Shown in pieces: positions 1 through 64,000 of a stretch of DNA of 64,000 nucleotides. Position numbers and translations under genes: made by a program. The number at the start of each line of letters is the position of its first letter. Within the stretch, counting starts at the first letter, position 1. A model generated the notes under the pieces. It did not search any database, had not been told where the DNA came from, and was given only the letters and a program-made list of their open reading frames with translations. The stretch lies in assembly GCA_030432295.1 (NCBI GenBank), contig JAUIHI010000004.1, positions 1 to 64,000 on the forward strand, given 5' to 3'. Origin of the DNA: Anaerolineae bacterium. GTDB lineage: Bacteria; Chloroflexota; Anaerolineae; Caldilineales; Caldilineaceae.

Positions 1-455
1 GGGTGGTTCGGACGCGGGCCGTCACCGACCACCCGGAGGAGTTCGCCCAAGTTTCAATCCCTCGGATGGGTTGGGGGTGGTTCGGACGTGTCTTGCGCCA
101 GCATCCCGTAGGCGGAACTAAGTTTCAATCCCTCGGATGGGTTGGGGGTGGTTCGGACTGGAGACAGTCTGGCCGATCGTCCCGGCGATGGTGAAGTTTC
201 AATCCCTCGGATGGGTTGGGGGTGGTTCGGACGCGCTCTTGACATTCCCGCCCAGCGTCGTGACGGTTGGTTTCAATCCCTCGGATGGGTTGGGGGTGGT
301 TCGGACCTGACCCAGGAACAATAGCAATGGCAACCGGCAAACAGGTTTCAATCCCTCGGATGGGTTGGGGGTGGTTCGGACGGGAAGTTTGGCGAGAAGT
401 CCCGGCATTGCTTTATCGGTTTCAATCCCTCGGATGGGTTGGGGGTGGTTCGGAC
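1..455 (-). CRISPR. Type I-D CRISPR array, leader-proximal end
   Basis: Six identical full repeats of 37 nt (51-87, 122-158, 196-232, 270-306, 345-381, 419-455) plus the last 13 nt of a seventh at 1-13. On the plus strand each starts GTTTCAATCC and ends GGTTCGGAC. Spacers are 34-38 nt (14-50, 88-121, 159-195, 233-269, 307-344, 382-418). Read on the minus strand the repeat ends ATTGAAAC, the usual 8-nt crRNA 5' handle of Cas6-processed type I arrays, so transcription runs leftward, as for the cas genes, and the array continues beyond the window. The repeat interior is C-rich with only a weak 3-bp CCC/GGG stem. All repeats are identical, with no degenerate terminal repeat, as expected near the leader. 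Confidence 0.98.
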
Positions 456-720
456 CCCTCGCTCGCACTGTCCCACTTGGCGGCGTTTTTTACCGGGTTT
501 CTCCCACTGGCTATGCCATTCACTATACATTAGCATGGCTTTCGATGCAAATTTATCACGCGATTTGCCCCTTTTCTCCCACCTGCGAGCATCGCCCTCG
601 TCAATGCCCGCAAATGGCTACAATTCGGTTGTTAATGTGCGTTTCCCCTTTGCTACCTCTGGTCAAAAGCCTGCGAGCGTCAGAGGGAGTGTGGTGGCCT
701 GCTGCGTCTCTCGCATCCCA
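456..720 (-). promoter_or_regulatory. CRISPR leader
   Basis: Non-coding stretch between the last repeat and the cas2 stop codon. Repeat orientation and the absence of a repeat beyond 455 place the leader here. It contains several T/A-rich runs and the promoter described separately. Short open frames overlapping it are extensions of frames through the array and are not genes. Confidence 0.75.
522..550 (-). promoter_or_regulatory. Predicted pre-crRNA promoter
   Basis: On the minus strand TTGCAT (550-545), a 17-bp spacer and TATAGT (527-522) form a good sigma-70-type promoter pointing into the array. Initiation would fall near 515, about 60 nt before the first repeat. No start site has been measured; this is motif matching in the expected place. 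Confidence 0.6.
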
Positions 721-1014
721 TCAAAGCAAAATGAGATCGGGTTCTTCAGGGAGTCCACCCTCCAGGGTTTCTGAACGTCCGTGACAACTCTGGCACAGGA
801 CATAAAAGCGCACCCGATCCTCCCCCTCTTTTAGATGCTGGGCCAGCCGGTAGCGCAACTCCAGATACTGCTTTTCACTCAAGCTGCACTCGAACAGGCT
901 GAATTGGGTCCACGTCCCATAACCGCAGAGCAGCTTATGCACCTTTGTGCGCCGTTTATCCGACGGAATGTCGTAGGCCACAATGTAGAAGGTGTTTGTC
1001 CGGTTGTCAGCCAC
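721..1014 (-). CDS. cas2: CRISPR-associated endoribonuclease/adaptation protein Cas2
   Basis: 97 aa, the usual Cas2 length. The N-terminal strand FYIVAYDIPSDKRR carries the conserved Asp and is followed by the ferredoxin-like fold (KVHKLL, WTQFSLFEC). Cas2 forms the Cas1-Cas2 integrase that inserts new spacers at the leader end. The start is a GTG 14 nt beyond the cas1 stop, with GAGGAG upstream at a long spacing; no better in-frame start exists. It is the last cas gene before the leader. Confidence 0.96.
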   Translation of the reverse strand: MADNRTNTFYIVAYDIPSDKRRTKVHKLLCGYGTWTQFSLFECSLSEKQYLELRYRLAQHLKEGEDRVRFYVLCQSCHGRSETLEGGLPEEPDLILL

Positions 1015-1030
1015 GCCAGTATAGCACTCC

Positions 1031-2107
1031 TCAACGCACTTGAAAAGGACGATAGACAGGCACTTCGCCGGTCAGATATTTAGCCAGCAAGCGGGCCTGT
1101 AACTCCAGGCAGCGGCGGTAGCTGGCTTTGTAGCCAAATTCTGGGTGCTGAATTTCGGTATTGAGTCGGGCCTCGAACTGCTGCAAGAAAAGTTTGCGTC
1201 CCTGGGTGGTCAGCTGACAGGCCCCGAACTGATTCTCGAAGTGTTCAGGGCGCAGAATCTGTTTGTTGACAACCGTCAGCACCACCGAATCCACCACTGG
1301 GGTGCGCATCTCCTCCATCAAATCCAGGGCCAGGGCGGGCTTGCCATAGCCCTCGCTGTGCAGAAAGCCCACATACGGGTCAAAACCCACAATCCCCACC
1401 GCGCTCAGCACATTGTTCATCAGCAGCACATAGCCAAAACTGAGCAGCGAGTTCACTGGGTCGGTCGGTGGGCGGCGGATGCGCTTGCCGAAGCCCATCT
1501 CCTGTTTGAGCAGACGGCCAAAGCCGCTGAAGAAGGCCGAAGCCGCCGCGCCCTCCATCCCCTGCAAGATACCCAGGGCCGATTTCTCCTGGGGGCGGGA
1601 TGGGTTGGGTGGGCCATCCTCTTCGATGATCAGCCGATCCACCTCATCGATCATCGAACGAATGGTGGCGGCCCAGTTCTCGATCTCTGGGTCATTCAGC
1701 CCCCGATTGCTGCGCAAAAGGAGGGTGCGCTGGTTATGCAGTTTGCCCCGCACAAAACGGGCGGCCAATGCAACACGCCGACGATACTCCTCGTGACAGC
1801 GGAATTGGGCCGTGCGTACAAAGACGTTTTTGCTCACCTGGGGAGCCAGCCGCCCCTGGAATTTGCCCCAAAAGTTGCAGAAGCAGACATCTGCATTCTG
1901 GTCCAGCAGAGCCAACAGGGCCGGGGTGGTTACGGTGCTGTCACCCAACACAACCACCTGGCTGATCTTGAGCAGGGGAATGCGCACGCTGCGCGCATCG
2001 CTCTGTGCACCGCTACCGCTCTCTTTGTTGGCGGGGATTTTGACGATGAGGGTCTCCCCATCTTTTTGCACAACACTACGCGGTTCGGTCAAATAGAGTG
2101 TGGTCAT
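1031..2107 (-). CDS. cas1: CRISPR-associated integrase Cas1
   Basis: 358 aa. Catalytic metal-binding residues are visible: Glu185 (in LQGMEGAAAS), His250 (GFLHSEGYGKP) and Asp262 with Glu265/266 (LDLMEEMR). The N-terminal beta domain begins TLYLTEPRSVV. Cas1 carries out both strand-transfer steps of spacer integration. Within the adaptation group cas4-cas1-cas2 it directly precedes cas2. A 203-bp gap holding palindromic repeats separates it from cas4, which is unusual for otherwise tightly packed genes. ATG start with a GGA-type ribosome binding site. Confidence 0.97.
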   Translation of the reverse strand: MTTLYLTEPRSVVQKDGETLIVKIPANKESGSGAQSDARSVRIPLLKISQVVVLGDSTVTTPALLALLDQNADVCFCNFWGKFQGRLAPQVSKNVFVRTAQFRCHEEYRRRVALAARFVRGKLHNQRTLLLRSNRGLNDPEIENWAATIRSMIDEVDRLIIEEDGPPNPSRPQEKSALGILQGMEGAAASAFFSGFGRLLKQEMGFGKRIRRPPTDPVNSLLSFGYVLLMNNVLSAVGIVGFDPYVGFLHSEGYGKPALALDLMEEMRTPVVDSVVLTVVNKQILRPEHFENQFGACQLTTQGRKLFLQQFEARLNTEIQHPEFGYKASYRRCLELQARLLAKYLTGEVPVYRPFQVR

Positions 2108-2134
2108 CGGGTCATTATCCTTACTATGTATTTC

Positions 2135-2302
2135 GTAGGTCGGATTGCCAATCCGACCGCCGTCGGACTACTTGTGAATTAAGAAAATAACCGGGCAACT
2201 GTAGGGGCGCTGCTTGCTGCGCCCGCAGGTGTCGGGCGCAGCAAGCAGCGCCCCTACGTCATTACCCGATCAATTTTTTAATGTCCAACCAGTCCGACCT
2301 AC
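2135..2302. repeat. Palindromic repeat cluster between cas4 and cas1
   Basis: The centre is a perfect 25-bp inverted repeat (2201-2225 and 2233-2257, 7-nt loop) starting GTAGGGGCGC. A 9-bp inverted repeat (2138-2146/2150-2158, GGTCGGATT) lies to its left. The cluster is bounded by GTAGGTCGGA at 2135-2144 and its exact inverse TCCGACCTAC at 2293-2302. Together this resembles a REP/MITE-like insertion in the cas operon. On RNA the 25-bp stem could attenuate or stabilise the transcript. No ORF inside. Confidence 0.75.
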
Positions 2303-2310
2303 ATTCGTTG

Positions 2311-2889
2311 TCACGGACTCAGAACTCTCGTTTCCTCAGGCAGACAGATGTCATGCAGACTGCATCCCCGGCAGCGGCTCTTCTGATCTGTGTGGGGCAG
2401 AATTTCGCCGATGGCTACGGCCCGCTGCATGGCGTCGATCAACGCCCCGGTTTCGGCCCGTAGGTTTTCGTCGAAGATCACATCCACCCGTCGCCGGCTG
2501 CCAAAGTAGAAGATAGCGCCCTGCTCAATGGAATGGCCGGTCATCTCCTCCAGGCAGAGGGCCTGGGCGCAGAGTTGGGCCTGGTCATTCATCCAGCGTC
2601 CCTGCTTGCCCTGCTTGTATTCCACAGGCACAAAGCGCCCGTCCGGGTGTTCCTCCAACAGGTCGCAGAAGCCAGTGATCTGCCAGCGTTCGCTAAAAAC
2701 ATAGACCCGGCGGTGGATGCGCACGCCATCGCCCTGGCTCTCATAGCCCGGTGTGTGCGCCCGTTCGTGGTTTTGCACACCCCGCAGCACGTGGGCGTTG
2801 ACCTCCATTTCGCTCTGGGCATACATATACCAGAAGCGGCGGGGGCAATAGGCGTATTGATTGATGTAGGAAAGTGGCAATGGGTCCAT
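2311..2889 (-). CDS. cas4: CRISPR-associated exonuclease Cas4
   Basis: 192 aa from the ATG at 2889, whose A overlaps the cas6 TAA stop (TAATG), so translation is coupled. RecB-like nuclease motifs: Asp76 (TGFCDLLEE), Glu90-x-Lys92 (VEYKQGKQG) and a Gln-rich helix after it. Four iron-sulfur cysteines: Cys15 (YCPRRFWY), Cys173, Cys176 and Cys182 (RCRGCSLHDIC). Cas4 trims prespacers and helps select PAM-flanked ends before Cas1-Cas2 integration. A longer open frame extends upstream but lies inside cas6, so the shorter start is preferred. Confidence 0.95.
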   Translation of the reverse strand: MDPLPLSYINQYAYCPRRFWYMYAQSEMEVNAHVLRGVQNHERAHTPGYESQGDGVRIHRRVYVFSERWQITGFCDLLEEHPDGRFVPVEYKQGKQGRWMNDQAQLCAQALCLEEMTGHSIEQGAIFYFGSRRRVDVIFDENLRAETGALIDAMQRAVAIGEILPHTDQKSRCRGCSLHDICLPEETRVLSP

Positions 2890-3719
2890 TATTCTACCAG
2901 CCTCATCTGTCCCAATCCGTGGGTGGTCTTGTAGCCGATGCCGGTGAAGAAGGCCAGGTGGAGCAGACAATTGAGATGGGCCGCCCGGGCTGCGTCGCTC
3001 TTGTCCAGCAGACGCCAGGCCACTTTGCCCACGCCGCCGGTATAGCGCTGGCCCCGGTAGGCAAAACCTTCGGTCTGCCATTTCCACACCCGCTCGATGA
3101 TGACATTGCGCTCCACCCACTCCTCAAAATCCCGCCCCCAATTTTCGCCGGTCCATTTGTCCCAGCGCTTGCCTACCCCGTTGATAGCCATGCGCGGCAA
3201 AGGAAAGATTTCCATGCGTCGTCGTCGGTTGTCCGCATCACCCCAGCGCACCGCAGTGGGGCTTTCAAACTCCAACACCCAGCGCTCGGCGGGGGGCAAC
3301 TGGCGCAGTTCGTCCAGGGTGGTATAGCCGGCCCAGGGATGGCTGGCCGGGTTGCCCAGGGCATCGGTGATGGCAAAGTGGACATCGCCCAGGCGGATGG
3401 TGGGCCGGGTGCTGGTGAGCAGGTGGGTGGTGAAGGCGGCGAACAACGCTGGCTCCAGCAGGCAGACCCGCAGCCAGCCTGGCTGTCCTGGGCTTACCCG
3501 GATTTTGCCGTCCTGGGGACTCTGCCAGTAGCCGTAGAGGGGGGAGAGGCTGAAGGCGCTGCGCTCGTCCGCGTTGTGCATCCGGGCCGAGAGGTCCGGG
3601 TCCACGGCCTGGATGGCGGCGTAGAAGGCGGCGTGGCCCAGCTCGCCCACGCTGCCGGGCAGGGTTCCGGCATTCTGCGGGGCCAGGTTGACGACGAGGG
3701 CGTGGAGGGTATGGGGCAT
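2889..3719 (-). CDS. cas6: CRISPR pre-crRNA processing endonuclease Cas6
   Basis: 276 aa from the ATG at 3719, preceded by AAAGGA at about 11 nt; an in-frame start 10 codons upstream is possible. The RAMP C-terminal glycine-rich loop is visible (FFTGIGYKTTHGLGQMRL), and the protein ends with the duplicated ferredoxin-like fold typical of Cas6. It cuts the repeat RNA to leave the ATTGAAAC handle. It is the first gene of the cas6-cas4-cas1-cas2 block, separated from cas3 by the opposite-strand toxin-antitoxin pair, so this block probably needs its own promoter. Confidence 0.92.
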   Translation of the reverse strand: MPHTLHALVVNLAPQNAGTLPGSVGELGHAAFYAAIQAVDPDLSARMHNADERSAFSLSPLYGYWQSPQDGKIRVSPGQPGWLRVCLLEPALFAAFTTHLLTSTRPTIRLGDVHFAITDALGNPASHPWAGYTTLDELRQLPPAERWVLEFESPTAVRWGDADNRRRRMEIFPLPRMAINGVGKRWDKWTGENWGRDFEEWVERNVIIERVWKWQTEGFAYRGQRYTGGVGKVAWRLLDKSDAARAAHLNCLLHLAFFTGIGYKTTHGLGQMRLVE

Positions 3720-3734
3720 GGGTAGCAATTTCCT

Positions 3735-3762
3735 TTGCATGCAATTCAAGAGATGGTATACT
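3735..3762 (+). promoter_or_regulatory. Predicted promoter of the tumA-tumE pair
   Basis: TTGCAT (3735-3740), 16-bp spacer and TATACT (3757-3762) on the plus strand, about 65 bp upstream of the tumA start. It overlaps the region that would hold the divergent cas6 promoter, so the two transcription units could interfere. Confidence 0.5.
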
Positions 3763-3829
3763 TTCGTTAATATGGCTTTGGGAGAGAGTACACCCGCGCT
3801 ACTCCCCCTCTGGTTTCAGGAGAATCGGT

Positions 3830-4120
3830 ATGGTTACACTGACATTGACATCGCAGCGCAACGATTCCCTGCGCCCGCTGGTGGAAGCAGCCCTGGACAA
3901 CGAAGCGGCGGTGTTAGAAGTCGGAATCCGCAAGACCCAGTGGCGTCTCCACGAATTTGAGAGCAAATACGAGCTTGCCACGGACGAATTTCTGGCAAAA
4001 TTCCGGGCAGGAGAGATCGAAGAGACGCTGGAACTCGACGAATGGATCGGCGAGAGCCGGATGTTGCACCATTTGCAGGAAAAGCTGGACACTTTGCGGA
4101 GTCTCCACATTGCGGATTGA
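3830..4120 (+). CDS. Putative antitoxin (TumA-position protein)
   Basis: 96 aa, rich in Glu/Leu and predicted mostly helical (for example LVEAALDNEAAVLEVGIRK). ATG preceded by AGGAG at 7 nt. No DNA-binding motif is evident. Its identification rests on context: it sits directly upstream of and overlaps a DUF6516/TumE-type gene, the usual arrangement for the antitoxin partner of that family. It lies on the strand opposite to the cas genes, between cas6 and cas3. Confidence 0.6.
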   Translation: MVTLTLTSQRNDSLRPLVEAALDNEAAVLEVGIRKTQWRLHEFESKYELATDEFLAKFRAGEIEETLELDEWIGESRMLHHLQEKLDTLRSLHIAD

Positions 4121-4493
4121 CGCCTATTTCGCACAAATTCGGCAGGCGATAGATAACTGCTCCTTCGTTCGTAATGCGTCCATCCTCACGGACGACCGTG
4201 GAACATTTGAAGGATTTGTCCGCGGTGATCTGGTATTGAGTGACGGCTCTCGACTCCACTGGCGTGAATTTGTCAACACAGAATTCGGGCTGCACCAGAT
4301 CATGTACAGCTTTCAATACATGGACGACCAGGGCAACCTGATTTTTCGTTATGACAACACAGGCCATCACGCCAACGTCTCTACCTTTCCTCATCACAAA
4401 CACGAAGGCAGCATGAGGAAGATCGTTGCCTCCGCCCCGCCCAGTCTGGCCGACGTGCTGGCAGAGATTGGGCGGGTGATGGGGGCGGCCTAA
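4110..4493 (+). CDS. TumE/DUF6516-family toxin
   Basis: 127 aa from TTG at 4110, with GGAG 8 nt upstream; it overlaps the antitoxin stop by 11 nt, indicating coupling. Family features: an N-terminal DAYFAQI-type start, FVRGDLVLSDGSRLHWREFV, a YSFQYMDDQGNLIFRYDN core and the histidine-rich FPHHKHEGS near the C-terminus. TumE proteins are toxin components of two-gene modules; the biochemical target is not established from sequence. Placement inside a cas locus, in reverse orientation, suggests an addiction or guard role, which is inference. Confidence 0.75.
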   Translation: MRIDAYFAQIRQAIDNCSFVRNASILTDDRGTFEGFVRGDLVLSDGSRLHWREFVNTEFGLHQIMYSFQYMDDQGNLIFRYDNTGHHANVSTFPHHKHEGSMRKIVASAPPSLADVLAEIGRVMGAA

Positions 4494-4532
4494 AAGTAAC
4501 GCAAGACTATAGGCCAAGCCCGTCGAAGTGTG

Positions 4533-6860
4533 TCAGAGAATGATAGCGTCGTCATTGACTTGCGCTTGTTGGAATGCCCAGGCCATCAACGGCTCCAAAA
4601 GCAACGCATTCGTTCCCAGAATCACCTCAAACTCCTTTTCTTCGCCGGGCAAATCAACCAGTAATTTACGGCTGTAAATTGCCCGATAGCGGATTTGTGC
4701 ACGAAGCACCCCGAAAAGCCTTTCTGGGACAAGCAGAGCGAGAACGTACTGGCTGCGAACTGCGTCACGGATCTCTGGATATAGGGGTTCGTCGGTACGC
4801 AATTGGATACCGTTGAGCGCTACCGGCTTCCCAGCAGAAAAACAGCGGATGAAATCAGATTCCGGCCACCCTCCGTCCAGAAGCCGGGGTGGTCGCCAGC
4901 GCAAAGCAACCCGCAACCGTTCAGTTCGATGTTGGTGCAAACGAACACAGATGCTTTCCCTGGTCGGTGTCTTGCCCGTCGCCTGTTGAAACTGAGTACC
5001 CTCCAAGAGAGTGAACTGATAGTTTTCCACCAAATGAATCAGATCGTACTGGGTGGTTTCTGCGCCGGACAAAAGTCGATCCGGGTCGTATACCCAGGCG
5101 TTCGGACTGCTGAAGCTGTCTCGAAAGCTGAATTGGGCTTGGATTTTGGCCCTTTCCATTTCACAGTAGATGCGAATTCCATCAACATACTGTGGCCCTA
5201 AGAACTCGTTTAGTCTTGGCCTGATATCGTTGGCTTCCGGTTTTCCCCCTGTCAGCCATTCAAAGTAATCAGCAATGACTTCCGGCAACTTAGATCGGCT
5301 GTAGGAATCTTTGGGATCGCGTAGCCAGCCTGCAATAGCCTCCTGCTTTTTCCAATGAGCCTCAAAACTCCACAAAGGCCGTTTGCTGTTCGGCGCATAG
5401 ACAGAGAGAATCGTTTCAAAGAGTCCTTCGATTCTCTGCCTACCCTCTGCAGAAAGCATCTTCTTTGCGTTGTAGAGCGGAAAGACATTCTCTTCCAATC
5501 CTCCCCGGCTCACGTAAGCCTGAAAATCTTCCTTTTCAGGTAGGGCATTCGTGCGTTTGAGCAGGGCCAAAAATTCAGCGCGGCTGAATGTCTGCCCGTT
5601 TGCTGTCTGTAGTGCGCCAATAGACTCCTGGCCGACCAGCGCGATGGCTTCGGATGGCGTGTTTGTCTCTATTTTTCCCAACACCCGCCCGGCCCGGCCC
5701 ATACGCTGGATCAACTCATCCCGGAAGCGCGCTTCAAAGACAACAAAGTCCAGATTTTGGCGTGCCTTCGCTTGTTTTTTAAAATTGTAGCCGATGTCCA
5801 CCGTCGGCGTCGCCAAAATCAGCGGCTTGAACTGATCTTTTCGGCGTTCTTCAATGGGCTGTGCGCCGGTAATCCGTCCCATCGACTCCGAGGCAATCGA
5901 GGCGCGCAGAGACGCGTGGGCCTGATTGATACGCCAAAGCGCATTGGCGATCAACGCTCCGTCTTTTCCACTGCGCAACCGTTCACCCACGCTTTTGCCC
6001 TGGCTCTCTGCATATTTTTCGATAGTCTCATCGGCAAAACCCAGGGTGAGCGGAGCCAACACAGGCGTTGTCGGCAAGCTGGATGCTTCTGCCGGTTCGT
6101 TCTCCGGGCTAACCAGTACCCAGCCGTCAGCGCCAAAGAGTCGATCCAAGTACGTGCGTGTCCCTTCATCCGGCGTAGCCGAGAGCAGACAAAAGCGCCG
6201 ACCCTCTCCAAAGTATCCCCAGTCTTTGGAGAGAGCCATGAAAAAGAGGAAGTTTGCCAGTTGTTTGCTGTCGTAATAGTGAAACTCATCGATCACAATG
6301 TAACGAAATCTGGTCACGACGGCATGGAAGAGATTGCGCTGATCGAAGGAAGAGAATTGCCAGAAGAGCGCGTAGTAGAACAGGTCTGGATTTGTCACCA
6401 GAATCAGCGGCAGTTTGTCGTGATCATTCGGATCGATGCCCAATTCTGCGTGAAATGCCTGTCCATTGCTCAGAATTAAATCAACAAAGCGCTCGCCGTT
6501 ACGGTCTACCCGGTCATTGGCGTGCAGAGATTTCAACACCGCTGCATTGATCTCCACCGGACGAAACTTCAAGTTGTTCTCTGCAACGAATGCGCAGATA
6601 TCTTCATAATGCTGGTGGAGCAGTTCGTTTGTGGGCGCAATGAAAAGCACGTTATCCCGCGGCCTGCCCGTCAGCGTAAAGAGATGGAGCAGACTGGCGA
6701 CGGTCTTGCCGGTTCCTGTGTTATAGGCGTTCATCACCAATGGCGCATTCTTCAACGCTTCCACAGTCCGTATCTGATGGTAAAGGGGTGGCGGGCTGAG
6801 ATTGAATGGATTCTCAGCCGCCACCTTTTCGCTCTGGCCTGTCAGATGAATCTCAACCAT
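4533..6860 (-). CDS. cas3: Type I-D CRISPR helicase Cas3 (Cas3', no HD domain)
   Basis: 775 aa. Superfamily 2 helicase motifs are in order: Walker A GTGKT at 49-53, DEFH box at 191-194, SATP at 227-230 and an arginine finger motif QRMGRAGRVLG in the C-terminal helicase domain. No N-terminal HD nuclease is present; in subtype I-D the HD domain is on Cas10d instead. It unwinds and translocates target DNA after interference-complex binding. The ATG overlaps the csc1 stop by 8 nt, so the two are translationally coupled. It is last of the cas10d-csc2-csc1-cas3 effector block. Confidence 0.94.
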   Translation of the reverse strand: MVEIHLTGQSEKVAAENPFNLSPPPLYHQIRTVEALKNAPLVMNAYNTGTGKTVASLLHLFTLTGRPRDNVLFIAPTNELLHQHYEDICAFVAENNLKFRPVEINAAVLKSLHANDRVDRNGERFVDLILSNGQAFHAELGIDPNDHDKLPLILVTNPDLFYYALFWQFSSFDQRNLFHAVVTRFRYIVIDEFHYYDSKQLANFLFFMALSKDWGYFGEGRRFCLLSATPDEGTRTYLDRLFGADGWVLVSPENEPAEASSLPTTPVLAPLTLGFADETIEKYAESQGKSVGERLRSGKDGALIANALWRINQAHASLRASIASESMGRITGAQPIEERRKDQFKPLILATPTVDIGYNFKKQAKARQNLDFVVFEARFRDELIQRMGRAGRVLGKIETNTPSEAIALVGQESIGALQTANGQTFSRAEFLALLKRTNALPEKEDFQAYVSRGGLEENVFPLYNAKKMLSAEGRQRIEGLFETILSVYAPNSKRPLWSFEAHWKKQEAIAGWLRDPKDSYSRSKLPEVIADYFEWLTGGKPEANDIRPRLNEFLGPQYVDGIRIYCEMERAKIQAQFSFRDSFSSPNAWVYDPDRLLSGAETTQYDLIHLVENYQFTLLEGTQFQQATGKTPTRESICVRLHQHRTERLRVALRWRPPRLLDGGWPESDFIRCFSAGKPVALNGIQLRTDEPLYPEIRDAVRSQYVLALLVPERLFGVLRAQIRYRAIYSRKLLVDLPGEEKEFEVILGTNALLLEPLMAWAFQQAQVNDDAIIL

Positions 6861-7623
6861 TTGCGCTCAATCCTTCCACACCAAAACGCATCCCAACAGG
6901 CAGCAGTGTTCCGTCTTTCAACCGATAGAACGAACCACTGATCACCGCATTGCGCAGTAAAGGCACCGGATGAACGCTCAACAGATCGAAAGTCTGAAGG
7001 ACTGCACCTGCTGGCAGGTCCAGGGGATTGATAAGTTGGCGCAGGTGGGCAGATTCCTCTCTGATAGTTTGGAATGTAACCTTTTCCGCCGTCAATCTGG
7101 CTTTGCTCATCCATTTTCCCAGGCGGATATAGGAAGGCAATTGCAGGGCATCGGAAGAAAAGAGATGGAAAATGGCACGGTTGCCAATTCCCAACAACTT
7201 GATCGAGCCGATCTGCGGTCGATTCATTGTGCGGACTTTACGGCTTGCTCCGGTTGCGCGTTCGCGCAGATACCAGGCGCTCCCGCGCTGCTCTGCATCC
7301 CATCCGTCGGGTTTGGTGATCAGTGCATTATTGCCCATCGCAAACCAGTAACTATCGGGCATCGCATTAAACTGTTCAATGGCAAAACGGGGCTGTCCCA
7401 CAATGGAGGCAGGCGTGAGATAGACTCCCTGTTCGTTGAGCGCTGTCAAATGCTCGGCATAGTGGATCTGGCCCCGGTTGTGGTAAGGCGAGGCTACCAA
7501 TCCCAGCGCATAGCACAGCGCATAGTTGCCAATAAACGGTTCGGTCTGATAGAAATTTCCCACCTCCCTGCTGGAGAAGAATGTCCTCTCCAGCAGGGTC
7601 AGTTCGCAGCGATAAATCTGCAT
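6853..7623 (-). CDS. csc1: Type I-D Cas5 subunit Csc1
   Basis: 256 aa. Recognised as Csc1 from its start (MQIYRCELTLLERTFFSSRE), the IGNYALCYALGL segment and its position between csc2 and the I-D cas3. Csc1 (Cas5d-type RAMP) caps the 5' handle of the crRNA in the effector complex. A strong AAAGGAGGC site lies directly before the ATG, and the csc2 stop is only 10 nt upstream. No break or frameshift is seen. Confidence 0.92.
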   Translation of the reverse strand: MQIYRCELTLLERTFFSSREVGNFYQTEPFIGNYALCYALGLVASPYHNRGQIHYAEHLTALNEQGVYLTPASIVGQPRFAIEQFNAMPDSYWFAMGNNALITKPDGWDAEQRGSAWYLRERATGASRKVRTMNRPQIGSIKLLGIGNRAIFHLFSSDALQLPSYIRLGKWMSKARLTAEKVTFQTIREESAHLRQLINPLDLPAGAVLQTFDLLSVHPVPLLRNAVISGSFYRLKDGTLLPVGMRFGVEGLSANG

Positions 7624-7633
7624 ACCGCCTCCT

Positions 7634-8587
7634 TTAGCGCTTGTAACCTGCCTGGGCAGTTGTCAGCACTGCTTTGATAGCCTCTTCGTCGCTGTACAGT
7701 ATCTGCAATTCCTCGTGCAAGTGGGCCAGATCAGCGGCTTCCATCACAATTACTTTGCCCATCACCCGCTGTCGAAGGCTCTCCATCGCCTGGGCCACCG
7801 CGTTTTCCACATCCCCATCGGTCAAAGGCAGGGTTGGATCGCCGTTGTTTATGGCTTTCAGCCGATCCCAGACCGTTTGGGTCAATTCCAGATTGCTGTA
7901 TAGCTCACAATCGCTGAAACAGATGGCAAGCAGACGATTGGTCACTTTGCCAACCCGGCTGGACACGGCCCCGTAGCGACTGCTGCGCAGAATGTTGCCC
8001 AGCACATACGTCAATTCGCCCGGGGTCACATCTTTCAGCGTCTCGATATCCAGGAAATGGGTTTCTGGGCGCACATATTCATCCGTGCCGATGCTTGTGG
8101 ACGCTTTGCCGGTTTCTGGATGGCGCATTGTTCCGTCTTCAAAGGGCGCATTGAATTGCCGTTTGCCAACTACCTGCGTTGCAGGCAGAATCGAAAACGC
8201 ATCGTCAGTGATAACCCGGGACTTCTGGGCACCCCCGCCACCGACGGCGTAGCCGTAGACCATCGAATCAATGCTGTCCGGCTCCGGATTACCTTCATTT
8301 AGACCCGCATTGGCGGCGAGAAGTTCAGCCCGCCGCAATAACTCCCGCCCGGTGCGTCGTTCAACGGCTGTCTGTTTACGCTTGCTGATGACAACCCGGG
8401 GAATCACCGTTTGGTCCACTTCGCCGGCATGGACAAACTCGCGATTCAGCGGCTCCCCACTGCCTTCTGTGCGGAAGATCGCCTCACCTTCCACTTTGCG
8501 AGTGAGGATCAGGCTCACATAATAGCCGCGGGGATAGTTGCTGTAGGCTTCGGGCAGATACTTGGCATATTTCTGTAGAGATTGCAT
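7634..8587 (-). CDS. csc2: Type I-D Cas7 backbone subunit Csc2
   Basis: 317 aa. Starts MQSLQKYAKYLPEAY with the RAMP fold typical of Csc2; the KRKQTAVERRTGRELLRRAE segment and the long ETHFLDIETLKDVTPGELTY region match the subtype. Csc2 polymerises along the crRNA spacer. The ribosome binding site AGGAGGATATGCC-ATG is the strongest in the operon, consistent with the need for several Csc2 copies per complex. Neighbours: cas10d 33 nt upstream, csc1 downstream. Confidence 0.93.
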   Translation of the reverse strand: MQSLQKYAKYLPEAYSNYPRGYYVSLILTRKVEGEAIFRTEGSGEPLNREFVHAGEVDQTVIPRVVISKRKQTAVERRTGRELLRRAELLAANAGLNEGNPEPDSIDSMVYGYAVGGGGAQKSRVITDDAFSILPATQVVGKRQFNAPFEDGTMRHPETGKASTSIGTDEYVRPETHFLDIETLKDVTPGELTYVLGNILRSSRYGAVSSRVGKVTNRLLAICFSDCELYSNLELTQTVWDRLKAINNGDPTLPLTDGDVENAVAQAMESLRQRVMGKVIVMEAADLAHLHEELQILYSDEEAIKAVLTTAQAGYKR

Positions 8588-8620
8588 GGCATATCCTCCT
8601 GAGTAATGGTATGAAAATGG

Positions 8621-11440
8621 TTAGTCGGTTGATTCAGCTTCGGCAGATTTTTCTGCAGAACGCAGAGCCAGCAATTCCCGCACATGGAAAAGAAAGGCCG
8701 AACGGATCAGCTTTTCGTCATTGAGAAGCCGCTGACGGTTGTTCTGGTAGACTTTGCCGATTAGATCGTCAAAAAACGCATCCACAAAAGCGTTTACCTT
8801 GACTTGCGTAGTACGGCCAATCATCTTTGCATCCCGGATACGTCCCAGATATTCATAAATATCCTGGGCCGTGGCCGCACGCAAGGTGCCGTCATCAATG
8901 GGTGCCTCCTTCTGCTGGATTTTTGTAAAACATTCGTTTAGGGGCGTCATCAAAGAATTCTTCTCTAGTGATTTACCTTTGAGATTCCCTTCCCAAGCCA
9001 ACTGTGCAAGCTCTTCAATGGTTTCGATCACCTGTCTTCCTCCATTCGTGTAGGCTAAATAGTTCAACGAATCAACCATCTGTCCGGCGGCGCGGATGAG
9101 TGTCCACTCCGCCGACTTCACCTTTTTATCATCCCGAATACGTTGTAGCAAAAGTCGTTCCGCTGTATAGAAAATGCCAAGCGGTCCGTCATTCAGACTG
9201 CTGGCAAGAGCAATTACTTCGGTTACTTTGCTGCTGGGGTTAAAAACCTGTCGATAGATTCCGTAAAGCGCTTTCAATTCTCCTTCCAAAGTAATCTGGA
9301 TGCCACTTTGTTGTGTGCCTGTGAGTTCTTGGTAGGTATAGCCGTTTTGACGTAACAATCCTTGCAACGATAAGGGAATTTCGTCGATCAGCAGATCGGC
9401 AAATTCATCTGGCCCGACAATCGGCGTAGCCGAATGAGTCAACACCACTCGACCACCCACGTATCGGTGCATAGCATAGGCGCAGGTAAATGCGTACCAA
9501 AATTGCTCGGTATCATTCCGCCCTGGGGCGTTCAAAGGCCAAATAAGCAGATTGCCTAGGAGTTCTGGAGCGCCGGGTAAGGGCAAGCCATTGCTGTTCG
9601 ACACCGAAACCGGCAGTTCGATTGGCTGACTGGGATCGAAAACGCTGCGTAGGCTGTCATCAGTCTTGATAAAAAGGGCGGAGACATCCTGCTCGGCCAG
9701 TTCACGCACTGTTCGACGCCACGAGTCAATATAGGCAGGACTAAAAAAGGCGTAGGGATAGATGTGCAAGTAGTAGGTGCTGGCCTTGAACGCAGGCGGG
9801 TAGTTGAGTTTTTCCAACAAAAACTGGGCTTTGGTAATTGGATCAATGCGTTTGACCGGGTCACCTGGCCCAGCAGCCAGACGGTTACTGAATTGCTGGA
9901 CTTTGATCGTTTTGGGTACATCATCAGAACGCCATAGCTCTGTGTCAAAATCCGTGCCGCCGTAGGCCGACTGTTTATGGTTTTGCTGAACATATCGTTG
10001 TAGATAAGCTGTGAATGTGGCTATCTGCGGCAACTGAAAAGAGAACTGGATGTTATTTTGGGCATACTGCTGAAAGACTGCTTGCCACGGACTATCGATC
10101 TCCATCTCTCCAAGGAGATTCTTGCCATCTTGTTCGATTTTTCTGATTACAGATTCATAACTCAGTGAGATTGCCCCCGCCAACACATAAGATCTGTCGT
10201 AGTTAAGGTCAAAGTAATCATAGAATGCTTGTTGTTCCGATGGCATGTCCAATATGGCGTACAGGTGCATCCATGGATCAGGAATCTCCTTTTTGAAGTG
10301 TTTGCTCAAAAAGATATAATAGGTGCGCACCAACTCGCCCAACTGTAATAGTGAAAGGCTACGCGGAATCAGGTCTGATTCCGCCAGTCGCTGGCGGACT
10401 GCCTCTGCAACTGGACTACTGTCACCAGTAATGCTCTGTTCGGCGCGTTCCCTGGCACGGCTTTCCATATTATCTAACGCATTGTACTTTTTACCCTGAA
10501 TGATCGTATCCACCGCTTGCCACATACGCGAGAACGATATACCAAGTTCCAGGCATTTGTTATCAATCTTAATACCTTGATTGGTCGCTTTGATGAAACT
10601 GGAAAATTTACCTCGTGTTTGATCTTCCAGCCAATTGGCAATACTTGTACCAATGGCGCTATAGTCCTCTTCAGCGACGCCGATTGACTCCCCACGTTTG
10701 ACTAGATAGACAACACCATCTGGGTAATAGAGCAAGGGCCAAGCCCCTTTTTCCTGTTGCAAATACTCCGCTACGCGGTTGTGAATGACATTTGTCAAAA
10801 TGCCACGCTGTTCGGCCACGACGTGATGGACAAGCTCGTACTGTGTAGCGCTGAATTCGTTGAGGTGATCCAGAAAACGGCGTTTGTGCTTGCGCTCATG
10901 CAGGCTATGGGAGAGATCAACCACATCCAACGCTCTCACCAGCAGAACCAACCCCTCAATGCGTTCCTGCCCCAAACGATAGTCCCCGCCGAGTATGAGC
11001 AATTCACCGGCCACATGCCCGTGATCGCTGTGGGCACGCATCAGTGTCACGATGTCCCGCAGATAGTCCCGCCATTGGGGAAAGAAATCATCGGCTCCAA
11101 TTCGTTGTAATTCCTCTGCAACGGCATCCGGGTTTGCCAGTTTATTGTAGCCTCCCAAGTGCTGAAATTCCGGCACTTTGTTTAAGTCGTGGACACTTAA
11201 CACAAGCATTAGAACCCGTCGCTCTACCTCAGAAAGTCCCACTAAAGAGGAGAGACGTTCGAGAGTAAAGACCAAGTCAAGTACGTGGGCATAGAGCGGT
11301 TGCCCCTCCTTGCCCCCCCACTGGATAATCCGCCGATAGCGCCCCAACCCCTTGTTGGCGATGTTATCGATGTAGTCCCCTAGCACATCGCCCGGTCTTC
11401 CGGCCAGCTTTAGCATTAATTCGTCAAGTGTCGTGCTCAT
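8621..11440 (-). CDS. cas10d: Type I-D large subunit Cas10d/Csc3 with HD nuclease domain
   Basis: 939 aa, normal for Cas10d. The N-terminal HD phosphohydrolase domain shows His52, His84-Asp85 (LSVHDLNK) and a His cluster at 137-142 (RAHSDHGH). No GGDD cyclase motif is visible, as expected for I-D. Cas10d is the large subunit and carries the nuclease that acts with Cas3'. In I-D systems the small subunit Cas11d can be made by internal initiation near the 3' end of this gene; candidate starts are TTG at 9277 (AAGGAG immediately upstream) and ATG at 9079, both in frame. Start ATG with GAGGA at 8 nt. Confidence 0.95.
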   Translation of the reverse strand: MSTTLDELMLKLAGRPGDVLGDYIDNIANKGLGRYRRIIQWGGKEGQPLYAHVLDLVFTLERLSSLVGLSEVERRVLMLVLSVHDLNKVPEFQHLGGYNKLANPDAVAEELQRIGADDFFPQWRDYLRDIVTLMRAHSDHGHVAGELLILGGDYRLGQERIEGLVLLVRALDVVDLSHSLHERKHKRRFLDHLNEFSATQYELVHHVVAEQRGILTNVIHNRVAEYLQQEKGAWPLLYYPDGVVYLVKRGESIGVAEEDYSAIGTSIANWLEDQTRGKFSSFIKATNQGIKIDNKCLELGISFSRMWQAVDTIIQGKKYNALDNMESRARERAEQSITGDSSPVAEAVRQRLAESDLIPRSLSLLQLGELVRTYYIFLSKHFKKEIPDPWMHLYAILDMPSEQQAFYDYFDLNYDRSYVLAGAISLSYESVIRKIEQDGKNLLGEMEIDSPWQAVFQQYAQNNIQFSFQLPQIATFTAYLQRYVQQNHKQSAYGGTDFDTELWRSDDVPKTIKVQQFSNRLAAGPGDPVKRIDPITKAQFLLEKLNYPPAFKASTYYLHIYPYAFFSPAYIDSWRRTVRELAEQDVSALFIKTDDSLRSVFDPSQPIELPVSVSNSNGLPLPGAPELLGNLLIWPLNAPGRNDTEQFWYAFTCAYAMHRYVGGRVVLTHSATPIVGPDEFADLLIDEIPLSLQGLLRQNGYTYQELTGTQQSGIQITLEGELKALYGIYRQVFNPSSKVTEVIALASSLNDGPLGIFYTAERLLLQRIRDDKKVKSAEWTLIRAAGQMVDSLNYLAYTNGGRQVIETIEELAQLAWEGNLKGKSLEKNSLMTPLNECFTKIQQKEAPIDDGTLRAATAQDIYEYLGRIRDAKMIGRTTQVKVNAFVDAFFDDLIGKVYQNNRQRLLNDEKLIRSAFLFHVRELLALRSAEKSAEAESTD

Positions 11441-11504
11441 TAATCAATTCCTCACGTTTCTTTCGACCAGTCCAGTAGGTGTATTTGCTCTATTGTCTCA
11501 CACA

Positions 11505-11528
11505 CACTCCCCAATATTTTGGGGAGTG
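11505..11528. promoter_or_regulatory. Perfect inverted repeat upstream of cas10d (operator or terminator)
   Basis: A 10-bp perfect inverted repeat CACTCCCCAA/TTGGGGAGTG with loop TATT, 65-88 bp before the cas10d start and 33 bp after the WYL regulator stop. It could end the regulator transcript, but there is no U-tract on the minus strand. The symmetry and position also suit an operator for the WYL protein next door. Choice between these is inference. Confidence 0.5.
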
Positions 11529-11560
11529 ACTCCTAATCCGTCACCAATTTCAAAACCCGT

Positions 11561-12580
11561 TTATTCTTCCTCTGCGTACACCCGTCCCAACCCCGCCACC
11601 AGTGCTTCCATCTCCCGCCGGGCATTCGTGTCCCCCACCACCCGACAACTCGGCCCATAGCCGAGCAGTTGGCGACAAGCCATAAAGAGATTGTCTGTGG
11701 TGGCCGTCACCCGCACCCAGCCCTCATCGTCTGGCTGGTGAATCTCCATATCGTCAAAATGACGGCTTACCTGGCCCAACCGGGCGATCTCCGGGGCCAG
11801 CAGATATTCCAGTTTGTGGTGAGGGTGTTTGGGAGGCGTGGGTGGCAGTCGTTCTGGTAGCACTTGAATCCCCTCGGCCAGAATGCGCCCGATTCGGTAA
11901 CGCATCCACTGCCGTGCCTTCCATATTCCATGAGGGCCATCCACCTCGCGCAGGAAGGCATCCAAATAGAAGTGGCCCCGCGCTGAATCGAAGTAGCGGT
12001 TCCACGGTTCCACCGTATGGACACGGGGAATCTCGTCGGCCTGGTTGGGGGAACGGTAGGCGAAGCGCAATAGCTGACGACCTACGGCCCTGCCGATGGC
12101 ATTCTCCACCGCTGGTGAGACTTCATCGCTGTCTTTGCTGCGCAGATGAAGCTGCAGCCGATTACGACGATAGACAAGACTGCCCTGCTGGTTGTCTGGC
12201 AAAAGCTCCTGAATGCGATGCAACAGGGCCTGCACCGCATCGGACTGAGGTGCGCCAGGGCCAAAAGTCTCGACCAGAAATGCCAGCGTCTCCAGTTCTT
12301 CCTCGCTCAGTCCCAGCGGACGGAACTCTCCAAAGCCTTGAAACTCGTAGACAGCCTGCTTCCGGTTATAGCGAGGTCTTTCCACGCCGAGCCGTGTATA
12401 CAGAAAACTCAGGTCTTCTTCAAAACGACGGCGGCCTGCGTCGAGTGTGTCACCATCATAGGGGCCACCGCCTACATCGACCGATACCAAATCGATCAGT
12501 GTTTCTCGGCCAGCAGGTATGCGTTGAAGATGGCGAAGTATGCTCAACGCCCGGATAATGCGCTCGTCAACAGTTGCCAT
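11561..12580 (-). CDS. WYL-domain transcriptional regulator of the cas locus
   Basis: 339 aa. N-terminal segment ERIIRALSILRHLQRIPAG resembles a winged-helix start. The middle LRFAYRSPNQ and following VEPWNRYFDSARGHFYLDAF correspond to the WYL ligand-binding domain, and the C-terminal DNLFMACRQLLGYGPSCRVVG to the WCX extension. WYL proteins control many CRISPR and phage-defence loci, sensing nucleic acid ligands. It is the first minus-strand gene before cas10d and likely regulates it through the 11505-11528 repeat (inference). Confidence 0.85.
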   Translation of the reverse strand: MATVDERIIRALSILRHLQRIPAGRETLIDLVSVDVGGGPYDGDTLDAGRRRFEEDLSFLYTRLGVERPRYNRKQAVYEFQGFGEFRPLGLSEEELETLAFLVETFGPGAPQSDAVQALLHRIQELLPDNQQGSLVYRRNRLQLHLRSKDSDEVSPAVENAIGRAVGRQLLRFAYRSPNQADEIPRVHTVEPWNRYFDSARGHFYLDAFLREVDGPHGIWKARQWMRYRIGRILAEGIQVLPERLPPTPPKHPHHKLEYLLAPEIARLGQVSRHFDDMEIHQPDDEGWVRVTATTDNLFMACRQLLGYGPSCRVVGDTNARREMEALVAGLGRVYAEEE

Positions 12581-12718
12581 GCTATTTTTCTCGTTGAGGT
12601 AGGGTAGTAATTCCAGGCAATCCGAATTGATGTGCTTCTAAAGTGGCTCTCCAAAAGCATACTATACATCCATAGCTTACGCAATCTAACGGAAAACAAG
12701 CTGCGCGCTTCCCAACTA

Positions 12719-12970
12719 CTGATCGTTACGTCCGAACCACTGGGCGGCTCGTCCCGACGACTGGGCGGCTCGTCCGAAAGGCTGGTCATCACGTCTGAGA
12801 GATTAGGCGTCTCGTCCCAACCACTGGTCATCACATCTGAGGCACTGGTCGTCTTGCCCCAATTACTGGTCATCACGTCCGAAGTACCGGTCATCACGTC
12901 CGAAAGGCTGGTCGCCTCCCCGCGGCTGCTGGTCATCACGTGTGAAGCACTGATCATCGCCTCACACATG
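12719..12970. repeat. Tandem array of twelve 21-bp units
   Basis: Twelve consecutive units of exactly 21 bp; most begin CTGGTCATCACGTCCGAA or CTGGGCGGCTCGTC with divergence between copies. Because 21 is a multiple of 3, both strands stay open through it. The plus frame (12632-13024, 130 aa) reads heptads such as LVITSER; the minus frame (12544-13059) reads SDVMTS-type heptads. I could not decide that either is translated: neither has a convincing ribosome binding site, and the minus frame overlaps the WYL gene start. The rest of 12581-13185 shows no gene. Confidence 0.85.
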
Positions 12971-13185
12971 CAGAGAAGTATACATCCGGCCCTGAAAGTG
13001 TTTAACGCCAAGGAAAAAATATAGTAGATTACGCACAATCTACTATATTTTGCTATCAAAACCCGTGCTAACGTGTACCCAATCGTAATTGCGATTGCCG
13101 GTATCTAACGTCAGTACGATTGTGCTTGTAGGCCGGGGGTGATTGCAACAGTTCCAGCCCAGCACCAACCCGAAAGGAAATTCCC

Positions 13186-13833
13186 ATGTCATCTCATTCG
13201 ATTGCCAACCGTCTGGAATCTGCCCGCCTGGCCCTGACCAATGCGTTGGCCGAGAACGAACTCCGCAGTGAGTTGGCCCCCTTCGGCTACGACGAGACTC
13301 GCCTGCAGCAGGGGCAGAGTCTCTATGAGAATGCACTGGCTGTCTGGCAGAGCCAGCAACAGGGGCAGAGCCGCCGTCGGGCTGCCGCGGCGGCCTACAA
13401 GCGGGCTGATGTGACAGCCCGCCGCGCCTATATGCGTGGTGTCAGGCTATGCCGCACCCTCTACCGGGACGACCCCGTCACCTACCGTGCCCTGGGTCTG
13501 GCCGGAGTCCGCAAGAAGGGCTTTGCAGCCAAAGTAGCCCAAATGCGCCTCTTCTACACAACCGCGCTGGGCAACCCGGAGATACTTACGACCCTGGCCG
13601 GTTTTGGCTTCAGCGAAAGTCAATTACAGGCGGACCTTGCTCTGGTGGCGGCCCTGGAATCTGCCCGATCCCAACGGGAGGTGGAGAGCGGCGCTGTCCA
13701 GGATGCCACCCAGAGCAAAGCCCAGGCCATCACCGCCCTGGAACGCTGGATGCGCGAATTTTTCACCATTGCCCGCCTGGCCCTGGAGGAGAACCCCCAA
13801 CGGTTGGAGATGTTGGGGCTGGCCGTGGGGTGA
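13186..13833 (+). CDS. Unrecognised helical protein
   Basis: 215 aa, not recognised. The ATG has a good AAAGGAA site. Composition is Ala/Arg/Gln/Leu-rich and almost wholly helical, with a basic central stretch (RRRAAAAAYKRADVTARRAYMRGVRLCRTLY) of which the arginines are notable. There is no signal peptide or membrane segment. Two similar halves, each with an NELRSELAPFGYDE- or NPEILTTLAGFGFSE-type turn, suggest an internal duplication. Monocistronic, pointing away from the CRISPR locus. Confidence 0.75.
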   Translation: MSSHSIANRLESARLALTNALAENELRSELAPFGYDETRLQQGQSLYENALAVWQSQQQGQSRRRAAAAAYKRADVTARRAYMRGVRLCRTLYRDDPVTYRALGLAGVRKKGFAAKVAQMRLFYTTALGNPEILTTLAGFGFSESQLQADLALVAALESARSQREVESGAVQDATQSKAQAITALERWMREFFTIARLALEENPQRLEMLGLAVG

Positions 13834-13880
13834 AATCAGGAGTTTGACTTTTTCTACTGGTCAAGGGGGTGCTGAAATTT

Positions 13881-13952
13881 AACGCAGAGGCGCAAGGATG
13901 GAAGATGCAAAGCTGTTCTCTGCATCTCTCCGTCCTTGCGCCTCTTTGCGTT
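13881..13952. repeat. Long imperfect inverted repeat
   Basis: Arms AACGCAGAGGCGCAAGGATG and CGTCCTTGCGCCTCTTTGCGTT pair with a few mismatches around a short loop. A related unpaired copy lies near 25,280-25,350. This is a dispersed intergenic element located between two convergent genes and may also act as a bidirectional terminator. The remaining bases of 13834-14126 show nothing else. Confidence 0.7.
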
Positions 13953-14126
13953 GAAAATCCATTCCACTATCTCATTGGCTGTTGTAAAAGTTTAACGAAA
14001 GAAAGGGTGCCCAGATTTGTGATCTGCACACCCTTCGTTGTCTCTGTATTCCTTTGTCCTCATTTATCGAAAATCGGACAGGGGCGCACTTTCTACTTCC
14101 CATCCCCCAGTCCCCAGTCTCCTCCT

Positions 14127-15230
14127 CTACCCCTCCATCGAGCGCCAGACCTCCAACTTGCGCTGGACCCGCCCGATAATCTCGTCGGTGAATTCGGTGG
14201 TGGTGGCGCTGCCGCCCAGGTCCGTTGTGCGAAAACCATCCATCACCGCCTCCATCATCGACTCCCGGATGGCCCGCGCGGCCAGGTCGGATTCTGTGCT
14301 CTCGATCTGTTTGAGCAGGGCAGCCGAGGCCAGGAACATGGCCATGGGATTGGCGAGATTCTTGCCCTGCAACGAGGGAGCCGTGCCGTGGGGGGCCTCA
14401 GCCATAATCGTCTTCACATGAAAATCCTTGTCGAAGGAGAGCAGCAACGACTCGGCCCCGGCAATCGAGCCGAACATCTGTAGGACCAGATCGCTCATAC
14501 AGTCCCCGTCCCGGTTCAGGGTGGGGATGACCAGGGGTTCGCCCGCCTTTGTCAACAGCAGAGCGTAGGTGGCGTCGATCAGTTGGGGTTCGTAGCGCAC
14601 GGACGGGTAGCGCCGGGCCGCGGCGTCCATCTCTTCCTTCAGCATCCCCTCGTAGACCGGCGAGACCGTATACTTCGGCCCGCCAAAGACCTTCGAGCCA
14701 GAACGATGGGCACGGTAAAAGGCGTATTCGGCCACCGCGTGGCAGGTACTGCGGCTGATCTTCTCCACCCGATAGGCCCATTCGTCCCCGTCCGGGCCGA
14801 TCTCCCGGCTCTCCTCCGCGCCGTAGGCATCGCCCACGGCCATGCGCACGACGGTAATCGGTGCAAAGACCCCAGCCACAGGCAGCACGCCGGGAATCCG
14901 TCGCCCGGTGCGCACGATCACTTTGCCGTCCACCTCCTTGCGCAGAATCGCGTTGGGGCTGCCCACATCCCCGGCTGTTTCCGGGGTGATGGTGGCCGCT
15001 TTCAGCCCATACCCGGTTCTTCGCATAGCCGCCGATGCGTCGAAGACGACCTGATTGTTAGTGGCACGGCGGTTGGCCAAGCTCAGGTCATAGGTTTCGA
15101 ATTGGAGGGGCGTGGCGATCACTGCCGGATCGAGCAGGCGCAGGGTTTCGTCCAGCAATTCCTGGCCGGTCTGATCGCCCTGCATCACAACAATTGTGGG
15201 CACAGTGGGGGAGTGGGTGGGTTGGGTCAT
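14127..15230 (-). CDS. Isocitrate/isopropylmalate dehydrogenase family protein
   Basis: 367 aa from the ATG at 15230 (AAAGGAG upstream); a longer frame adds 22 unlikely residues. Family signs: nucleotide/substrate loop VVMQGDQTGQE, RTGRRIPG arginines, YRVEKISRS, and the metal and cofactor region RDGDCMSDLVLQMFGSIAGA followed by EAPHGTAPSLQGKNLANP. Beta-decarboxylating dehydrogenases of this fold oxidise (R)-hydroxyacids with NAD(P). Whether isocitrate is the substrate is likely but cannot be fixed by eye. Stand-alone gene. Confidence 0.85.
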   Translation of the reverse strand: MTQPTHSPTVPTIVVMQGDQTGQELLDETLRLLDPAVIATPLQFETYDLSLANRRATNNQVVFDASAAMRRTGYGLKAATITPETAGDVGSPNAILRKEVDGKVIVRTGRRIPGVLPVAGVFAPITVVRMAVGDAYGAEESREIGPDGDEWAYRVEKISRSTCHAVAEYAFYRAHRSGSKVFGGPKYTVSPVYEGMLKEEMDAAARRYPSVRYEPQLIDATYALLLTKAGEPLVIPTLNRDGDCMSDLVLQMFGSIAGAESLLLSFDKDFHVKTIMAEAPHGTAPSLQGKNLANPMAMFLASAALLKQIESTESDLAARAIRESMMEAVMDGFRTTDLGGSATTTEFTDEIIGRVQRKLEVWRSMEG

Positions 15231-15326
15231 TGAACTATTTTCTCCTTTGGAATGAATACATAAAACGTAAAACATGGTAGCAAAGAGCGTACCCACATTT
15301 TACGTTTTATACCTTACGCTTCTGTT

Positions 15327-16355
15327 CTATTGCTTTGTCTGTCGGGCCGCCAGAAAATCTGCGTCACCCAGCAGCCCGGCAGCCGCGGCTGCACCGGAAA
15401 GCCAGGCACCTTCCACCAGCGGGCCTTGAAAGGCATCCCCCGCGAAGAAGAGGGGGCGGGTTCCCGATGTGCGCAGGGTGGGTTGGCTGTGGGTGTGGCG
15501 GGGGAAGGCATAGCGCCAACGCTGCACCTGGCTCTCCACTACCCTGCTGCCGGGAGCCAGATAGTGGGCCAGAGTGGCTTTCATCGTTTCCAGAATTTCG
15601 ACCTCCGGCGCATCCCAGTAGCGCTGCGCATAGTCACCGTTGCTATTGATTGTGACGACGGTCTCGTCGGGGGAGACACCCTTTTGCTGGTTGTCGGCGA
15701 TCCAGGGCAGGGGTTCCGCGGGGCGATGGACCGCGCCGGGCGATGGGATTGTCACTTTGCCCTCAATGCGAAAGATGCCCGTGAGCGCGGGTGAGTAGTG
15801 AATCCGCCCGAGATTTTCCGCATCCATCGCTGTCAGTGGCACGTTGCCAGCCTCCAGCAGGGCCAGGGCCTGGGGCGGTGGAGCTGTGAGAATCAGCCCG
15901 GCCCCGGTGTATATCTGCCCGCTGTCGGCCTCTGCCTCCCAGCCTGTCTCTGCCTGACGCACAGCCACAACCCGCACACCGGTCTCGGTGGGGATGTCGG
16001 CGGCCAGGTGCTTCATCAGCCGATTCATCCCACCGGCGATGGCGTAGCGGGTGTGATTTTCGCCTTCGTTGCCGGTAATACTCCCCGTGCTCCACCCGAT
16101 ATCCCACAGGAATGCAAAACCGTCGGCCTCCCAACCATCCACCGTACGTTGGAACTCCGGCGAAGCCGCGGTGAAGAACTGCGCGCCGTGATCCGCGGCG
16201 CCGTTGCCGATGCGCCGGGTGGCCATGCGCCCGCCCACACTGCGCCCCTTGTCCAGCAGCAGAACATCCACACCCGCGGCGTGGAGGATGCGGGCCGCCG
16301 AGATTCCCGCCAGTCCAGCGCCGATAATAAGCACTTCACAGTTTCGTGCAGACAT
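15327..16355 (-). CDS. Renalase-like FAD-dependent oxidoreductase
   Basis: 342 aa. Rossmann FAD motif VLIIGAGLAGISAARIL at 9-25, then LLLDKGRSVGGRMATRR with the renalase-type ADHGAQFFTA segment. The C-terminal FAD motif LFFAGDAFQGPLVEGAWLSG is intact. Related bacterial proteins oxidise dihydronicotinamide isomers or act as amine oxidases; the substrate here is unknown. It is transcribed in the same direction as the next two genes but is separated from them by a dispersed repeat. Confidence 0.85.
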   Translation of the reverse strand: MSARNCEVLIIGAGLAGISAARILHAAGVDVLLLDKGRSVGGRMATRRIGNGAADHGAQFFTAASPEFQRTVDGWEADGFAFLWDIGWSTGSITGNEGENHTRYAIAGGMNRLMKHLAADIPTETGVRVVAVRQAETGWEAEADSGQIYTGAGLILTAPPPQALALLEAGNVPLTAMDAENLGRIHYSPALTGIFRIEGKVTIPSPGAVHRPAEPLPWIADNQQKGVSPDETVVTINSNGDYAQRYWDAPEVEILETMKATLAHYLAPGSRVVESQVQRWRYAFPRHTHSQPTLRTSGTRPLFFAGDAFQGPLVEGAWLSGAAAAAGLLGDADFLAARQTKQ

Positions 16356-16397
16356 CGAAGTTGCTCCCTTCCAGGGAAGTTGATTGGTGGTTCTGTC

Positions 16398-16474
16398 TGG
16401 GGACGCAGATAAACGCTGAAAACCCAGATTTTTTCTCTGGATCAGCGTCTATCCGCGTGAATCAGCGTCCTATC
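16398..16474. repeat. Dispersed intergenic repeat, copy 1
   Basis: Contains GACGCAGATAAACGCTGA and the partly complementary ATCAGCGTCTATCCGCGTGA, giving a loose hairpin. Similar word order recurs at 18212-18300 and 25376-25475. It lies just downstream of the inositol monophosphatase family gene and may end its transcript. Confidence 0.5.
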
Positions 16475-17260
16475 CTAAACCGGGCTGATGCTGGCCCGAA
16501 ATTCTTCCAGAACGTTCCGGTTGGCCGCGGCCAACACAGGGCGAGAGATGGCAGCGTAGTCCAGGGCTTCTGTCGGCAGAGGAAAGACCGCTGAGCCATC
16601 CAGCCCTTCCACCACGCCGCCCGCTTCCTGGGCCACCAACACAGCCCCGGCCAAGTCCCAGACTTTGGGCGTGCTCTCCACCGCCACCAGCGAAGCCCCC
16701 CTGGCCATCACCAGCAGATGATAGGCCGCGCTGCCCAACATCCGGGCCTTCAGCGGCGAACGGATATGCAGCCGTCGCCGGGTGCGGGTACATTGGGTGA
16801 AAATCTGCTGGTTGTCGATGTTGGCTGTTTGATCGGTCTCCAATGCCTCGCCGTTGCAGAAAGCCCCGCGGCCAGCCGTGGCCCAATAGGATTCCCCCAG
16901 CAACGGAAAATCCACCACCGCCACCACCGGCGCACCTTCCCGCAGCAGGCCGATGCTGACACCCCAGATAGGGAAGCCCCGGGCAAAGTTGGTCGTGCCG
17001 TCCAGGGGGTCGATCACCCACGTGTATTCGACTGTCGGGTCATAGGTGGTGGAACCCTCTTCGCTCAAAATTCCGTGGTCCGGCCAGGTAGACTGGATGG
17101 CGCTGACGATCCAATCGTTGGCCCGTTCGTCGGCCTCTGTGACCAGTGTGCCGTCACTTTTGCGCCGGGCCACGGTGCGCCGAAAATAGCCGGTGATCAG
17201 CTCGCCTGCTTCGGCGGCCAATCGCTGGGCAAAGGGGAGGAAGGGTTGATAATCGCTCAT
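16475..17260 (-). CDS. Inositol monophosphatase family protein
   Basis: 261 aa from ATG at 17260, which overlaps the preceding gene's stop (ATGA). Motifs of the Mg-dependent Li-sensitive phosphatase superfamily: ILSEEGS (Glu metal ligand), WVIDPLDGTTNFARGFP and the C-terminal PKVWDLAGAVLVAQEAGG. These enzymes hydrolyse inositol phosphates or related sugar/adenosine phosphates. Coupled translation with the amidohydrolase suggests a two-gene unit, although the biochemical link is not obvious. Confidence 0.9.
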   Translation of the reverse strand: MSDYQPFLPFAQRLAAEAGELITGYFRRTVARRKSDGTLVTEADERANDWIVSAIQSTWPDHGILSEEGSTTYDPTVEYTWVIDPLDGTTNFARGFPIWGVSIGLLREGAPVVAVVDFPLLGESYWATAGRGAFCNGEALETDQTANIDNQQIFTQCTRTRRRLHIRSPLKARMLGSAAYHLLVMARGASLVAVESTPKVWDLAGAVLVAQEAGGVVEGLDGSAVFPLPTEALDYAAISRPVLAAANRNVLEEFRASISPV

Positions 17261-18135
17261 TGGCTGCTTTCCAGGAGGGGCAGAATAGCCTGCACCCAAC
17301 GGTAGAGACGCAGCCGCACCGCGGCGATACGTTCCTGGTTGGGCGGCTGGATGGGCGTGCGCGTGTGCTGATCTCCCACAAACAGTCCCCGATTCACTTC
17401 GACCATCAACCCGGCATAGCGCCCACCGATGGCCTGCTGATAGGCGGCATCGCAATAGTGGCGCAAAATATAGCCGCCCACAAAGGGCTGGTTCAGGCTG
17501 ACGACCGGGGCCGGATTTTCTGGGTCCGGCTCCAACAGGGCCAGGTCGGCAAAGAGTTCGCCAGCAATCTCCCCGGCGCGGCGCACAAAAGCCGCCGGTG
17601 CGGTGAGGGGGCCGTTGGCGGCCACGGCTTCCCCGTTGGCATCGCCGAAGTTGGCAATACAGATCAGCGGGCGGGTCTTGCCTGGATTCCCATAGGCGCT
17701 GGGTCCGTGCTGGGCCATATTATGACAGTCGAGAAAGAGACGCACATCCCCCGCGTGACCAGTCAACGCCCTGTCCAGTTCGGTATGAAAAGGCTGCCAT
17801 TCGGTTTCCAGCAGTCGCGCCTGGGTCTGCCGGCTGAGGGCTGGGGCATAGATGGGGTCGCCATAGCTGGTGTGGCTCTTGACCGCGCCGTCCGGGTTGT
17901 CCAGGGAATCAGGCGGACGGTTGGCGTCGATCAGCACCCGGGCGCTGGGCATATCCACCACCGCCAATGGCTGGCCGCCCAGGGACGGGTGAGCGAAGTC
18001 AAAAATCTGGTCATTCCAGAGATCGCACTCGTTGTAGATGGTCACGTCGTCGATGGCGAGACGGTCCACCACCGACGGCGGAACGGTCAGGCCAGCGTGG
18101 GGAATGCTCTGGACGATAGGAAGGGGAGATTGCAT
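17257..18135 (-). CDS. N-formylglutamate amidohydrolase family protein
   Basis: 292 aa from ATG at 18135; the open frame extends 26 codons upstream without support. Starts with SIPHAGLTVPPSV, then ECDLWND and VLIDANRPPDSLDNPDG, matching the Zn-dependent FGase fold, with LFLDCHNMAQHGPSAYG holding the DxH-type metal site and MVEVNRGLF near the end. Family members release formate or deacylate N-formyl amino acids. The stop overlaps the downstream phosphatase start by 4 nt. Confidence 0.85.
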   Translation of the reverse strand: MQSPLPIVQSIPHAGLTVPPSVVDRLAIDDVTIYNECDLWNDQIFDFAHPSLGGQPLAVVDMPSARVLIDANRPPDSLDNPDGAVKSHTSYGDPIYAPALSRQTQARLLETEWQPFHTELDRALTGHAGDVRLFLDCHNMAQHGPSAYGNPGKTRPLICIANFGDANGEAVAANGPLTAPAAFVRRAGEIAGELFADLALLEPDPENPAPVVSLNQPFVGGYILRHYCDAAYQQAIGGRYAGLMVEVNRGLFVGDQHTRTPIQPPNQERIAAVRLRLYRWVQAILPLLESSQ

Positions 18136-18211
18136 AGAATATACTCGTCTAAGGCTTGTTGCGGTAACTGGTGCGTCGTGCGTAGTTCGTGAACTAACAT
18201 CAGCAAATGAC

Positions 18212-18300
18212 ACTGATAAGCACGAAAATCAGAACGCAGATTACACAGATTGCGCAGATTTTCGCAGAAGAAATCCGTGTTCCTTTTGATCCGTGTATAC
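18212..18300. repeat. Dispersed intergenic repeat, copy 2
   Basis: Holds GCAGATTACACAGATTGCGC and AGAAATCCGTGTTCC, words shared with copies at 16398-16474 and 25376-25475. It fills the gap between the TrkH gene and the amidohydrolase gene. Confidence 0.5.
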
Positions 18301-18311
18301 AAATTAATACA

Positions 18312-19799
18312 TCAGCCCAGAATCACCGGCTCTTCCGGGTGGGTAATCAGGGACGGATGTTCGCTCTGGGCCAGGGCCACTACAATCGTCAGCGGGCCGA
18401 GCCGCCCCCAGAACATTGTAAACGCGATCAGAAAGCGTCCCCAATTGTCCAGACTGCTGGTGAAGTTGAGGGAGTAGCCCGCGTTGGCAAAGGCACTGAT
18501 CACTTCGAAACCTTCGGCAAAGATGCCGCCTTCCCCCAACAGCGAGAGGGCCAGGGTCATCACCGCCACCAGCAGGGTGCTGACCGTCATAATCGCCACG
18601 GCTTTGAAGATTGTCTCCACAGGGACCGCGCGGCCAAAGGCGACGGCCGCGTTGTGGCCTTTGGCCGTGGCGATCACCGACACCAGCAGCACGCCCACTA
18701 CGCTGGAAGTGACACCGCCTGCCATGCTGGCCGGTGCGCCGCCAATAAACATCCAGATCATAATAATGGCCTGGGTTGCCTCGCCCAATTGGTCCAGGGG
18801 CAGGATTGTCAGCCCGGCCGTGCGTGCGCTGACAATAGTGAAGAGGCTGACCCACAGCTTCTCGTGGAAGGGCAGATTGGTAAGGACATCTGTGTAGATT
18901 GTGCTGTCCAGCATCATCAAAAAAGTGCCGGTCACCGTCAGCACCAGCGTCAGAATCAGGGTGATGCGGGTATTCAGCGCCAGCATTCGATCCCTGCGGA
19001 AGCTGGCAATGTCATAGAGAACTGTGATACCGAAGCCGCCCAACAGAATCAGCGTGCCCATCACCGCCAGAGTGATGAAGTCGGAGCCGTATCCGAAAAG
19101 TACATCCTGCTTCGTTCCGGAGAAGAGATCGAAGCCCGCATTGCAATAGCTGCTGATGGCGTGGAAGAGAGCCAGCCAGGCCGCTTCGCTGTCGGGCATA
19201 GTAGTGCGCCAGCGCAGCCAGAGCAGCAGCGCGCCCACCGCTTCCACCGAGAGCGTCACCCCCAGCACATAGAGCGCCAGCCGTCCCACGCCGCTGGCCT
19301 GCTCCGCGCCCAGAGATTGCTGGATAATAAAGCGCTCGTTGAGCGTCACCCGGCGACCGATCAGACGCAACAGCAGCACACTGAAAGCGACGAAACCCAC
19401 GCCGCCCACCTGCAACAGAATCAGAATGACGACCTGACCAAAACGGGTGAAGTCGCTGGCAGTGGTCAGCACGGCCAGCCCGGTCACTGTGATGGCGCTG
19501 GTGGCCGTAAAGTAGGCTTCCATCCAGCCGATGGAGTGGCCCGTGGCCGAGGCTGCCGGTAACTTCAGCAGCAATGTCCCAATCAGAATCAGCAGCGCAA
19601 AGCCAAAAATCAACACCTGGGGCGTTTGCAGCCGACTTTTAGAACGCCTGTTCGGGGCTTGGGCTGGCGTCCAATCGGTGGGGGGGTTCTCCAACGGGGG
19701 GCGCTGGGGCGAGTCAAGCTGGATGCGCGTGAGATAGGAACTGCTCCCGGATTCGGGGTCAGTGTCGCTGCTCTGTTCGGGTGGAAGGCTGGTTGGCAT
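18312..19799 (-). CDS. TrkH/KtrB family potassium uptake transporter
   Basis: 495 aa with a cytoplasmic, proline-rich N-terminus of about 60 residues followed by roughly ten membrane segments starting VLIFGFALLILIGTLLL. Selectivity-filter-like repeats: TSAITVTGLAV, SYCNAGFDLF, SARTAGLTILP and FANAGYSLNF, one per M1-P-M2 unit. TrkH/KtrB proteins move K+ (or Na+-coupled K+) with a cytosolic regulator TrkA/KtrA, which is not in this window. Transcribed away from the transposon from a promoter at 19958-19985. Confidence 0.92.
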   Translation of the reverse strand: MPTSLPPEQSSDTDPESGSSSYLTRIQLDSPQRPPLENPPTDWTPAQAPNRRSKSRLQTPQVLIFGFALLILIGTLLLKLPAASATGHSIGWMEAYFTATSAITVTGLAVLTTASDFTRFGQVVILILLQVGGVGFVAFSVLLLRLIGRRVTLNERFIIQQSLGAEQASGVGRLALYVLGVTLSVEAVGALLLWLRWRTTMPDSEAAWLALFHAISSYCNAGFDLFSGTKQDVLFGYGSDFITLAVMGTLILLGGFGITVLYDIASFRRDRMLALNTRITLILTLVLTVTGTFLMMLDSTIYTDVLTNLPFHEKLWVSLFTIVSARTAGLTILPLDQLGEATQAIIMIWMFIGGAPASMAGGVTSSVVGVLLVSVIATAKGHNAAVAFGRAVPVETIFKAVAIMTVSTLLVAVMTLALSLLGEGGIFAEGFEVISAFANAGYSLNFTSSLDNWGRFLIAFTMFWGRLGPLTIVVALAQSEHPSLITHPEEPVILG

Positions 19800-19957
19800 T
19801 GGGCAGAATCAAAATGGATGAGATGGCAACGGCGAGAACGATTGATTATCCTATGGCCTGCTTTCCAGGTCAAACTACGGGGGAGTGGTGGGGGGATGTG
19901 GGTTGATTCATCGGCGGCGGGTCCCACTCTGGGTTATGTTTACTTTGTATAATTTTT

Positions 19958-19985
19958 ATTATACCGAATAAATATGCAAACGCAA
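19958..19985 (-). promoter_or_regulatory. Predicted trkH promoter
   Basis: On the minus strand TTGCGT (19985-19980), 16-bp spacer, consensus TATAAT (19963-19958). It implies an mRNA leader of about 150 nt. The transposon left end begins only about 30 bp upstream, so the insertion spared this promoter. Confidence 0.6.
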
Positions 19986-20012
19986 TCTGTCCGTAAATAT
20001 TTGTAGGGTGTA

Positions 20013-20082
20013 TGTAGGGGGACACAAAGATTGAGACTGGGGACATAAACAATGAGACTGAGTGACACAAAGATTGAGACTG
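20013..20082 (+). mobile_element. Left end of the TniABQ transposon with three direct repeats
   Basis: Two identical 19-bp copies GACACAAAGATTGAGACTG (20021-20039, 20064-20082) flank a diverged copy (20042-20060, GACATAAACAATGAGACTG), spaced 21-22 bp. TGT at 20013-20015 is a plausible terminus. Multiple transposase-binding repeats at the end next to the transposase gene are typical of Tn7/Tn5053-type elements. Inverted copies were not seen after tniQ. The rest of 20083-20404 contains no gene. Confidence 0.7.
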
Positions 20083-20404
20083 ACGTACTTTCTATCATGT
20101 GTTTTTTAGGACTTCCCTATGATACATTGCAAGCCGATCCTGCTGGCAGAGCCGCTCCCCCTCTACCCGCTTCGCTTTCCAATCCTTGTAAGAAGTTTCC
20201 TCTTCACTCAGGAAGTTTGCCCAGGGATTTGAGAAGCTACATGTCGATGGTATGAGATAAGCAGAAGTTATTCGTGTGCCTGGTCTACAAGGTGCATAAG
20301 ATGAGGTTCTCAGGGAATAGAAATTCATCAATTAGAACATTTGTTCTGAAGGAGTGCGAGAGTTATACTTCTAAATGTACAAATAGATAAGGCATGAAGT
20401 TCGA

Positions 20405-22417
20405 ATGAAGTTCGAGGAGCATATGACTACTAACCGAATCTCCACGGGGCAAGAATTCGAATGGCAACAGCGGCGATATAAGGTAATCCGGCTGCTTCCC
20501 GATAATAAAGTGAACATCGAGGATATTCATACCAGTGCCATTAGTCTGGTTACTCAATCTGACCTGCTCAATGCCTTTTCGCACGCCGAACTTTCCTTCA
20601 AGGATAGAGGCCATGACGCGGTTCGTTCGTCAGTTGTGAACGGCAAGCCCCTATCGCTAGATGACTATCCTGCCAATTGGGTTGAAACAGCAAAATGGCG
20701 ATTCCAGGTAATTGAGCCTCTACTGTCTCGCGAGCGATCACGTGCAGACGTGAAGCGTCGGGTAGACGAGATCGGTAAGATTTTCCCCTCGCGAGAAACC
20801 AGTGTGGCATCTGTTTATCGCTGGATTAAACGCTATGAAAGCAGTGATGGAGATTTTCTTAGCCTCATTCCGGACAGCGGTAATTCTGGGGGGAAAGGCG
20901 AACTGCGAATTGGTGCGATTGTAAATACAGTCATCGAAAACACAATTAACGACATGCTCTTTACTCGTGAAAGAATCACGGCCCATGCAATATGGTTAGA
21001 GGTATGTCGACGAATTGACGAAGAGAACAAGTATCGCCAGGTGGATGATTTGCTTAAGTTTCCTTCGTATAAAACCGTTCTTCGAAGAATTCAAGCGGTC
21101 GAGATATACAAGAAGACGATCGGCACCCGTGGAAAACGCACTGCAAACAAGCTGTTTCAGCAGTACAACGAGTCAAACCACCCAGATACACCTCTTGAGC
21201 GTGTTGAAATTGACCATACTGTTGCTGATATCATCGTTGTTGATGACGAGGGGTTAGTTTTAGGCCGGCCAACTCTTACATTTTGTATCGATGCTGCAAC
21301 ACGATATCCACTGGGTTATTATCTGAGCTTTGAACCACCAAGTTCCTATGCCGTGATGGAGTGTCTATACCACGCGATTCTTCCTAAGAATGCAAAAGAA
21401 GAGTACAAAACGGAAAACGAGTGGCTTGCGTATGGAGTACCGGCGAAACTGGTTACCGATCACGGTAAAGAGTTCATGGCCTTAGCAGAATCTTGTGCAC
21501 TTCTTGGAATTGAGCTTGAGCACAATACCCCCCGAACTCCAGAAATGAAGGCAATTATTGAGCGTATGTTCAGCACGCTAAACACCTCTCTCTTTCACAC
21601 AATTCCAGGTACAACTTTTTCAAATCCAGGCCAACGCGATAGTAAAGACTACGACAGTGCGAAACAAGCAACTCTTACCCTTAGAGAACTTGAGGAAGTC
21701 TTGGTAATTACACTGATAGATTACTATGCGCAATCCCCTCATCGTGGACTTGGAACTACACCGGCCAACGCATGGCAAGCGGCCATGGATAGCGGTTTTT
21801 CTCCTCGACTTCCGGCAGATGCTTCAACCCTACATATCCTTCTGGGTTGCACTATACAACGTACCATTCAGCATTACGGAATTGAGTTTGAAGGACTCAG
21901 GTACAACACACCCACCCTAGGGATACTCAGAGCTAAATTGCTCGAGGATAAGTCCCAAAAAAGCTTTCGCCGGAGTCCACCCGTGAAGATGAAGTATCAC
22001 CCGGGAAATATTAGCCGGATCTGGGTACTTGATCCGTATGACATGGAGTACATAGAGGTTGTAGCATTGGCCCAGGAGTATACACATAACCTTAGCCTAT
22101 GGCAGCACCGAGTCATAAGGAAGGAAGCACGTTACGAACAGCAGGATACAGTTGATATAGCTGCTCTTGGCCGAGCAAAAAAGCGAATTCAAGATTTAGT
22201 CGACAACTCACAAAAGAAAAAGCGTAGTGCAACCAGTTCCAAGGCTGTTGCGCGCTGGGACAGCAAAAAAGAATTAGAAGCAAACACAAGCGAAGATATT
22301 AATAGCAATGATTATAGCGTGGCACCAGAGTTTGTCACTAACTATATTGAAAATTTTGCGGAAGAATTGGACGTCGAACCTAACGCTCTTCCAAGGAGCC
22401 GGCGGAACTCTGCTTAG
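20405..22417 (+). CDS. tniA: TniA/TnsB-type DDE transposase
   Basis: 670 aa. An N-terminal helix-turn-helix region (SRETSVASVYRWIKRYES, 129-146) is followed by the RNase H-like integrase core with Asp270 (VEIDHT), Asp352 (VTDHGKEF) and Glu386 (AIIERMF), a D-D-33-E spacing. A beta-barrel and basic C-terminal tail follow, which in TnsB contacts TniB/TnsC. It joins transposon ends to target DNA. Start at 20405 or at the in-frame ATG 20423 cannot be decided. Base composition is visibly AT-richer than the flanks, supporting transfer. Confidence 0.93.
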   Translation: MKFEEHMTTNRISTGQEFEWQQRRYKVIRLLPDNKVNIEDIHTSAISLVTQSDLLNAFSHAELSFKDRGHDAVRSSVVNGKPLSLDDYPANWVETAKWRFQVIEPLLSRERSRADVKRRVDEIGKIFPSRETSVASVYRWIKRYESSDGDFLSLIPDSGNSGGKGELRIGAIVNTVIENTINDMLFTRERITAHAIWLEVCRRIDEENKYRQVDDLLKFPSYKTVLRRIQAVEIYKKTIGTRGKRTANKLFQQYNESNHPDTPLERVEIDHTVADIIVVDDEGLVLGRPTLTFCIDAATRYPLGYYLSFEPPSSYAVMECLYHAILPKNAKEEYKTENEWLAYGVPAKLVTDHGKEFMALAESCALLGIELEHNTPRTPEMKAIIERMFSTLNTSLFHTIPGTTFSNPGQRDSKDYDSAKQATLTLRELEEVLVITLIDYYAQSPHRGLGTTPANAWQAAMDSGFSPRLPADASTLHILLGCTIQRTIQHYGIEFEGLRYNTPTLGILRAKLLEDKSQKSFRRSPPVKMKYHPGNISRIWVLDPYDMEYIEVVALAQEYTHNLSLWQHRVIRKEARYEQQDTVDIAALGRAKKRIQDLVDNSQKKKRSATSSKAVARWDSKKELEANTSEDINSNDYSVAPEFVTNYIENFAEELDVEPNALPRSRRNSA

Positions 22418-22434
22418 CCATACAGGAGAAACAA

Positions 22435-23451
22435 GTGAACGAAAAAAGTGACATCCTGACACAGATCCAATCAATTGCTTCGGTGTTAATACGCACCCGC
22501 CGATTCAACGAATTAGAGGCTCTGATACGTGAAGGTCAGGCGCTCACAATAGTCGGCGCAGAACCACACTGTATCGCTCTAGAGGGACAAACAGGAGTCG
22601 GTAAGACAACACTGCTCAAGAGTTATGCAAATAAGTTCCCGGCAGAACAATCACAATTAGGTCTGATTTGGCCCGTTTTCTATGTGCTTACACCATCACC
22701 AGTCACTGTCAAAGCCATGGTATCAAGCATGCTTGAGCAACTGGGTGATCCCGCTCCATATCGAGGAACACTGCCCCATTTGACTTCACGACTTATCAAT
22801 TTCCTCATTCGCTGTGAGGTTAAGTTGGTTATCCTTGACGATATTCAACATATCATTGATGTCGACAGAGATAGAATCGTATATTCCGTGTCTGACTGGC
22901 TGAAGTACATCATCAAGGAAAGTGGTGTGGCGTTTGTAATTGTTGGTATCACAGGTAAGGTATCGCGGATACTGGATGCGAACTCACAATTATCTAGGCT
23001 TTTCGCGTTTCGAGAAGAGTTACGCGCATTCCACTGGAGACCAGAGATTCAGGATGATTCTGAAACCCTTGATTATGTGAGTTTTGTGCTAAGCGTTGAA
23101 AAGGAGCTTAACCGACCCTTTAGCGACCAAATAACGAGGACGGAGTTACTCAAACGGTTACACTATGCGACTGGCGGTGTTATCGCCAATTTGATGAATT
23201 TACTGCGATATGCGGTCTACATTGCCATCAAAGACAACTCGGATCAAATTACTTTGGCAATGCTGGAGTACGCCTTTAATAGACGTCTAAGCGCACACAT
23301 GAAAGGACGGAGTAACCCGTTCGCTGCCTCAGTGGGTACCACCTTTGTTGCTGAAGGTTACAACTACACGAATTCACCTGAGAGCACAGGTCGAAGAGTA
23401 AAGGGACGCCAAGAACGTCCCGCCTCTCTATCGAAGACACTCACAAGCTAG
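22435..23451 (+). CDS. tniB: TniB/TnsC-type AAA+ ATPase
   Basis: 338 aa from GTG at 22435 with AGGAG 7 nt upstream. Walker A GQTGVGKT at 51-58 and Walker B LVILDDIQHI around 131-140. TniB/TnsC polymerises on target DNA, links the target selector (TniQ) to the transposase and gives target immunity. The start is 17 nt after the tniA stop, so the three genes form an operon. The C-terminal tail (RRVKGRQERPAS) is basic. Confidence 0.92.
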   Translation: MNEKSDILTQIQSIASVLIRTRRFNELEALIREGQALTIVGAEPHCIALEGQTGVGKTTLLKSYANKFPAEQSQLGLIWPVFYVLTPSPVTVKAMVSSMLEQLGDPAPYRGTLPHLTSRLINFLIRCEVKLVILDDIQHIIDVDRDRIVYSVSDWLKYIIKESGVAFVIVGITGKVSRILDANSQLSRLFAFREELRAFHWRPEIQDDSETLDYVSFVLSVEKELNRPFSDQITRTELLKRLHYATGGVIANLMNLLRYAVYIAIKDNSDQITLAMLEYAFNRRLSAHMKGRSNPFAASVGTTFVAEGYNYTNSPESTGRRVKGRQERPASLSKTLTS

Positions 23452-23464
23452 AAGGGACACCTGT

Positions 23465-24976
23465 TTGGGATCATCACGATGCCTACTCATTCGTTCTCCA
23501 TTGCTACCTGGTGAGTCGTTGGTCTCATATATTACCAGGTTAACAGAACTCAATAGATATGACTCCAATTCAGTTATAGAATCTCTTTGCGAGGGTATCC
23601 CACGCAAAGATAGCATCCTGCTGCCAAAACGATCTGAAACATTTCAACGCATGGAGGAGCTATTTCGAGTTGATCAACTCGAAATAGCTCAGGCGACACC
23701 CCATGTGTTTGCCACTGTCCTAGTACCTGGAGACTCGTCTGCGCATAATAATCCCGCTAACATAGTGACTCTATCGAACGGCGCATCCGTTCACTTGCTA
23801 CCGGCAGACATGGCGGTGCGCCACATGTTTACAGGTGGTGTGAGCCAATTCTGCTCAAAATGTTTGCACGAATCCCGCTATCACCGACTCATCTGGTCGA
23901 TACCAACCGTTGTTTTATGCATTCAACATCATGAACTCTTACGTACCAGATGCCCCACCTGCGGACGATTGACGAAAATAGTCGATGTTGCTCGTGCGAA
24001 ATGTACGGCGTGTGCCGGTCGCCTAGATTTGTCCAAGTCTACTGATTATCCGATTGGTTTTCATCATGAAAGTCAATCCCAACTTCAGGGTTGGCTAACA
24101 GGTACCCTTACTAGCAACCTGTACTATCATCCTCCCAGCCAGCCAGCGAATCTGCTATATAGTCTCTATGAAGATGTTCGCCTCATTATAGCACTATCCC
24201 TCAAGTCGTATGGTTTGGAAAAACACATCGGAGATGTTCGAGTGCAGTCCAATACTATGTCCTTGGCAAATGAATTACTGAAGAAGATGGATGCCCGGAA
24301 ACGGTTCTTCTTGCACATTAGAGCCTTTCAAGCCTTGGCAAACTGGCCAAATGGTTTTGAAAAGTTTCTCTCGCAGTACCCGATTGAAAGAGATAAAACC
24401 ATTGTTTACCAAACTGGTGATCCCCGGGTTCGCGGAAACTTTGCACCACTACTCGCTTTCCAACAAAACTCGAAAAACTATGGTTTCGTTTCTCATGCCT
24501 TTCGATCGTGGCTTGCTGTATCAAAACCAAAGTCAGCCGTTGCTCTTGAGTACACTGGTTCAGACGCTGATTCTGCCCCTTTGTCACAGCGAAAAGTTAG
24601 TGATCTTCTTGGCATTTCCTCTGCTTACGTTCCTAGCCTTATCGATGCTGGATTCCTCTGCGAATATGATAATTACGCTGATTCACGTACACAGTATATT
24701 ACTTGTGAGTCCATGAATTCATTCATGTCCTCGATCGAGAAGAAGATATCGGTTGCTGAAGTCTATTCCTATGCCATCAACGAATTGGTTAGCTTGGCCG
24801 ATGCACATGCGATGTTCATCGAAGCTGGGCTTCAGTTTGTGGATGTCATACATTATCTACTAGACAAATCTACTGTATTCTGTGTTCCTATCAATCGTCA
24901 TGGATGGAATATCCGAGATTTGCTGTGCATTGAGACCAGTTTGAGAGCATGGGTAGGCAGTAGAACCCCCAAGTGA
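23465..24976 (+). CDS. tniQ: TniQ/TnsD-type target-selection protein
   Basis: 503 aa from a TTG start with AAGGGA about 8 nt upstream. The TniQ N-terminal signature LLPGESLVSYITRLTELN is followed by zinc-finger cysteines/histidines (FCSKCLHESRYH, then CPTCGR and CTACAGR). The long C-terminal part with an HTH-like VSDLLGISSAYVPSLIDAGF resembles TnsD-length proteins rather than the short TniQ of CRISPR-associated transposons, which suggests recognition of a fixed DNA site. No tnsA homologue is present. Confidence 0.9.
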   Translation: MGSSRCLLIRSPLLPGESLVSYITRLTELNRYDSNSVIESLCEGIPRKDSILLPKRSETFQRMEELFRVDQLEIAQATPHVFATVLVPGDSSAHNNPANIVTLSNGASVHLLPADMAVRHMFTGGVSQFCSKCLHESRYHRLIWSIPTVVLCIQHHELLRTRCPTCGRLTKIVDVARAKCTACAGRLDLSKSTDYPIGFHHESQSQLQGWLTGTLTSNLYYHPPSQPANLLYSLYEDVRLIIALSLKSYGLEKHIGDVRVQSNTMSLANELLKKMDARKRFFLHIRAFQALANWPNGFEKFLSQYPIERDKTIVYQTGDPRVRGNFAPLLAFQQNSKNYGFVSHAFRSWLAVSKPKSAVALEYTGSDADSAPLSQRKVSDLLGISSAYVPSLIDAGFLCEYDNYADSRTQYITCESMNSFMSSIEKKISVAEVYSYAINELVSLADAHAMFIEAGLQFVDVIHYLLDKSTVFCVPINRHGWNIRDLLCIETSLRAWVGSRTPK

Positions 24977-25046
24977 AAAGTGTATAGGATGTCTCCTCTG
25001 CATGAGCAGACAGGCCTTGCTTCTTTCCATCTTACCTGGCTGGTAA

Positions 25047-25199
25047 ATCGACCGCCGCCACAACCTCCTCGAAGCCGCCGTCATCGCACGAAAGTGGGAA
25101 AAAGAAATCAGCCACACCATCGACCTCACCGCCACCACCAATAAACGCAACCGCCTCTTCACCGCCCTCGCCGCCGACGAACCAACTGGCCAGGACTGA
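25047..25199 (+). pseudogene. 3' relic of an unrecognised gene
   Basis: A 50-codon frame bounded upstream by TAA (25044-25046) reads IDRRHNLLEAAVIARKWEKE followed by an ISHTIDLTATTNKRNRLF-type helix and ends at TGA 25197. It has no start codon and protein-like composition, so it looks like the tail of a gene lost when DNA to the left was replaced. Family not recognised. It may mark the boundary of DNA brought by the transposon. Confidence 0.45.
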
Positions 25200-25215
25200 C
25201 GAGCAAACAGCCCCA

Positions 25216-25475
25216 GTACGTCGGACTGTCAGTCCGGCGTACAACTTTCATCGTTATCCCTTGTTTCTCCCCTACCGCTTTGTACTCTTTGCGTTCTTTG
25301 TGGTTCAAATGGCTTTTCTCTGTGTCTTTGCGCCTCTGCGGGAGCTATTCCCAAAACAGGCCACACGACCGGCTGACACCGATAACAACGAAAATCATCC
25401 ACAGATGACCCAGATTTTCACAGGAAGAATCCGTGTCCATCCGTCCCATCCGCGTTTATCAGTGTTCATCTATGG
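25216..25475. repeat. Inverted repeat and dispersed intergenic repeats
   Basis: 25216-25242 is a 13-bp inverted repeat (GTACGTCGGACTG/CAGTCCGGCGTAC, one wobble, 1-nt centre), placed like a terminator after the relic gene. 25278-25350 contains CTTTGCGTTCTTTGTGG and TGTCTTTGCGCCTCTGCGGG, related to the 13881-13952 element. 25376-25475 (CACAGATGACCCAGATTTTC, AGAATCCGTGTCC) is the third copy of the family at 16398 and 18212. No gene. Confidence 0.55.
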
Positions 25476-26796
25476 CTTGGTAACAATCGACAATCATCGT
25501 CAGTAGGAATGATATGCTTGATGACAATGGAGTCATCGGAGACGACGATGTGGTCAATTAACAACCGAATAACTTCCTGCTGAACTTCGGGTATAGGGTC
25601 GTGGAAACTGGAACGGATTTTGCGGCAATAGGCCTCGAAATCGTCAAGCATCTTCTGCTTCACCTGTTGTTGCTGCTGCTGGCGTTGCAGACGGGTCAGA
25701 CGCTCCCCGAGCGATTGAGATTCAGAGTCAATGCAAGACTTACGCTGAACCAACTCGTCCTTGCTCATCATTTCATCCTGAAAGGCATCCAGGAGACGAC
25801 TCCATTGGCGTTGGAGTTTGCGCAGCCGTTCTTCCAGGCGCTCTGCTTCATCTAGCTCGCCCACATGTTCTTCCTGACTTTGCCAGGCGTCGGCCAGCAG
25901 AATGGGGTTGTCCAACAAATGGGTCACCGCCTCCCAGACCAGCGGTTCAATGCGACTGCCAGCCACCGAACGAGCATGGGGCGGCACATCCGGGTTACGA
26001 TTCTTGCCCCGATTGGTGCAATAATAAGAAGTATGGCCTTGGGCCGTCCGCCCGGAGAGGGTCCGGCCACAGATGTCACAGACCAGTAAGGTACGTGACA
26101 AGTAGAAGTGACGTTTGTTGTTGCGGGAGGCAGACTTCTGGTTCATGGCCAGCCGTTCCTGTGTCTCTTGCCAAAGTGACTGCTCAATCAGTTGGGGCGT
26201 CTGGATCGCTATCCACTCTTCCCGTTGGCGAGGAATGCGCCGGGCGGTTGTGCGATTGCCTCGCCCCCGCTGCCGAGGCTCTCCTTTGCTATCGGCTTCT
26301 CGTCGGCTGCGGTTGTAATGGGTGTGGCCGGTGTAGGCAGGCTGTTTGAGAATGCTCTGCACAGTGCTGTAGTTCCAACGCTTGCCCCGGGGCGGCATAG
26401 CCTCACCTGCATCAACTGGCGTTTCTATTTCGTCTCGTTCCCAGCGTCCGCCGTCTGGCTGACTCACAGGGAGGTATCGATAGCCATAGGGTGGCACTGG
26501 ACTGAGCAGTTGGCCTTCCCGAATTCGATAGAGTTTGCCTCGTCGCAATCGTTCTGTGATTTGGGTGCGCTCATATTCAGCAAACAGTCCTTGGATTCCC
26601 AGCAGAAACTGGCCTTCGGGCGTGCTGCTGTCACCTAATTGCTGGACAAAGTCTATCTCGACGCCACAGCGTTTCAACTCGTGGGTGAGGACCCACTGGT
26701 GGGCATATTGGCGGGCCAATCGGTCTGGACTCAGGCATATGACCAGTCCAAATCTTCCTTCGGGGGCCGCATCCCGTAGTCGGTTGAGTTGGGGTC
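25466..26796 (-). pseudogene. Large serine recombinase, N-terminally truncated
   Basis: About 443 residues remain. From RPQLNRLRDA onward the resolvase core is present (LVICLSPDRLARQYAHQ), then the recombinase domain (PPYGYRYLPV, KQPAYTGHTHYNRSRR), the zinc beta-ribbon (VCDICGRTLSGRTAQGHTSYYC) and a long coiled coil. The first ~70 residues with the nucleophilic serine are missing: homology stops at about 26796, where a lamin-tail gene fragment begins. It cannot be catalytically active as written. The longer open frame to 26851 reads out-of-frame lamin-tail DNA. Confidence 0.85.
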
Positions 26797-27081
26797 TACA
26801 ACGGTATCTACCGCAGTGGTCAAGGTCGCCGTATCCCCATCGTTGTTCCACACAGCGCTGTTACGTCCCCAGAACAAATCGGTCACTGTGTTTGTGCCAC
26901 TGCGCACCCACACATTCACACTTGCACCCGAGGCTAGGGTGAAGGCAGGGAATGTGAACCGTGCATTGGCCACATCAAACAGCTTCCAGCCATTCATATT
27001 CACACTGCCCACGCCAAAGTTATGTAGGGTGACGAACTCCCCTTCTGCGTCGCTGCTGGCGGGGTTGTAGACAATACGGCC
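26797..27081 (-). pseudogene. Lamin-tail (LTD) domain fragment
   Basis: In-frame reading RIVYNPASSDAEGEFVTLHN then NMNGWKLFDVANARFTFPAF and WNNDGDTATLTTAVDTVVD is a lamin-tail domain, an Ig-like fold common on secreted proteins of Chloroflexota. It has an in-frame TAG upstream (27082-27084) and is cut at 26796 by the recombinase fragment, so both ends are lost. Confidence 0.75.
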
Positions 27082-27131
27082 CTAAACAAACATTCGTGTC
27101 ACCAGCCGCCACTGTCTCCGGTAAACCGTAG

Positions 27132-28535
27132 TTACGCCTGGCTGTTCAGTTCAATCCAAAACCTGCTGCCTTCCCCGACTTTGCTTTCTACGCCTACTGT
27201 GCCACCGTGCGCCTGGGCCAGCACTTTGACGATGGTCAATCCCAGCCCCGTGTTGTCTGCGAAATCAGCGCCTCTATCGCGGCTCGGATCGGCGCGGTAG
27301 AAGCGGGCGAAGACAAGGGGCAGAACCTGGGCGTCAATCCCCTGACCATTATCCTGTACCCAGAACCTCACCCGCCCATCGCCTGCCCGTTCTGCACCGA
27401 GACTGATACATCCGCCCTCCGGGGTGTGCCGGACGGCGTTGCCCACCAGATTGTGCAGCATCTGTTGTAGACGATCGGGGTCAGCCTCGACGGTCAGACC
27501 GGAAACGGGATCATCTGCTACCACCGTGATATTTTTTGAGAGGGCCAGAGAACGAAAACTGCTGGCGATGTGGGCTACGACATCCCCGGCCACGATGGTC
27601 TGCTTGGCCAGGGAAAGTCGTCCCGCTTCCGCCTGCGCCATCTCGTGCAGATCGTTGACCAGGCGCGAGAGAAGGCGCGTCTCATCATAGACGGAGCGGA
27701 TCTCTTCCTGTTCCAGGGGAAAGACACCGTCGAGAATCGCCTGCAAATTGCCCTGCAAAACGCTGAGCGGTGTACGCAGTTCGTGGGCGATGTCGGCCAC
27801 TAGATGCTGGCGTAGCTCTTCCTGCCGTTGCAGATTCTCTGCCATCCGGTTGAAGTTCTCGGCTAGTTGGCTGATTTCCCCCGCACCCTGAATGTCTACT
27901 CTGGATTGGAGGTCACCCTGCGCAATTTGGGCTACGCTCGTTTCTAGTTTGTGCAGGGGGCGCAGGATGCCGGCGACGAGCAGGCTGCCGAGAATCAGCG
28001 CAAGCGTGCCCGCCGTCAGCGCAGAAACCCAAATCGCGCGGTAAATCTGGTCTAACAAATCCTGTTCGGCCAGCCCGCCACCGCCTGTTGTGTTGCCGAT
28101 GGCGACAATCACGGCGTTCGTCTCACCCGCTATGGGGACGCTGGCCGCCAATTGCTCTACGGTCACTTGTTCAACTTCGGATGCCGCCAATGGCAGGCCA
28201 CTGATGGTATCTACCACAATGTAGCGTGTCGTGTCGAGCGGTCCCCCGCCCGCCTGGCGCTGGCCGCTGGTTTCGGCGCGCCCGCCTCGGTATCCCGGTT
28301 GTGCCGGGAAAGCCGATGCCTGGTCGAGCCAGGACTGCACAGCGGGCCAGGACCCGGTCTCGGTGTAGACTTGCTCGGCATCCACGGCATATTCGGTCAT
28401 CCGCTGGCGTTGAAAGCCACTGAGATAGTGCCCGTAGGCTGTATTTACGCTGCGGTCAATCATAAAGCTGACGGTCAGCAAGGCGACGCCGATCACCAGT
28501 GTAAACGCAATGAGTACCTTCGTAGTGAGGTTCAT
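27132..28535 (-). CDS. Membrane sensor histidine kinase
   Basis: 467 aa. Membrane segments at about 5-25 and 168-191 enclose an extracytoplasmic sensor of ~140 residues; HAMP follows (LRPLHKLETSVAQIAQGDL). The HisKA phosphoacceptor is His251 (DIAHELRTPLS); the HATPase domain has the N box (LHNLVGNAVRHT), DNGQGID and TGLGLTIVK. It phosphorylates the response regulator encoded 6 nt upstream. Signal unknown. The promoter-side gap next to 29,268-29,466 is shared with the divergent secreted protein gene. Confidence 0.93.
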   Translation of the reverse strand: MNLTTKVLIAFTLVIGVALLTVSFMIDRSVNTAYGHYLSGFQRQRMTEYAVDAEQVYTETGSWPAVQSWLDQASAFPAQPGYRGGRAETSGQRQAGGGPLDTTRYIVVDTISGLPLAASEVEQVTVEQLAASVPIAGETNAVIVAIGNTTGGGGLAEQDLLDQIYRAIWVSALTAGTLALILGSLLVAGILRPLHKLETSVAQIAQGDLQSRVDIQGAGEISQLAENFNRMAENLQRQEELRQHLVADIAHELRTPLSVLQGNLQAILDGVFPLEQEEIRSVYDETRLLSRLVNDLHEMAQAEAGRLSLAKQTIVAGDVVAHIASSFRSLALSKNITVVADDPVSGLTVEADPDRLQQMLHNLVGNAVRHTPEGGCISLGAERAGDGRVRFWVQDNGQGIDAQVLPLVFARFYRADPSRDRGADFADNTGLGLTIVKVLAQAHGGTVGVESKVGEGSRFWIELNSQA

Positions 28536-28541
28536 TCTTGC

Positions 28542-29267
28542 CTATCCTCGGATGCGGTAGCCGACGCCAAAGACGGTTTCCAGCAACACTGGGTTGCGTG
28601 GGTCATCTTCCAACTTGCGGCGTAGATTCTTGATATGGCTATCGACAGTGCGCTCCAGGCCATCATATTCATAGCCAAGTCCCTCTTCGATGATCTGCGT
28701 GCGGGTAATAGCGCGCCCTGGATAGCGCATGAAGAGGTGGATCAGGTCAAACTCGCTAGGCGTCAGCGACACCATCTCGCCTGCTTTGTACAGGGTGTGC
28801 GCCGTGGGATCGAGGGTAAGTGTGGCGACGTTAAGATTGGGCTGAGAAGCCGCGTTGGGCGCTGTCTGGCCGCGACGCAGGATGGCCTTGACCCGCGCCA
28901 CGACTTCCCGCGGATTGAAGGGTTTGGTCACATAATCGTCTGCGCCTAACTCCAGGCCGAGAATGCGGTCGATGTCTTCGACACGCGCTGTCAGCATAAG
29001 AATCGCAGTGGATGCCAGTTTTGGATCCGAGCGGACAGCCCTGGTGACAGACAGGCCATCCTGACCGGGCAGCATCAAGTCGAGCACAACCAGATCGGGA
29101 CGCAAGGACTGAATGGCCTGTAGTGCCCGATTCCCATCATTGACCGATTCTACCCGATACCCACTTTGTTCCAGATAGCTGCGCACCAGACGTACAATTT
29201 TGGGATCGTCATCCACGACCAGAATCGTTTGGGCAGCTTCTGCATCGGCAGAGTGTATCTCGTTCAT
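28542..29267 (-). CDS. OmpR/PhoB-family response regulator
   Basis: 241 aa. Receiver domain with acidic pocket VVDDD (18-21), phosphoacceptor Asp63 (VLDLMLPG) and Lys115 (VTKPF). C-terminal winged helix with LTPSEFDLIHLF, RTVDSHIKNLRRKL and GVGYRIRG. Forms an operon with the kinase downstream. Likely controls its own promoter and perhaps the divergent secreted protein gene starting at 29467 (inference from the shared 200-bp region). Confidence 0.94.
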   Translation of the reverse strand: MNEIHSADAEAAQTILVVDDDPKIVRLVRSYLEQSGYRVESVNDGNRALQAIQSLRPDLVVLDLMLPGQDGLSVTRAVRSDPKLASTAILMLTARVEDIDRILGLELGADDYVTKPFNPREVVARVKAILRRGQTAPNAASQPNLNVATLTLDPTAHTLYKAGEMVSLTPSEFDLIHLFMRYPGRAITRTQIIEEGLGYEYDGLERTVDSHIKNLRRKLEDDPRNPVLLETVFGVGYRIRG

Positions 29268-29466
29268 CCTTGCCTCCAGGTTTTGTTGTTACAGAGATTG
29301 TTTGGGGCCAGCGACGGCGTGTGGATATTGTGATCCTCGATTGCACGCAGTCTCCATCGGTCCTCCATATCCTTCCATTGTATCTGCATACCCGGCTGCT
29401 ATGCTATAGGCAGCGGTAAGAAGTTCCAAAATCAACCATCGTACACACGATAAAGGAAACACAATC

Positions 29467-29895
29467 ATGAAACGCAAGTTCGCACTCGGTACAGTAATGG
29501 CGCTGGTATTTGTGTTAGGAGTCGCAATGGCAGCAATGGCAGCCGGACCCGGGCCTAACGGAACAGCGGCAGGCGCAGGGTCTGCAGGACAAGGGGCAGC
29601 GATTCACGGCACCTTTGTAGATGAGAATGGGGACGGCGTATGCGACACCTATCTGGAACGCACTCCGGCCCAGGACGGCACTGGCTATCGCTGGGGTGGA
29701 CAAGATGCAGCGGGCCAGCAGAGCAGCGGTCGGCAGGGTGTAGGCCGCCAGGCAGCTATGGGTGGTCAGGGCGCAGCAGGAGCCAACTTCGTGGATGCGG
29801 ATGGCGACGGCGTCTGTGACGACTGCCTTGGCGATGGCGTCCCTGCGCTGGACGGCACAGGCAGCCAGATGCGGCGAGGCGGCGGAAACCGGTAA
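29467..29895 (+). CDS. Small secreted glycine-rich protein with two DxDxDG motifs
   Basis: 142 aa; AAAGGAAAC precedes the ATG. A signal peptide (KRKFALGTVMALVFVLGVAM, cleavage near 26) leads to a Gly/Ala/Gln-rich chain. Two near-identical EF-hand-like loops, DENGDGVCD at 52-60 and DADGDGVCD at 110-118, each followed by an acidic tail and a DGTG motif, could bind Ca2+ or another divalent metal. The cysteines in and after the loops are unusual for EF-hands. Function unknown; divergent from a two-component system and followed by a strong terminator. Confidence 0.85.
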   Translation: MKRKFALGTVMALVFVLGVAMAAMAAGPGPNGTAAGAGSAGQGAAIHGTFVDENGDGVCDTYLERTPAQDGTGYRWGGQDAAGQQSSGRQGVGRQAAMGGQGAAGANFVDADGDGVCDDCLGDGVPALDGTGSQMRRGGGNR

Positions 29896-29934
29896 GACCG
29901 GAAGACAACCGAACCAGGCTATACCCATAAATAA

Positions 29935-29975
29935 AGAGAGACACCCGGCATTCGTAAATGCCGGGTGTCTCTTTG
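29935..29975 (+). terminator. Intrinsic terminator
   Basis: Perfect 16-bp stem (AGAGACACCCGGCATT at 29937-29952, inverse at 29957-29972) with a CGTA tetraloop, closed by AAAG/CTTT, 40 nt after the secreted protein stop. The strongest hairpin in this part of the window. Confidence 0.85.
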
Positions 29976-30020
29976 CGTCCTATAGAACGAATTGTTATTC
30001 TCATAACCCATATTCCGCAG

Positions 30021-30690
30021 CTAAGTTTGGAGCAAATAGGAGTTTTCGACATCTGGTCCAAATAAGCGGATGATAGTTCTGCGAAGAGGGGAGAGGTTGA
30101 GAACTCGGCGCTCCACAATCTGGTCATCAAGACGAACGGTCAGGATATCGATGCCTTCGAAAATATGGGCGACCCGGCGCATGGTGGGAGTCTGAGTTGG
30201 CAGACCTTTCTGGTCAGGGATTGTTTCGTTACAGGCGGCCAGTTGTTGTCGAAGTTGGCGTTCGGCCAGGGCGTAGATGAGCAAGGCCAGCCCCATGATC
30301 ATAATCATAGCCATGATGCGGGCAGGGCTTTTGAGAAACAGGCTGTCGGCAAAGAACATGGGGTCTTTCAGAAAACGAAAGCCACGCTCCACGGAACTGC
30401 TTTGTTTCTTGTAGCAATTTAACAAAGAACGGCTAGGCAAAAGGGTCTCGTCCAGAATATTGGTGGCGACAATGAAACGGCCAAGCCACTGGCGTGCGTT
30501 TTCGACAGTCTCCTCTTTGATTGCGAGTTGACCCGTCACTTGCCAGCCCAAAATCTGGGCCACGGCGTCTTTGGAGGGACGACCCGGTTTGGCATACTTC
30601 TTGACAGGTGTAATCTGAGCCAGGGGCCTGTGCCAGGGCAGGCGTTGCCCCCAATGTGTTACTGCGGTCTGGGCAGAAGCGTCGTCGTCT
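30021..30690 (-). pseudogene. IS1634-type transposase, C-terminal fragment
   Basis: About 220 residues. SSVERGFRFLKDPMFFADSL and the following IMAMIMIMGLALLIYALAER are characteristic of the C-terminal part of IS1634/DUF4277-like IS4-superfamily transposases, with the catalytic Glu in the VERGFRFLK segment. The first two thirds are missing: sequence switches near 30690 into a TPR gene in another frame. No inverted repeat ends found. Not functional. Confidence 0.8.
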
Positions 30691-31676
30691 CCCATATCCG
30701 TTCACCTTCTTGGCGCAAGGTCGGCAAGGCTTGCCTGTAATAGTTTAAAGCCTTCTGTATATCGCCTAAGTCGGCGTATATCTGTCCGATTGATACGAGT
30801 GTTACCGCCTCCCACGCCCGTTGCTTTGTCCGGCGCAAGATCGTCAGGGCTTGCTCAAAGTAGCCCAAGCTTTTCTGTCGTTCACCCAACGCCTTATAAG
30901 CTACGCCAATGTTGGTCAGGGTCGCCGCCGCCTTTGCTTGGTCCCCTACCTGGCGTATGAGTGTCAAGGCCTGTTCGTAATAGCCCAAGGCTCGTCGCAT
31001 CTCGCCAAGTAGGCGGCAAGTCACACCCAAGAGGTAAAAGGCACGGGCCTGTTCGCCAGAGAGATTGGCTAGAAGGGCGGCGGCATGGGCGGCGCTGGCT
31101 ATGTCGAGGGTATCCTGGAAGGGGTGGGTAGGGTAGATGATCTCAGCAGCGTGGTTTAGCTACCGGGCCACCCAGCCCTGTTCCAGCGCCGACCAGTCGC
31201 GCTTGTCGATCTGCATGAGAAGACGGGCCTGGGCGTAGGCGGCGTCTGCCCGGTCCTGGTTGTGGGCCATCCAGCGGTAGTGGTGGGCCTGCGCCTGGTT
31301 GCCGGCGGCGGCGTGCAGCCGGGCCAGGGTGGGGGCAATCGTGCGCTCCTGGGGTGCGTAGGCGCTTTCCAGCCCCGCGGCCAGTCGGCGGCAGCGTTCG
31401 ACCTGTTGGCTGGGGTCCTGGTGGAACTGTTGCAGGGTGTACCAGAAGAGGTCTGAGGCGAAAGCGTAGCGCCAGATTGTACGCACATCCTGGCTGGTGG
31501 GAATCTCGATGCTGTCGACCTCTTCGATCAGCCCGTAGGGCTGCTCGTCGTTGCGCAGGAGGTGGTCATCCAGAAAAGTCAATCAGCTCGTCCACCTCCT
31601 GCTCCAGGGCCTGGGTAACCGCCTGGGCCGTGAAGGTGCGCCCTTCCAGGCTGGCGCAGGCGGTGGGTCGCCCTGG
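30690..31676 (-). pseudogene. NTPase/TPR signalling protein, broken fragment
   Basis: Reading right to left: a piece with CASLEGRTFTAQAVTQALEQ, a one-base insertion in a T run near 31573, then LDDHLLRNDEQPYGLIEEV and FASDLFWYTLQQFH, typical of the region after an NTPase core; an in-frame TAG at about 31160 (after QGWVAR); then LNHAAEIIYPTHPFQD and at least three tetratricopeptide repeats (ALGYYEQALTLIRQ, SLGYFEQALTILR, ALNYYRQALPTLRQ). The 5' NTPase part is replaced by glucokinase sequence and the 3' end by IS DNA. Frameshift plus nonsense codon make it a pseudogene. Confidence 0.85.
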
Positions 31677-31999
31677 GTTGATCGTCTCCAAGTCCTGTGC
31701 GCGCAGGTTGGGCACGGCATGAGCGATGGCAGATAGATCGTTGAGCAATCGCACAGGTGTGTCCAACCAGGCGCAGAATGCCTGTTCTTCCACGATCCAG
31801 GGCAGGTTGGTGGCCTGGACGCGGCCCGCAACAACGGGTCCGGCAATGCCAAAACTGGCACCACAGATCGAGACATCCCGATCTTTAAGGTCGTCTGGGC
31901 GATGGCGTCATAGGGACCCACATCGGGATCGTAGAGCGCCAGAACTGTCTTGGTGCCGCCGATGTCGCCGGCGAGTAACAACTGCTGGTTTTGGTCCAT
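31676..31999 (-). pseudogene. Glucokinase N-terminal fragment
   Basis: ATG at 31999 with GGAGGAAAA upstream; LLLAGDIGGTKTVLALYDPD is the ATP-binding phosphate-1 motif of ROK-independent glucokinase. After about 40 codons the frame shifts and a segment of ~30 residues is missing; the next frame reads ASFGIAGPVVAGRVQATNLP and LLNDLSAIAHAVPNLR, the sugar-binding region. Sequence is then joined near 31676 to the TPR gene fragment. Glucokinase would feed the zwf pathway encoded further right, but this copy is dead. Confidence 0.85.
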
Positions 32000-32035
32000 T
32001 TCAGTTTTCCTCCGGATCAAAATCTTCTCTCTGAT

Positions 32036-33630
32036 TCAGCGCAGCGCCCATGCCAGCCAGGTTGTGAACATCCGCTTGATCAAAGGCGTCAGCCGGGTGC
32101 GGTTATAGCCATCGGCGATCTTCCTGATCACCTCGGACTGGGTCGGATAGGAATGGATGGCCGTGGACAAGGTTTTTAGACCCAGGCCGGCCACCATTGC
32201 CAGGGTGATCTCGTTGAGTATCTCGCCGGCCTCGCTGGCCACGATGGTCGCACCCAGGATCTGATCCGTCCCCTGCTTGACCATCACCTTGGCAAACCCC
32301 TCGGTCTCGCCATCGGTGCGGGCTCGATCCACTTCGCTCAATGGCTTGCGGAAGATTTCATAGGCGATCCCCGCGGCTTCGGCTTCGTGGGCGTACATGC
32401 CCACATGGGCCACCTCCGGGTCGGTGTAGGTCGTCCAGGCACGACCAAGTTGCTCAACTTTTTCTTGGGACCGGGGAAGAGTGCATTTTGCAAAACGATG
32501 CGCGTGGCCGCATCAGCCATGTGGGTAAACTGGTATTTCAAGGCCACATCACCGGCCGCAAAGATGTGCGGGTTGCTGGTGCGCAGGGTATCGTCTACCG
32601 TGACGCCTCGCTCCGTGTAGGCCACGCCAGCCGCCTCCAGATTGAGGCTCTCCACGTTGGGCACGCGGCCGATAGAGACCAAGATAGCGTCCACCTCCAA
32701 CTGGCCGGACTGGCCTGCCTGTTGATAGTGCAGAACTTTGCCCGTTTCGGTCAACATGACTTCCCTCAAGTCCGCGCCGTAGAGAAACTGGACGCCGTCG
32801 CGGCGAAAGGCGGCTTCCACAACGGCTGCGGCCTCCCGGTCCTCCTTGGGCAAAAAGCTGTCGTCCCGCATGAAGATGGTCACGTCCGTGCCCAGGCGGG
32901 CGAAAGTCTGGGCCATCTCTGCGCCGATGGGGCCACCGCCGATCACCGCCAATCGGCGCGGTTGCTCGGTCAGTTGAAAGAGGGTCTCATTGGTCAGATA
33001 GCCAGCCTCGGCCAAACCGGGCACGGGCAGGGTACGCGCCCGGCCGCCTGTGGCGATCAGCGCCTTGGCGAAGCGCAGGGTCTACCGATCTTTGCCGTCA
33101 AAGACCTCCACGGTGTCGGGGCCGGTAAAACGGGCGTCACCCAAAAAGACCTCGACCCCCTCTCGTTGCAGCCGGGTCATGGAGTCGTCGTGGCTGATGT
33201 CGGCCCGCAGGCTCCTCATGCGGGCCATGACCGCACCGAAGTCAACCCGAACGCCGTCGGGCACGTAGATGCCCAGTTCGGCGGCCTTGCGCAGCTCGGC
33301 CATGACCTTCGCCGAGCGGATGATGCTCTTGGAGGGCACGCAGCCCCAGTTGAGGCAGTCGCCGCCCAACAGGTGGCGTTCGATCAGGGCGGCTTTGCCG
33401 CCCATGCCAGCCGTGGCGATGGAGCCGATCAGCCCAGCCGTGCCTGCGCCGATCACCACCAGGTTGTAGCGGCCATCGGCCCGGGGGTTCTGATGTTGAG
33501 GCGGGTGGGCGTTGGTCACAAGTCTGCGGTTATGTTCGTCCATGGGTGACACGGTGACCGGCCAGGGGGCGGTCGGGGCAGGGCCGTTGGTGGGGGCACT
33601 GTCTTTTTCCATTACATTGGTGATTGACAT
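32036..33630 (-). pseudogene. MerA-like pyridine nucleotide-disulfide oxidoreductase, broken
   Basis: Start ATG 33630 with GGAG 9 nt upstream. FAD motif LVVIGAGTAGL, redox-active GGDCLNWGCVPSK, NAD motif AVIGGGPIGAEMAQ and dimerisation domain VGMYAHEAEAAGI are all present, but an in-frame TAG interrupts after VFDGKDR (about 33082-33084) and one base is missing near 32430, where VVP should run on to WTTYTDPEVAHVG. Otherwise full length (~530 codons) with a ~45-residue N-terminal extension. Both lesions are small, so sequencing error is possible, but neighbours are also decayed. Confidence 0.85.
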
Positions 33631-33719
33631 GTTAGATTGCTCCACTATGGTTCTTTTCGGTCTTGATTATCAGATTGCAAGGCGTTCGCCTTCGGACGAT
33701 CTGCCTGTCTCTTAGCTTA

Positions 33720-33951
33720 GACGCGTTGAACCCGTGTTTGCTTACCTGCCAATCATGCTTCCTTGGCCCTGGTGCCCCCAGTGGGCCAGCATGATCGTGC
33801 CTATGTAGGAGATGTAGAGGCCCTTGGCGGGGAGCCCAGGGCATCCCCCACAGCTTGACCCCCTGCTGGGCCAGATCTGAGGCCAGGATCGACCCACCAC
33901 CCCACCGCTGCCAACGATGGCAATGTCATCGTTGTTCGTTGGAGGGTTCAT
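33720..33951 (-). pseudogene. Short relic of a Rossmann-fold oxidoreductase
   Basis: From ATG 33951 the frame reads NDDIAIVGSGGVVGRS, a dinucleotide-binding start, then shifts frame (the alternative frame gives LAQQGVKLWG after the glycine motif) and degenerates. Too short to assign beyond an FAD/NAD-binding N-terminus. Confidence 0.4.
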
Positions 33952-33998
33952 GGGTGTGAACACGATGGGGTGCTAGATCGATTTCAGGCCATGGGTTG

Positions 33999-34262
33999 TC
34001 TAGAGCGGCGTGGTGCCGCCATAGTGTATGCCGGTCAGATAGGCGATATGGCGATGCCAGGTGGTGAGGTCATCCGGAGTAAACTGGTTGAGATGGCTGT
34101 GTCCGCAGGCGCGGGCCAGCACTTGCATCAGATGGGTCGTCGTTTCAAGATGAGGGCGAACACCTGATCCTCGTTGGCGACCAGGGCATAGGAGGGCTGA
34201 CGGTCGGGCAATTCACTCCAAGTCGCCACTTTTCGGGCTGATGGTGTCGGTTCTGCTTTCAT
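33999..34262 (-). pseudogene. Rieske/glutamate-synthase protein relic with internal deletion
   Basis: ATG at 34262 opens a frame KVATWSELPDRQPSYALVAN, resembling the N-terminus of Rieske-containing FMN-binding glutamate synthase-like proteins. Within about 45 codons it meets a stop. In another frame the text continues ARACGHSHLNQFTPDDLTTW and ends GIHYGGTTPL, resembling the C-terminus of such proteins. Hence an internal deletion removed nearly the whole gene. Assignment is by recollected family similarity and needs a search. Confidence 0.5.
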
Positions 34263-34956
34263 GGCGTTCTTCTCGCTTTCTCAGGTAACGGGACAGGGCG
34301 ATGCTGCTAGTGATAAGCAGCGCGGATATGACCAGCAAGGTCGAGTCGATGCGTACCTCTCCGGCCAGCAGTTCTTCCAAAGTGCCGAAGGAAGCGCCCA
34401 GTGCGACAATCGAGATCGTGGCCGCGATGGATCCCAAGGCGGTGCCAGCCAGAAAAGGCTTCCAACCGACCTGCAAGAGGCCGCCACTGTAGTTGACCAA
34501 CTCGTAGGGCAAGAAGAGAAGGTGCATGATCAGCACCGTCTGAAAACTGTGGCGGCGCATACGCCCCGCGAACCGTTGGATGATGCCGTCGCCGTCTTTC
34601 TGGATCACGCCGCTGCCATAATAACGGCCAATACTGTAGGCCACCAAGGCCGAGGCATTGCTGCCGATGATGACATAGGGGATGCCCCAGGGACCGAACA
34701 AGAAGCCGCCCAACAGGGAGATCAGAGTCGCTGGGAAGAAGAGCAGAGGCCCGACCACGTAAAGCAGGATGAAAAACAGCACGCCGAGAGGATTTTCGGC
34801 CAACCAATTGCTGGCGAAACGCACACCGTCGGCCAAGGTCAGACCGTTCAGGCGCAGAAAGCCGTAGAAGCCAGCCAACAGCACGAGCCAGACGGTCAGT
34901 ATGGCCACCTTTATCCAGGTGGATCTCGTTGCAGGATGCAACATCCAGCGGCTCAT
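34213..34956 (-). CDS. TVP38/TMEM64 (VTT-domain) membrane protein
   Basis: 247 aa from ATG at 34956; a longer frame runs through an inverted repeat and is unlikely. About five membrane segments; the VTT/SNARE-associated core is LLFFPATLISLLGGFLFGPWGIPY with the following GSNASALVAYSIGRYYG, and FLPYELVNYSGGLLQV. Such DedA-like proteins are linked to lipid scrambling or undecaprenyl-phosphate transport and occur next to MerA-like flavoproteins in many bacteria, as here. The 3' end overlaps the relic gene at 34262 on the same strand. Confidence 0.85.
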   Translation of the reverse strand: MSRWMLHPATRSTWIKVAILTVWLVLLAGFYGFLRLNGLTLADGVRFASNWLAENPLGVLFFILLYVVGPLLFFPATLISLLGGFLFGPWGIPYVIIGSNASALVAYSIGRYYGSGVIQKDGDGIIQRFAGRMRRHSFQTVLIMHLLFLPYELVNYSGGLLQVGWKPFLAGTALGSIAATISIVALGASFGTLEELLAGEVRIDSTLLVISALLITSSIALSRYLRKREERHESRTDTISPKSGDLE

Positions 34957-34967
34957 ATACACCAAGT

Positions 34968-35062
34968 CCAGTCTGGGGCAAAGAACGCCGCAGACCCCTG
35001 CTGTAGTCGGGTCCGTGACCCGGCCACCGTAGAGAACTGCGGCGTTCTTTGCGCCGGGCTGG
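34968..35062. repeat. Nested inverted repeat (REP/MITE-like)
   Basis: Outer arms CCAGTCTGGGGCAAAGAACG and its near-complement ending TTCTTTGCGCCGGGCTGG pair over about 25 bp; an inner stem CGGGTC-CGT-GACCCG sits in the centre. It occupies the gap between the two flanking minus-strand genes and forms the mRNA leader of the TVP38-like gene. Confidence 0.7.
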
Positions 35063-35104
35063 ACTCGGCACCGTTGCACAGGGGATGGCTGCTGCCTCCA
35101 CGGA

Positions 35105-36487
35105 TCATAAGGCGGCCAGTGGTTTCAGGTCGTCCAGAATCCACGGCATCAGCTCGGCCACGGTGGGATGGGTGAGGACGGCCCGCCGGAACAGTTTATA
35201 GGATTGGTGAGTGATCATGAAGGGCGTGAACATGTTTACGACCTCATCGCCGCCGACGCCGAGAATGGCCACACCCAGGAATTCCTCGGTGTCGGCGTCC
35301 ACAAGGATCTTGACCAAACCGGCGGTCTCGTCTTTCTCCCGGGCCCGGGAAATATGGCTCATGGGTCGGGTGGCCATCAGCACGCGGCGACCGCTGGCCC
35401 GGGCCTCCTTTTCGCTCATGCCCACCCGGCCCAATGGCGGGTCCACAAAGAGGGCGTACGTGGGCACCCGATCCGACAGCAGCCGGTCAGCGTCGCCGGT
35501 GATATAGTCCCAAAAGATCTCCCCATCGTTGACAGAGGTGTGGGTAAAGGCCCCTTCTCCGTTGATGTCGCCGACGGCGAAGATGTGAGGAACCGTGGTT
35601 TGCATCACGTCATTGACCTGAATATAGCCGCGCTGGTTTGTCTCTATACCGGCGGCGGCCAGATTCAGGCGGTCGCTGTTGGGGACGCGGCCCACGGCCG
35701 ACAGCAGATGCGTGCCCTGCACGCGCCGTTCCTGGCCGTCCTGTTCGTAGAAGACATGGATCCGCTGGGGTGCCGGTTGCGCCACGCGCTGAACACCGGC
35801 GTTGAGTTGAATCTCGATGCCTTCGCCCTCAAGAATCTCTTTGACAAGGGCAGCGATGTCGGCATCTTCCCGGGGCATGAGCTGGGCACTGTGTTGCAAG
35901 ACTGTTACCTGACTGCCCAGCCGCCGGAAGATCTGGGCAAATTCCAGGCTGATATAGCTGCCGCCCACGATGACCAGATGCTGGGGGAGTTCCTGCAAGT
36001 CCAGCAGCCGGCCATTGTCCAGCCAATCCACGTCGGCGATGCCATCGATGGGCAGCAGGCGCGGACGGGCACCGGCATTGATCACAATCCTCTCGCCGCT
36101 GATCTGTTGATCGCCGACCTGGACCGTGTGTGCGTCCACAAAGGTGGCAAAGGCGGGATAGATATCCACATTGTCCATACCGCGCAGCCACGCTTCCATG
36201 CCCTGGCTGGCTCCATTCCGCATGGTATTCTGGCGCGCCATCACCCGATCAAAGTCGATGCTGACCTCGCCGGTGATAATGCCGAAATCGGCTCCGCGCC
36301 GGGCCATATGGGCCACTCGGGCGCTGGCCACCAGGGTCTTGGTGGGCGTACAGCCATAGTTGACACAACTGCCGCCGAAGCGACCGCCCTCGGCGATGGC
36401 CACGGTCATGCCAGCCTGCACCAAACGGGGCACAATCGTGCCCGTCGCCTGCCCCGTGCCGATCCAAATAATGTCATAGTGTTTCAT
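35105..36487 (-). CDS. MerA-like FAD-dependent disulfide oxidoreductase
   Basis: 460 aa, intact. FAD motif IIWIGTGQATGTIVPRL (a slightly atypical GxGxxT), redox pair GGSCVNYGCTPTKTL, NAD motif LVIVGGSYISLEFAQIFRR, FAD-binding IFAVGDINGEGAFTHT and C-terminal catalytic HPTVAELMPWIL. It lacks an N-terminal heavy-metal domain and the C-terminal Cys pair of true MerA, so mercuric reduction is doubtful; it belongs to the mercuric reductase-like group. Sits in tandem with the TVP38-family gene and the broken paralogue at 32036. Confidence 0.88.
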   Translation of the reverse strand: MKHYDIIWIGTGQATGTIVPRLVQAGMTVAIAEGGRFGGSCVNYGCTPTKTLVASARVAHMARRGADFGIITGEVSIDFDRVMARQNTMRNGASQGMEAWLRGMDNVDIYPAFATFVDAHTVQVGDQQISGERIVINAGARPRLLPIDGIADVDWLDNGRLLDLQELPQHLVIVGGSYISLEFAQIFRRLGSQVTVLQHSAQLMPREDADIAALVKEILEGEGIEIQLNAGVQRVAQPAPQRIHVFYEQDGQERRVQGTHLLSAVGRVPNSDRLNLAAAGIETNQRGYIQVNDVMQTTVPHIFAVGDINGEGAFTHTSVNDGEIFWDYITGDADRLLSDRVPTYALFVDPPLGRVGMSEKEARASGRRVLMATRPMSHISRAREKDETAGLVKILVDADTEEFLGVAILGVGGDEVVNMFTPFMITHQSYKLFRRAVLTHPTVAELMPWILDDLKPLAAL

Positions 36488-36812
36488 GAATGACCTTTCC
36501 TTTTTTGAGACCCGGCCAGCGAGCCAAAAATAGTTCGATTACTTGTTCGGGATCTGTATCCTGGACCGCATCCGCGATCATCAAGTTGGGAAAAACGTGT
36601 TGCCCATTATACCTCTGACGACGCGGGAGTGGACTATCTTACCTGAAGCCCTGCCAGGCCAGATCAAAAAAATGGCCTTTTCCGAGTGGAGCAGACCTAA
36701 ACTCAGTCGTAATCGTTCATGCCCACTCTGCCCCCCGGCCCCCAATCCTGGGAAAGTCGTCCACAATTCCCCCCAAAGTGGGGGGGGGGGCTAGGGGGGC
36801 GGCGGCGAACGA
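36488..36812. other. Intergenic region with GC hairpin
   Basis: No gene seen. 36769-36791 has CCCCCC-AAAGT-GGGGGG inside a run of eleven G, placed as a transcript end for the RibD-like gene. A second small hairpin (AGGCCA/TGGCCT with an A7 loop) lies near 36655-36685, followed by T residues on the plus strand. Confidence 0.5.
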
Positions 36813-37634
36813 TTAAACCCGTTCGTAGGAGACGAATAACTGGCCCAACCCATCCAAACCCGCCGGGTCAAAGTAAAGCGTGTTGAGTCTCATATCGACG
36901 GCCTGGGCAAAGAGCGGCCCTTCCACGATGGAGGCAAAGGGGACGCCGCCCAACAATCGGCTGGCATGGGTCAAGTAGAGCCGATCCAGCACGTTGGCGG
37001 CCAGCAGCAGGTGGACAATCTGCGGCCCGGCTGCGGAGTAGACGGTCTCGTAGCCCAACTCGGCCATCTGTCGCGCCAAACGCCCGCCTTCCACCCGCTC
37101 TTCCCCCACCACAAAGACCCGGCCTGCCTGGTCTTCGATCTCCCGCACCCGATCTGGGTCTGGCTGGGCTGTGGTAAAGACCACCACCTTACGCCCCCCG
37201 GCGGTCAGCACCTCCGGGATGGGAAAGCGCAGACTGCCGCTAATGATGGCGATGTCCGGCTGGGGCTTGAGGCCCCGCTCTTGTCGCCATGCCCGTAGGT
37301 CGGCAAAGCGGGGATCGTCCACCTGCAAGATCTCCTGGGCGCGGCCCGCTGCCCAGTCCCGCAGATAGCGCCCGCTGCTGATGATCAGATCCGCCTGGGC
37401 TGCCAACTCTTGATAGAGCCGCCAATCCCGTTCGTTGGCAGTCTGCTTGGGCACGGTCAGGCCGCGGCCATCAGCGGCGGGGACGGCAATGCGGCCATCC
37501 AAGCTGGCCACAAAATTGGCGTAGACAAAGGGCTGGCTTGGTTGCCGAGTCGCCTGACGCAGATTGTGGGCCAGATACGCGCCGGGGAAGGGTACCGGGC
37601 CGACCTGGGGAAATAGCTGCTGTAACTGATCCAT
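36813..37634 (-). CDS. RibD C-terminal/dihydrofolate reductase-fold protein
   Basis: 273 aa. FVYANFVASLDGRIAVP is the NADPH/substrate strand of the RibD_C family; DLIISSGRYLRDWAAG and VYSAAGPQIVHLLLAANVLDRLYLTHASRLLGG complete the fold (the latter split in two: AAGPQIVHLLLAANVLD and LYLTHASRLLGG). Members reduce the ribosylamino-pyrimidine in riboflavin synthesis or act on related pyrimidines. No other riboflavin gene is nearby, so the exact substrate is open. Same strand as GH63 upstream with a 54-nt gap. Confidence 0.8.
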   Translation of the reverse strand: MDQLQQLFPQVGPVPFPGAYLAHNLRQATRQPSQPFVYANFVASLDGRIAVPAADGRGLTVPKQTANERDWRLYQELAAQADLIISSGRYLRDWAAGRAQEILQVDDPRFADLRAWRQERGLKPQPDIAIISGSLRFPIPEVLTAGGRKVVVFTTAQPDPDRVREIEDQAGRVFVVGEERVEGGRLARQMAELGYETVYSAAGPQIVHLLLAANVLDRLYLTHASRLLGGVPFASIVEGPLFAQAVDMRLNTLYFDPAGLDGLGQLFVSYERV

Positions 37635-37688
37635 AAAAAAACTCCCTCTTGCTTTGCTTGACCAAGGGCTAATAAGTATTGGGCCGAC

Positions 37689-40358
<2,670 letters not shown>

Positions 40359-40494
40359 GAAACCTCCAAACGTTGGGTGAAAACCCCTGTGCTGATGGAA
40401 CCCTCTGCACAGGGATTAGAGGCGTATCAGTCTGCCTCTCCCTTTAGACGTTTCACGGGTTGAAAATCTTACCCACTTCACGAATTGCGTGTTT

Positions 40495-40875
40495 CTAAGG
40501 TGCTGCAGCTTCCAGCATAGACAGGAGAAGTTCAAACTCCTCCCGACAGTCGTTGCAGCGTTCCAAATGTTGCCAGACCAGCGGGAGGGCTTCCTCTACG
40601 TTTTCGCCCGCGATCTTCAGATCGACAAAGCGGTCAAGCTGCTCGAAACATTCGTCACAACCGATTTCAATCTGTCGGGTTGCAGCAATCGCCCGCATCA
40701 TCGACTGGACTGAGGACTGAGAGGGCATAGGTTTACCGCTCCCCCCTTTTGTTAATTTGGAGAGATATCCAGTGATCATCCGTCTGATTTTCTGGATTGA
40801 GAATGGAGATGGCATAGTTTTCGGGTCCTGTCTTCCAATGGTCTCGCCAGAGGTGTCGCGCGTAGCGGTAGCCAT
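40495..40875 (-). CDS. Anti-sigma-factor-like zinc-finger protein
   Basis: 126 aa. C-terminal half holds a ZAS-type zinc site: IGCDECFEQLDRFVDLKI then HLERCNDCREEFELLLSML (HxxxCxxC). No membrane segment. Starts 5 nt after the sigma factor stop, so probably its cognate regulator. The first ~45 residues are basic and low-conservation; translation could instead begin at MPSPFSIQ. Confidence 0.75.
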   Translation of the reverse strand: MATATRDTSGETIGRQDPKTMPSPFSIQKIRRMITGYLSKLTKGGSGKPMPSQSSVQSMMRAIAATRQIEIGCDECFEQLDRFVDLKIAGENVEEALPLVWQHLERCNDCREEFELLLSMLEAAAP

Positions 40876-40880
40876 TCGGT

Positions 40881-41501
40881 CTATGCTTCGTCGAACATGG
40901 CGAGAATTTCATCCGGCGAGAGTCCTTCGCCCATCATCCGTTTTTGTAGTCGCTTGCGGGCGTCGTGTAAAAGCTTGTAGAGAGCGTTGCGGTTGGTGCC
41001 CATGCGCACGGCGACCTCTTCCAGGGGCATTCCCCCTTGCATTACAGCCATCATCGCCTGCCGTTGCCGCTCAGTTAACTCCTCGGCGATAATATATTGA
41101 ATCTTGTCCATCATAATCCCCTGGACGGCCTTCTGCTCAGGATTCGGTGTCGGGTCGGTCAGAACGGCAGGCGTAAAGTCAGAGTCTGCTTGTCTGGTGA
41201 GCAAGTCCTGCAAAGAAACATCTCGCCAGCGTTTCCGGCGCAACTCGGAAAGTGCCACCCGCACGGCTACTTTCTGCGCCCAGGTGGTGAAACGGGCTTC
41301 ACCGCGGAAGGAAGCCAGCTCGCGCAGGATTTTTAGCAACGCGTCCTGCACGAAATCTTCCAGGTCGGCTTCGGTCACGTCGCGCTCGGTTAGCCCATAG
41401 CGAAGACCGCGCACAAGAATTATACGCAGATCGGTGATGGCTGCATTATCGGGAGGTGGTGCCAGTATTTCGCACCATTCCAGGTTGCTTCGTTCGCTCA
41501 T
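40881..41501 (-). CDS. ECF-type RNA polymerase sigma factor
   Basis: 206 aa from ATG 41501 (the frame runs 50 codons further but without family similarity). Region 2: ADLEDFVQDALLKILRELAS and FTTWAQKVAVRVALSELRRK; region 4: LTERQRQAMMAVMQGGMPLE with helix-turn-helix GTNRNALYKLLHDARKRL. Directs RNA polymerase to its own promoters, likely controlled by the zinc protein downstream. Divergent from the DUF1684 gene, a possible target. Confidence 0.87.
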   Translation of the reverse strand: MSERSNLEWCEILAPPPDNAAITDLRIILVRGLRYGLTERDVTEADLEDFVQDALLKILRELASFRGEARFTTWAQKVAVRVALSELRRKRWRDVSLQDLLTRQADSDFTPAVLTDPTPNPEQKAVQGIMMDKIQYIIAEELTERQRQAMMAVMQGGMPLEEVAVRMGTNRNALYKLLHDARKRLQKRMMGEGLSPDEILAMFDEA

Positions 41502-41730
41502 CGGCTGTGTCCACTGCAATTGGGCAAGAAAAAAATAGAATTCTGAAGCCGCTTCTCTCCTGTACCCCCTGGTTGTTCCCACAAAAATTGCGACTTTTTT
41601 CAAGGGAGCCAAGTATGCAAAGGAGAAAAGGGTAAGATGGGGAACGTTCACAGCATCTCAGAGATGATACCGGGTATTGGAAGAAAACTCAACCGGGGCC
41701 AAACGATTCGTAGCTATAAAGGGGTAACCC

Positions 41731-42237
41731 ATGACTGATCTACAGAGACACCGAGCAGAAAAAAATCGCTTCTTTACTACAGATGCACACAGCCCGCTAA
41801 CCCATGAGCAGAAGCAGCACTTCAAAGGTCTGCACTACTTTTCCGAAAACCCGGCTCTGCGTCTGACGGTCAGTGTCGAAAAAGACCCGCATCAGCAATC
41901 AATTCAGATGAAGACGACGACGGGCGATGTCCAGACCTTCGTCCGTTATGGGCGTATCCGTTTCGACGCAGGCAGCCAGGAGGTCGCGCTGACCATCTTT
42001 GCCAACCGCAACGGTTTTTTTCTGCCATTTGCCGATAGCTTGGCCGGGAAAGAAACCTACGGAGCCGGGCGCTATCTCGACCTGCATCTGGTTGGCAACG
42101 ACACCTTCCTCGTCGATTTCAACGACGCCTACAATCCCTACTGCGCTTATAATGACGCCTGGTCCTGCCCCATCACCCCGGCAGAGAATCGGCTGAAGGT
42201 AGTGATTCGGGCAGGAGAAAAGATATACCATCAGTAG
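41731..42237 (+). CDS. DUF1684 family protein
   Basis: 168 aa, AAGGGG 8 nt before the ATG. HRAEKNRFFTTDAHSPLT and KGLHYFSENPALRLTV at the N-terminus and AGRYLDLHLVG, FNDAYNPYCAYNDAWSCPIT, PAENRLKVVIRAGEK match DUF1684 (beta-rich, with the conserved PYCAYN-x-x-WSCP-x-PP/NRL core). Function not established. No signal peptide. Confidence 0.88.
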   Translation: MTDLQRHRAEKNRFFTTDAHSPLTHEQKQHFKGLHYFSENPALRLTVSVEKDPHQQSIQMKTTTGDVQTFVRYGRIRFDAGSQEVALTIFANRNGFFLPFADSLAGKETYGAGRYLDLHLVGNDTFLVDFNDAYNPYCAYNDAWSCPITPAENRLKVVIRAGEKIYHQ

Positions 42238-42319
42238 TACAACGCTGTCAGACATCTTTTGATCTTGTCAGGCTATGATGTAATCATAATCGTTCCCAAT
42301 AGAAAAGTCCAGCAATACA

Positions 42320-42365
42320 GAGGTGTTCCTACCTCTCAAGCAAGTTGAGCAAGTAGGAATACCTC
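42320..42365. repeat. Inverted repeat with nested stem
   Basis: Arms GAGGTGTTCCTAC and GTAGGAATACCTC (one mismatch) enclose a second stem CTCAA/TTGAG. Lies 80 nt after the DUF1684 stop, so could end that transcript. The rest of 42238-42603 holds no gene. Confidence 0.6.
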
Positions 42366-42558
42366 GTCTGCAAAGACTTTTGGTACGATTGGAATCAGGA
42401 CGAAATCGGTAATTGATAGCGAGGTTGTGCACGGATATACGGTGCACACATCACCCCTTACTATCCGTAGTTTGCCGGGTGCGCAGGTAACGGGTCGCCG
42501 ACCCTACTATCGGCCTGCGCTCAATGCGCGGCGGCGCAGGATAACACACAGTAGACAG

Positions 42559-42591
42559 CGCTCTATTCAGGCGAGTGACCTGAATAGAGCG
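42559..42591 (-). terminator. Hairpin after zwf
   Basis: Perfect 13-bp stem CGCTCTATTCAGG/CCTGAATAGAGCG, 7-nt loop, 12 nt beyond the zwf stop. No U-tract on the minus strand, so termination is probable rather than certain. Confidence 0.6.
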
Positions 42592-42603
42592 AGAAATACA
42601 CGC

Positions 42604-44079
42604 CTATTCTGGTTCCTCCGAATGTGTGCAGCCATGCTGCCAGGCGCGGCCATCGCGTCCCAGCAGATCGTCCGCTTCCGCCGGCCCCCAACTGCCCGGA
42701 TCGTACGTAGCCAGGGGCGCGTCATCCGTCTGCCAGGCCGCCAGGATCGGATCCAGCAGCCGCCAGGCCAGTTCGGCCCGGTCGCCCCGGGTGAAGAGCG
42801 AGGCGTCGCCGTGCAGGGCATCCAGGAGTAGCCGCTCGTAGGCTTCGGGGATAGGGTTGGTCCCAAACGTATCCCGATAGTGAAAGGCCAGGTTCACCGT
42901 GTGCATGGCAGCCACCGTGTCGGGCACCTTGGCCTGGGAGCGCAGGTGAATACCCTCATCCGGCTGCAAACAGAGGGTGAGGAGGTTTGGCTCGATCGAC
43001 TGTTCCGCGGCCAGGGGGAACATCAGGTGCGGCGGACGTTTGAACTGAATCGTAATCTCACTGGCCTTGCTGGCCAGCCGTTTGCCAGACCGCAGATAGA
43101 AGGGCACGCCCTGCCAGCGCCAGTTGTCGATGGCAAAGCGGATAGCCGCGTAGGTCTCGGTCTGGGAGTCGGGGGCGACGCCCTTTTCGGTACGATAGCC
43201 CTGATACTGCGCCCGCACAGTGCTTTCCGCCGCCTCTTCTGACCGGATGGGACGCACGGCCTTCAACACCTTCACCTTCTCCTCGCGTAGGGCCTCGGCG
43301 TCAAAAGAGGCTGGCGGCTCCATTGCCACCAGGGAGAGAAGCTGCAGGACGTGATTTTGGAACATATCCCGCAACACACCTACGCCGTCGTAGTAGCCCG
43401 CCCGGCTGCCCACGCCCACCGTCTCGGACACAGTAATCTGCACGTGATCGATGTAGTTGCGATTCCACAGCGGCTCGTAAATCGTATTGGCAAAGCGGGA
43501 AACGAGGATATTCTGCACCGTCTCTTTGCCCAGGTAGTGATCGATGCGGTATATCTGCGCTTCGTCCAACACCTGATGGATGGAATGGTTGAGATTGCGC
43601 GCCGAGGATTCATCGTGGCCGAAAGGCTTTTCAATGATCACCCGCCGCCAGCCTTCGTCTTGGGTAGACAGCCCTGCCGCGCCCAGGTTGTCCACAATCT
43701 CGGCATAGAATTTGGGTGGCGTAGCCAGATAGTAGAGCCGGTTGGCGGGGCCGCCCTCCACCGCGGCCAGCTTCTGCGCCAATTGGGTATAAGCGTTGGG
43801 ATCGCCGAAGTTCCCAGTCACATATCCCAGCCGGGGGGCAAATTCATCCCACTCTGGTTGGGTGTAGGAATATCCTGTGAATTGTTCCACGCCGGTCTGG
43901 GCTGCATCCCGAAACGACTGATCGTCCCAGGGGCTGGAGGCCAGACCAACGATCTGGAAATTCCCGGGCAGCCGCCCCTTGCGGCAGAGATTGAAGAGAC
44001 CTGGCAGCAGCTTGCGCTGGGAGAGATCGCCCGACGCGCCAAAGATCACAATCGTTGTGTTGGATTCGGATGCGGTCAT
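42604..44079 (-). CDS. zwf: Glucose-6-phosphate 1-dehydrogenase
   Basis: 491 aa, standard length. NADP motif IVIFGASGDLSQRKLLPGLF at the N-terminus, substrate/active-site RIDHYLGKETVQN with the catalytic His, and structural-cofactor region RSGKRLASKASEITIQFKRP. Oxidises glucose 6-phosphate to 6-phosphogluconolactone, first step of the oxidative pentose phosphate pathway. Gnd lies 3 nt upstream on the same strand and pgl is at the right edge of the window, giving the whole oxidative branch. Confidence 0.97.
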   Translation of the reverse strand: MTASESNTTIVIFGASGDLSQRKLLPGLFNLCRKGRLPGNFQIVGLASSPWDDQSFRDAAQTGVEQFTGYSYTQPEWDEFAPRLGYVTGNFGDPNAYTQLAQKLAAVEGGPANRLYYLATPPKFYAEIVDNLGAAGLSTQDEGWRRVIIEKPFGHDESSARNLNHSIHQVLDEAQIYRIDHYLGKETVQNILVSRFANTIYEPLWNRNYIDHVQITVSETVGVGSRAGYYDGVGVLRDMFQNHVLQLLSLVAMEPPASFDAEALREEKVKVLKAVRPIRSEEAAESTVRAQYQGYRTEKGVAPDSQTETYAAIRFAIDNWRWQGVPFYLRSGKRLASKASEITIQFKRPPHLMFPLAAEQSIEPNLLTLCLQPDEGIHLRSQAKVPDTVAAMHTVNLAFHYRDTFGTNPIPEAYERLLLDALHGDASLFTRGDRAELAWRLLDPILAAWQTDDAPLATYDPGSWGPAEADDLLGRDGRAWQHGCTHSEEPE

Positions 44080-44082
44080 TGG

Positions 44083-44991
44083 CTAGGCTTCCTTCTTGAC
44101 GGCGTGGCCGCCGAACTGGTTGCGCATGGCGGACAATAGTTTGTCGGAAAAAGGCGCTTCGTCCCGCGAGCGCAGACGGCGTTGCAGGGCCATTGTGATC
44201 ACCGGCGCGGCCACGTCCAGGTCCACGGCCTCAAAGACTGTCCAGCGTCCTTCGCCCGAATCGGGAACCCAGGCTTTGATAGTAGAGAGTTCTTCGTCCG
44301 CGGCCAGGGCGTTGGCGGTCAGATCCAGCAGCCAGGAGCGGACGACACTGCCGTAGCGCCATATCTCGGCGATCTGGTGCAGGCTGAGGCCGAACTCCTT
44401 CTTGGCTTTCATGATCTCGAACCCTTCGGCATAGGCCTGCATCATCCCATACTCTATGCCGTTGTGGATCATCTTGACAAAGTGGCCCGACCCAGCCGGC
44501 CCCACCCGACCCCAGCCCTGGTCAGCCGCCGGGGCCAGCGTCTCCAAGATTGGCCGCAGTCTCTCGACGGCCTGTTCGTCGCCCCCCACCATCATGCTGT
44601 AGCCCTCGGCCAGTCCCCAGACGCCGCCACTGGTACCTACATCGACAAAGTTGATGCCCCGTTCTTTCAACGCAGCTGCCCGGCGTACCGAGTCCTTGTA
44701 ATTGCTGTTACCTCCATCGATAATCGTGTCTCCTGGAGAAAACAGGTCCGCCACGGCGTTGATCGTGGCTTCGGTGGGGTTGCCAGAGGGAACCATCACC
44801 CAGGCTACACGTGGGCCCGACAGTATTGTGGCCACTTCGTCGAGAGTGCGCGCACCTGTGGCACCCGCAGCTTCGGCGGCCTGGATGGCAGTCTCGTTGA
44901 GATCGTAGGCGACCAACTGGTGGCCGCCGTTCAGTAAACGTTGGGCCATATTGGCCCCCATCTTACCCAAGCCGATCATGGCAAGTCTCAT
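44083..44991 (-). CDS. gnd: 6-phosphogluconate dehydrogenase (decarboxylating), short type
   Basis: 302 aa, the short GndA/YqeC-type form. Nucleotide motif AMIGLGKMGANMAQRL, substrate loops IIDGGNSNYKDS and DVGTSGGVWGL, and catalytic KMIHNGIEYGMMQAYAEGF with Lys and Glu. The short form usually prefers NAD. Makes ribulose 5-phosphate for RpiA. The stop is 3 nt before the zwf start, so gnd-zwf are one unit. Confidence 0.96.
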   Translation of the reverse strand: MRLAMIGLGKMGANMAQRLLNGGHQLVAYDLNETAIQAAEAAGATGARTLDEVATILSGPRVAWVMVPSGNPTEATINAVADLFSPGDTIIDGGNSNYKDSVRRAAALKERGINFVDVGTSGGVWGLAEGYSMMVGGDEQAVERLRPILETLAPAADQGWGRVGPAGSGHFVKMIHNGIEYGMMQAYAEGFEIMKAKKEFGLSLHQIAEIWRYGSVVRSWLLDLTANALAADEELSTIKAWVPDSGEGRWTVFEAVDLDVAAPVITMALQRRLRSRDEAPFSDKLLSAMRNQFGGHAVKKEA

Positions 44992-45040
44992 AATTTGATT
45001 TTCCTTTCGTCGGAGTGCGGTTTGAAATTTGGCTCAGTGA

Positions 45041-45232
45041 TTATGGTGGTTCAAGGTCTACGGTGATGGTCCACACACCGCCGCTGACGCGGCTGAGCGG
45101 ATGGGATCGGGTGTTCCAGTCATTGAAATCTCCCACGAGCGTGATTCTGTCCGCCCAAATGCTGTTGGGCAAGCTGAAGGTGACCCGCGCCGTGATTTTC
45201 CCTTCGATCTCAACAAACGTCTTGCAGATCAT
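45041..45232 (-). CDS. Truncated glycogen-binding (CBM48/isoamylase-N-like) protein
   Basis: 63 aa from ATG 45232 (AAGGAG 9 nt upstream; an upstream ATG overlaps the rpiA stop). TFVEIEGKITARVTFSLP and ITLVGDFNDWNTRSHPLSR are the start of a CBM48-type domain as in the 98-aa protein at 62440, but the text stops at VDLEPP where the second half (RFLLDDDRW-type) should follow. Probably a 3'-deleted gene rather than a functional short form. Confidence 0.65.
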   Translation of the reverse strand: MICKTFVEIEGKITARVTFSLPNSIWADRITLVGDFNDWNTRSHPLSRVSGGVWTITVDLEPP

Positions 45233-45249
45233 TATCCCCTTCTCCTTCG

Positions 45250-46169
<920 letters not shown>

Positions 46170-46172
46170 CGC

Positions 46173-46910
46173 TTACGCCTCCGCCGCCATCAATGCCTGG
46201 GCCACAGCAGGGAGCTGAACCGGATCGTCCACAATCCAGCGCTCGTCCAGAAGACGCCCATTGTGCAGTGCCTCATCGGTGAATGGCGTGCTGACGGCGA
46301 TCACATGCATGCCCGCGGCCAGGGCTGCTTTGACCCCACTGGGCGAGTCTTCGATCACCAGACATTCGGTTGGCGGCACGCCCAATTCACGGGCCACCAG
46401 CCGATAGATTTCCGGGTCTGGTTTGCCGTGTTCTACGTCGTCCCGGCTGGCGACAAAATCGAACTGGTCGTGCAGGTTCAGGACATCCAATACCCGTTGC
46501 ACCTGCCCACAGTAGGACATCGTAGCCAGCCCTACCTGACACCTGGCCAGCCGGGCGGCACGCAGCAGATTCACCGCGTGGGGCCACTGGTTGCGGCGCA
46601 GCACATCCGGATCGGCTAGCATGGCTTCGTAGTGGCGCAGGCGCACATGAATGTAGGCCTGCCAGGGTGTGTCTACGCCAAACGCTGCCATACGTTTGGC
46701 CGCGGCAGAGGCCAGGTCAAAACGCTCGACCAGCGTTTGCGCCACTTCGCTGCGGGAAAGACCGACGACATCCCGGAAAGCAGTCATCACATCTGTCTCG
46801 GTCACAGCGTCCGGTCGCAATTCCACCGCGGCCTGGGCGTAAGAAATCGCCTTCAGACGCTCGGTCTGTACCAGCGTGCCGTCCAGGTCGAAAATCATCG
46901 CTTGAATCAT
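46173..46910 (-). CDS. HAD-superfamily hydrolase (phosphoglucomutase/phosphatase-like)
   Basis: 245 aa. Motif I FDLDGTLVQTE at 7-17, motif II in GLATMSYCG, motif III Lys in HGKPDPEIYRLVA and motif IV VIEDSPSGVKAALAAGM: subfamily IA with a helical cap, similar to beta-phosphoglucomutase and sugar-phosphate phosphatases. Ends 3 nt before rpiA starts, so the two were co-transcribed; the substrate is probably a sugar phosphate. Confidence 0.9.
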   Translation of the reverse strand: MIQAMIFDLDGTLVQTERLKAISYAQAAVELRPDAVTETDVMTAFRDVVGLSRSEVAQTLVERFDLASAAAKRMAAFGVDTPWQAYIHVRLRHYEAMLADPDVLRRNQWPHAVNLLRAARLARCQVGLATMSYCGQVQRVLDVLNLHDQFDFVASRDDVEHGKPDPEIYRLVARELGVPPTECLVIEDSPSGVKAALAAGMHVIAVSTPFTDEALHNGRLLDERWIVDDPVQLPAVAQALMAAEA

Positions 46911-46970
46911 TGTGGTTCCTCCGGATTTGTTGGGGCGTCCGCTCGCGGTGAGGGCAAAGCGGCTTCGCGA

Positions 46971-47026
46971 CTGGTGAACAACGGAGGGCCCGATATATGC
47001 TTCTCCTGCCCTCCGTTGTTCACCAG
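46971..47026 (-). terminator. Long hairpin after the LysM protein gene
   Basis: Perfect 19-bp stem (CTGGTGAACAACGGAGGGC and its inverse) with an 18-nt loop, 16 nt beyond the stop at 47042. The 144-bp gap also precedes the HAD gene, whose promoter would have to lie in or after it. Confidence 0.7.
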
Positions 47027-47041
47027 CAATCTTTGCACCGG

Positions 47042-48745
47042 CTACTGAGGCAGTACGAAGCGCTGTCCGGGCCGGATCAGCCTGGGGTTGTCGCCAATGA
47101 CAGCCATGTTCAGGCTGTACAGTTCGGGCCAGCGGGAGCCGTTGCTCAGCAATTCGCTGGCGATCTTATAGAGCGAGTCGCTGGGTGCAACCACGTAGTT
47201 CGCGCCCTGAACCGCGGCGGAACCGCCGGTGACAGGCAACATTTCGGGCGGCGCAGCGGTTACATTGATAACCGGGAAGCCATCCACTTCGTCGTTGTGG
47301 AACCAGATGAACTCGTTGGCAGCGTGCATGGCACCGGCGGAGTCGAAGCGGGCGTTGGTGACGCTCCACTGGCTGCCGTCCCAGGTCACTTCTGCGGCGA
47401 AGACGGGGGCGATACCAAACTCACCACCGGCCATGGGCGGCATGGCCAGACCGGGATAGGCGTAGTAGATGTCCGGGTCTTCTTGCTCGAAAGCATCCTT
47501 GGCCACGTTTTTGGGCGGCGCAGACTGCTGCATCCCGCTCAGGTTGATCGCGCTTTGGAAGAAGTCGGTAAAGATGGCCTCGGCCTGCGCCTGGTTCACG
47601 GCGTCACCGGCGAAGAGCTTCAGGCTGTTCAACGCACCCAGGATGACACCGATATCGTCGATGGTGTAGACGCTCTGGCTGTTGAAGACACCGTGGGGGG
47701 CGTCGAAATCAGTCGCCAGATCGCCGAATTGTTGAGCGGCGGAGTCCAAGTGCTGGCTGTTGCCCCCCACCCGATAGGCTTCGATCAGCCCGCGGATGGC
47801 TGCGGCCCGGTCCACGGCCACGGTCGGGGCTTCTGCGACCAGGGCATCCCCAACCTGGCTGATTAGGGCCACAGCCTGGCTGGCGTTGGCGCTGTTGCCC
47901 GTGTGGGCGGCATACCAGGTCAACGACTGTAGGGCCAGCGAGAGTTCGGAAACGCCCCTGGGGGTGCTGCTGCTTAGGACGGCAAACAGATCATCGGCGG
48001 CGGCCTGGAACATGGCGGCGGCGGCGGGATCGGCGTAGCGATTGGTTTCGCTGTGCAACATCGCCGGAGCGCTCAACACCGCGCCCAGGTCGGTCAGGGC
48101 TTCCAACATCACCCATTGGCCGTCAGCGTCCACCACGCCGTCGCTGTTGGCATATAGACCCTGCTCGTTGTGCATATTTTTCAGCGCATACTGGCCCTGC
48201 ATCTTGGCCTCGGCCATCAACACCTGGCCAATGAAACGCCATTGGGCGCCAAAGTTGTCCGTGGGCGTGCCAAAGTGAAAGTCAACATGGAACTGTCGGC
48301 CCCATTCGGCGGCCTTGATTATGGTCCAGCCCATGGAGCCAGTGGTGACCGTCTTGTCGAAGGTAGTCGGGTCCCAGCTTTGGGTGGCGAAGTCATCCAC
48401 ATTCATCATCTGGGTGTAGTGGGGGTCGCCGCTGGCATAGACGGACTGCAACAGGGTGGGATTCATGGGCGGCATGGCCGTGTCCCCGTCGTTGGGGTCG
48501 GCATCCGCCATCTGGATCATCTGCTGCATCATGGCCATATCGGGCATAAACGAATCGCCCAGACCCGATCGCGTCATCAGGTTGCCCATGTTATAGCGGG
48601 AGTACCAATAGCCTTCTTCTTCGGCGGCCGTGCCATTGAAGTCCGGGTTGCCCCCGGCCAGAACGGGTTCCTGGGCAAAGGCAGCCGTCGGGATGAGCAG
48701 ACTCAAAACAATGAGCAGGCTTAAAAACAGGTTGAGCTTTCGCAT
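47042..48745 (-). CDS. Secreted protein with C-terminal LysM domain
   Basis: 567 aa from ATG 48745 (AAGGATGATAGCACA upstream). Signal peptide LNLFLSLLIVLSLLIPTAAF with cleavage after AFA. A large middle region, predicted helical (YALKNMHNEQGLY, FQAAADDLFAVL, AIRGLIEAYRVGGNSQHL), resembles an (alpha/alpha) repeat architecture. The last 50 residues are a LysM module: YVVAPSDSLYKIASELLSNG and IRPGQRFVLPQ, which binds peptidoglycan or related glycans. Function otherwise unknown; monocistronic with its own hairpin terminator. Confidence 0.82.
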   Translation of the reverse strand: MRKLNLFLSLLIVLSLLIPTAAFAQEPVLAGGNPDFNGTAAEEEGYWYSRYNMGNLMTRSGLGDSFMPDMAMMQQMIQMADADPNDGDTAMPPMNPTLLQSVYASGDPHYTQMMNVDDFATQSWDPTTFDKTVTTGSMGWTIIKAAEWGRQFHVDFHFGTPTDNFGAQWRFIGQVLMAEAKMQGQYALKNMHNEQGLYANSDGVVDADGQWVMLEALTDLGAVLSAPAMLHSETNRYADPAAAAMFQAAADDLFAVLSSSTPRGVSELSLALQSLTWYAAHTGNSANASQAVALISQVGDALVAEAPTVAVDRAAAIRGLIEAYRVGGNSQHLDSAAQQFGDLATDFDAPHGVFNSQSVYTIDDIGVILGALNSLKLFAGDAVNQAQAEAIFTDFFQSAINLSGMQQSAPPKNVAKDAFEQEDPDIYYAYPGLAMPPMAGGEFGIAPVFAAEVTWDGSQWSVTNARFDSAGAMHAANEFIWFHNDEVDGFPVINVTAAPPEMLPVTGGSAAVQGANYVVAPSDSLYKIASELLSNGSRWPELYSLNMAVIGDNPRLIRPGQRFVLPQ

Positions 48746-48911
48746 TGTGCTATCATCCTTGATGAACTGAGTGGATTCTGTGATGCTGACTGGCCATACT
48801 CCTATAGACGCAGCATATCCGGAATGTCTTACCGTGACACGCAAAAGATGTTTAAGTGTTCAGGTTCATTGGATTGGGGGTATTCAAAATCAAATGACAT
48901 CTGGTAACCGG

Positions 48912-50849
48912 TTATGTTTTCGTGGGATCTGTGAGGATTTCGATGATCGAGGGACCGTCAAAGGCCAGCCCTTCGGCCAGGGCCGCGTGCAGCTGGTCGG
49001 GATGGCTGACCCGGATGCCTTTGCCGCCGCACAATTTGGCAAACTCGGCGAAGTTGGGGTTGTGCAGAGATGTCTGCCAAACCGGGAACTGACTGCCCCG
49101 TTGCTCTTTGGATATCTTGCCCAACTCTTCGTTGTTCAAAAGGATGTGGGTGATGTTCATGCCATATTTAACAGCCGTGGTGAAGTCGGCCAAGTATTGA
49201 CCAAAGCCCCCATCCCCCGAAACCGAAACAATCTTGCGTTCGTCACCCACGGCTGCCCACGCGCCCATGGCCGCCGGGAAGGCAAAACCGATGCTGCCAA
49301 GATAGCCCGACATCAAGACGCTCTGCTTTTTGGATTCAAAAAAGCGGCCAAAGCTATAGGTGTTGTTGCCCACGTCAACGCAGATGACCGCGTCCGCTGG
49401 GGTCAACAGGGTCAAATGCTTGAAAACCAGGGCCGGGTGCATGCGGCTTCGATCATCGAATTGGTCACAATAGAGTTCTTTGCGTTTGCGCCAATAGGCC
49501 CAGCGCTTGGCGATGTCTTCCCTCACATGGGGGCGTTTCACGGCATCCACCCGCTCGCTGATCAGCTTGAGCGTGGCGCCGATCTCGCCCCAAAGCGGCA
49601 CGGTGACAGGCGTAAACTTGCCCAAGGTCATGCGGTCGATGTCCACATGGATGGTCTTCTTTTTAATCGAAATGCCCGTGTGATTTGAAAAGGATGCGCC
49701 CAGGACGATCAGCAGATCGCTCTTCCCCATCATGCTGCTGCCCACGGGCGTGCCGCTTTTGCCCAGGACGCCACAGCCCAAAGGGTGCTCGTCCGAGATG
49801 ATGCCCTTGCCCTTGAAGGTGGTGATAACGGCGGCATCCAGATGCTCGGCAAAGGCCAGAATCTCTTCCCGATGAAAGCGCGCCCCATGTCCCACGATGA
49901 TCGAGGGTCTATCCGCCTGGTTGATCAGGGCGATGGCCTCGTTCAACTCTTTTTCGGGCGGTGTGATCTGGGTGGTGGAGACTCGCCCATGTTTGGGGGT
50001 GTCCGGCATGGGATCCAGGGCAGGGGCGACCTGCACTTCGTTGGGCAGGATCAGATGCCCCACACCTTGCTCGACCACAGCATGTTTCAGGGCCAAGGCC
50101 ATCAGATCGCTGGCATTCTTGCTGGTCAGGACCGTCTGGCCCCAGGTGCGCACAGCGTCAAAGGCAGCGTAGAGATCCACCTCTTGGAATGCGCCCGGAC
50201 CCATCACTTGGGTATCCACCTGGCCGGTCAAGGCCAACACCGGGGCCCGATCGATTTGGGCATCCCACAGGCCGGTGAGCATGTTGGTGCTGCCGGGTCC
50301 GGCGATGGCAAAGCAAGCCGCCGGGTTTCCGGTCAGCTTGCCGTAGGCCGTGGCGGCAAAGGCAGCCGCGCCCTCGTGACGAACGCCGAAATAGCGCAGT
50401 CGCCCCGCCTCCTCGGCCCGGCGCATGGCATCCGCAAAGCCCAGGTTGCTATGCCCCACCATGCCAAAGACCGCATCTACCCCCCAATCGGTCATCACTT
50501 TGACCATCTGGTCGGAAACGGTGGGTTGATGTTCAAGCTCCTCCACCTGGACGAAGATGCCCTCTTCTCGCACCTCCAACGCCAGGGGCGTGGCGCAGTC
50601 GCCATACCCTTCCGGCGGGTTGCCGGTCTTGGGATCGTATTCATACCCGTGCCAAGGGCAGATCAGCCACTCGCCATCCATCTGACCTTCGCCCAATGGG
50701 CCGCCCTGGTGGGGACAGCGATTGTCCAGGGCCGTATAGCCATATTCATCCGTGCGCACCAGACAGACGGCGCTCGTGCCGGCCAGGGTTGTTATAACTT
50801 GCCCGATTTTTAGGGCATCCACCTCTGCGATCTTGTACCATTTTTGCAT
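48912..50849 (-). CDS. Rieske-TPP-dependent enzyme fusion (pyruvate oxidase-like)
   Basis: 645 aa. Residues 1-105 are a Rieske [2Fe-2S] domain with CPHQGGPLGEG and CPWHGYEYD. From about 110 a complete thiamine-diphosphate enzyme follows: FGVRHEGAAAFAATAYGKLTG with the catalytic Glu, central domain with VGHGARF, and the TPP/Mg motif GDGGFGQ-x-LADF…NNEELGKI near 560-600. The TPP part resembles pyruvate oxidase/acetolactate synthase family members. The Rieske domain could shuttle electrons from the decarboxylation. Substrate unknown. Located between the LysM gene and tal-pgi. Confidence 0.88.
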   Translation of the reverse strand: MQKWYKIAEVDALKIGQVITTLAGTSAVCLVRTDEYGYTALDNRCPHQGGPLGEGQMDGEWLICPWHGYEYDPKTGNPPEGYGDCATPLALEVREEGIFVQVEELEHQPTVSDQMVKVMTDWGVDAVFGMVGHSNLGFADAMRRAEEAGRLRYFGVRHEGAAAFAATAYGKLTGNPAACFAIAGPGSTNMLTGLWDAQIDRAPVLALTGQVDTQVMGPGAFQEVDLYAAFDAVRTWGQTVLTSKNASDLMALALKHAVVEQGVGHLILPNEVQVAPALDPMPDTPKHGRVSTTQITPPEKELNEAIALINQADRPSIIVGHGARFHREEILAFAEHLDAAVITTFKGKGIISDEHPLGCGVLGKSGTPVGSSMMGKSDLLIVLGASFSNHTGISIKKKTIHVDIDRMTLGKFTPVTVPLWGEIGATLKLISERVDAVKRPHVREDIAKRWAYWRKRKELYCDQFDDRSRMHPALVFKHLTLLTPADAVICVDVGNNTYSFGRFFESKKQSVLMSGYLGSIGFAFPAAMGAWAAVGDERKIVSVSGDGGFGQYLADFTTAVKYGMNITHILLNNEELGKISKEQRGSQFPVWQTSLHNPNFAEFAKLCGGKGIRVSHPDQLHAALAEGLAFDGPSIIEILTDPTKT

Positions 50850-50999
50850 TTTTGTCTTCCTTTCAAGTCGTTATGGTCTGACTCTACGAGCCGTTCGCTC
50901 TATCGTTACCGTTGCGAATCCTCAGCGGATCTCTGCGCCCTCGGCGGTTAAATGCTTTTTGCAGCGGAGTGATGGCGATATCTGTCAGAATAGATGGGT

Positions 51000-51031
51000 G
51001 GAGGCGGCGGGCGTCTTTGCCCGCCGCCTCC
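51000..51031 (-). terminator. GC-rich terminator of tal-pgi
   Basis: Perfect 13-bp stem GGAGGCGGCGGGC/GCCCGCCGCCTCC with a 6-nt loop, 13 nt beyond the tal-pgi stop. Lacks a clear U-tract on the minus strand. Confidence 0.65.
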
Positions 51032-51043
51032 GCCCGGATAGGG

Positions 51044-53785
51044 TCAGCCCAGAGATTGGGTCAAAGCGACAAGCGCACCGGTAGCGTCCGTGCCCAGGTG
51101 GAAACGGATCACCCGCCGCCCGCCGGCCAGCAGGGCCTCTTTGTCGCCCAGGGCCTGGGCCAGCTTGAGGACGCCAAAGGTCATGGACGAGGCTTCGTTG
51201 CCCGCCTCGTCTGGGATGTCGATGTCCCGTACCGGGTCCGACGTGAACTGGATGAAGAGACCTTTGCCCCCATCGCCCTTGTGTAGTTGGCCGGTGGAGT
51301 GCAGAAAGCGCGGCCCGTAGCCGACAGTCGTCGCCAGATGGGTCTCAGCCCGCAGCTTCGTACGCAACGCCAGCAGCGCGGCGTCGGTCTGCGGCGTGGG
51401 CTGGACGTAGGCCTGCACGGTGATGTAGTCGCCGGCCGCGGCCTGGGCCAGAAACACGCCCAAGGTGTCGGCGCTCAGGGGCGCTGGCTCATCCGCGGGC
51501 AGGGCGCCCCTGGCCGCGTAGGCCGCCACCATCTCGCGGGCCAGAATCTTGGCCGCCTCCACGTTGGGTTGGTCGAAGGGGTTGATGCCCAGCCGATAGC
51601 CAGCGATGGCCGTCGCCATTTCCCACAGCATGAATTGACCACCCAGATCGTACAGGTCGTCCAGGTGGATGCGCACCAGAGGGTGACCGGCGTCCTGCAA
51701 TGCCTGGACGGCGGCATCATGGGTGCTGTCGCCGTGCAGACGCAGATAGACGAAGAGCCGATCCGGGCCGTAGACGTCGGGGGCACCCACAGGCTCGTCC
51801 ACCACCGGCAGGATGCCCGTGCCCAGCTTGCCCGTGCTTTCGGCAATCAACTGCTCCACCCAATCGCCAAAGCTGGCGATAGCGGGGGAGGTGATGAAAG
51901 TGACCTTGTCCCGGCCCGCCTTGGCCAGTTCGCCCAAGATAGCGCCCCGGTTGTCGCCATTCACGGCGCAGTTGCAGCTTTCGCCGTTACAGGCCGCCCG
52001 CTGCGCCCGATCCAACAAATTCGCCAGGTCCACGCCGACCAGGGCCGCGGGGGCCAAGCCAAAGTAGGAGAGGACCGAGTAGCGACCGCCGATGTTGGGG
52101 TCGTTGACAAAGGTAGCCCGGAAGTGGTAGCGCTTGGCCGTCTCGACCAGGGCGCTGCCCGGATCGGTGATGGCGATGAAATGGTCCCCGGCCCGCGCTC
52201 GGCCCACCAACTCGGCCACCCGATTGTAGAAGAACTTGAAGAACGAGAAGGTCTCCACTGTCCCGCCTGACTTGGTGGAGACGATGAAGAGGGTCTTGGT
52301 CAGGTCCAGCCCCTCGGCTTGGGCCAAGATCGCATCCGCGTCTGTACTGTCCAGCACGGCCAGGTCCAGATAGCCGTCCCCCACGCCATAGGTCTTGCGG
52401 AAGACCTCCGGGGCCAAGCTGGAGCCACCCATGCCCAGGAGCAGGGCTTGGGTATAGCCTTCGGCGCGCATATCATCAGTCAGGGTCTGCAACTGTGCAA
52501 TGTTTTCGACCATCACCTCCGGGCTGTGCAGCCAGCCCAGGCGGTTGCCGATCTCCGCCGGGTCTGGTGCCCAGACCGTGTGGTCATGTGCCCAGATGCG
52601 GGCCACAATGCGGTCGCGCACGATCTCGGCCAGGGCCGCATCAACCGCCGGCTGGTACGCGCCCAGACTGGCGGAGAGGTCATGCTTCTCGGCCAACAAC
52701 TTGGCGCGCTTGGCGGCGACGCTGGCCATCAGGGTCTCGAAAGAGTTGGCGAAGGCCGCCACGCCGTCCTCTTGTAGCTTGCCGGTGATGGCGTCCAGAT
52801 CAACGCCCAGTTCGGCCAGGCGAGCGAGCTGGCGGTGCGCCGTATCCACGTTCTGCGCCAGCGTGGACGCCACCGTGCCATGATCCAGAATGGCGTTGAG
52901 CGTGGCTGGCGGCACAGTGTTGACCGTATCGGGGCCGATCAGGGCGTCCACGTAGAGAGTGTCGGGATAGAGCGGGCTTTTCGTGCCCGTGCTGGCCCAC
53001 AGCGGGCGTTGCACCTGCGCGCCCAGGGCGGCCAGCCGCTCCCAGCGTGCGCCGCTGAAGAGGGACCCGAAGCGAGCATAGGCGGCCTTGGCATTGGCGA
53101 CGGCGATCTTGCCCTGCAGCGCCTGCTCGCCGATCTTTTCCAGCGCGGCGTCCACGGCCGTATCCACCCGGCTGACGAAGAAGGAGGCCACCGAAGCCAC
53201 CCGGCTCAGGTCACCGCCCTGCGCCGCCAACTGTTCCAGCCCGGCCAGATAGGCGGCGGCCACGGGTTCGTACTGGGCCGTCGAGAAGATGAGCGTGACA
53301 TTGACGCTGATGCCGTCGGTGATGAGGGCGGTGATGGCCGGGATCCCTTCCGCTGTGGCGGGCACTTTGATCATCACATTGGGGCGATCCAGTGCGGCGT
53401 GCAGGCGGCGGGCCTCGGCGATGGTGTTCGGCGTGTCGTGGGCCAGGGTGGGGCTGACCTCCAGGCTGACAAAGCCGTCCCGCCCGTCGCTCTCATCGAA
53501 AACGGGGCGCAAAATATCGGCGGCGGCCTGAATGTCGGCAAGGGCCAGGGCCTCGTAGATTGCGGCCACGGACTTGCCCGCATCCACCAAGGGACGCAGG
53601 GCGGCGTCGTAATCGGCGCTGCCAGCGATAGCCTTCTCGAAGATGGATGGGTTGGAGGTGACGCCGCGCACCCCTTGGTCCACCAGACTTTGCAGTTCGC
53701 CGCTGTTGATGAAAGCGCGGCGGATATAGTCGAACCAGATGGATTGGCCGAGGTCGTGCAGTTGATACAAACGTTGATTGGACAT
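51044..53785 (-). CDS. tal-pgi: Bifunctional transaldolase / glucose-6-phosphate isomerase
   Basis: 913 aa. Residues 1 to about 365 are transaldolase ([27 protein letters not shown], and [11 protein letters not shown] with the Schiff-base Lys). The rest, from about 375, is phosphoglucose isomerase ([51 protein letters not shown]). It links sedoheptulose-/erythrose-phosphate exchange with fructose 6-phosphate to glucose 6-phosphate recycling, so products return to Zwf. Such fusions are known in actinobacteria, cyanobacteria-related and Chloroflexota genomes. No lesions seen. Confidence 0.96.
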
Positions 53786-53796
53786 GGTTGATTTCC

Positions 53797-53912
53797 TTAT
53801 GCTTTGACAAGTAGTTTTTGAGCCGAGGCAACGACAGCCTCGGTGGTGATGCCGAAATAGCGATAAAGTTCGCTGGCCGGGGCACTGGCTCCGAAGCCTC
53901 TGGCATGCGTAC
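53797..53912 (-). pseudogene. C-terminal relic of transketolase
   Basis: The last ~37 codons read [20 protein letters not shown] then [14 protein letters not shown] and stop, closely matching the end of the intact transketolase at 57508 ([20 protein letters not shown]). Nothing before HARGFG matches. It lies 12 nt upstream of tal-pgi, as the tail of a former tkt gene in a tkt-tal-pgi operon. The remainder of 53913-54076 has short direct repeats of AATGGGGCGTCG but no gene. Confidence 0.85.
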
Positions 53913-54076
53913 TCCCCACCTAGACGCAGTCCGGGGATGATTTCTTACCTGTCGGCCCCCAAATTCATCTCAAAGGCCGGATGCGTTTGCTGAGGGGCCA
54001 TGTGTGCGGGACAATGGGGCCTCAATGGGGCGTCGATGGGGCGTCGATGCGTGTTCAGCAAGCAATGGAGGTTTAC

Positions 54077-54412
54077 ATGGCAATCATTCGGACAATTTTA
54101 CTTTTCGTGGTGGCTGGGCTGGCGGAGATTGGCGGCGGCTGGTTGGTTTGGCAGTGGTTGCGCGAGGGCAAGAGCGGCTGGCTTGGTGTGGCGGGCGGGG
54201 CAATTCTGGTCGTCTATGGCATTATGCCCACATTCCAGCAGGAGGCCGCCTTTGGACGGGTCTATGCCGCGTATGGCGGCGTCTTTATCATTCTTTCCCT
54301 CTTGTGGGGTTGGCGCGTGGATGGCTGGCAGCCGGATCGCTTCGACCTGATCGGTGCCGGGATTGCCATTGTGGGCGTGGCGGTGATCCTGTGGGGACGA
54401 CGTTGGGTTTAG
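54077..54412 (+). CDS. YnfA/UPF0060 family small membrane protein
   Basis: 111 aa from ATG 54077 with GGAGG 5 nt upstream. Four hydrophobic segments: IIRTILLFVVAGLAEIGG, WLGVAGGAILVVYGIMP, YAAYGGVFIILSLLWGW and LIGAGIAIVGVAVILWG; the EIGGGWLVWQWLREGKS and PTFQQEAAFGRVYAAYGG motifs identify the family. Related to small multidrug-resistance-type transporters. Convergent with the copper-chaperone-like gene. Confidence 0.92.
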   Translation: MAIIRTILLFVVAGLAEIGGGWLVWQWLREGKSGWLGVAGGAILVVYGIMPTFQQEAAFGRVYAAYGGVFIILSLLWGWRVDGWQPDRFDLIGAGIAIVGVAVILWGRRWV

Positions 54413-54426
54413 TTTCTCTCTTCTGT

Positions 54427-54972
54427 CTACGCCGCCACCAACACAAGCGATTTCTGAACCCGCTTGACCGTGGTCGTGATGTTGCCCAAGCAACAACTGC
54501 CCTGGGGATTGCGGATCTCGCAGGCGCATTGGCCGGCCTGGATGCCGTCGTTGACCTGCGCCACGACGGTGCTTGTGCCGCTGAACAGCAGTTCCCGTTG
54601 GATGCTGCCGGGCGTGTGGCGGAAGCAGTAGCAGACGAAGACGTCGGCAGCGTTCGGATGTTTTTGATGCACCCGCTCGCGCAGGTCGTCTTCGGTGTAG
54701 ACATCGCCGCGGTCGCCGAAGTAGACGACCTGGCAGCTTTCGGCGCGGCAGAAGCGATAGACCCCCGCTTGCAACGTGCGCAGGCTCACATCGAGCATTG
54801 CCTTCACTGTTTGGGTGTCTACGCTTTTGCCCTTGACGCCGCAGACCGGGCAGGTTGTCTGGCTGGTGGGATGGGTTTGCGCCGGTGCAACCGCGCAGCA
54901 ATCGTCTGCCGCCGCGTTGGGGAGGGCGTAACTCTTTGTGCCATTGGCGTTGGGTGCGCAACAATCGGACAT
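54427..54972 (-). CDS. CopZ-like zinc/[2Fe-2S] metallochaperone
   Basis: 181 aa. Seventeen cysteines in clusters: DCCAP, DDCCAV, TTCPVCGVKGKS (zinc-binding site), then a BFD-like [2Fe-2S] region with FVCYCFRHTPGSI and ACEIRNPQGSCCLGNI. The YRFCRAESCQVVYFGDRGD segment is typical of the N-terminal domain of Archaeoglobus-type CopZ. No C-terminal Cu-binding ferredoxin-like domain follows. Likely handles Cu+ or Hg2+. Co-oriented with the MerE-like gene 14 nt upstream. Confidence 0.82.
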   Translation of the reverse strand: MSDCCAPNANGTKSYALPNAAADDCCAVAPAQTHPTSQTTCPVCGVKGKSVDTQTVKAMLDVSLRTLQAGVYRFCRAESCQVVYFGDRGDVYTEDDLRERVHQKHPNAADVFVCYCFRHTPGSIQRELLFSGTSTVVAQVNDGIQAGQCACEIRNPQGSCCLGNITTTVKRVQKSLVLVAA

Positions 54973-54986
54973 GGGTGTTTTCTTTC

Positions 54987-55262
54987 TTACTTGGGGTGCG
55001 AACTCGGAACGATGCGTTTGGCGGCGGGGATCTCGCACTGGACTTCGGACTGCGCTTGGCTCAACCAGACGAAGGCAAGGGCCAGACCGCCCACAAAAAG
55101 CCCAGTGACCGCCAGCCAGACCAGCCCCTGATTTTGCGCCAGCCATAGGCCGACGGCGGAGCCGCCGGTCAACGCCAGCAGCAGCGGCAACGTGATGAGG
55201 AGATGGCAGGGACAGGCGATCAGGGCTATCCCTGTGGCCAAATATCCTTTGAGTGCATTCAT
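54987..55262 (-). CDS. merE: MerE-like mercury transport membrane protein
   Basis: 91 aa from ATG 55262 (AGGAG at 8 nt). Two membrane segments: LATGIALIACPCHLLITLPLL with the CPCH motif characteristic of MerE-type importers, and GLVWLAVTGLFVGGLALAFV. MerE moves Hg2+ or methylmercury into the cell. It is the first gene after the MerR-type promoter at 55319-55350. Longer than typical MerE by a C-terminal tail. Confidence 0.75.
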   Translation of the reverse strand: MNALKGYLATGIALIACPCHLLITLPLLLALTGGSAVGLWLAQNQGLVWLAVTGLFVGGLALAFVWLSQAQSEVQCEIPAAKRIVPSSHPK

Positions 55263-55318
55263 AGACAAAACTCCTGAGAAACAGTAAATGGGTGGATGGG
55301 CATTTCCGTTACTAACCC

Positions 55319-55350
55319 ATCATACACCCCGTACCTTACTCCAGTGTCAA
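55319..55350 (-). promoter_or_regulatory. MerR-type promoter/operator for merE-copZ
   Basis: On the minus strand TTGACA (55350-55345) and TATGAT (55324-55319) are separated by a 20-bp spacer, longer than the 17-bp optimum and the mark of MerR-activated promoters. The spacer holds an imperfect dyad (CTGGAGTAAGGTACGGGG) resembling the second site at 57213. Confidence 0.75.
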
Positions 55351-55382
55351 GCCCCAGTTTTGAGCATTTGAGTGATCGCATG

Positions 55383-56756
55383 TCACCGGGCGGCCCGGGC
55401 CGCACTTTTCACCAGCTCGCTCAGCGTCGGATGGACGTGGATCGACTTGGCGATGCGGTCGATGCCGCCGTGGTCATACATGGCCGTCACAGCCTCGTGT
55501 AGCAGATCGTCGCCGTGAGGGGCCAAGATGTGAAAGCCCAGGATCTCGCCATCATCGGCCTTGACCACGGCCTTCAGCCTGCCCCGGGTGTCGCCGATGG
55601 CTTTGGACCGTCCGCCGTCGGCACTGACTGTCCCCACTTTAATTTCGTAGCCAGCCTCTCTGGCTTGGACCTCCGTCAGCCCCACCGCGGCCAGGGTGGG
55701 CGAGCTGAAGATGGCTCGGGGCACAACCCGATAATCCACCGTGCGGCCCAGCCCCTTCACCGCGTTGAGCGCGGCCAAGGGTCCATCGTAGGTGGCCACG
55801 TGGGTGAACATCAGGCCGCCCTTCACGTCGCCGATGGCCCAGATGTGGGGCTGGCTGCTCTGCAATCCGGCGTCAACCGTCACAAATCCCTGTGCGCCGC
55901 TCTCCACACCGGCCTGGGCCAATCCCAACGTATCGGTATTGCCCACCCGCCCCGCGGCCACCAGCATGGCGTTGCAGACAAAGTCGGTTTCCTGGCCATC
56001 CACCCGCGCTGTGACCGTCTTTTCGGACCCGTTCTGGCGCACCCGCACGACGGGCGCACTGGTATGGACGACCATGCCCTCTTCGCGCAGATAGTCGGCC
56101 AGCAGATCGGACAGATCGCTGTCTTCGCCGGGGGCCAGGTGCCGATTGCGGCCCAACAGCGTCACCTGCGTGCCAAAGCGGGCGTACATTTGGGCAAATT
56201 CGATGCCGATGTAGCCGCCGCCGATGATGACCAATCGGCCGGGCAGGGCGCTCAGTTGCAGGGCCGTGCGGTTGGTCAGATAGTCCACATCGGCCAGTCC
56301 GTCGATGGGCGGCGTGGCGTTGCGAGCGCCCACCGCTATGATGGCCTTGCCAAAGCTGATGCGCCGGTCGCCTGTGTCGATCTCGTGTTCGTTGACAAAC
56401 CGGGCCTCGCCGCGTACAAAGTCGATAGCTTCTTTGCGCCGGTCCAGCGCACTGTAGATGCCGTTGACAATGCCGCCCACGATGGCATCTTTGCGGCGCA
56501 TGGCCGTGGGCAGGTTGAACCGTACATTTCCCTCGATCTCCACACCGAAGTCGGCGGCCCGCCGGGCCACCAGATGCATCACCTCAGCCGAGCGCAGCAG
56601 GGCTTTGGTGGGAATGCATCCTTCGTTGACTCAGGTGCCGCCGACTTCATCTCGCTCGATCAGGGCTACCTTTGCGCCCAGGTTGGCCGCCATGTGGGCG
56701 GCAGGCAATCCGCCTTGCCCCGCATCGATCACCAATAGGTCATAGTCATAGTTCAT
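55383..56756 (-). pseudogene. MerA-like flavoprotein with in-frame TGA at the redox cysteine
   Basis: Start ATG 56756 overlaps the merR stop (ATGA). 457 codons long. At codon 42 (56633-56631) a TGA replaces the first Cys of the redox motif: GGT-TGA-VNEGCIPTK. Downstream all is intact: VIIGGGYIGIEFAQMYARFG, DVKGGLMFTHVATYDGPL and HVHPTLSELV. The Rossmann motif has Asp for the first Gly ([10 protein letters not shown]). Either a nonsense mutation (TGC/TGT to TGA) or a selenocysteine codon. The Asp change and lack of sel genes nearby favour decay. It lacks MerA's N-terminal metal domain and C-terminal Cys pair. Confidence 0.8.
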
Positions 56757-57181
56757 TGGATTTCTGTCCTTTCTTGTGCATGGCGTTCGAGTGTTTCCAA
56801 TAACGGGCATTCGCCCCTAGGCCCGCCTCGCTCACAAGCGGCGATCATCTCCTGTAGGGCGGCGTGCATGGTTTGCAGGGCGTCGATTTTGGCTTCGATG
56901 TCGATCGCTTTGCGTTCGGCCCGCCTGCGTACATCCTCGCAGGAGGTCTCTTTGTCGACGCGCAAAGCCAACAGACCCTGAATTTCATCCAGTGTAAAGC
57001 CCAAGGCCTGGGCCTCTTTGATAAAACGCAACCGGGTGACAGACTCGGCGTCATACTGGCGATAGCCAGCCTCGGTGCGCGGCGGCTCCGGCAGCAGACC
57101 CCGGCGTTCGTAATAGCGGATGGTCTCGATGTGGACATCGGCCTGCTTGGCGATGCGGCCAATGGTCAGCGGTTTTGGCAT
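56753..57181 (-). CDS. merR: MerR-family mercury-responsive regulator
   Basis: 142 aa. Winged helix [20 protein letters not shown], dimerisation helix, and Hg-binding cysteines Cys81 (ETSCEDV), Cys116 and Cys125 ([16 protein letters not shown]) with the same spacing as Tn21/Tn501 MerR. This supports Hg2+ as the effector rather than Cu or Pb. It is the first gene of merR-(MerA-like), and the palindromic 20-bp-spacer promoter at 57213 lies just upstream, so it is probably autoregulated. Confidence 0.92.
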
Positions 57182-57212
57182 GGGATGGCTCCTTTCTGGT
57201 TCAAGTGCAATC

Positions 57213-57244
57213 AGTCTACACCCTGTACCATACTACAGAGTCGA
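57213..57244 (-). promoter_or_regulatory. MerR-type promoter/operator of merR
   Basis: On the minus strand TCGACT (57244-57239), 20-bp spacer, TAGACT (57218-57213). The spacer contains the dyad CTGTAGTATGGTACAG with perfect 5-bp arms. Similar to the site at 55319 and to operators of Pb/Hg regulators. Ends 32 bp before the merR start. Confidence 0.75.
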
Positions 57245-57507
57245 GGGCCAATTTCCTCAAACAAGCGAAGTATACTCATCTCAGAATGAAACCTGCACTT
57301 TGTTGATTGCGTAGCAGTCACGATGCCGATCTCTGGCGAACATAACCCCTCTGGGCACTGCGCTTAGGGGCCCAGCGACCTAAACTCGGAAACTGTAGGT
57401 CTCAAATTAATATGAGTATAGTTCTCGTTTTGACCAAAAATAGCACGCAGATTCCATCAAATTGAGCATCCCTGAAACGAGCGAAGTGGTTCTGGGTCAA
57501 CCGACCT
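57245..57507. other. Intergenic region after tkt
   Basis: No gene, RNA gene or clear terminator seen. AT-rich segment 57395-57450 and a short GACCTA/TAGGTC dyad near 57385 are the only features noticed. Confidence 0.4.
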
Positions 57508-59538
57508 TTATTTCTGCTCGATCAATTTGCGGGCCGCGGCGACAACCGCCTCCGTCGTGATGCCGAACTTCTCGTACAGCACGCTGGCCGGCGCGCTGGC
57601 CCCGAAGCCGGCCATGCCGATCACCGCACCGTCCAGACCGACGTAACGCTCCCAGCCCAGTTCCAGGGCCGCTTCCACAGCCACCCGGGCCCGCACGGTA
57701 GACGGCAGCACACTTTCTCGATAGGCGTCCGGCTGACGGTCGAAGAGTTCCCAACTGGGCATGGACACTACCCGTACGCCGACGCCCGCGCCCGCCAACG
57801 CTTTACCTGCCTCCAGGGCGAACTGGGTCTCGGAGCCGCTGCCGATCAGGATCACCTGGGGCTGCGCTGCGCTGGACTGCCAGAGAATGTACGCACCCTG
57901 GTGCAATCCCCTGGCCTGCACGCCATCGTCGCTGCTGAGCAGGGGCAGAGCCTGGCGTGAAAAGATCAGGGCGGTGGGGCCGCCTGTGTTGAGCAGTGCG
58001 GAGCGCCAGGCCTCCGCCGTCTCCCGAGCGTCGCCGGGGCGGATGACGGTCAGGTTGGGGATGGCGCGCAGGGAGAGCAGGTGCTCCACCGGCTGGTGCG
58101 TTGGGCCATCTTCGCCCAGGCCGATGCTGTCGTGGGTGAAGACATAGATAGCGCGGATGCCCATCAGCGCGGCCAGGCGCATGGGCGGGCGCATGTAGTC
58201 GGCGAATTGCAGGAAGGTGGCGGAATAGGGAATCAGGCCACCGTGCAGGGCCATGCCGTTGACGATGGCGCCCATAGCGTGTTCGCGCACGCCGAAGTGC
58301 ATGTTGTGGCCACGATATTCGTCCCAGCCGAAGTCGCCATAGCCGGCCAGATGCGTCTTGGTGCTGGGGGCCAGGTCCGCCGAGCCGCCGGTGAGGGCAT
58401 GGACGCGCTGAACCAGGGCGTTGAGCACCTCGCCGGAGGATTGCCGAGAGGCCATCGCCGGTGTGCCAGCCGGGAAGAGATCGGCCAGGCCTGCATCCCA
58501 ATCCACAGGCAACTTGCCGCTGAGTTGCAGGGCAAGTTCGGCTGCCTCGGTGGGGTAGGCCGTGGCGTAGGCGGTCATGCGTTCCTGCCAGTCGGCCTCG
58601 GTGGCCTGGCCCCGCACAACAGCCTGGCCCATGTGGACCTTGACCGCATCCGGCACGTAGAAGGTCGGTTGTAGCGGCAAGCCCAGGCCCTCTTTGGCTG
58701 CCCTGAGACCGGCCTCGCCCAGGGGTTCGCCGTGAACTTTGGCCGTGCCCTGCTGGGGGCTGCCGAAACCGATCACCGTCGTGCAGATGATCAGCGACGG
58801 GCGCTCGGTCTCGGCCTGGGCCTGGCGGATGGCATCTTCGACCGCGGCCAGATCGTTGCCGTCGATGGGACCGAGTGCCTGCCAGCCGTAGGCATCGAAA
58901 CGGCGGGCCACATTCTCGGAGAAGGCAATGTCCGTGCTGCCTTCGATCTGGATGTCGTTGTCATCGTAGAGGAAGATCAGCTTGCCCAGGTGCAACGTAC
59001 CGGCCAGGCTGGCCGCCTCGCTGGCCACGCCCTCTTGCAGGTCGCCGTCGGAGACCAAAGCATAGGTATTGTGATCGATGATTTCGTGGCCGGGACGGTT
59101 GTAGTGGTCGGCCAGCCAGCGTTCGGCCACCGCCATGCCCACGGCGTGGGCGAAGCCCTGTCCCAACGGGCCGGTGGTCACTTCCACACCAGGGGTCTCG
59201 CCGTATTCGGGATGGCCGGGGGTCTTGCTGCCCCACTGGCGGAAATTCTTGAGTTCTTCCAGGGGCAGGTCATAGCCGGTCAGGTGCAGCAAGCCATATA
59301 ACAGCGTGGAGGCATGGCCGGGGGACAGCACAAAACGATCCCGATCCGGCCAGGATGGGTTGTGGGGGTTGTGTTTGAGAAAGCGATCCCACAGGGTATA
59401 CGCCAGGGGTGCGGCCCCCATAGGCGTGCCAGGGTGGCCAGACTTGGCTTTCTGCACGGCATCCGCTGCCAGAAAGCGCAAGGTGTTGATGCTCGATTGA
59501 TCCAGGGTACTCTTGTCGTCCACAGTTGCTTTATTCAC
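57508..59538 (-). CDS. tkt: Transketolase
   Basis: 676 aa from GTG 59538, preceded by AAAGGAG at 6 nt; a longer frame starts 14 codons upstream but has no site. TPP motif [18 protein letters not shown] with the metal ligands, [17 protein letters not shown] with the active-site loop, and [18 protein letters not shown] in the pyrimidine domain. Transfers two-carbon units between ketose and aldose phosphates, completing the non-oxidative branch with Tal-Pgi. C-terminus is copied in the relic at 53797. Stand-alone here, separated from its natural partners by the mercury block. Confidence 0.97.
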
Positions 59539-59819
59539 AGTTGTCTCCTTTGGGTTGAGTGATGGATAGTTCACTCCCATAGACGCTGTCAGGCGGCCAT
59601 GTCTTACCCGTCAGCTCAACCGGATCCCATGCGGTAAACGTCCCCGGCACTCGTCGTTCTCTGCGCCGAATAGACCCTCTGAAAAAGTCGTGTCAAAGTC
59701 CGAGGTAAGATATGGTTTGGACAGAGCGTCTATAGTGGGGAAGGGTGATAAAGCCCGACCCTTTGGCCCATTTCGTATTTTCTTTCACGCTGTATTTTCT
59801 TTCATAAAAGGAGAGAACC

Positions 59820-60263
59820 ATGACTGCCCAAACACAGAGTACAAAGAATAGTTCTTCACTATCCTCTATCATCGCCGGTGTGATTGCCGGTCTGGGTGGG
59901 GGTATGGTCTTTGGCATGATGATGGCCATGATGGGGATGCTGCCCATGATAGCCATGCTCGTCAAGTCACAAAGCCCCCTGGTTGGCTTCGCCGTCCATA
60001 TGGTCATCAGCGCTGGCATCGGTGGTGCCTATGGTCTGGTGGCCAGCCGCCTGTCGAAAACAGCCGGCACAGCCATCGTGGCGGGTATGGTCAACGGGAT
60101 CGTCTGGTGGGTGTTAGGTGCCTTGGTCCTAATGCCCCTGATGTTGGGCATGGGCGAGATGGTGTTCAAGGTCGGCACCGACCAATGGTTTAGCCTGATG
60201 GGTCATGTGATTTTTGGTGTGGTCACGGGCCTGCTCTTTCTTCCCTTGGAGAAGCGCTTTTAA
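59820..60263 (+). CDS. Small integral membrane protein
   Basis: 147 aa, AAAGGAG before ATG. Four hydrophobic segments (IIAGVIAGLGGGMVFGMMMAM, LVGFAVHMVISAGIGGAYGL, IVAGMVNGIVWWVLGALVLM, MGHVIFGVVTGLLFLP), glycine- and methionine-rich. Resembles uncharacterised membrane proteins often near metal or oxygen-related genes; the many Met could bind soft metals but this is speculation. The next ORF fragment at 60388 is a paralogue. Followed by a strong terminator. Confidence 0.8.
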   Translation: MTAQTQSTKNSSSLSSIIAGVIAGLGGGMVFGMMMAMMGMLPMIAMLVKSQSPLVGFAVHMVISAGIGGAYGLVASRLSKTAGTAIVAGMVNGIVWWVLGALVLMPLMLGMGEMVFKVGTDQWFSLMGHVIFGVVTGLLFLPLEKRF

Positions 60264-60287
60264 GCCCTTCATCAACTTAACAACCTC

Positions 60288-60327
60288 AAAACCCCCTCGA
60301 TCCGCCAGACGGATCGAGGGGGTTTTT
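60288..60327 (+). terminator. Intrinsic terminator
   Basis: Perfect 17-bp stem AAAACCCCCTCGATCCG/CGGATCGAGGGGGTTTT, 5-nt loop CCAGA, followed by more T, 24 nt after the stop of the membrane protein. Confidence 0.9.
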
Positions 60328-60387
60328 GATTCCAGCAACCAGTTGGCTCCAGACCTACCGTCTAGCCCATTACCATCCCTGGGCTGG

Positions 60388-60655
60388 ATGATGCACCGGA
60401 TGATGGGTGTTGTCTTTGGGGTCGTCTATGCCCTGGGCTGGAGTCTGAGCATCAGCTCGGCCACGGTGGCGAGTGGCGCGGTCTTTGGTATTCTGCACTG
60501 GCTGGTCGTAGGCCTGATGATGGGCGGGATGGGCATGATGCACGCGGGTATCAGCGCTGGCACGGTTCAGGCTCCTGGCGTTTATATGATGAAAAACGGT
60601 GGCATGATGGCTTTTGTGGACGGTTTGATAGGGCATGTCCTGTTTGGCCCCATTG
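60388..60655 (+). pseudogene. Truncated paralogue of the small membrane protein
   Basis: From ATG 60388: MMHRMMGVVFGVVYALGWSL, GAVFGILHWLVVGLMMGGMG and MAFVDGLIGHVLFGPI resemble the same type of Gly/Met-rich membrane protein. No ribosome binding site; N-terminal portion appears lost. Membrane sequence stops at about 60655, where the frame runs antisense into the debranching enzyme 3' end. Confidence 0.55.
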
Positions 60656-62428
60656 CTACTCATCACCAACCATTTCGTTCCAGATGCGCAACAGTTCAGC
60701 CACGCCCCAGGCCTGGGCAATGCAGCCCCGGGGCGTGTGCGGCGGATCGCCGTCGAAGATTTCGCTGATGCTGCCCAGGCCGTGGTCGGTCAGGTGGTGG
60801 GCAAAGGGTGTCAAAAAACCGAGCGCCGCGGCCCGGTCGCCGTAGACCCGCAGATGTGCCGAGACGAAGGGACCGATCAGCCAGGACCAGACAGTGCCCT
60901 GGTGGTAGGCCCCATCCCGCTGTTGGGGGCCGCCGCCGTAGTGGCCACTGTAGGCTGGATCGTCCGGCGAAAGGCTGCGCAGACCGTAGGAGGTGAGCAG
61001 GCGACGGGCACACACGTCCACCACGCTGCGCTGCTGGGCCGTGTCCAGGGGGCTATGGGGCAGAGAAACAGCGAATAGCTGATTCGGGCGCAGGGCCGGG
61101 TCGTCACCGTCAGGTCCATCCAGCACATCGTAGCAATAGCCGCCCGCTGCGTACCAGAAGCGGGCAAACCCGTCGCGGGTCTGCTCGGCCTGGGCGTCGT
61201 ACTCCTCATCCGGCAGCCCCAAACGCCGGGAAAAGGCTGCCATACTGCGCAAGGCGTTGTACCAGAGCGCGTTGATCTCCACTGGCTTTCCCATGCGCGG
61301 GGTCACCACCCAGTCGCCCACTTTGGCGTCCATCCAGGTCAGTTGCACACCATCCTCGCCAGCAAAGAGTAGGCCGTCAGCAGCATCCATGCGAATGCCA
61401 TAGCGAGTGCCGCGTTTGTGCCAGGCGACAATCTCCTGTAGAACCGGAAAAATGTCGCGCAACAGACTTTCATCGCCGGTGGTCGCCACATAAGCCCGAA
61501 TTGCCTCGAAATACCAGAGGGTGGCGTCCACAGTATTGTATTCGGGCGTCTCACCGGCGTCAGGGAAGCGGTTGGGCAGCATCCCCCGATCCACAAACTG
61601 GGCAAAGGTGCGCAGAATCGAGGCAGCCAGCGCGTGGCGACCGGTTGCCAGAGCCAGACCGGGCAGGCCAATCATCGTGTCCCGGCCCCAATCGCCAAAC
61701 CAGGGATAACCGGCGATCACAGAGCGCCCATCGCTGTCATCCGGCGTGGCGCGCTGGACGATAAACTGGTCGGCAGCCAGCACAAGTTGGCGCACCCAGG
61801 CGGGCGCGTTGGCTTGGGCGCTTTCTGCCAGCAACGCCTGTTCGTGCCCCTGACGCAGGGTATAGGCAGCGTGTCCGTCCAGGTTCGGCGTTGGCATTGT
61901 GCTTGCCACCAGTGTCAATGATCCGCCGGGTTGTAGCAGCGCCGCAAACTCTCCGGCGTAGAGGTTGTCGTCCAGTCTATCCAGGCCACGGTACGCTTCC
62001 TGGGCCAAAAGGTAGCCGCGATACCATTCGTGGTGGGTTGTAGCGTCGGCAGCGGTAGCCAGCAGATAGATCGGTGTGGCACCTGCAAAGGCGGAGACGC
62101 GCAGACCGTTCGTCATAGGCTGGACGTCCATGCGCCAGTCGCCGGCCCGGGTCAGGGCGTGACAGTCGCGATAGTTGACCAGCGCTTTGATGGACAAGGC
62201 CAGGGGGGCGCTGGCCCGGTGTAGATCATAGCGAATGTAGGTTGTGTTGGACCCCTGCTCCATCCAGACGCGCTTTTCCAGCAAAGCGTCGGCGCAGGCA
62301 AACGACCAGACCGGCGTTGTGCCTTCCAGCCGAAAGCGCTCCAAATACTGGAATCCGGCAGGCTGCGCCGCGTCGCTTTCCCAGCGGTTGCTGAAAAGGG
62401 AGTAGGCGCGCCCGTCATAGGCTGTCGA
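60656..62428 (-). pseudogene. Glycogen debranching enzyme (amylo-alpha-1,6-glucosidase), N-terminally truncated
   Basis: About 590 codons. FGDWGRDTMIGLPGLALATG, MDAKVGDWVVTPRMGKPVEI (metal/substrate strand), RPNQLFAVSLPHSPLD and GTVWSWLIGPFVSAHLRVYG are the GDE catalytic (alpha/alpha)6 domain. The frame opens after an in-frame TGA at 62429 with AYDGRAYSLFSNRWESDAAQ, which normally sits about 100 residues into the protein; the usual N-terminus (NGLGGYASGT-type) is absent. No start codon or ribosome binding site suits it, so it may be inactive or start internally (TTG at 62344). Confidence 0.8.
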
Positions 62429-62439
62429 TCATATCTTCC

Positions 62440-62736
62440 TCACACCTGTACCACAGAGTCATCTGCACCAAATTCATTGGGTGTATAGGCATCCGCGGCC
62501 CAATCATTTTCCCAACGGTCGTCATCCAGCAGGAAGCGATAGCGATACTCCTGGCCGGATGGCAGGCCGAGGGTCAGCGCAAAACTGCCGTCCTTGCGCC
62601 GTTTCATGGGGTGTGCCGATGGTTCCCAATCGTTGAACTCTCCGCAGAGACAAGCGCTCTGGGCGTTTACTGCGGCCGGGAGTTCAAAGGTGACGCGACA
62701 GCTTTTGCCGCTCTTGACATACGTCTTTTTAAGCAT
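62440..62736 (-). CDS. Stand-alone glycogen-binding (CBM48/isoamylase-N-like) protein
   Basis: 98 aa. CRVTFELPAAVNAQSACLCG, EFNDWEPSAHPMKRRKDGSF, QEYRYRFLLDDDRWENDWAA and DAYTPNEFGADDSVVQV form a complete early-set domain as found at the N-terminus of branching/debranching enzymes and AMPK-beta. Stand-alone versions are thought to bind glycogen or regulate the enzyme next door; here that is the debranching enzyme. A truncated paralogue lies at 45041. Confidence 0.85.
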   Translation of the reverse strand: MLKKTYVKSGKSCRVTFELPAAVNAQSACLCGEFNDWEPSAHPMKRRKDGSFALTLGLPSGQEYRYRFLLDDDRWENDWAADAYTPNEFGADDSVVQV

Positions 62737-62769
62737 GAGATTTTCCTTTCTGAAAAATAGGATGGCGAA

Positions 62770-63627
62770 CTACAGGACCACCTGGCCGAGGGTGAGTACA
62801 GCGACCAGAATGAATAGCAGCGCCAGGCTGATCTCCAGCGTGCGTTGGGGGATTGCACTGGCGACACGTGAACCAAACTGCCCGCCGATGATCACACCCG
62901 GAACTGTGAAGATACAGATGCTGAGCACAGTGGGCAGGGCATCACCGCCGGCGGTAGCGAAGCGGAGCAGGTGACCGGCTGAGGCGATCAGCGCTGTGAC
63001 TGCCACAACAAAGACGCTGGTTGCTACCGAGACTTTGCTGGGAACCCGGCAGCGCTGGAGCAAGAAATATCCGTTCATTTCGCCCAGTCCGGTCGAGACC
63101 ATACCCATAAAGAGCGCGCCCACACCGGCAATCAATCTGCCTTCGGTGCGGTTGCAGACCGTATAGCGGATTTCCTCTCCGTCGGCGGCCATCAGGCAGG
63201 TTTCGGCCTTGTCGCCGCCGTATTGGGTGTCGATGGCTGCATCCAGATGGGTCACATCCTCGTGGGCGGGCTGGCGCAGAAAGCTGAGCGCCACCACAAA
63301 GAGACCCACCCCCAGAATCACTTTGAGGAAAACATCCGGAATCAGACTCGAAGCCACAGCGCCGACGATCGCCATTGGGATCGTCGCCAGGAGCAGCGAA
63401 GCCCCTAGATGGTAATCAATCAGCCGCTTGCGAAAATAGGCGAACAGACCGCTGGCAAAACCGAAGACTTCGGTGATGAGTGCTGTCCCGATGGCGACCT
63501 CCGGCGGCAGACGCAGGGCCAGAATAAAAAGGGGCGAGAAGAAGGTGGCCCCCTCTACACCTGACGCCATGGCAACCGTCGCAACCAAAATCGAAATTGG
63601 AAACATAAACCAGTATTCGAAAGACAC
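62770..63627 (-). CDS. TauE/SafE family sulfite exporter-like membrane protein
   Basis: 285 aa with a GTG start that overlaps the pgl stop (TAGTG). About eight membrane segments. GVEGATFFSPLFILALRLPPEVAIGTAL and TGLGEMNGYFLLQRCRVPS are the two family repeats (quoted in part: GATFFSPLFILALRLPPE, GMVSTGLGEMNGYFLL); FTVPGVIIGGQFGSRVA ends the fold. A hydrophilic loop of ~50 residues in the middle (DAAIDTQYGGDKAE) is unusual. Exports a small anion such as sulfite or a sulfonate. Confidence 0.85.
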   Translation of the reverse strand: MSFEYWFMFPISILVATVAMASGVEGATFFSPLFILALRLPPEVAIGTALITEVFGFASGLFAYFRKRLIDYHLGASLLLATIPMAIVGAVASSLIPDVFLKVILGVGLFVVALSFLRQPAHEDVTHLDAAIDTQYGGDKAETCLMAADGEEIRYTVCNRTEGRLIAGVGALFMGMVSTGLGEMNGYFLLQRCRVPSKVSVATSVFVVAVTALIASAGHLLRFATAGGDALPTVLSICIFTVPGVIIGGQFGSRVASAIPQRTLEISLALLFILVAVLTLGQVVL

Positions 63628-64000
63628 TAGGATTTCCCCCCGGATTTTAGATTCAATGGCAATTGCGCCGCTGCCTTCTCATCGAGCCACCACATAAGCG
63701 CGCCCGCCTCCGGGCGAATGCGTTGCGCCGGCCAACGGGATAGATCGCGCGCACCGGCGAGGGTGGCTGTTACGGCAGCGGTTTTGTTTTGGCCTGTCAC
63801 CAGAAAGGCGATGATGCGGGCGCTGTTGAAGACCTGCGGCGTCAAGGTGACGCGATTGGCCGGGCGGTCCTGATAGGTGGCCATCACAGCGATGGCTGGA
63901 GCATCGGATGCGGTGGGCAACGGCGATCCAGGGAAAAGGGAGGCCGTATGCCCATCGGCCCCCAGTCCTAGGAATACCCAATCGAAACAGGGCCACTTCT
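63627..64000 (-). CDS. pgl: 6-phosphogluconolactonase, C-terminal part (runs off the right edge)
   Basis: About 124 codons visible. FLGLGADGHTASLFPGSPLP is the Pgl active-site motif with the catalytic His; RVTLTPQVFNSARIIAFLVTG and WWLDEKAAAQL follow. Hydrolyses 6-phosphogluconolactone between Zwf and Gnd. The stop is shared by 1 nt with the TauE-like start. N-terminal part lies outside the window. Confidence 0.94.
   Translation of the reverse strand, partial: KWPCFDWVFLGLGADGHTASLFPGSPLPTASDAPAIAVMATYQDRPANRVTLTPQVFNSARIIAFLVTGQNKTAAVTATLAGARDLSRWPAQRIRPEAGALMWWLDEKAAAQLPLNLKSGGKS

Follow-up and report, generated by a model that had tools for sequence, protein, structure and literature searches.

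A 21-bp tandem array linked to PQLLE-family genes in Chloroflexota and its possible role as a phased protein-binding site

The tandem array at positions 12711 to 12962 of the window (the whole 64-kb stretch of DNA that we analysed) is linked to the PQLLE-family gene downstream of it. Arrays with the same 21-bp spacing accompany such genes elsewhere, each with a unit sequence private to its locus; they are neither coding nor RNA-structured, and array and gene are transferred together as a module. We consider it very probable that the array is a non-coding, cis-acting, phased DNA site owned by the downstream PQLLE gene. Our full reading, to which we assign a probability of roughly 0.5, is that it serves as a helically phased cognate protein-binding site, similar in kind to ParR-parC or Rep-iteron systems, with the PQLLE protein as its likeliest binder; taken separately, the assignment of that protein as the binder is tentative and in our judgment falls somewhat short of an even chance. 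The open-access literature searched yielded no paper naming "PQLLE" or describing such arrays, and no published description of the gene-array module.

The array and its gene in the window

TRF and lag analysis gave 21 bp as the sole strong period within 12711 to 12962. Identity over positions 12690 to 12980 was 0.57 at lag 21 and 0.63 at lag 42, and the lag-21 score of the array was by far the best in the whole window. A unit-chain (EM/Viterbi) fit returned 12 units with all 11 spacings equal to 21 bp and a score of 260, compared with 58 or less in shuffles. These analyses confirmed the exact 21-bp period described in the initial annotation, with 12 units in strict register and no indels over 252 bp. 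The units (consensus CCGAACCACTGGTCATCACGT, no strand assigned) were about 63% alike and, as the higher identity at lag 42 indicated, alternated with a 42-bp period between GGTCATCACGTC and GGGCGGCTCGTC. The longer span from 12632 to 13059 given in the initial annotation corresponds to the limits of two overlapping open reading frames, 12632 to 13024 on the plus strand and 12544 to 13059 on the minus strand; the heptad frames noted there, LVITSER-like on the plus strand and SDVMTS-like on the minus strand, were indeed open across the array. The array lies between a WCX/WYL-type regulator gene (11561 to 12580, minus strand) and a 215-aa open reading frame (13186 to 13833, plus strand). A genome-wide search found no further occurrence of the window unit in its own genome, an Rfam search gave no match inside the array, and the units had no excess of palindromes, which argues against a palindromic operator.

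A spacer that is not conserved (12963 to 13027, plus strand) separates the array from a near-invariant promoter-like element, ATTACGYANAATCTACTATA, at 13028 to 13047 on the plus strand, the end of the array lying 66 bp upstream of this element. ATTACGYANAATCTACTATA is common to seven group-1 loci, with 18 of its 20 columns identical, and is probably the promoter or operator of the PQLLE gene. It is followed by a conserved leader (13048 to 13185, plus strand) containing AATCGTAATTGCGATTGC and the ribosome-binding site GAAAGGAA. In the window copy a near-perfect inverted repeat, AATATAGTAGATTACGCACAATCTACTATATT, extends around the promoter-like element at 13018 to 13049; relatives conserve its right half only. 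A second, long inverted repeat (AACGCAGAGGCGCAAGGATGGAAGATGCA...) lies directly 3′ of the gene at 13875 to 13959, and we rejected the miRNA-like Rfam matches in that region since they were far below gathering scores and the region is itself the inverted repeat.

The open reading frame at 13186 to 13833 scored 214 bits against NCBIfam model NF052641, "PQLLE family protein" (curated cut-off 80), and is a member of this uncharacterised gene family; two distant homologues scored 237 and 246 bits. A Pfam search with the 215-aa product gave no family. The AlphaFold2 model, made with 12 sequences (mean pLDDT 92.7, pTM 0.76), predicted an all-helical protein composed of two copies of the arrangement short helix, short helix, 56-residue helix, short helix, and the sequence is internally duplicated at an offset of 107 aa, with 23% identity compared with 7–11% at other offsets. 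Foldseek found no PDB or viral match to the predicted fold at E < 0.001; with Foldseek and VIA-align we recovered only generic long helical hairpins, the best VIA-align Z of 9.4 being the level expected for those. Neither Pfam nor the PDB comparison revealed a recognised DNA-binding fold, and few basic residues are conserved across PQLLE proteins.

Period-21 arrays at other PQLLE loci

A class-wide profile search detected homologues in 19 genomes, some with five to seven copies, and those on other contigs within the same genus each had an upstream tandem array of a different unit. We examined 48 PQLLE-family loci, all of them from metagenome-assembled genomes of Chloroflexota. With a fixed detector, a period-21 array was found within 700 bp upstream of the gene at 38 of these loci. 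Control regions and the remaining parts of the loci, about 1.35 Mb together, gave a background of 0.012 such arrays per 700 bp (binomial P for the excess about 4e-59, with loci treated as independent). When an exact period was required, 36 genes had an array at 21 bp, one at 20 bp and none at 15–19, 22–27 or 30 bp. Median pairwise identity of the PQLLE proteins was 29%, and clustering at 60% identity gave 25 protein clusters, 19 of them with an array. Some of the ten loci at which no upstream array was detected were at contig ends, and some had an array elsewhere. The background matches were coding repeats (Thr-Pro linkers, coiled coil) or 7-bp minisatellites with one exception, a displaced 21-bp array that lies 1.5 kb ahead of another PQLLE gene. 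Where the initial annotation had envisaged 21-bp arrays of one consensus in other genomes, the period recurred, with unit sequences that differed between loci.

Across all arrays, which ranged in size from 6 to 19 units, 354 of 389 spacings (91%) were 21 bp; the others were 20 bp (21 spacings), 22 bp (13) and 23 bp (one). The earlier suggestion that divergence without indels reflects selection is supported, the selected feature being the spacing. Likeness between the units of an array varied from 0.96 at lag 21 (G662:C221) down to less than 0.5. A weaker sub-period of 10.5 bp appeared as peaks at lags 10/11, 31/32 and 52/53 (z = 5.4 versus column permutation), and, together with the 21-bp period, these peaks indicated that the unit represents two turns of B-DNA with traces of one-turn half-units. 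The unit sequence differed between loci, between syntenic orthologues and mostly between paralogues of the same genome. Unit similarity on the same strand was 0.49 for proteins at least 75% identical and 0.35–0.36 for those below 60%, and it was related to protein orthology on the same strand only (Mantel p = 0.034); this correlation may reflect cognate pairs but fits simple common descent as well.

Comparison with relatives showed how array and gene travel. The nearest orthologue (G001:C139), with 86% protein identity, has an orthologous array of 17 units, and the block alignable with the window was 12711 to 13833 on the plus strand, that is, array, leader and gene; the flanks were unrelated. 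As the shared block coincides exactly with these three parts, we conclude that the module moves as one. A paralogue at 95 kb in the genome of the window was compared with its syntenic counterpart in G005:C7; the flanks were 75–91% identical and the gene 77%, whereas the arrays did not align, both nevertheless keeping about 21 bp per unit.

Interpretation and rival explanations

Since each 21-bp unit comprises two helical turns with a weaker 10.5-bp half-repeat, every unit would present the same face of the helix. We propose that a protein lines up on the units along this one face, which would produce an ordered nucleoprotein array beside the promoter, and that the half-sites could be read by the two tandem helical domains of the PQLLE protein; if two domains did read two half-sites, site and protein would be expected to drift together as a cognate pair. 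The half-unit signal showed no correlation with how alike the two protein domains are. This counts against the proposed reading, as do the absence of a recognised DNA-binding fold, the acidity of about a third of the PQLLE proteins, the scarcity of conserved basic residues and the ten loci at which no upstream array was detected. The most economical candidate for the binder is the PQLLE protein, since no other partner is conserved and every array belongs to a single gene copy. The outcome of such pairing could be autoregulation, or marking or bridging of the locus. The arrays combine conserved helical spacing with locus-specific sequence, as would be expected of a cognate phased operator array.

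Between the two functions proposed in the initial annotation, coding or protein binding, protein binding is the class that fits best, whereas coding frames occurred at or below chance: any open frame was present in 23 of 36 arrays, compared with 28.6 expected from column permutation. Spacings of 20 or 22 bp that break a heptad frame occurred in 12 of the 36. The initial annotation had named frame-breaking indels in close relatives, together with a lack of transcription, as what would refute its proposal; in the nearest orthologue the heptad frames are broken only in degenerate 5′ units and remain open in the core, where openness is inherited and thus not decisive. Third codon positions were the least variable ones of the window array in both heptad frames, and the array of an own-genome paralogue has a period of 43. 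A heptad-repeat peptide made from one or both strands, phase-variable or not, is therefore hardly credible, even though neither frame is interrupted in the window or in the orthologue's core. Binding by the WYL regulator of the adjoining type I-D CRISPR operon, also suggested initially, is just as improbable; adjacency is all that recommends it, apart from the frequent location of PQLLE loci near defence genes, and the closest homologous array and gene, in G001:C139, have no WYL or CRISPR homology nearby. The arrays follow PQLLE genes, not WYL or CRISPR genes. Somewhat less remote, but still improbable, is transcription of the array into small RNAs that are guide-like or structural. TIGR-Tas systems pair 8- to 12-nt repeats and 9-nt spacers with Nop proteins (PMC12045711), and their arrays are also upstream and locus-specific, with 5–15 units and dual repeats of ~40 nt (PMC12045711); here too a locus-specific short-period array stands beside a gene for an all-helical protein, and some arrays have a 42-bp alternation. 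However, our arrays have a single 21-bp period and lack variable 9-nt spacers, the worst 9-column block having a mean identity of 0.52 and falling below 0.35 in just 2 of 36; several are near-perfect repeats, and no Nop domain was found in the PQLLE protein by Pfam up to E = 10. The structural RNA of the initial annotation fared no better, as folding showed no excess on either strand (mean z about −0.3 sense and −0.9 antisense versus dinucleotide shuffles, and about −0.1 on both strands versus column permutation).

Instead, a nucleoid or transcription factor of the host might bind the array as its phased site, or the array might act mechanically; in either case it would merely control the PQLLE gene. 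This would suit the position of group-1 arrays just upstream of the near-invariant promoter-like element, the 10.5-bp sub-period, which is appropriate to any protein reading one face of the DNA, and the acidity of many PQLLE proteins, whose pI values are bimodal (4.5–5.9 or 8–10.3) with about a third acidic. However, the difference in units between paralogues of one genome disallows a shared sequence-specific host factor, and a wedge model gave no consistent intrinsic curvature (mean z −0.4), arguing against a mechanical role; we regard this alternative as unlikely rather than far-fetched. Distinctly more unlikely is a neutral, fast-turnover minisatellite riding on a mobile PQLLE cassette. Higher-order duplications of 42, 84, 85 and 106 bp within arrays and copy numbers from 6 to 19 do resemble satellite turnover, and the loss of alignment in the array of the syntenic pair, but not in its flanks or gene, is what neutrality would give. 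Neutral arrays would, however, accumulate indels, and such a large majority of exact spacings is not what would result; moreover, unrelated units keep period 21 across proteins down to less than 25% identity, and other repeats of the same genomes have periods other than 21.

If the cognate binding site that we favour is extended further, PQLLE genes and their 21-bp satellites might be mobile gene-satellite modules of a class not yet described, associated with defence islands, in which a two-domain helical protein coats or bridges a fast-evolving, helix-phased array by cognate recognition; the module would resemble a miniature bacterial centromere or an identity tag, kept from cross-talk by divergence among paralogues, and its role would differ from partition, replication and RNA guidance. 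We offer this as speculation that is more doubtful than not. An orphan protein family gains its first strong functional clue, a near-obligate helix-phased DNA array, and the arrays illustrate that conserved spacing is compatible with divergent sequence. The PQLLE loci supply about 38 naturally occurring pairs of protein and site, with several of them in the same genome, on which to test the co-divergence of DNA recognition and satellite; they also allow the question of how rapidly evolving repeats keep a constant function to be addressed in bacteria.

Known systems and genomic setting

A close functional parallel is ParMRC, in which 10- to 20-bp direct repeats are bound by a cognate ParR and the repeat sequence varies between families (PMC9426499). 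As there, a small protein is encoded next to a tandem direct-repeat site, here 12 × 21 bp upstream of the gene. The PQLLE protein differs from ParR in its predicted all-helical fold with long hairpins and in having no ribbon-helix-helix Pfam match; no ParM- or ParA-type partner recurs among 140 neighbours of PQLLE genes; and the gene is present in several copies per chromosome, with no match in the plasmid collection. Iterons of plasmid Rep and geminivirus systems are likewise phased direct repeats of ~20 bp that lie upstream and vary between relatives, and which the gene product may bind; in contrast, the PQLLE gene has no Rep Pfam match, and the window contig is 297 kb. No PQLLE homologue was found in the phages, plasmids and viral contigs searched. 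A CRISPR array is also a tandem array in a defence-gene-rich genome, but the 21-bp units are degenerate, do not alternate between repeat and unique spacer, and at most loci are not adjacent to cas genes. Prokaryotic satellites and minisatellites (for example, PMC6749651) share the tandem turnover and higher-order repeats, whereas here sequences that are unrelated all keep the period of 21, which goes with a single gene family.

The 140 neighbour proteins included type IIG and type I restriction genes, ResIII helicases, and Schlafen-type and ThsB proteins. They matched 488 PADLOC models, compared with 53 for 140 control proteins, a figure that compares the two sets and does not count systems because the models are redundant. 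That PQLLE loci are enriched next to restriction and CRISPR genes points to a connection with genome defence or with defence-island mobility. Genes resembling REP-associated tyrosine transposases (E 1e-12 to 1e-15, below the curated cut-off) lay 36–790 bp from PQLLE genes at four loci (L153 6560–7174, L155 10363–10974, L159 4657–5289 and L161 8152–8703); they are a possible agent of module mobility. In the window itself, a type I-D CRISPR-Cas operon (cas1, cas4, cas3d, csc1, csc2, cas10d) occupies 1031 to 11440, accompanied at the left end by a repeat array of 74-bp period at 49 to 308. About 9 kb from this locus, three 21- to 22-bp repeats, GGGACACAAAGATTGAGACTGA, precede a trio of Mu-type transposase, TniB and TniQ genes (20019 to 24976), together forming a Tn7/Tn5053-like transposon end.

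A 102-aa single-domain relative of the PQLLE protein was encoded in three genomes (L081 6893–7198, L093 1429–1734 and L098 1432–1737), where the copies were 91–94% identical and matched NF052641 at E about 1e-9, below its cut-off. Each copy was upstream of an array of the palindromic unit TACAGnnnCTGTGCG with an exact 20-bp period, located in L081 (G000:C44) at 8424–8620 and 10990–11190, where the arrays flank a GmrSD-type restriction gene, and present also in L093 and L098. We considered these ACAGnnnCTGT arrays as partners of the half-size homologue and rejected the idea, as they occur genus-wide without it. Many loci of the genus carry them, as does one other genus of the family, and they constitute a separate repeat family that is conserved in sequence.
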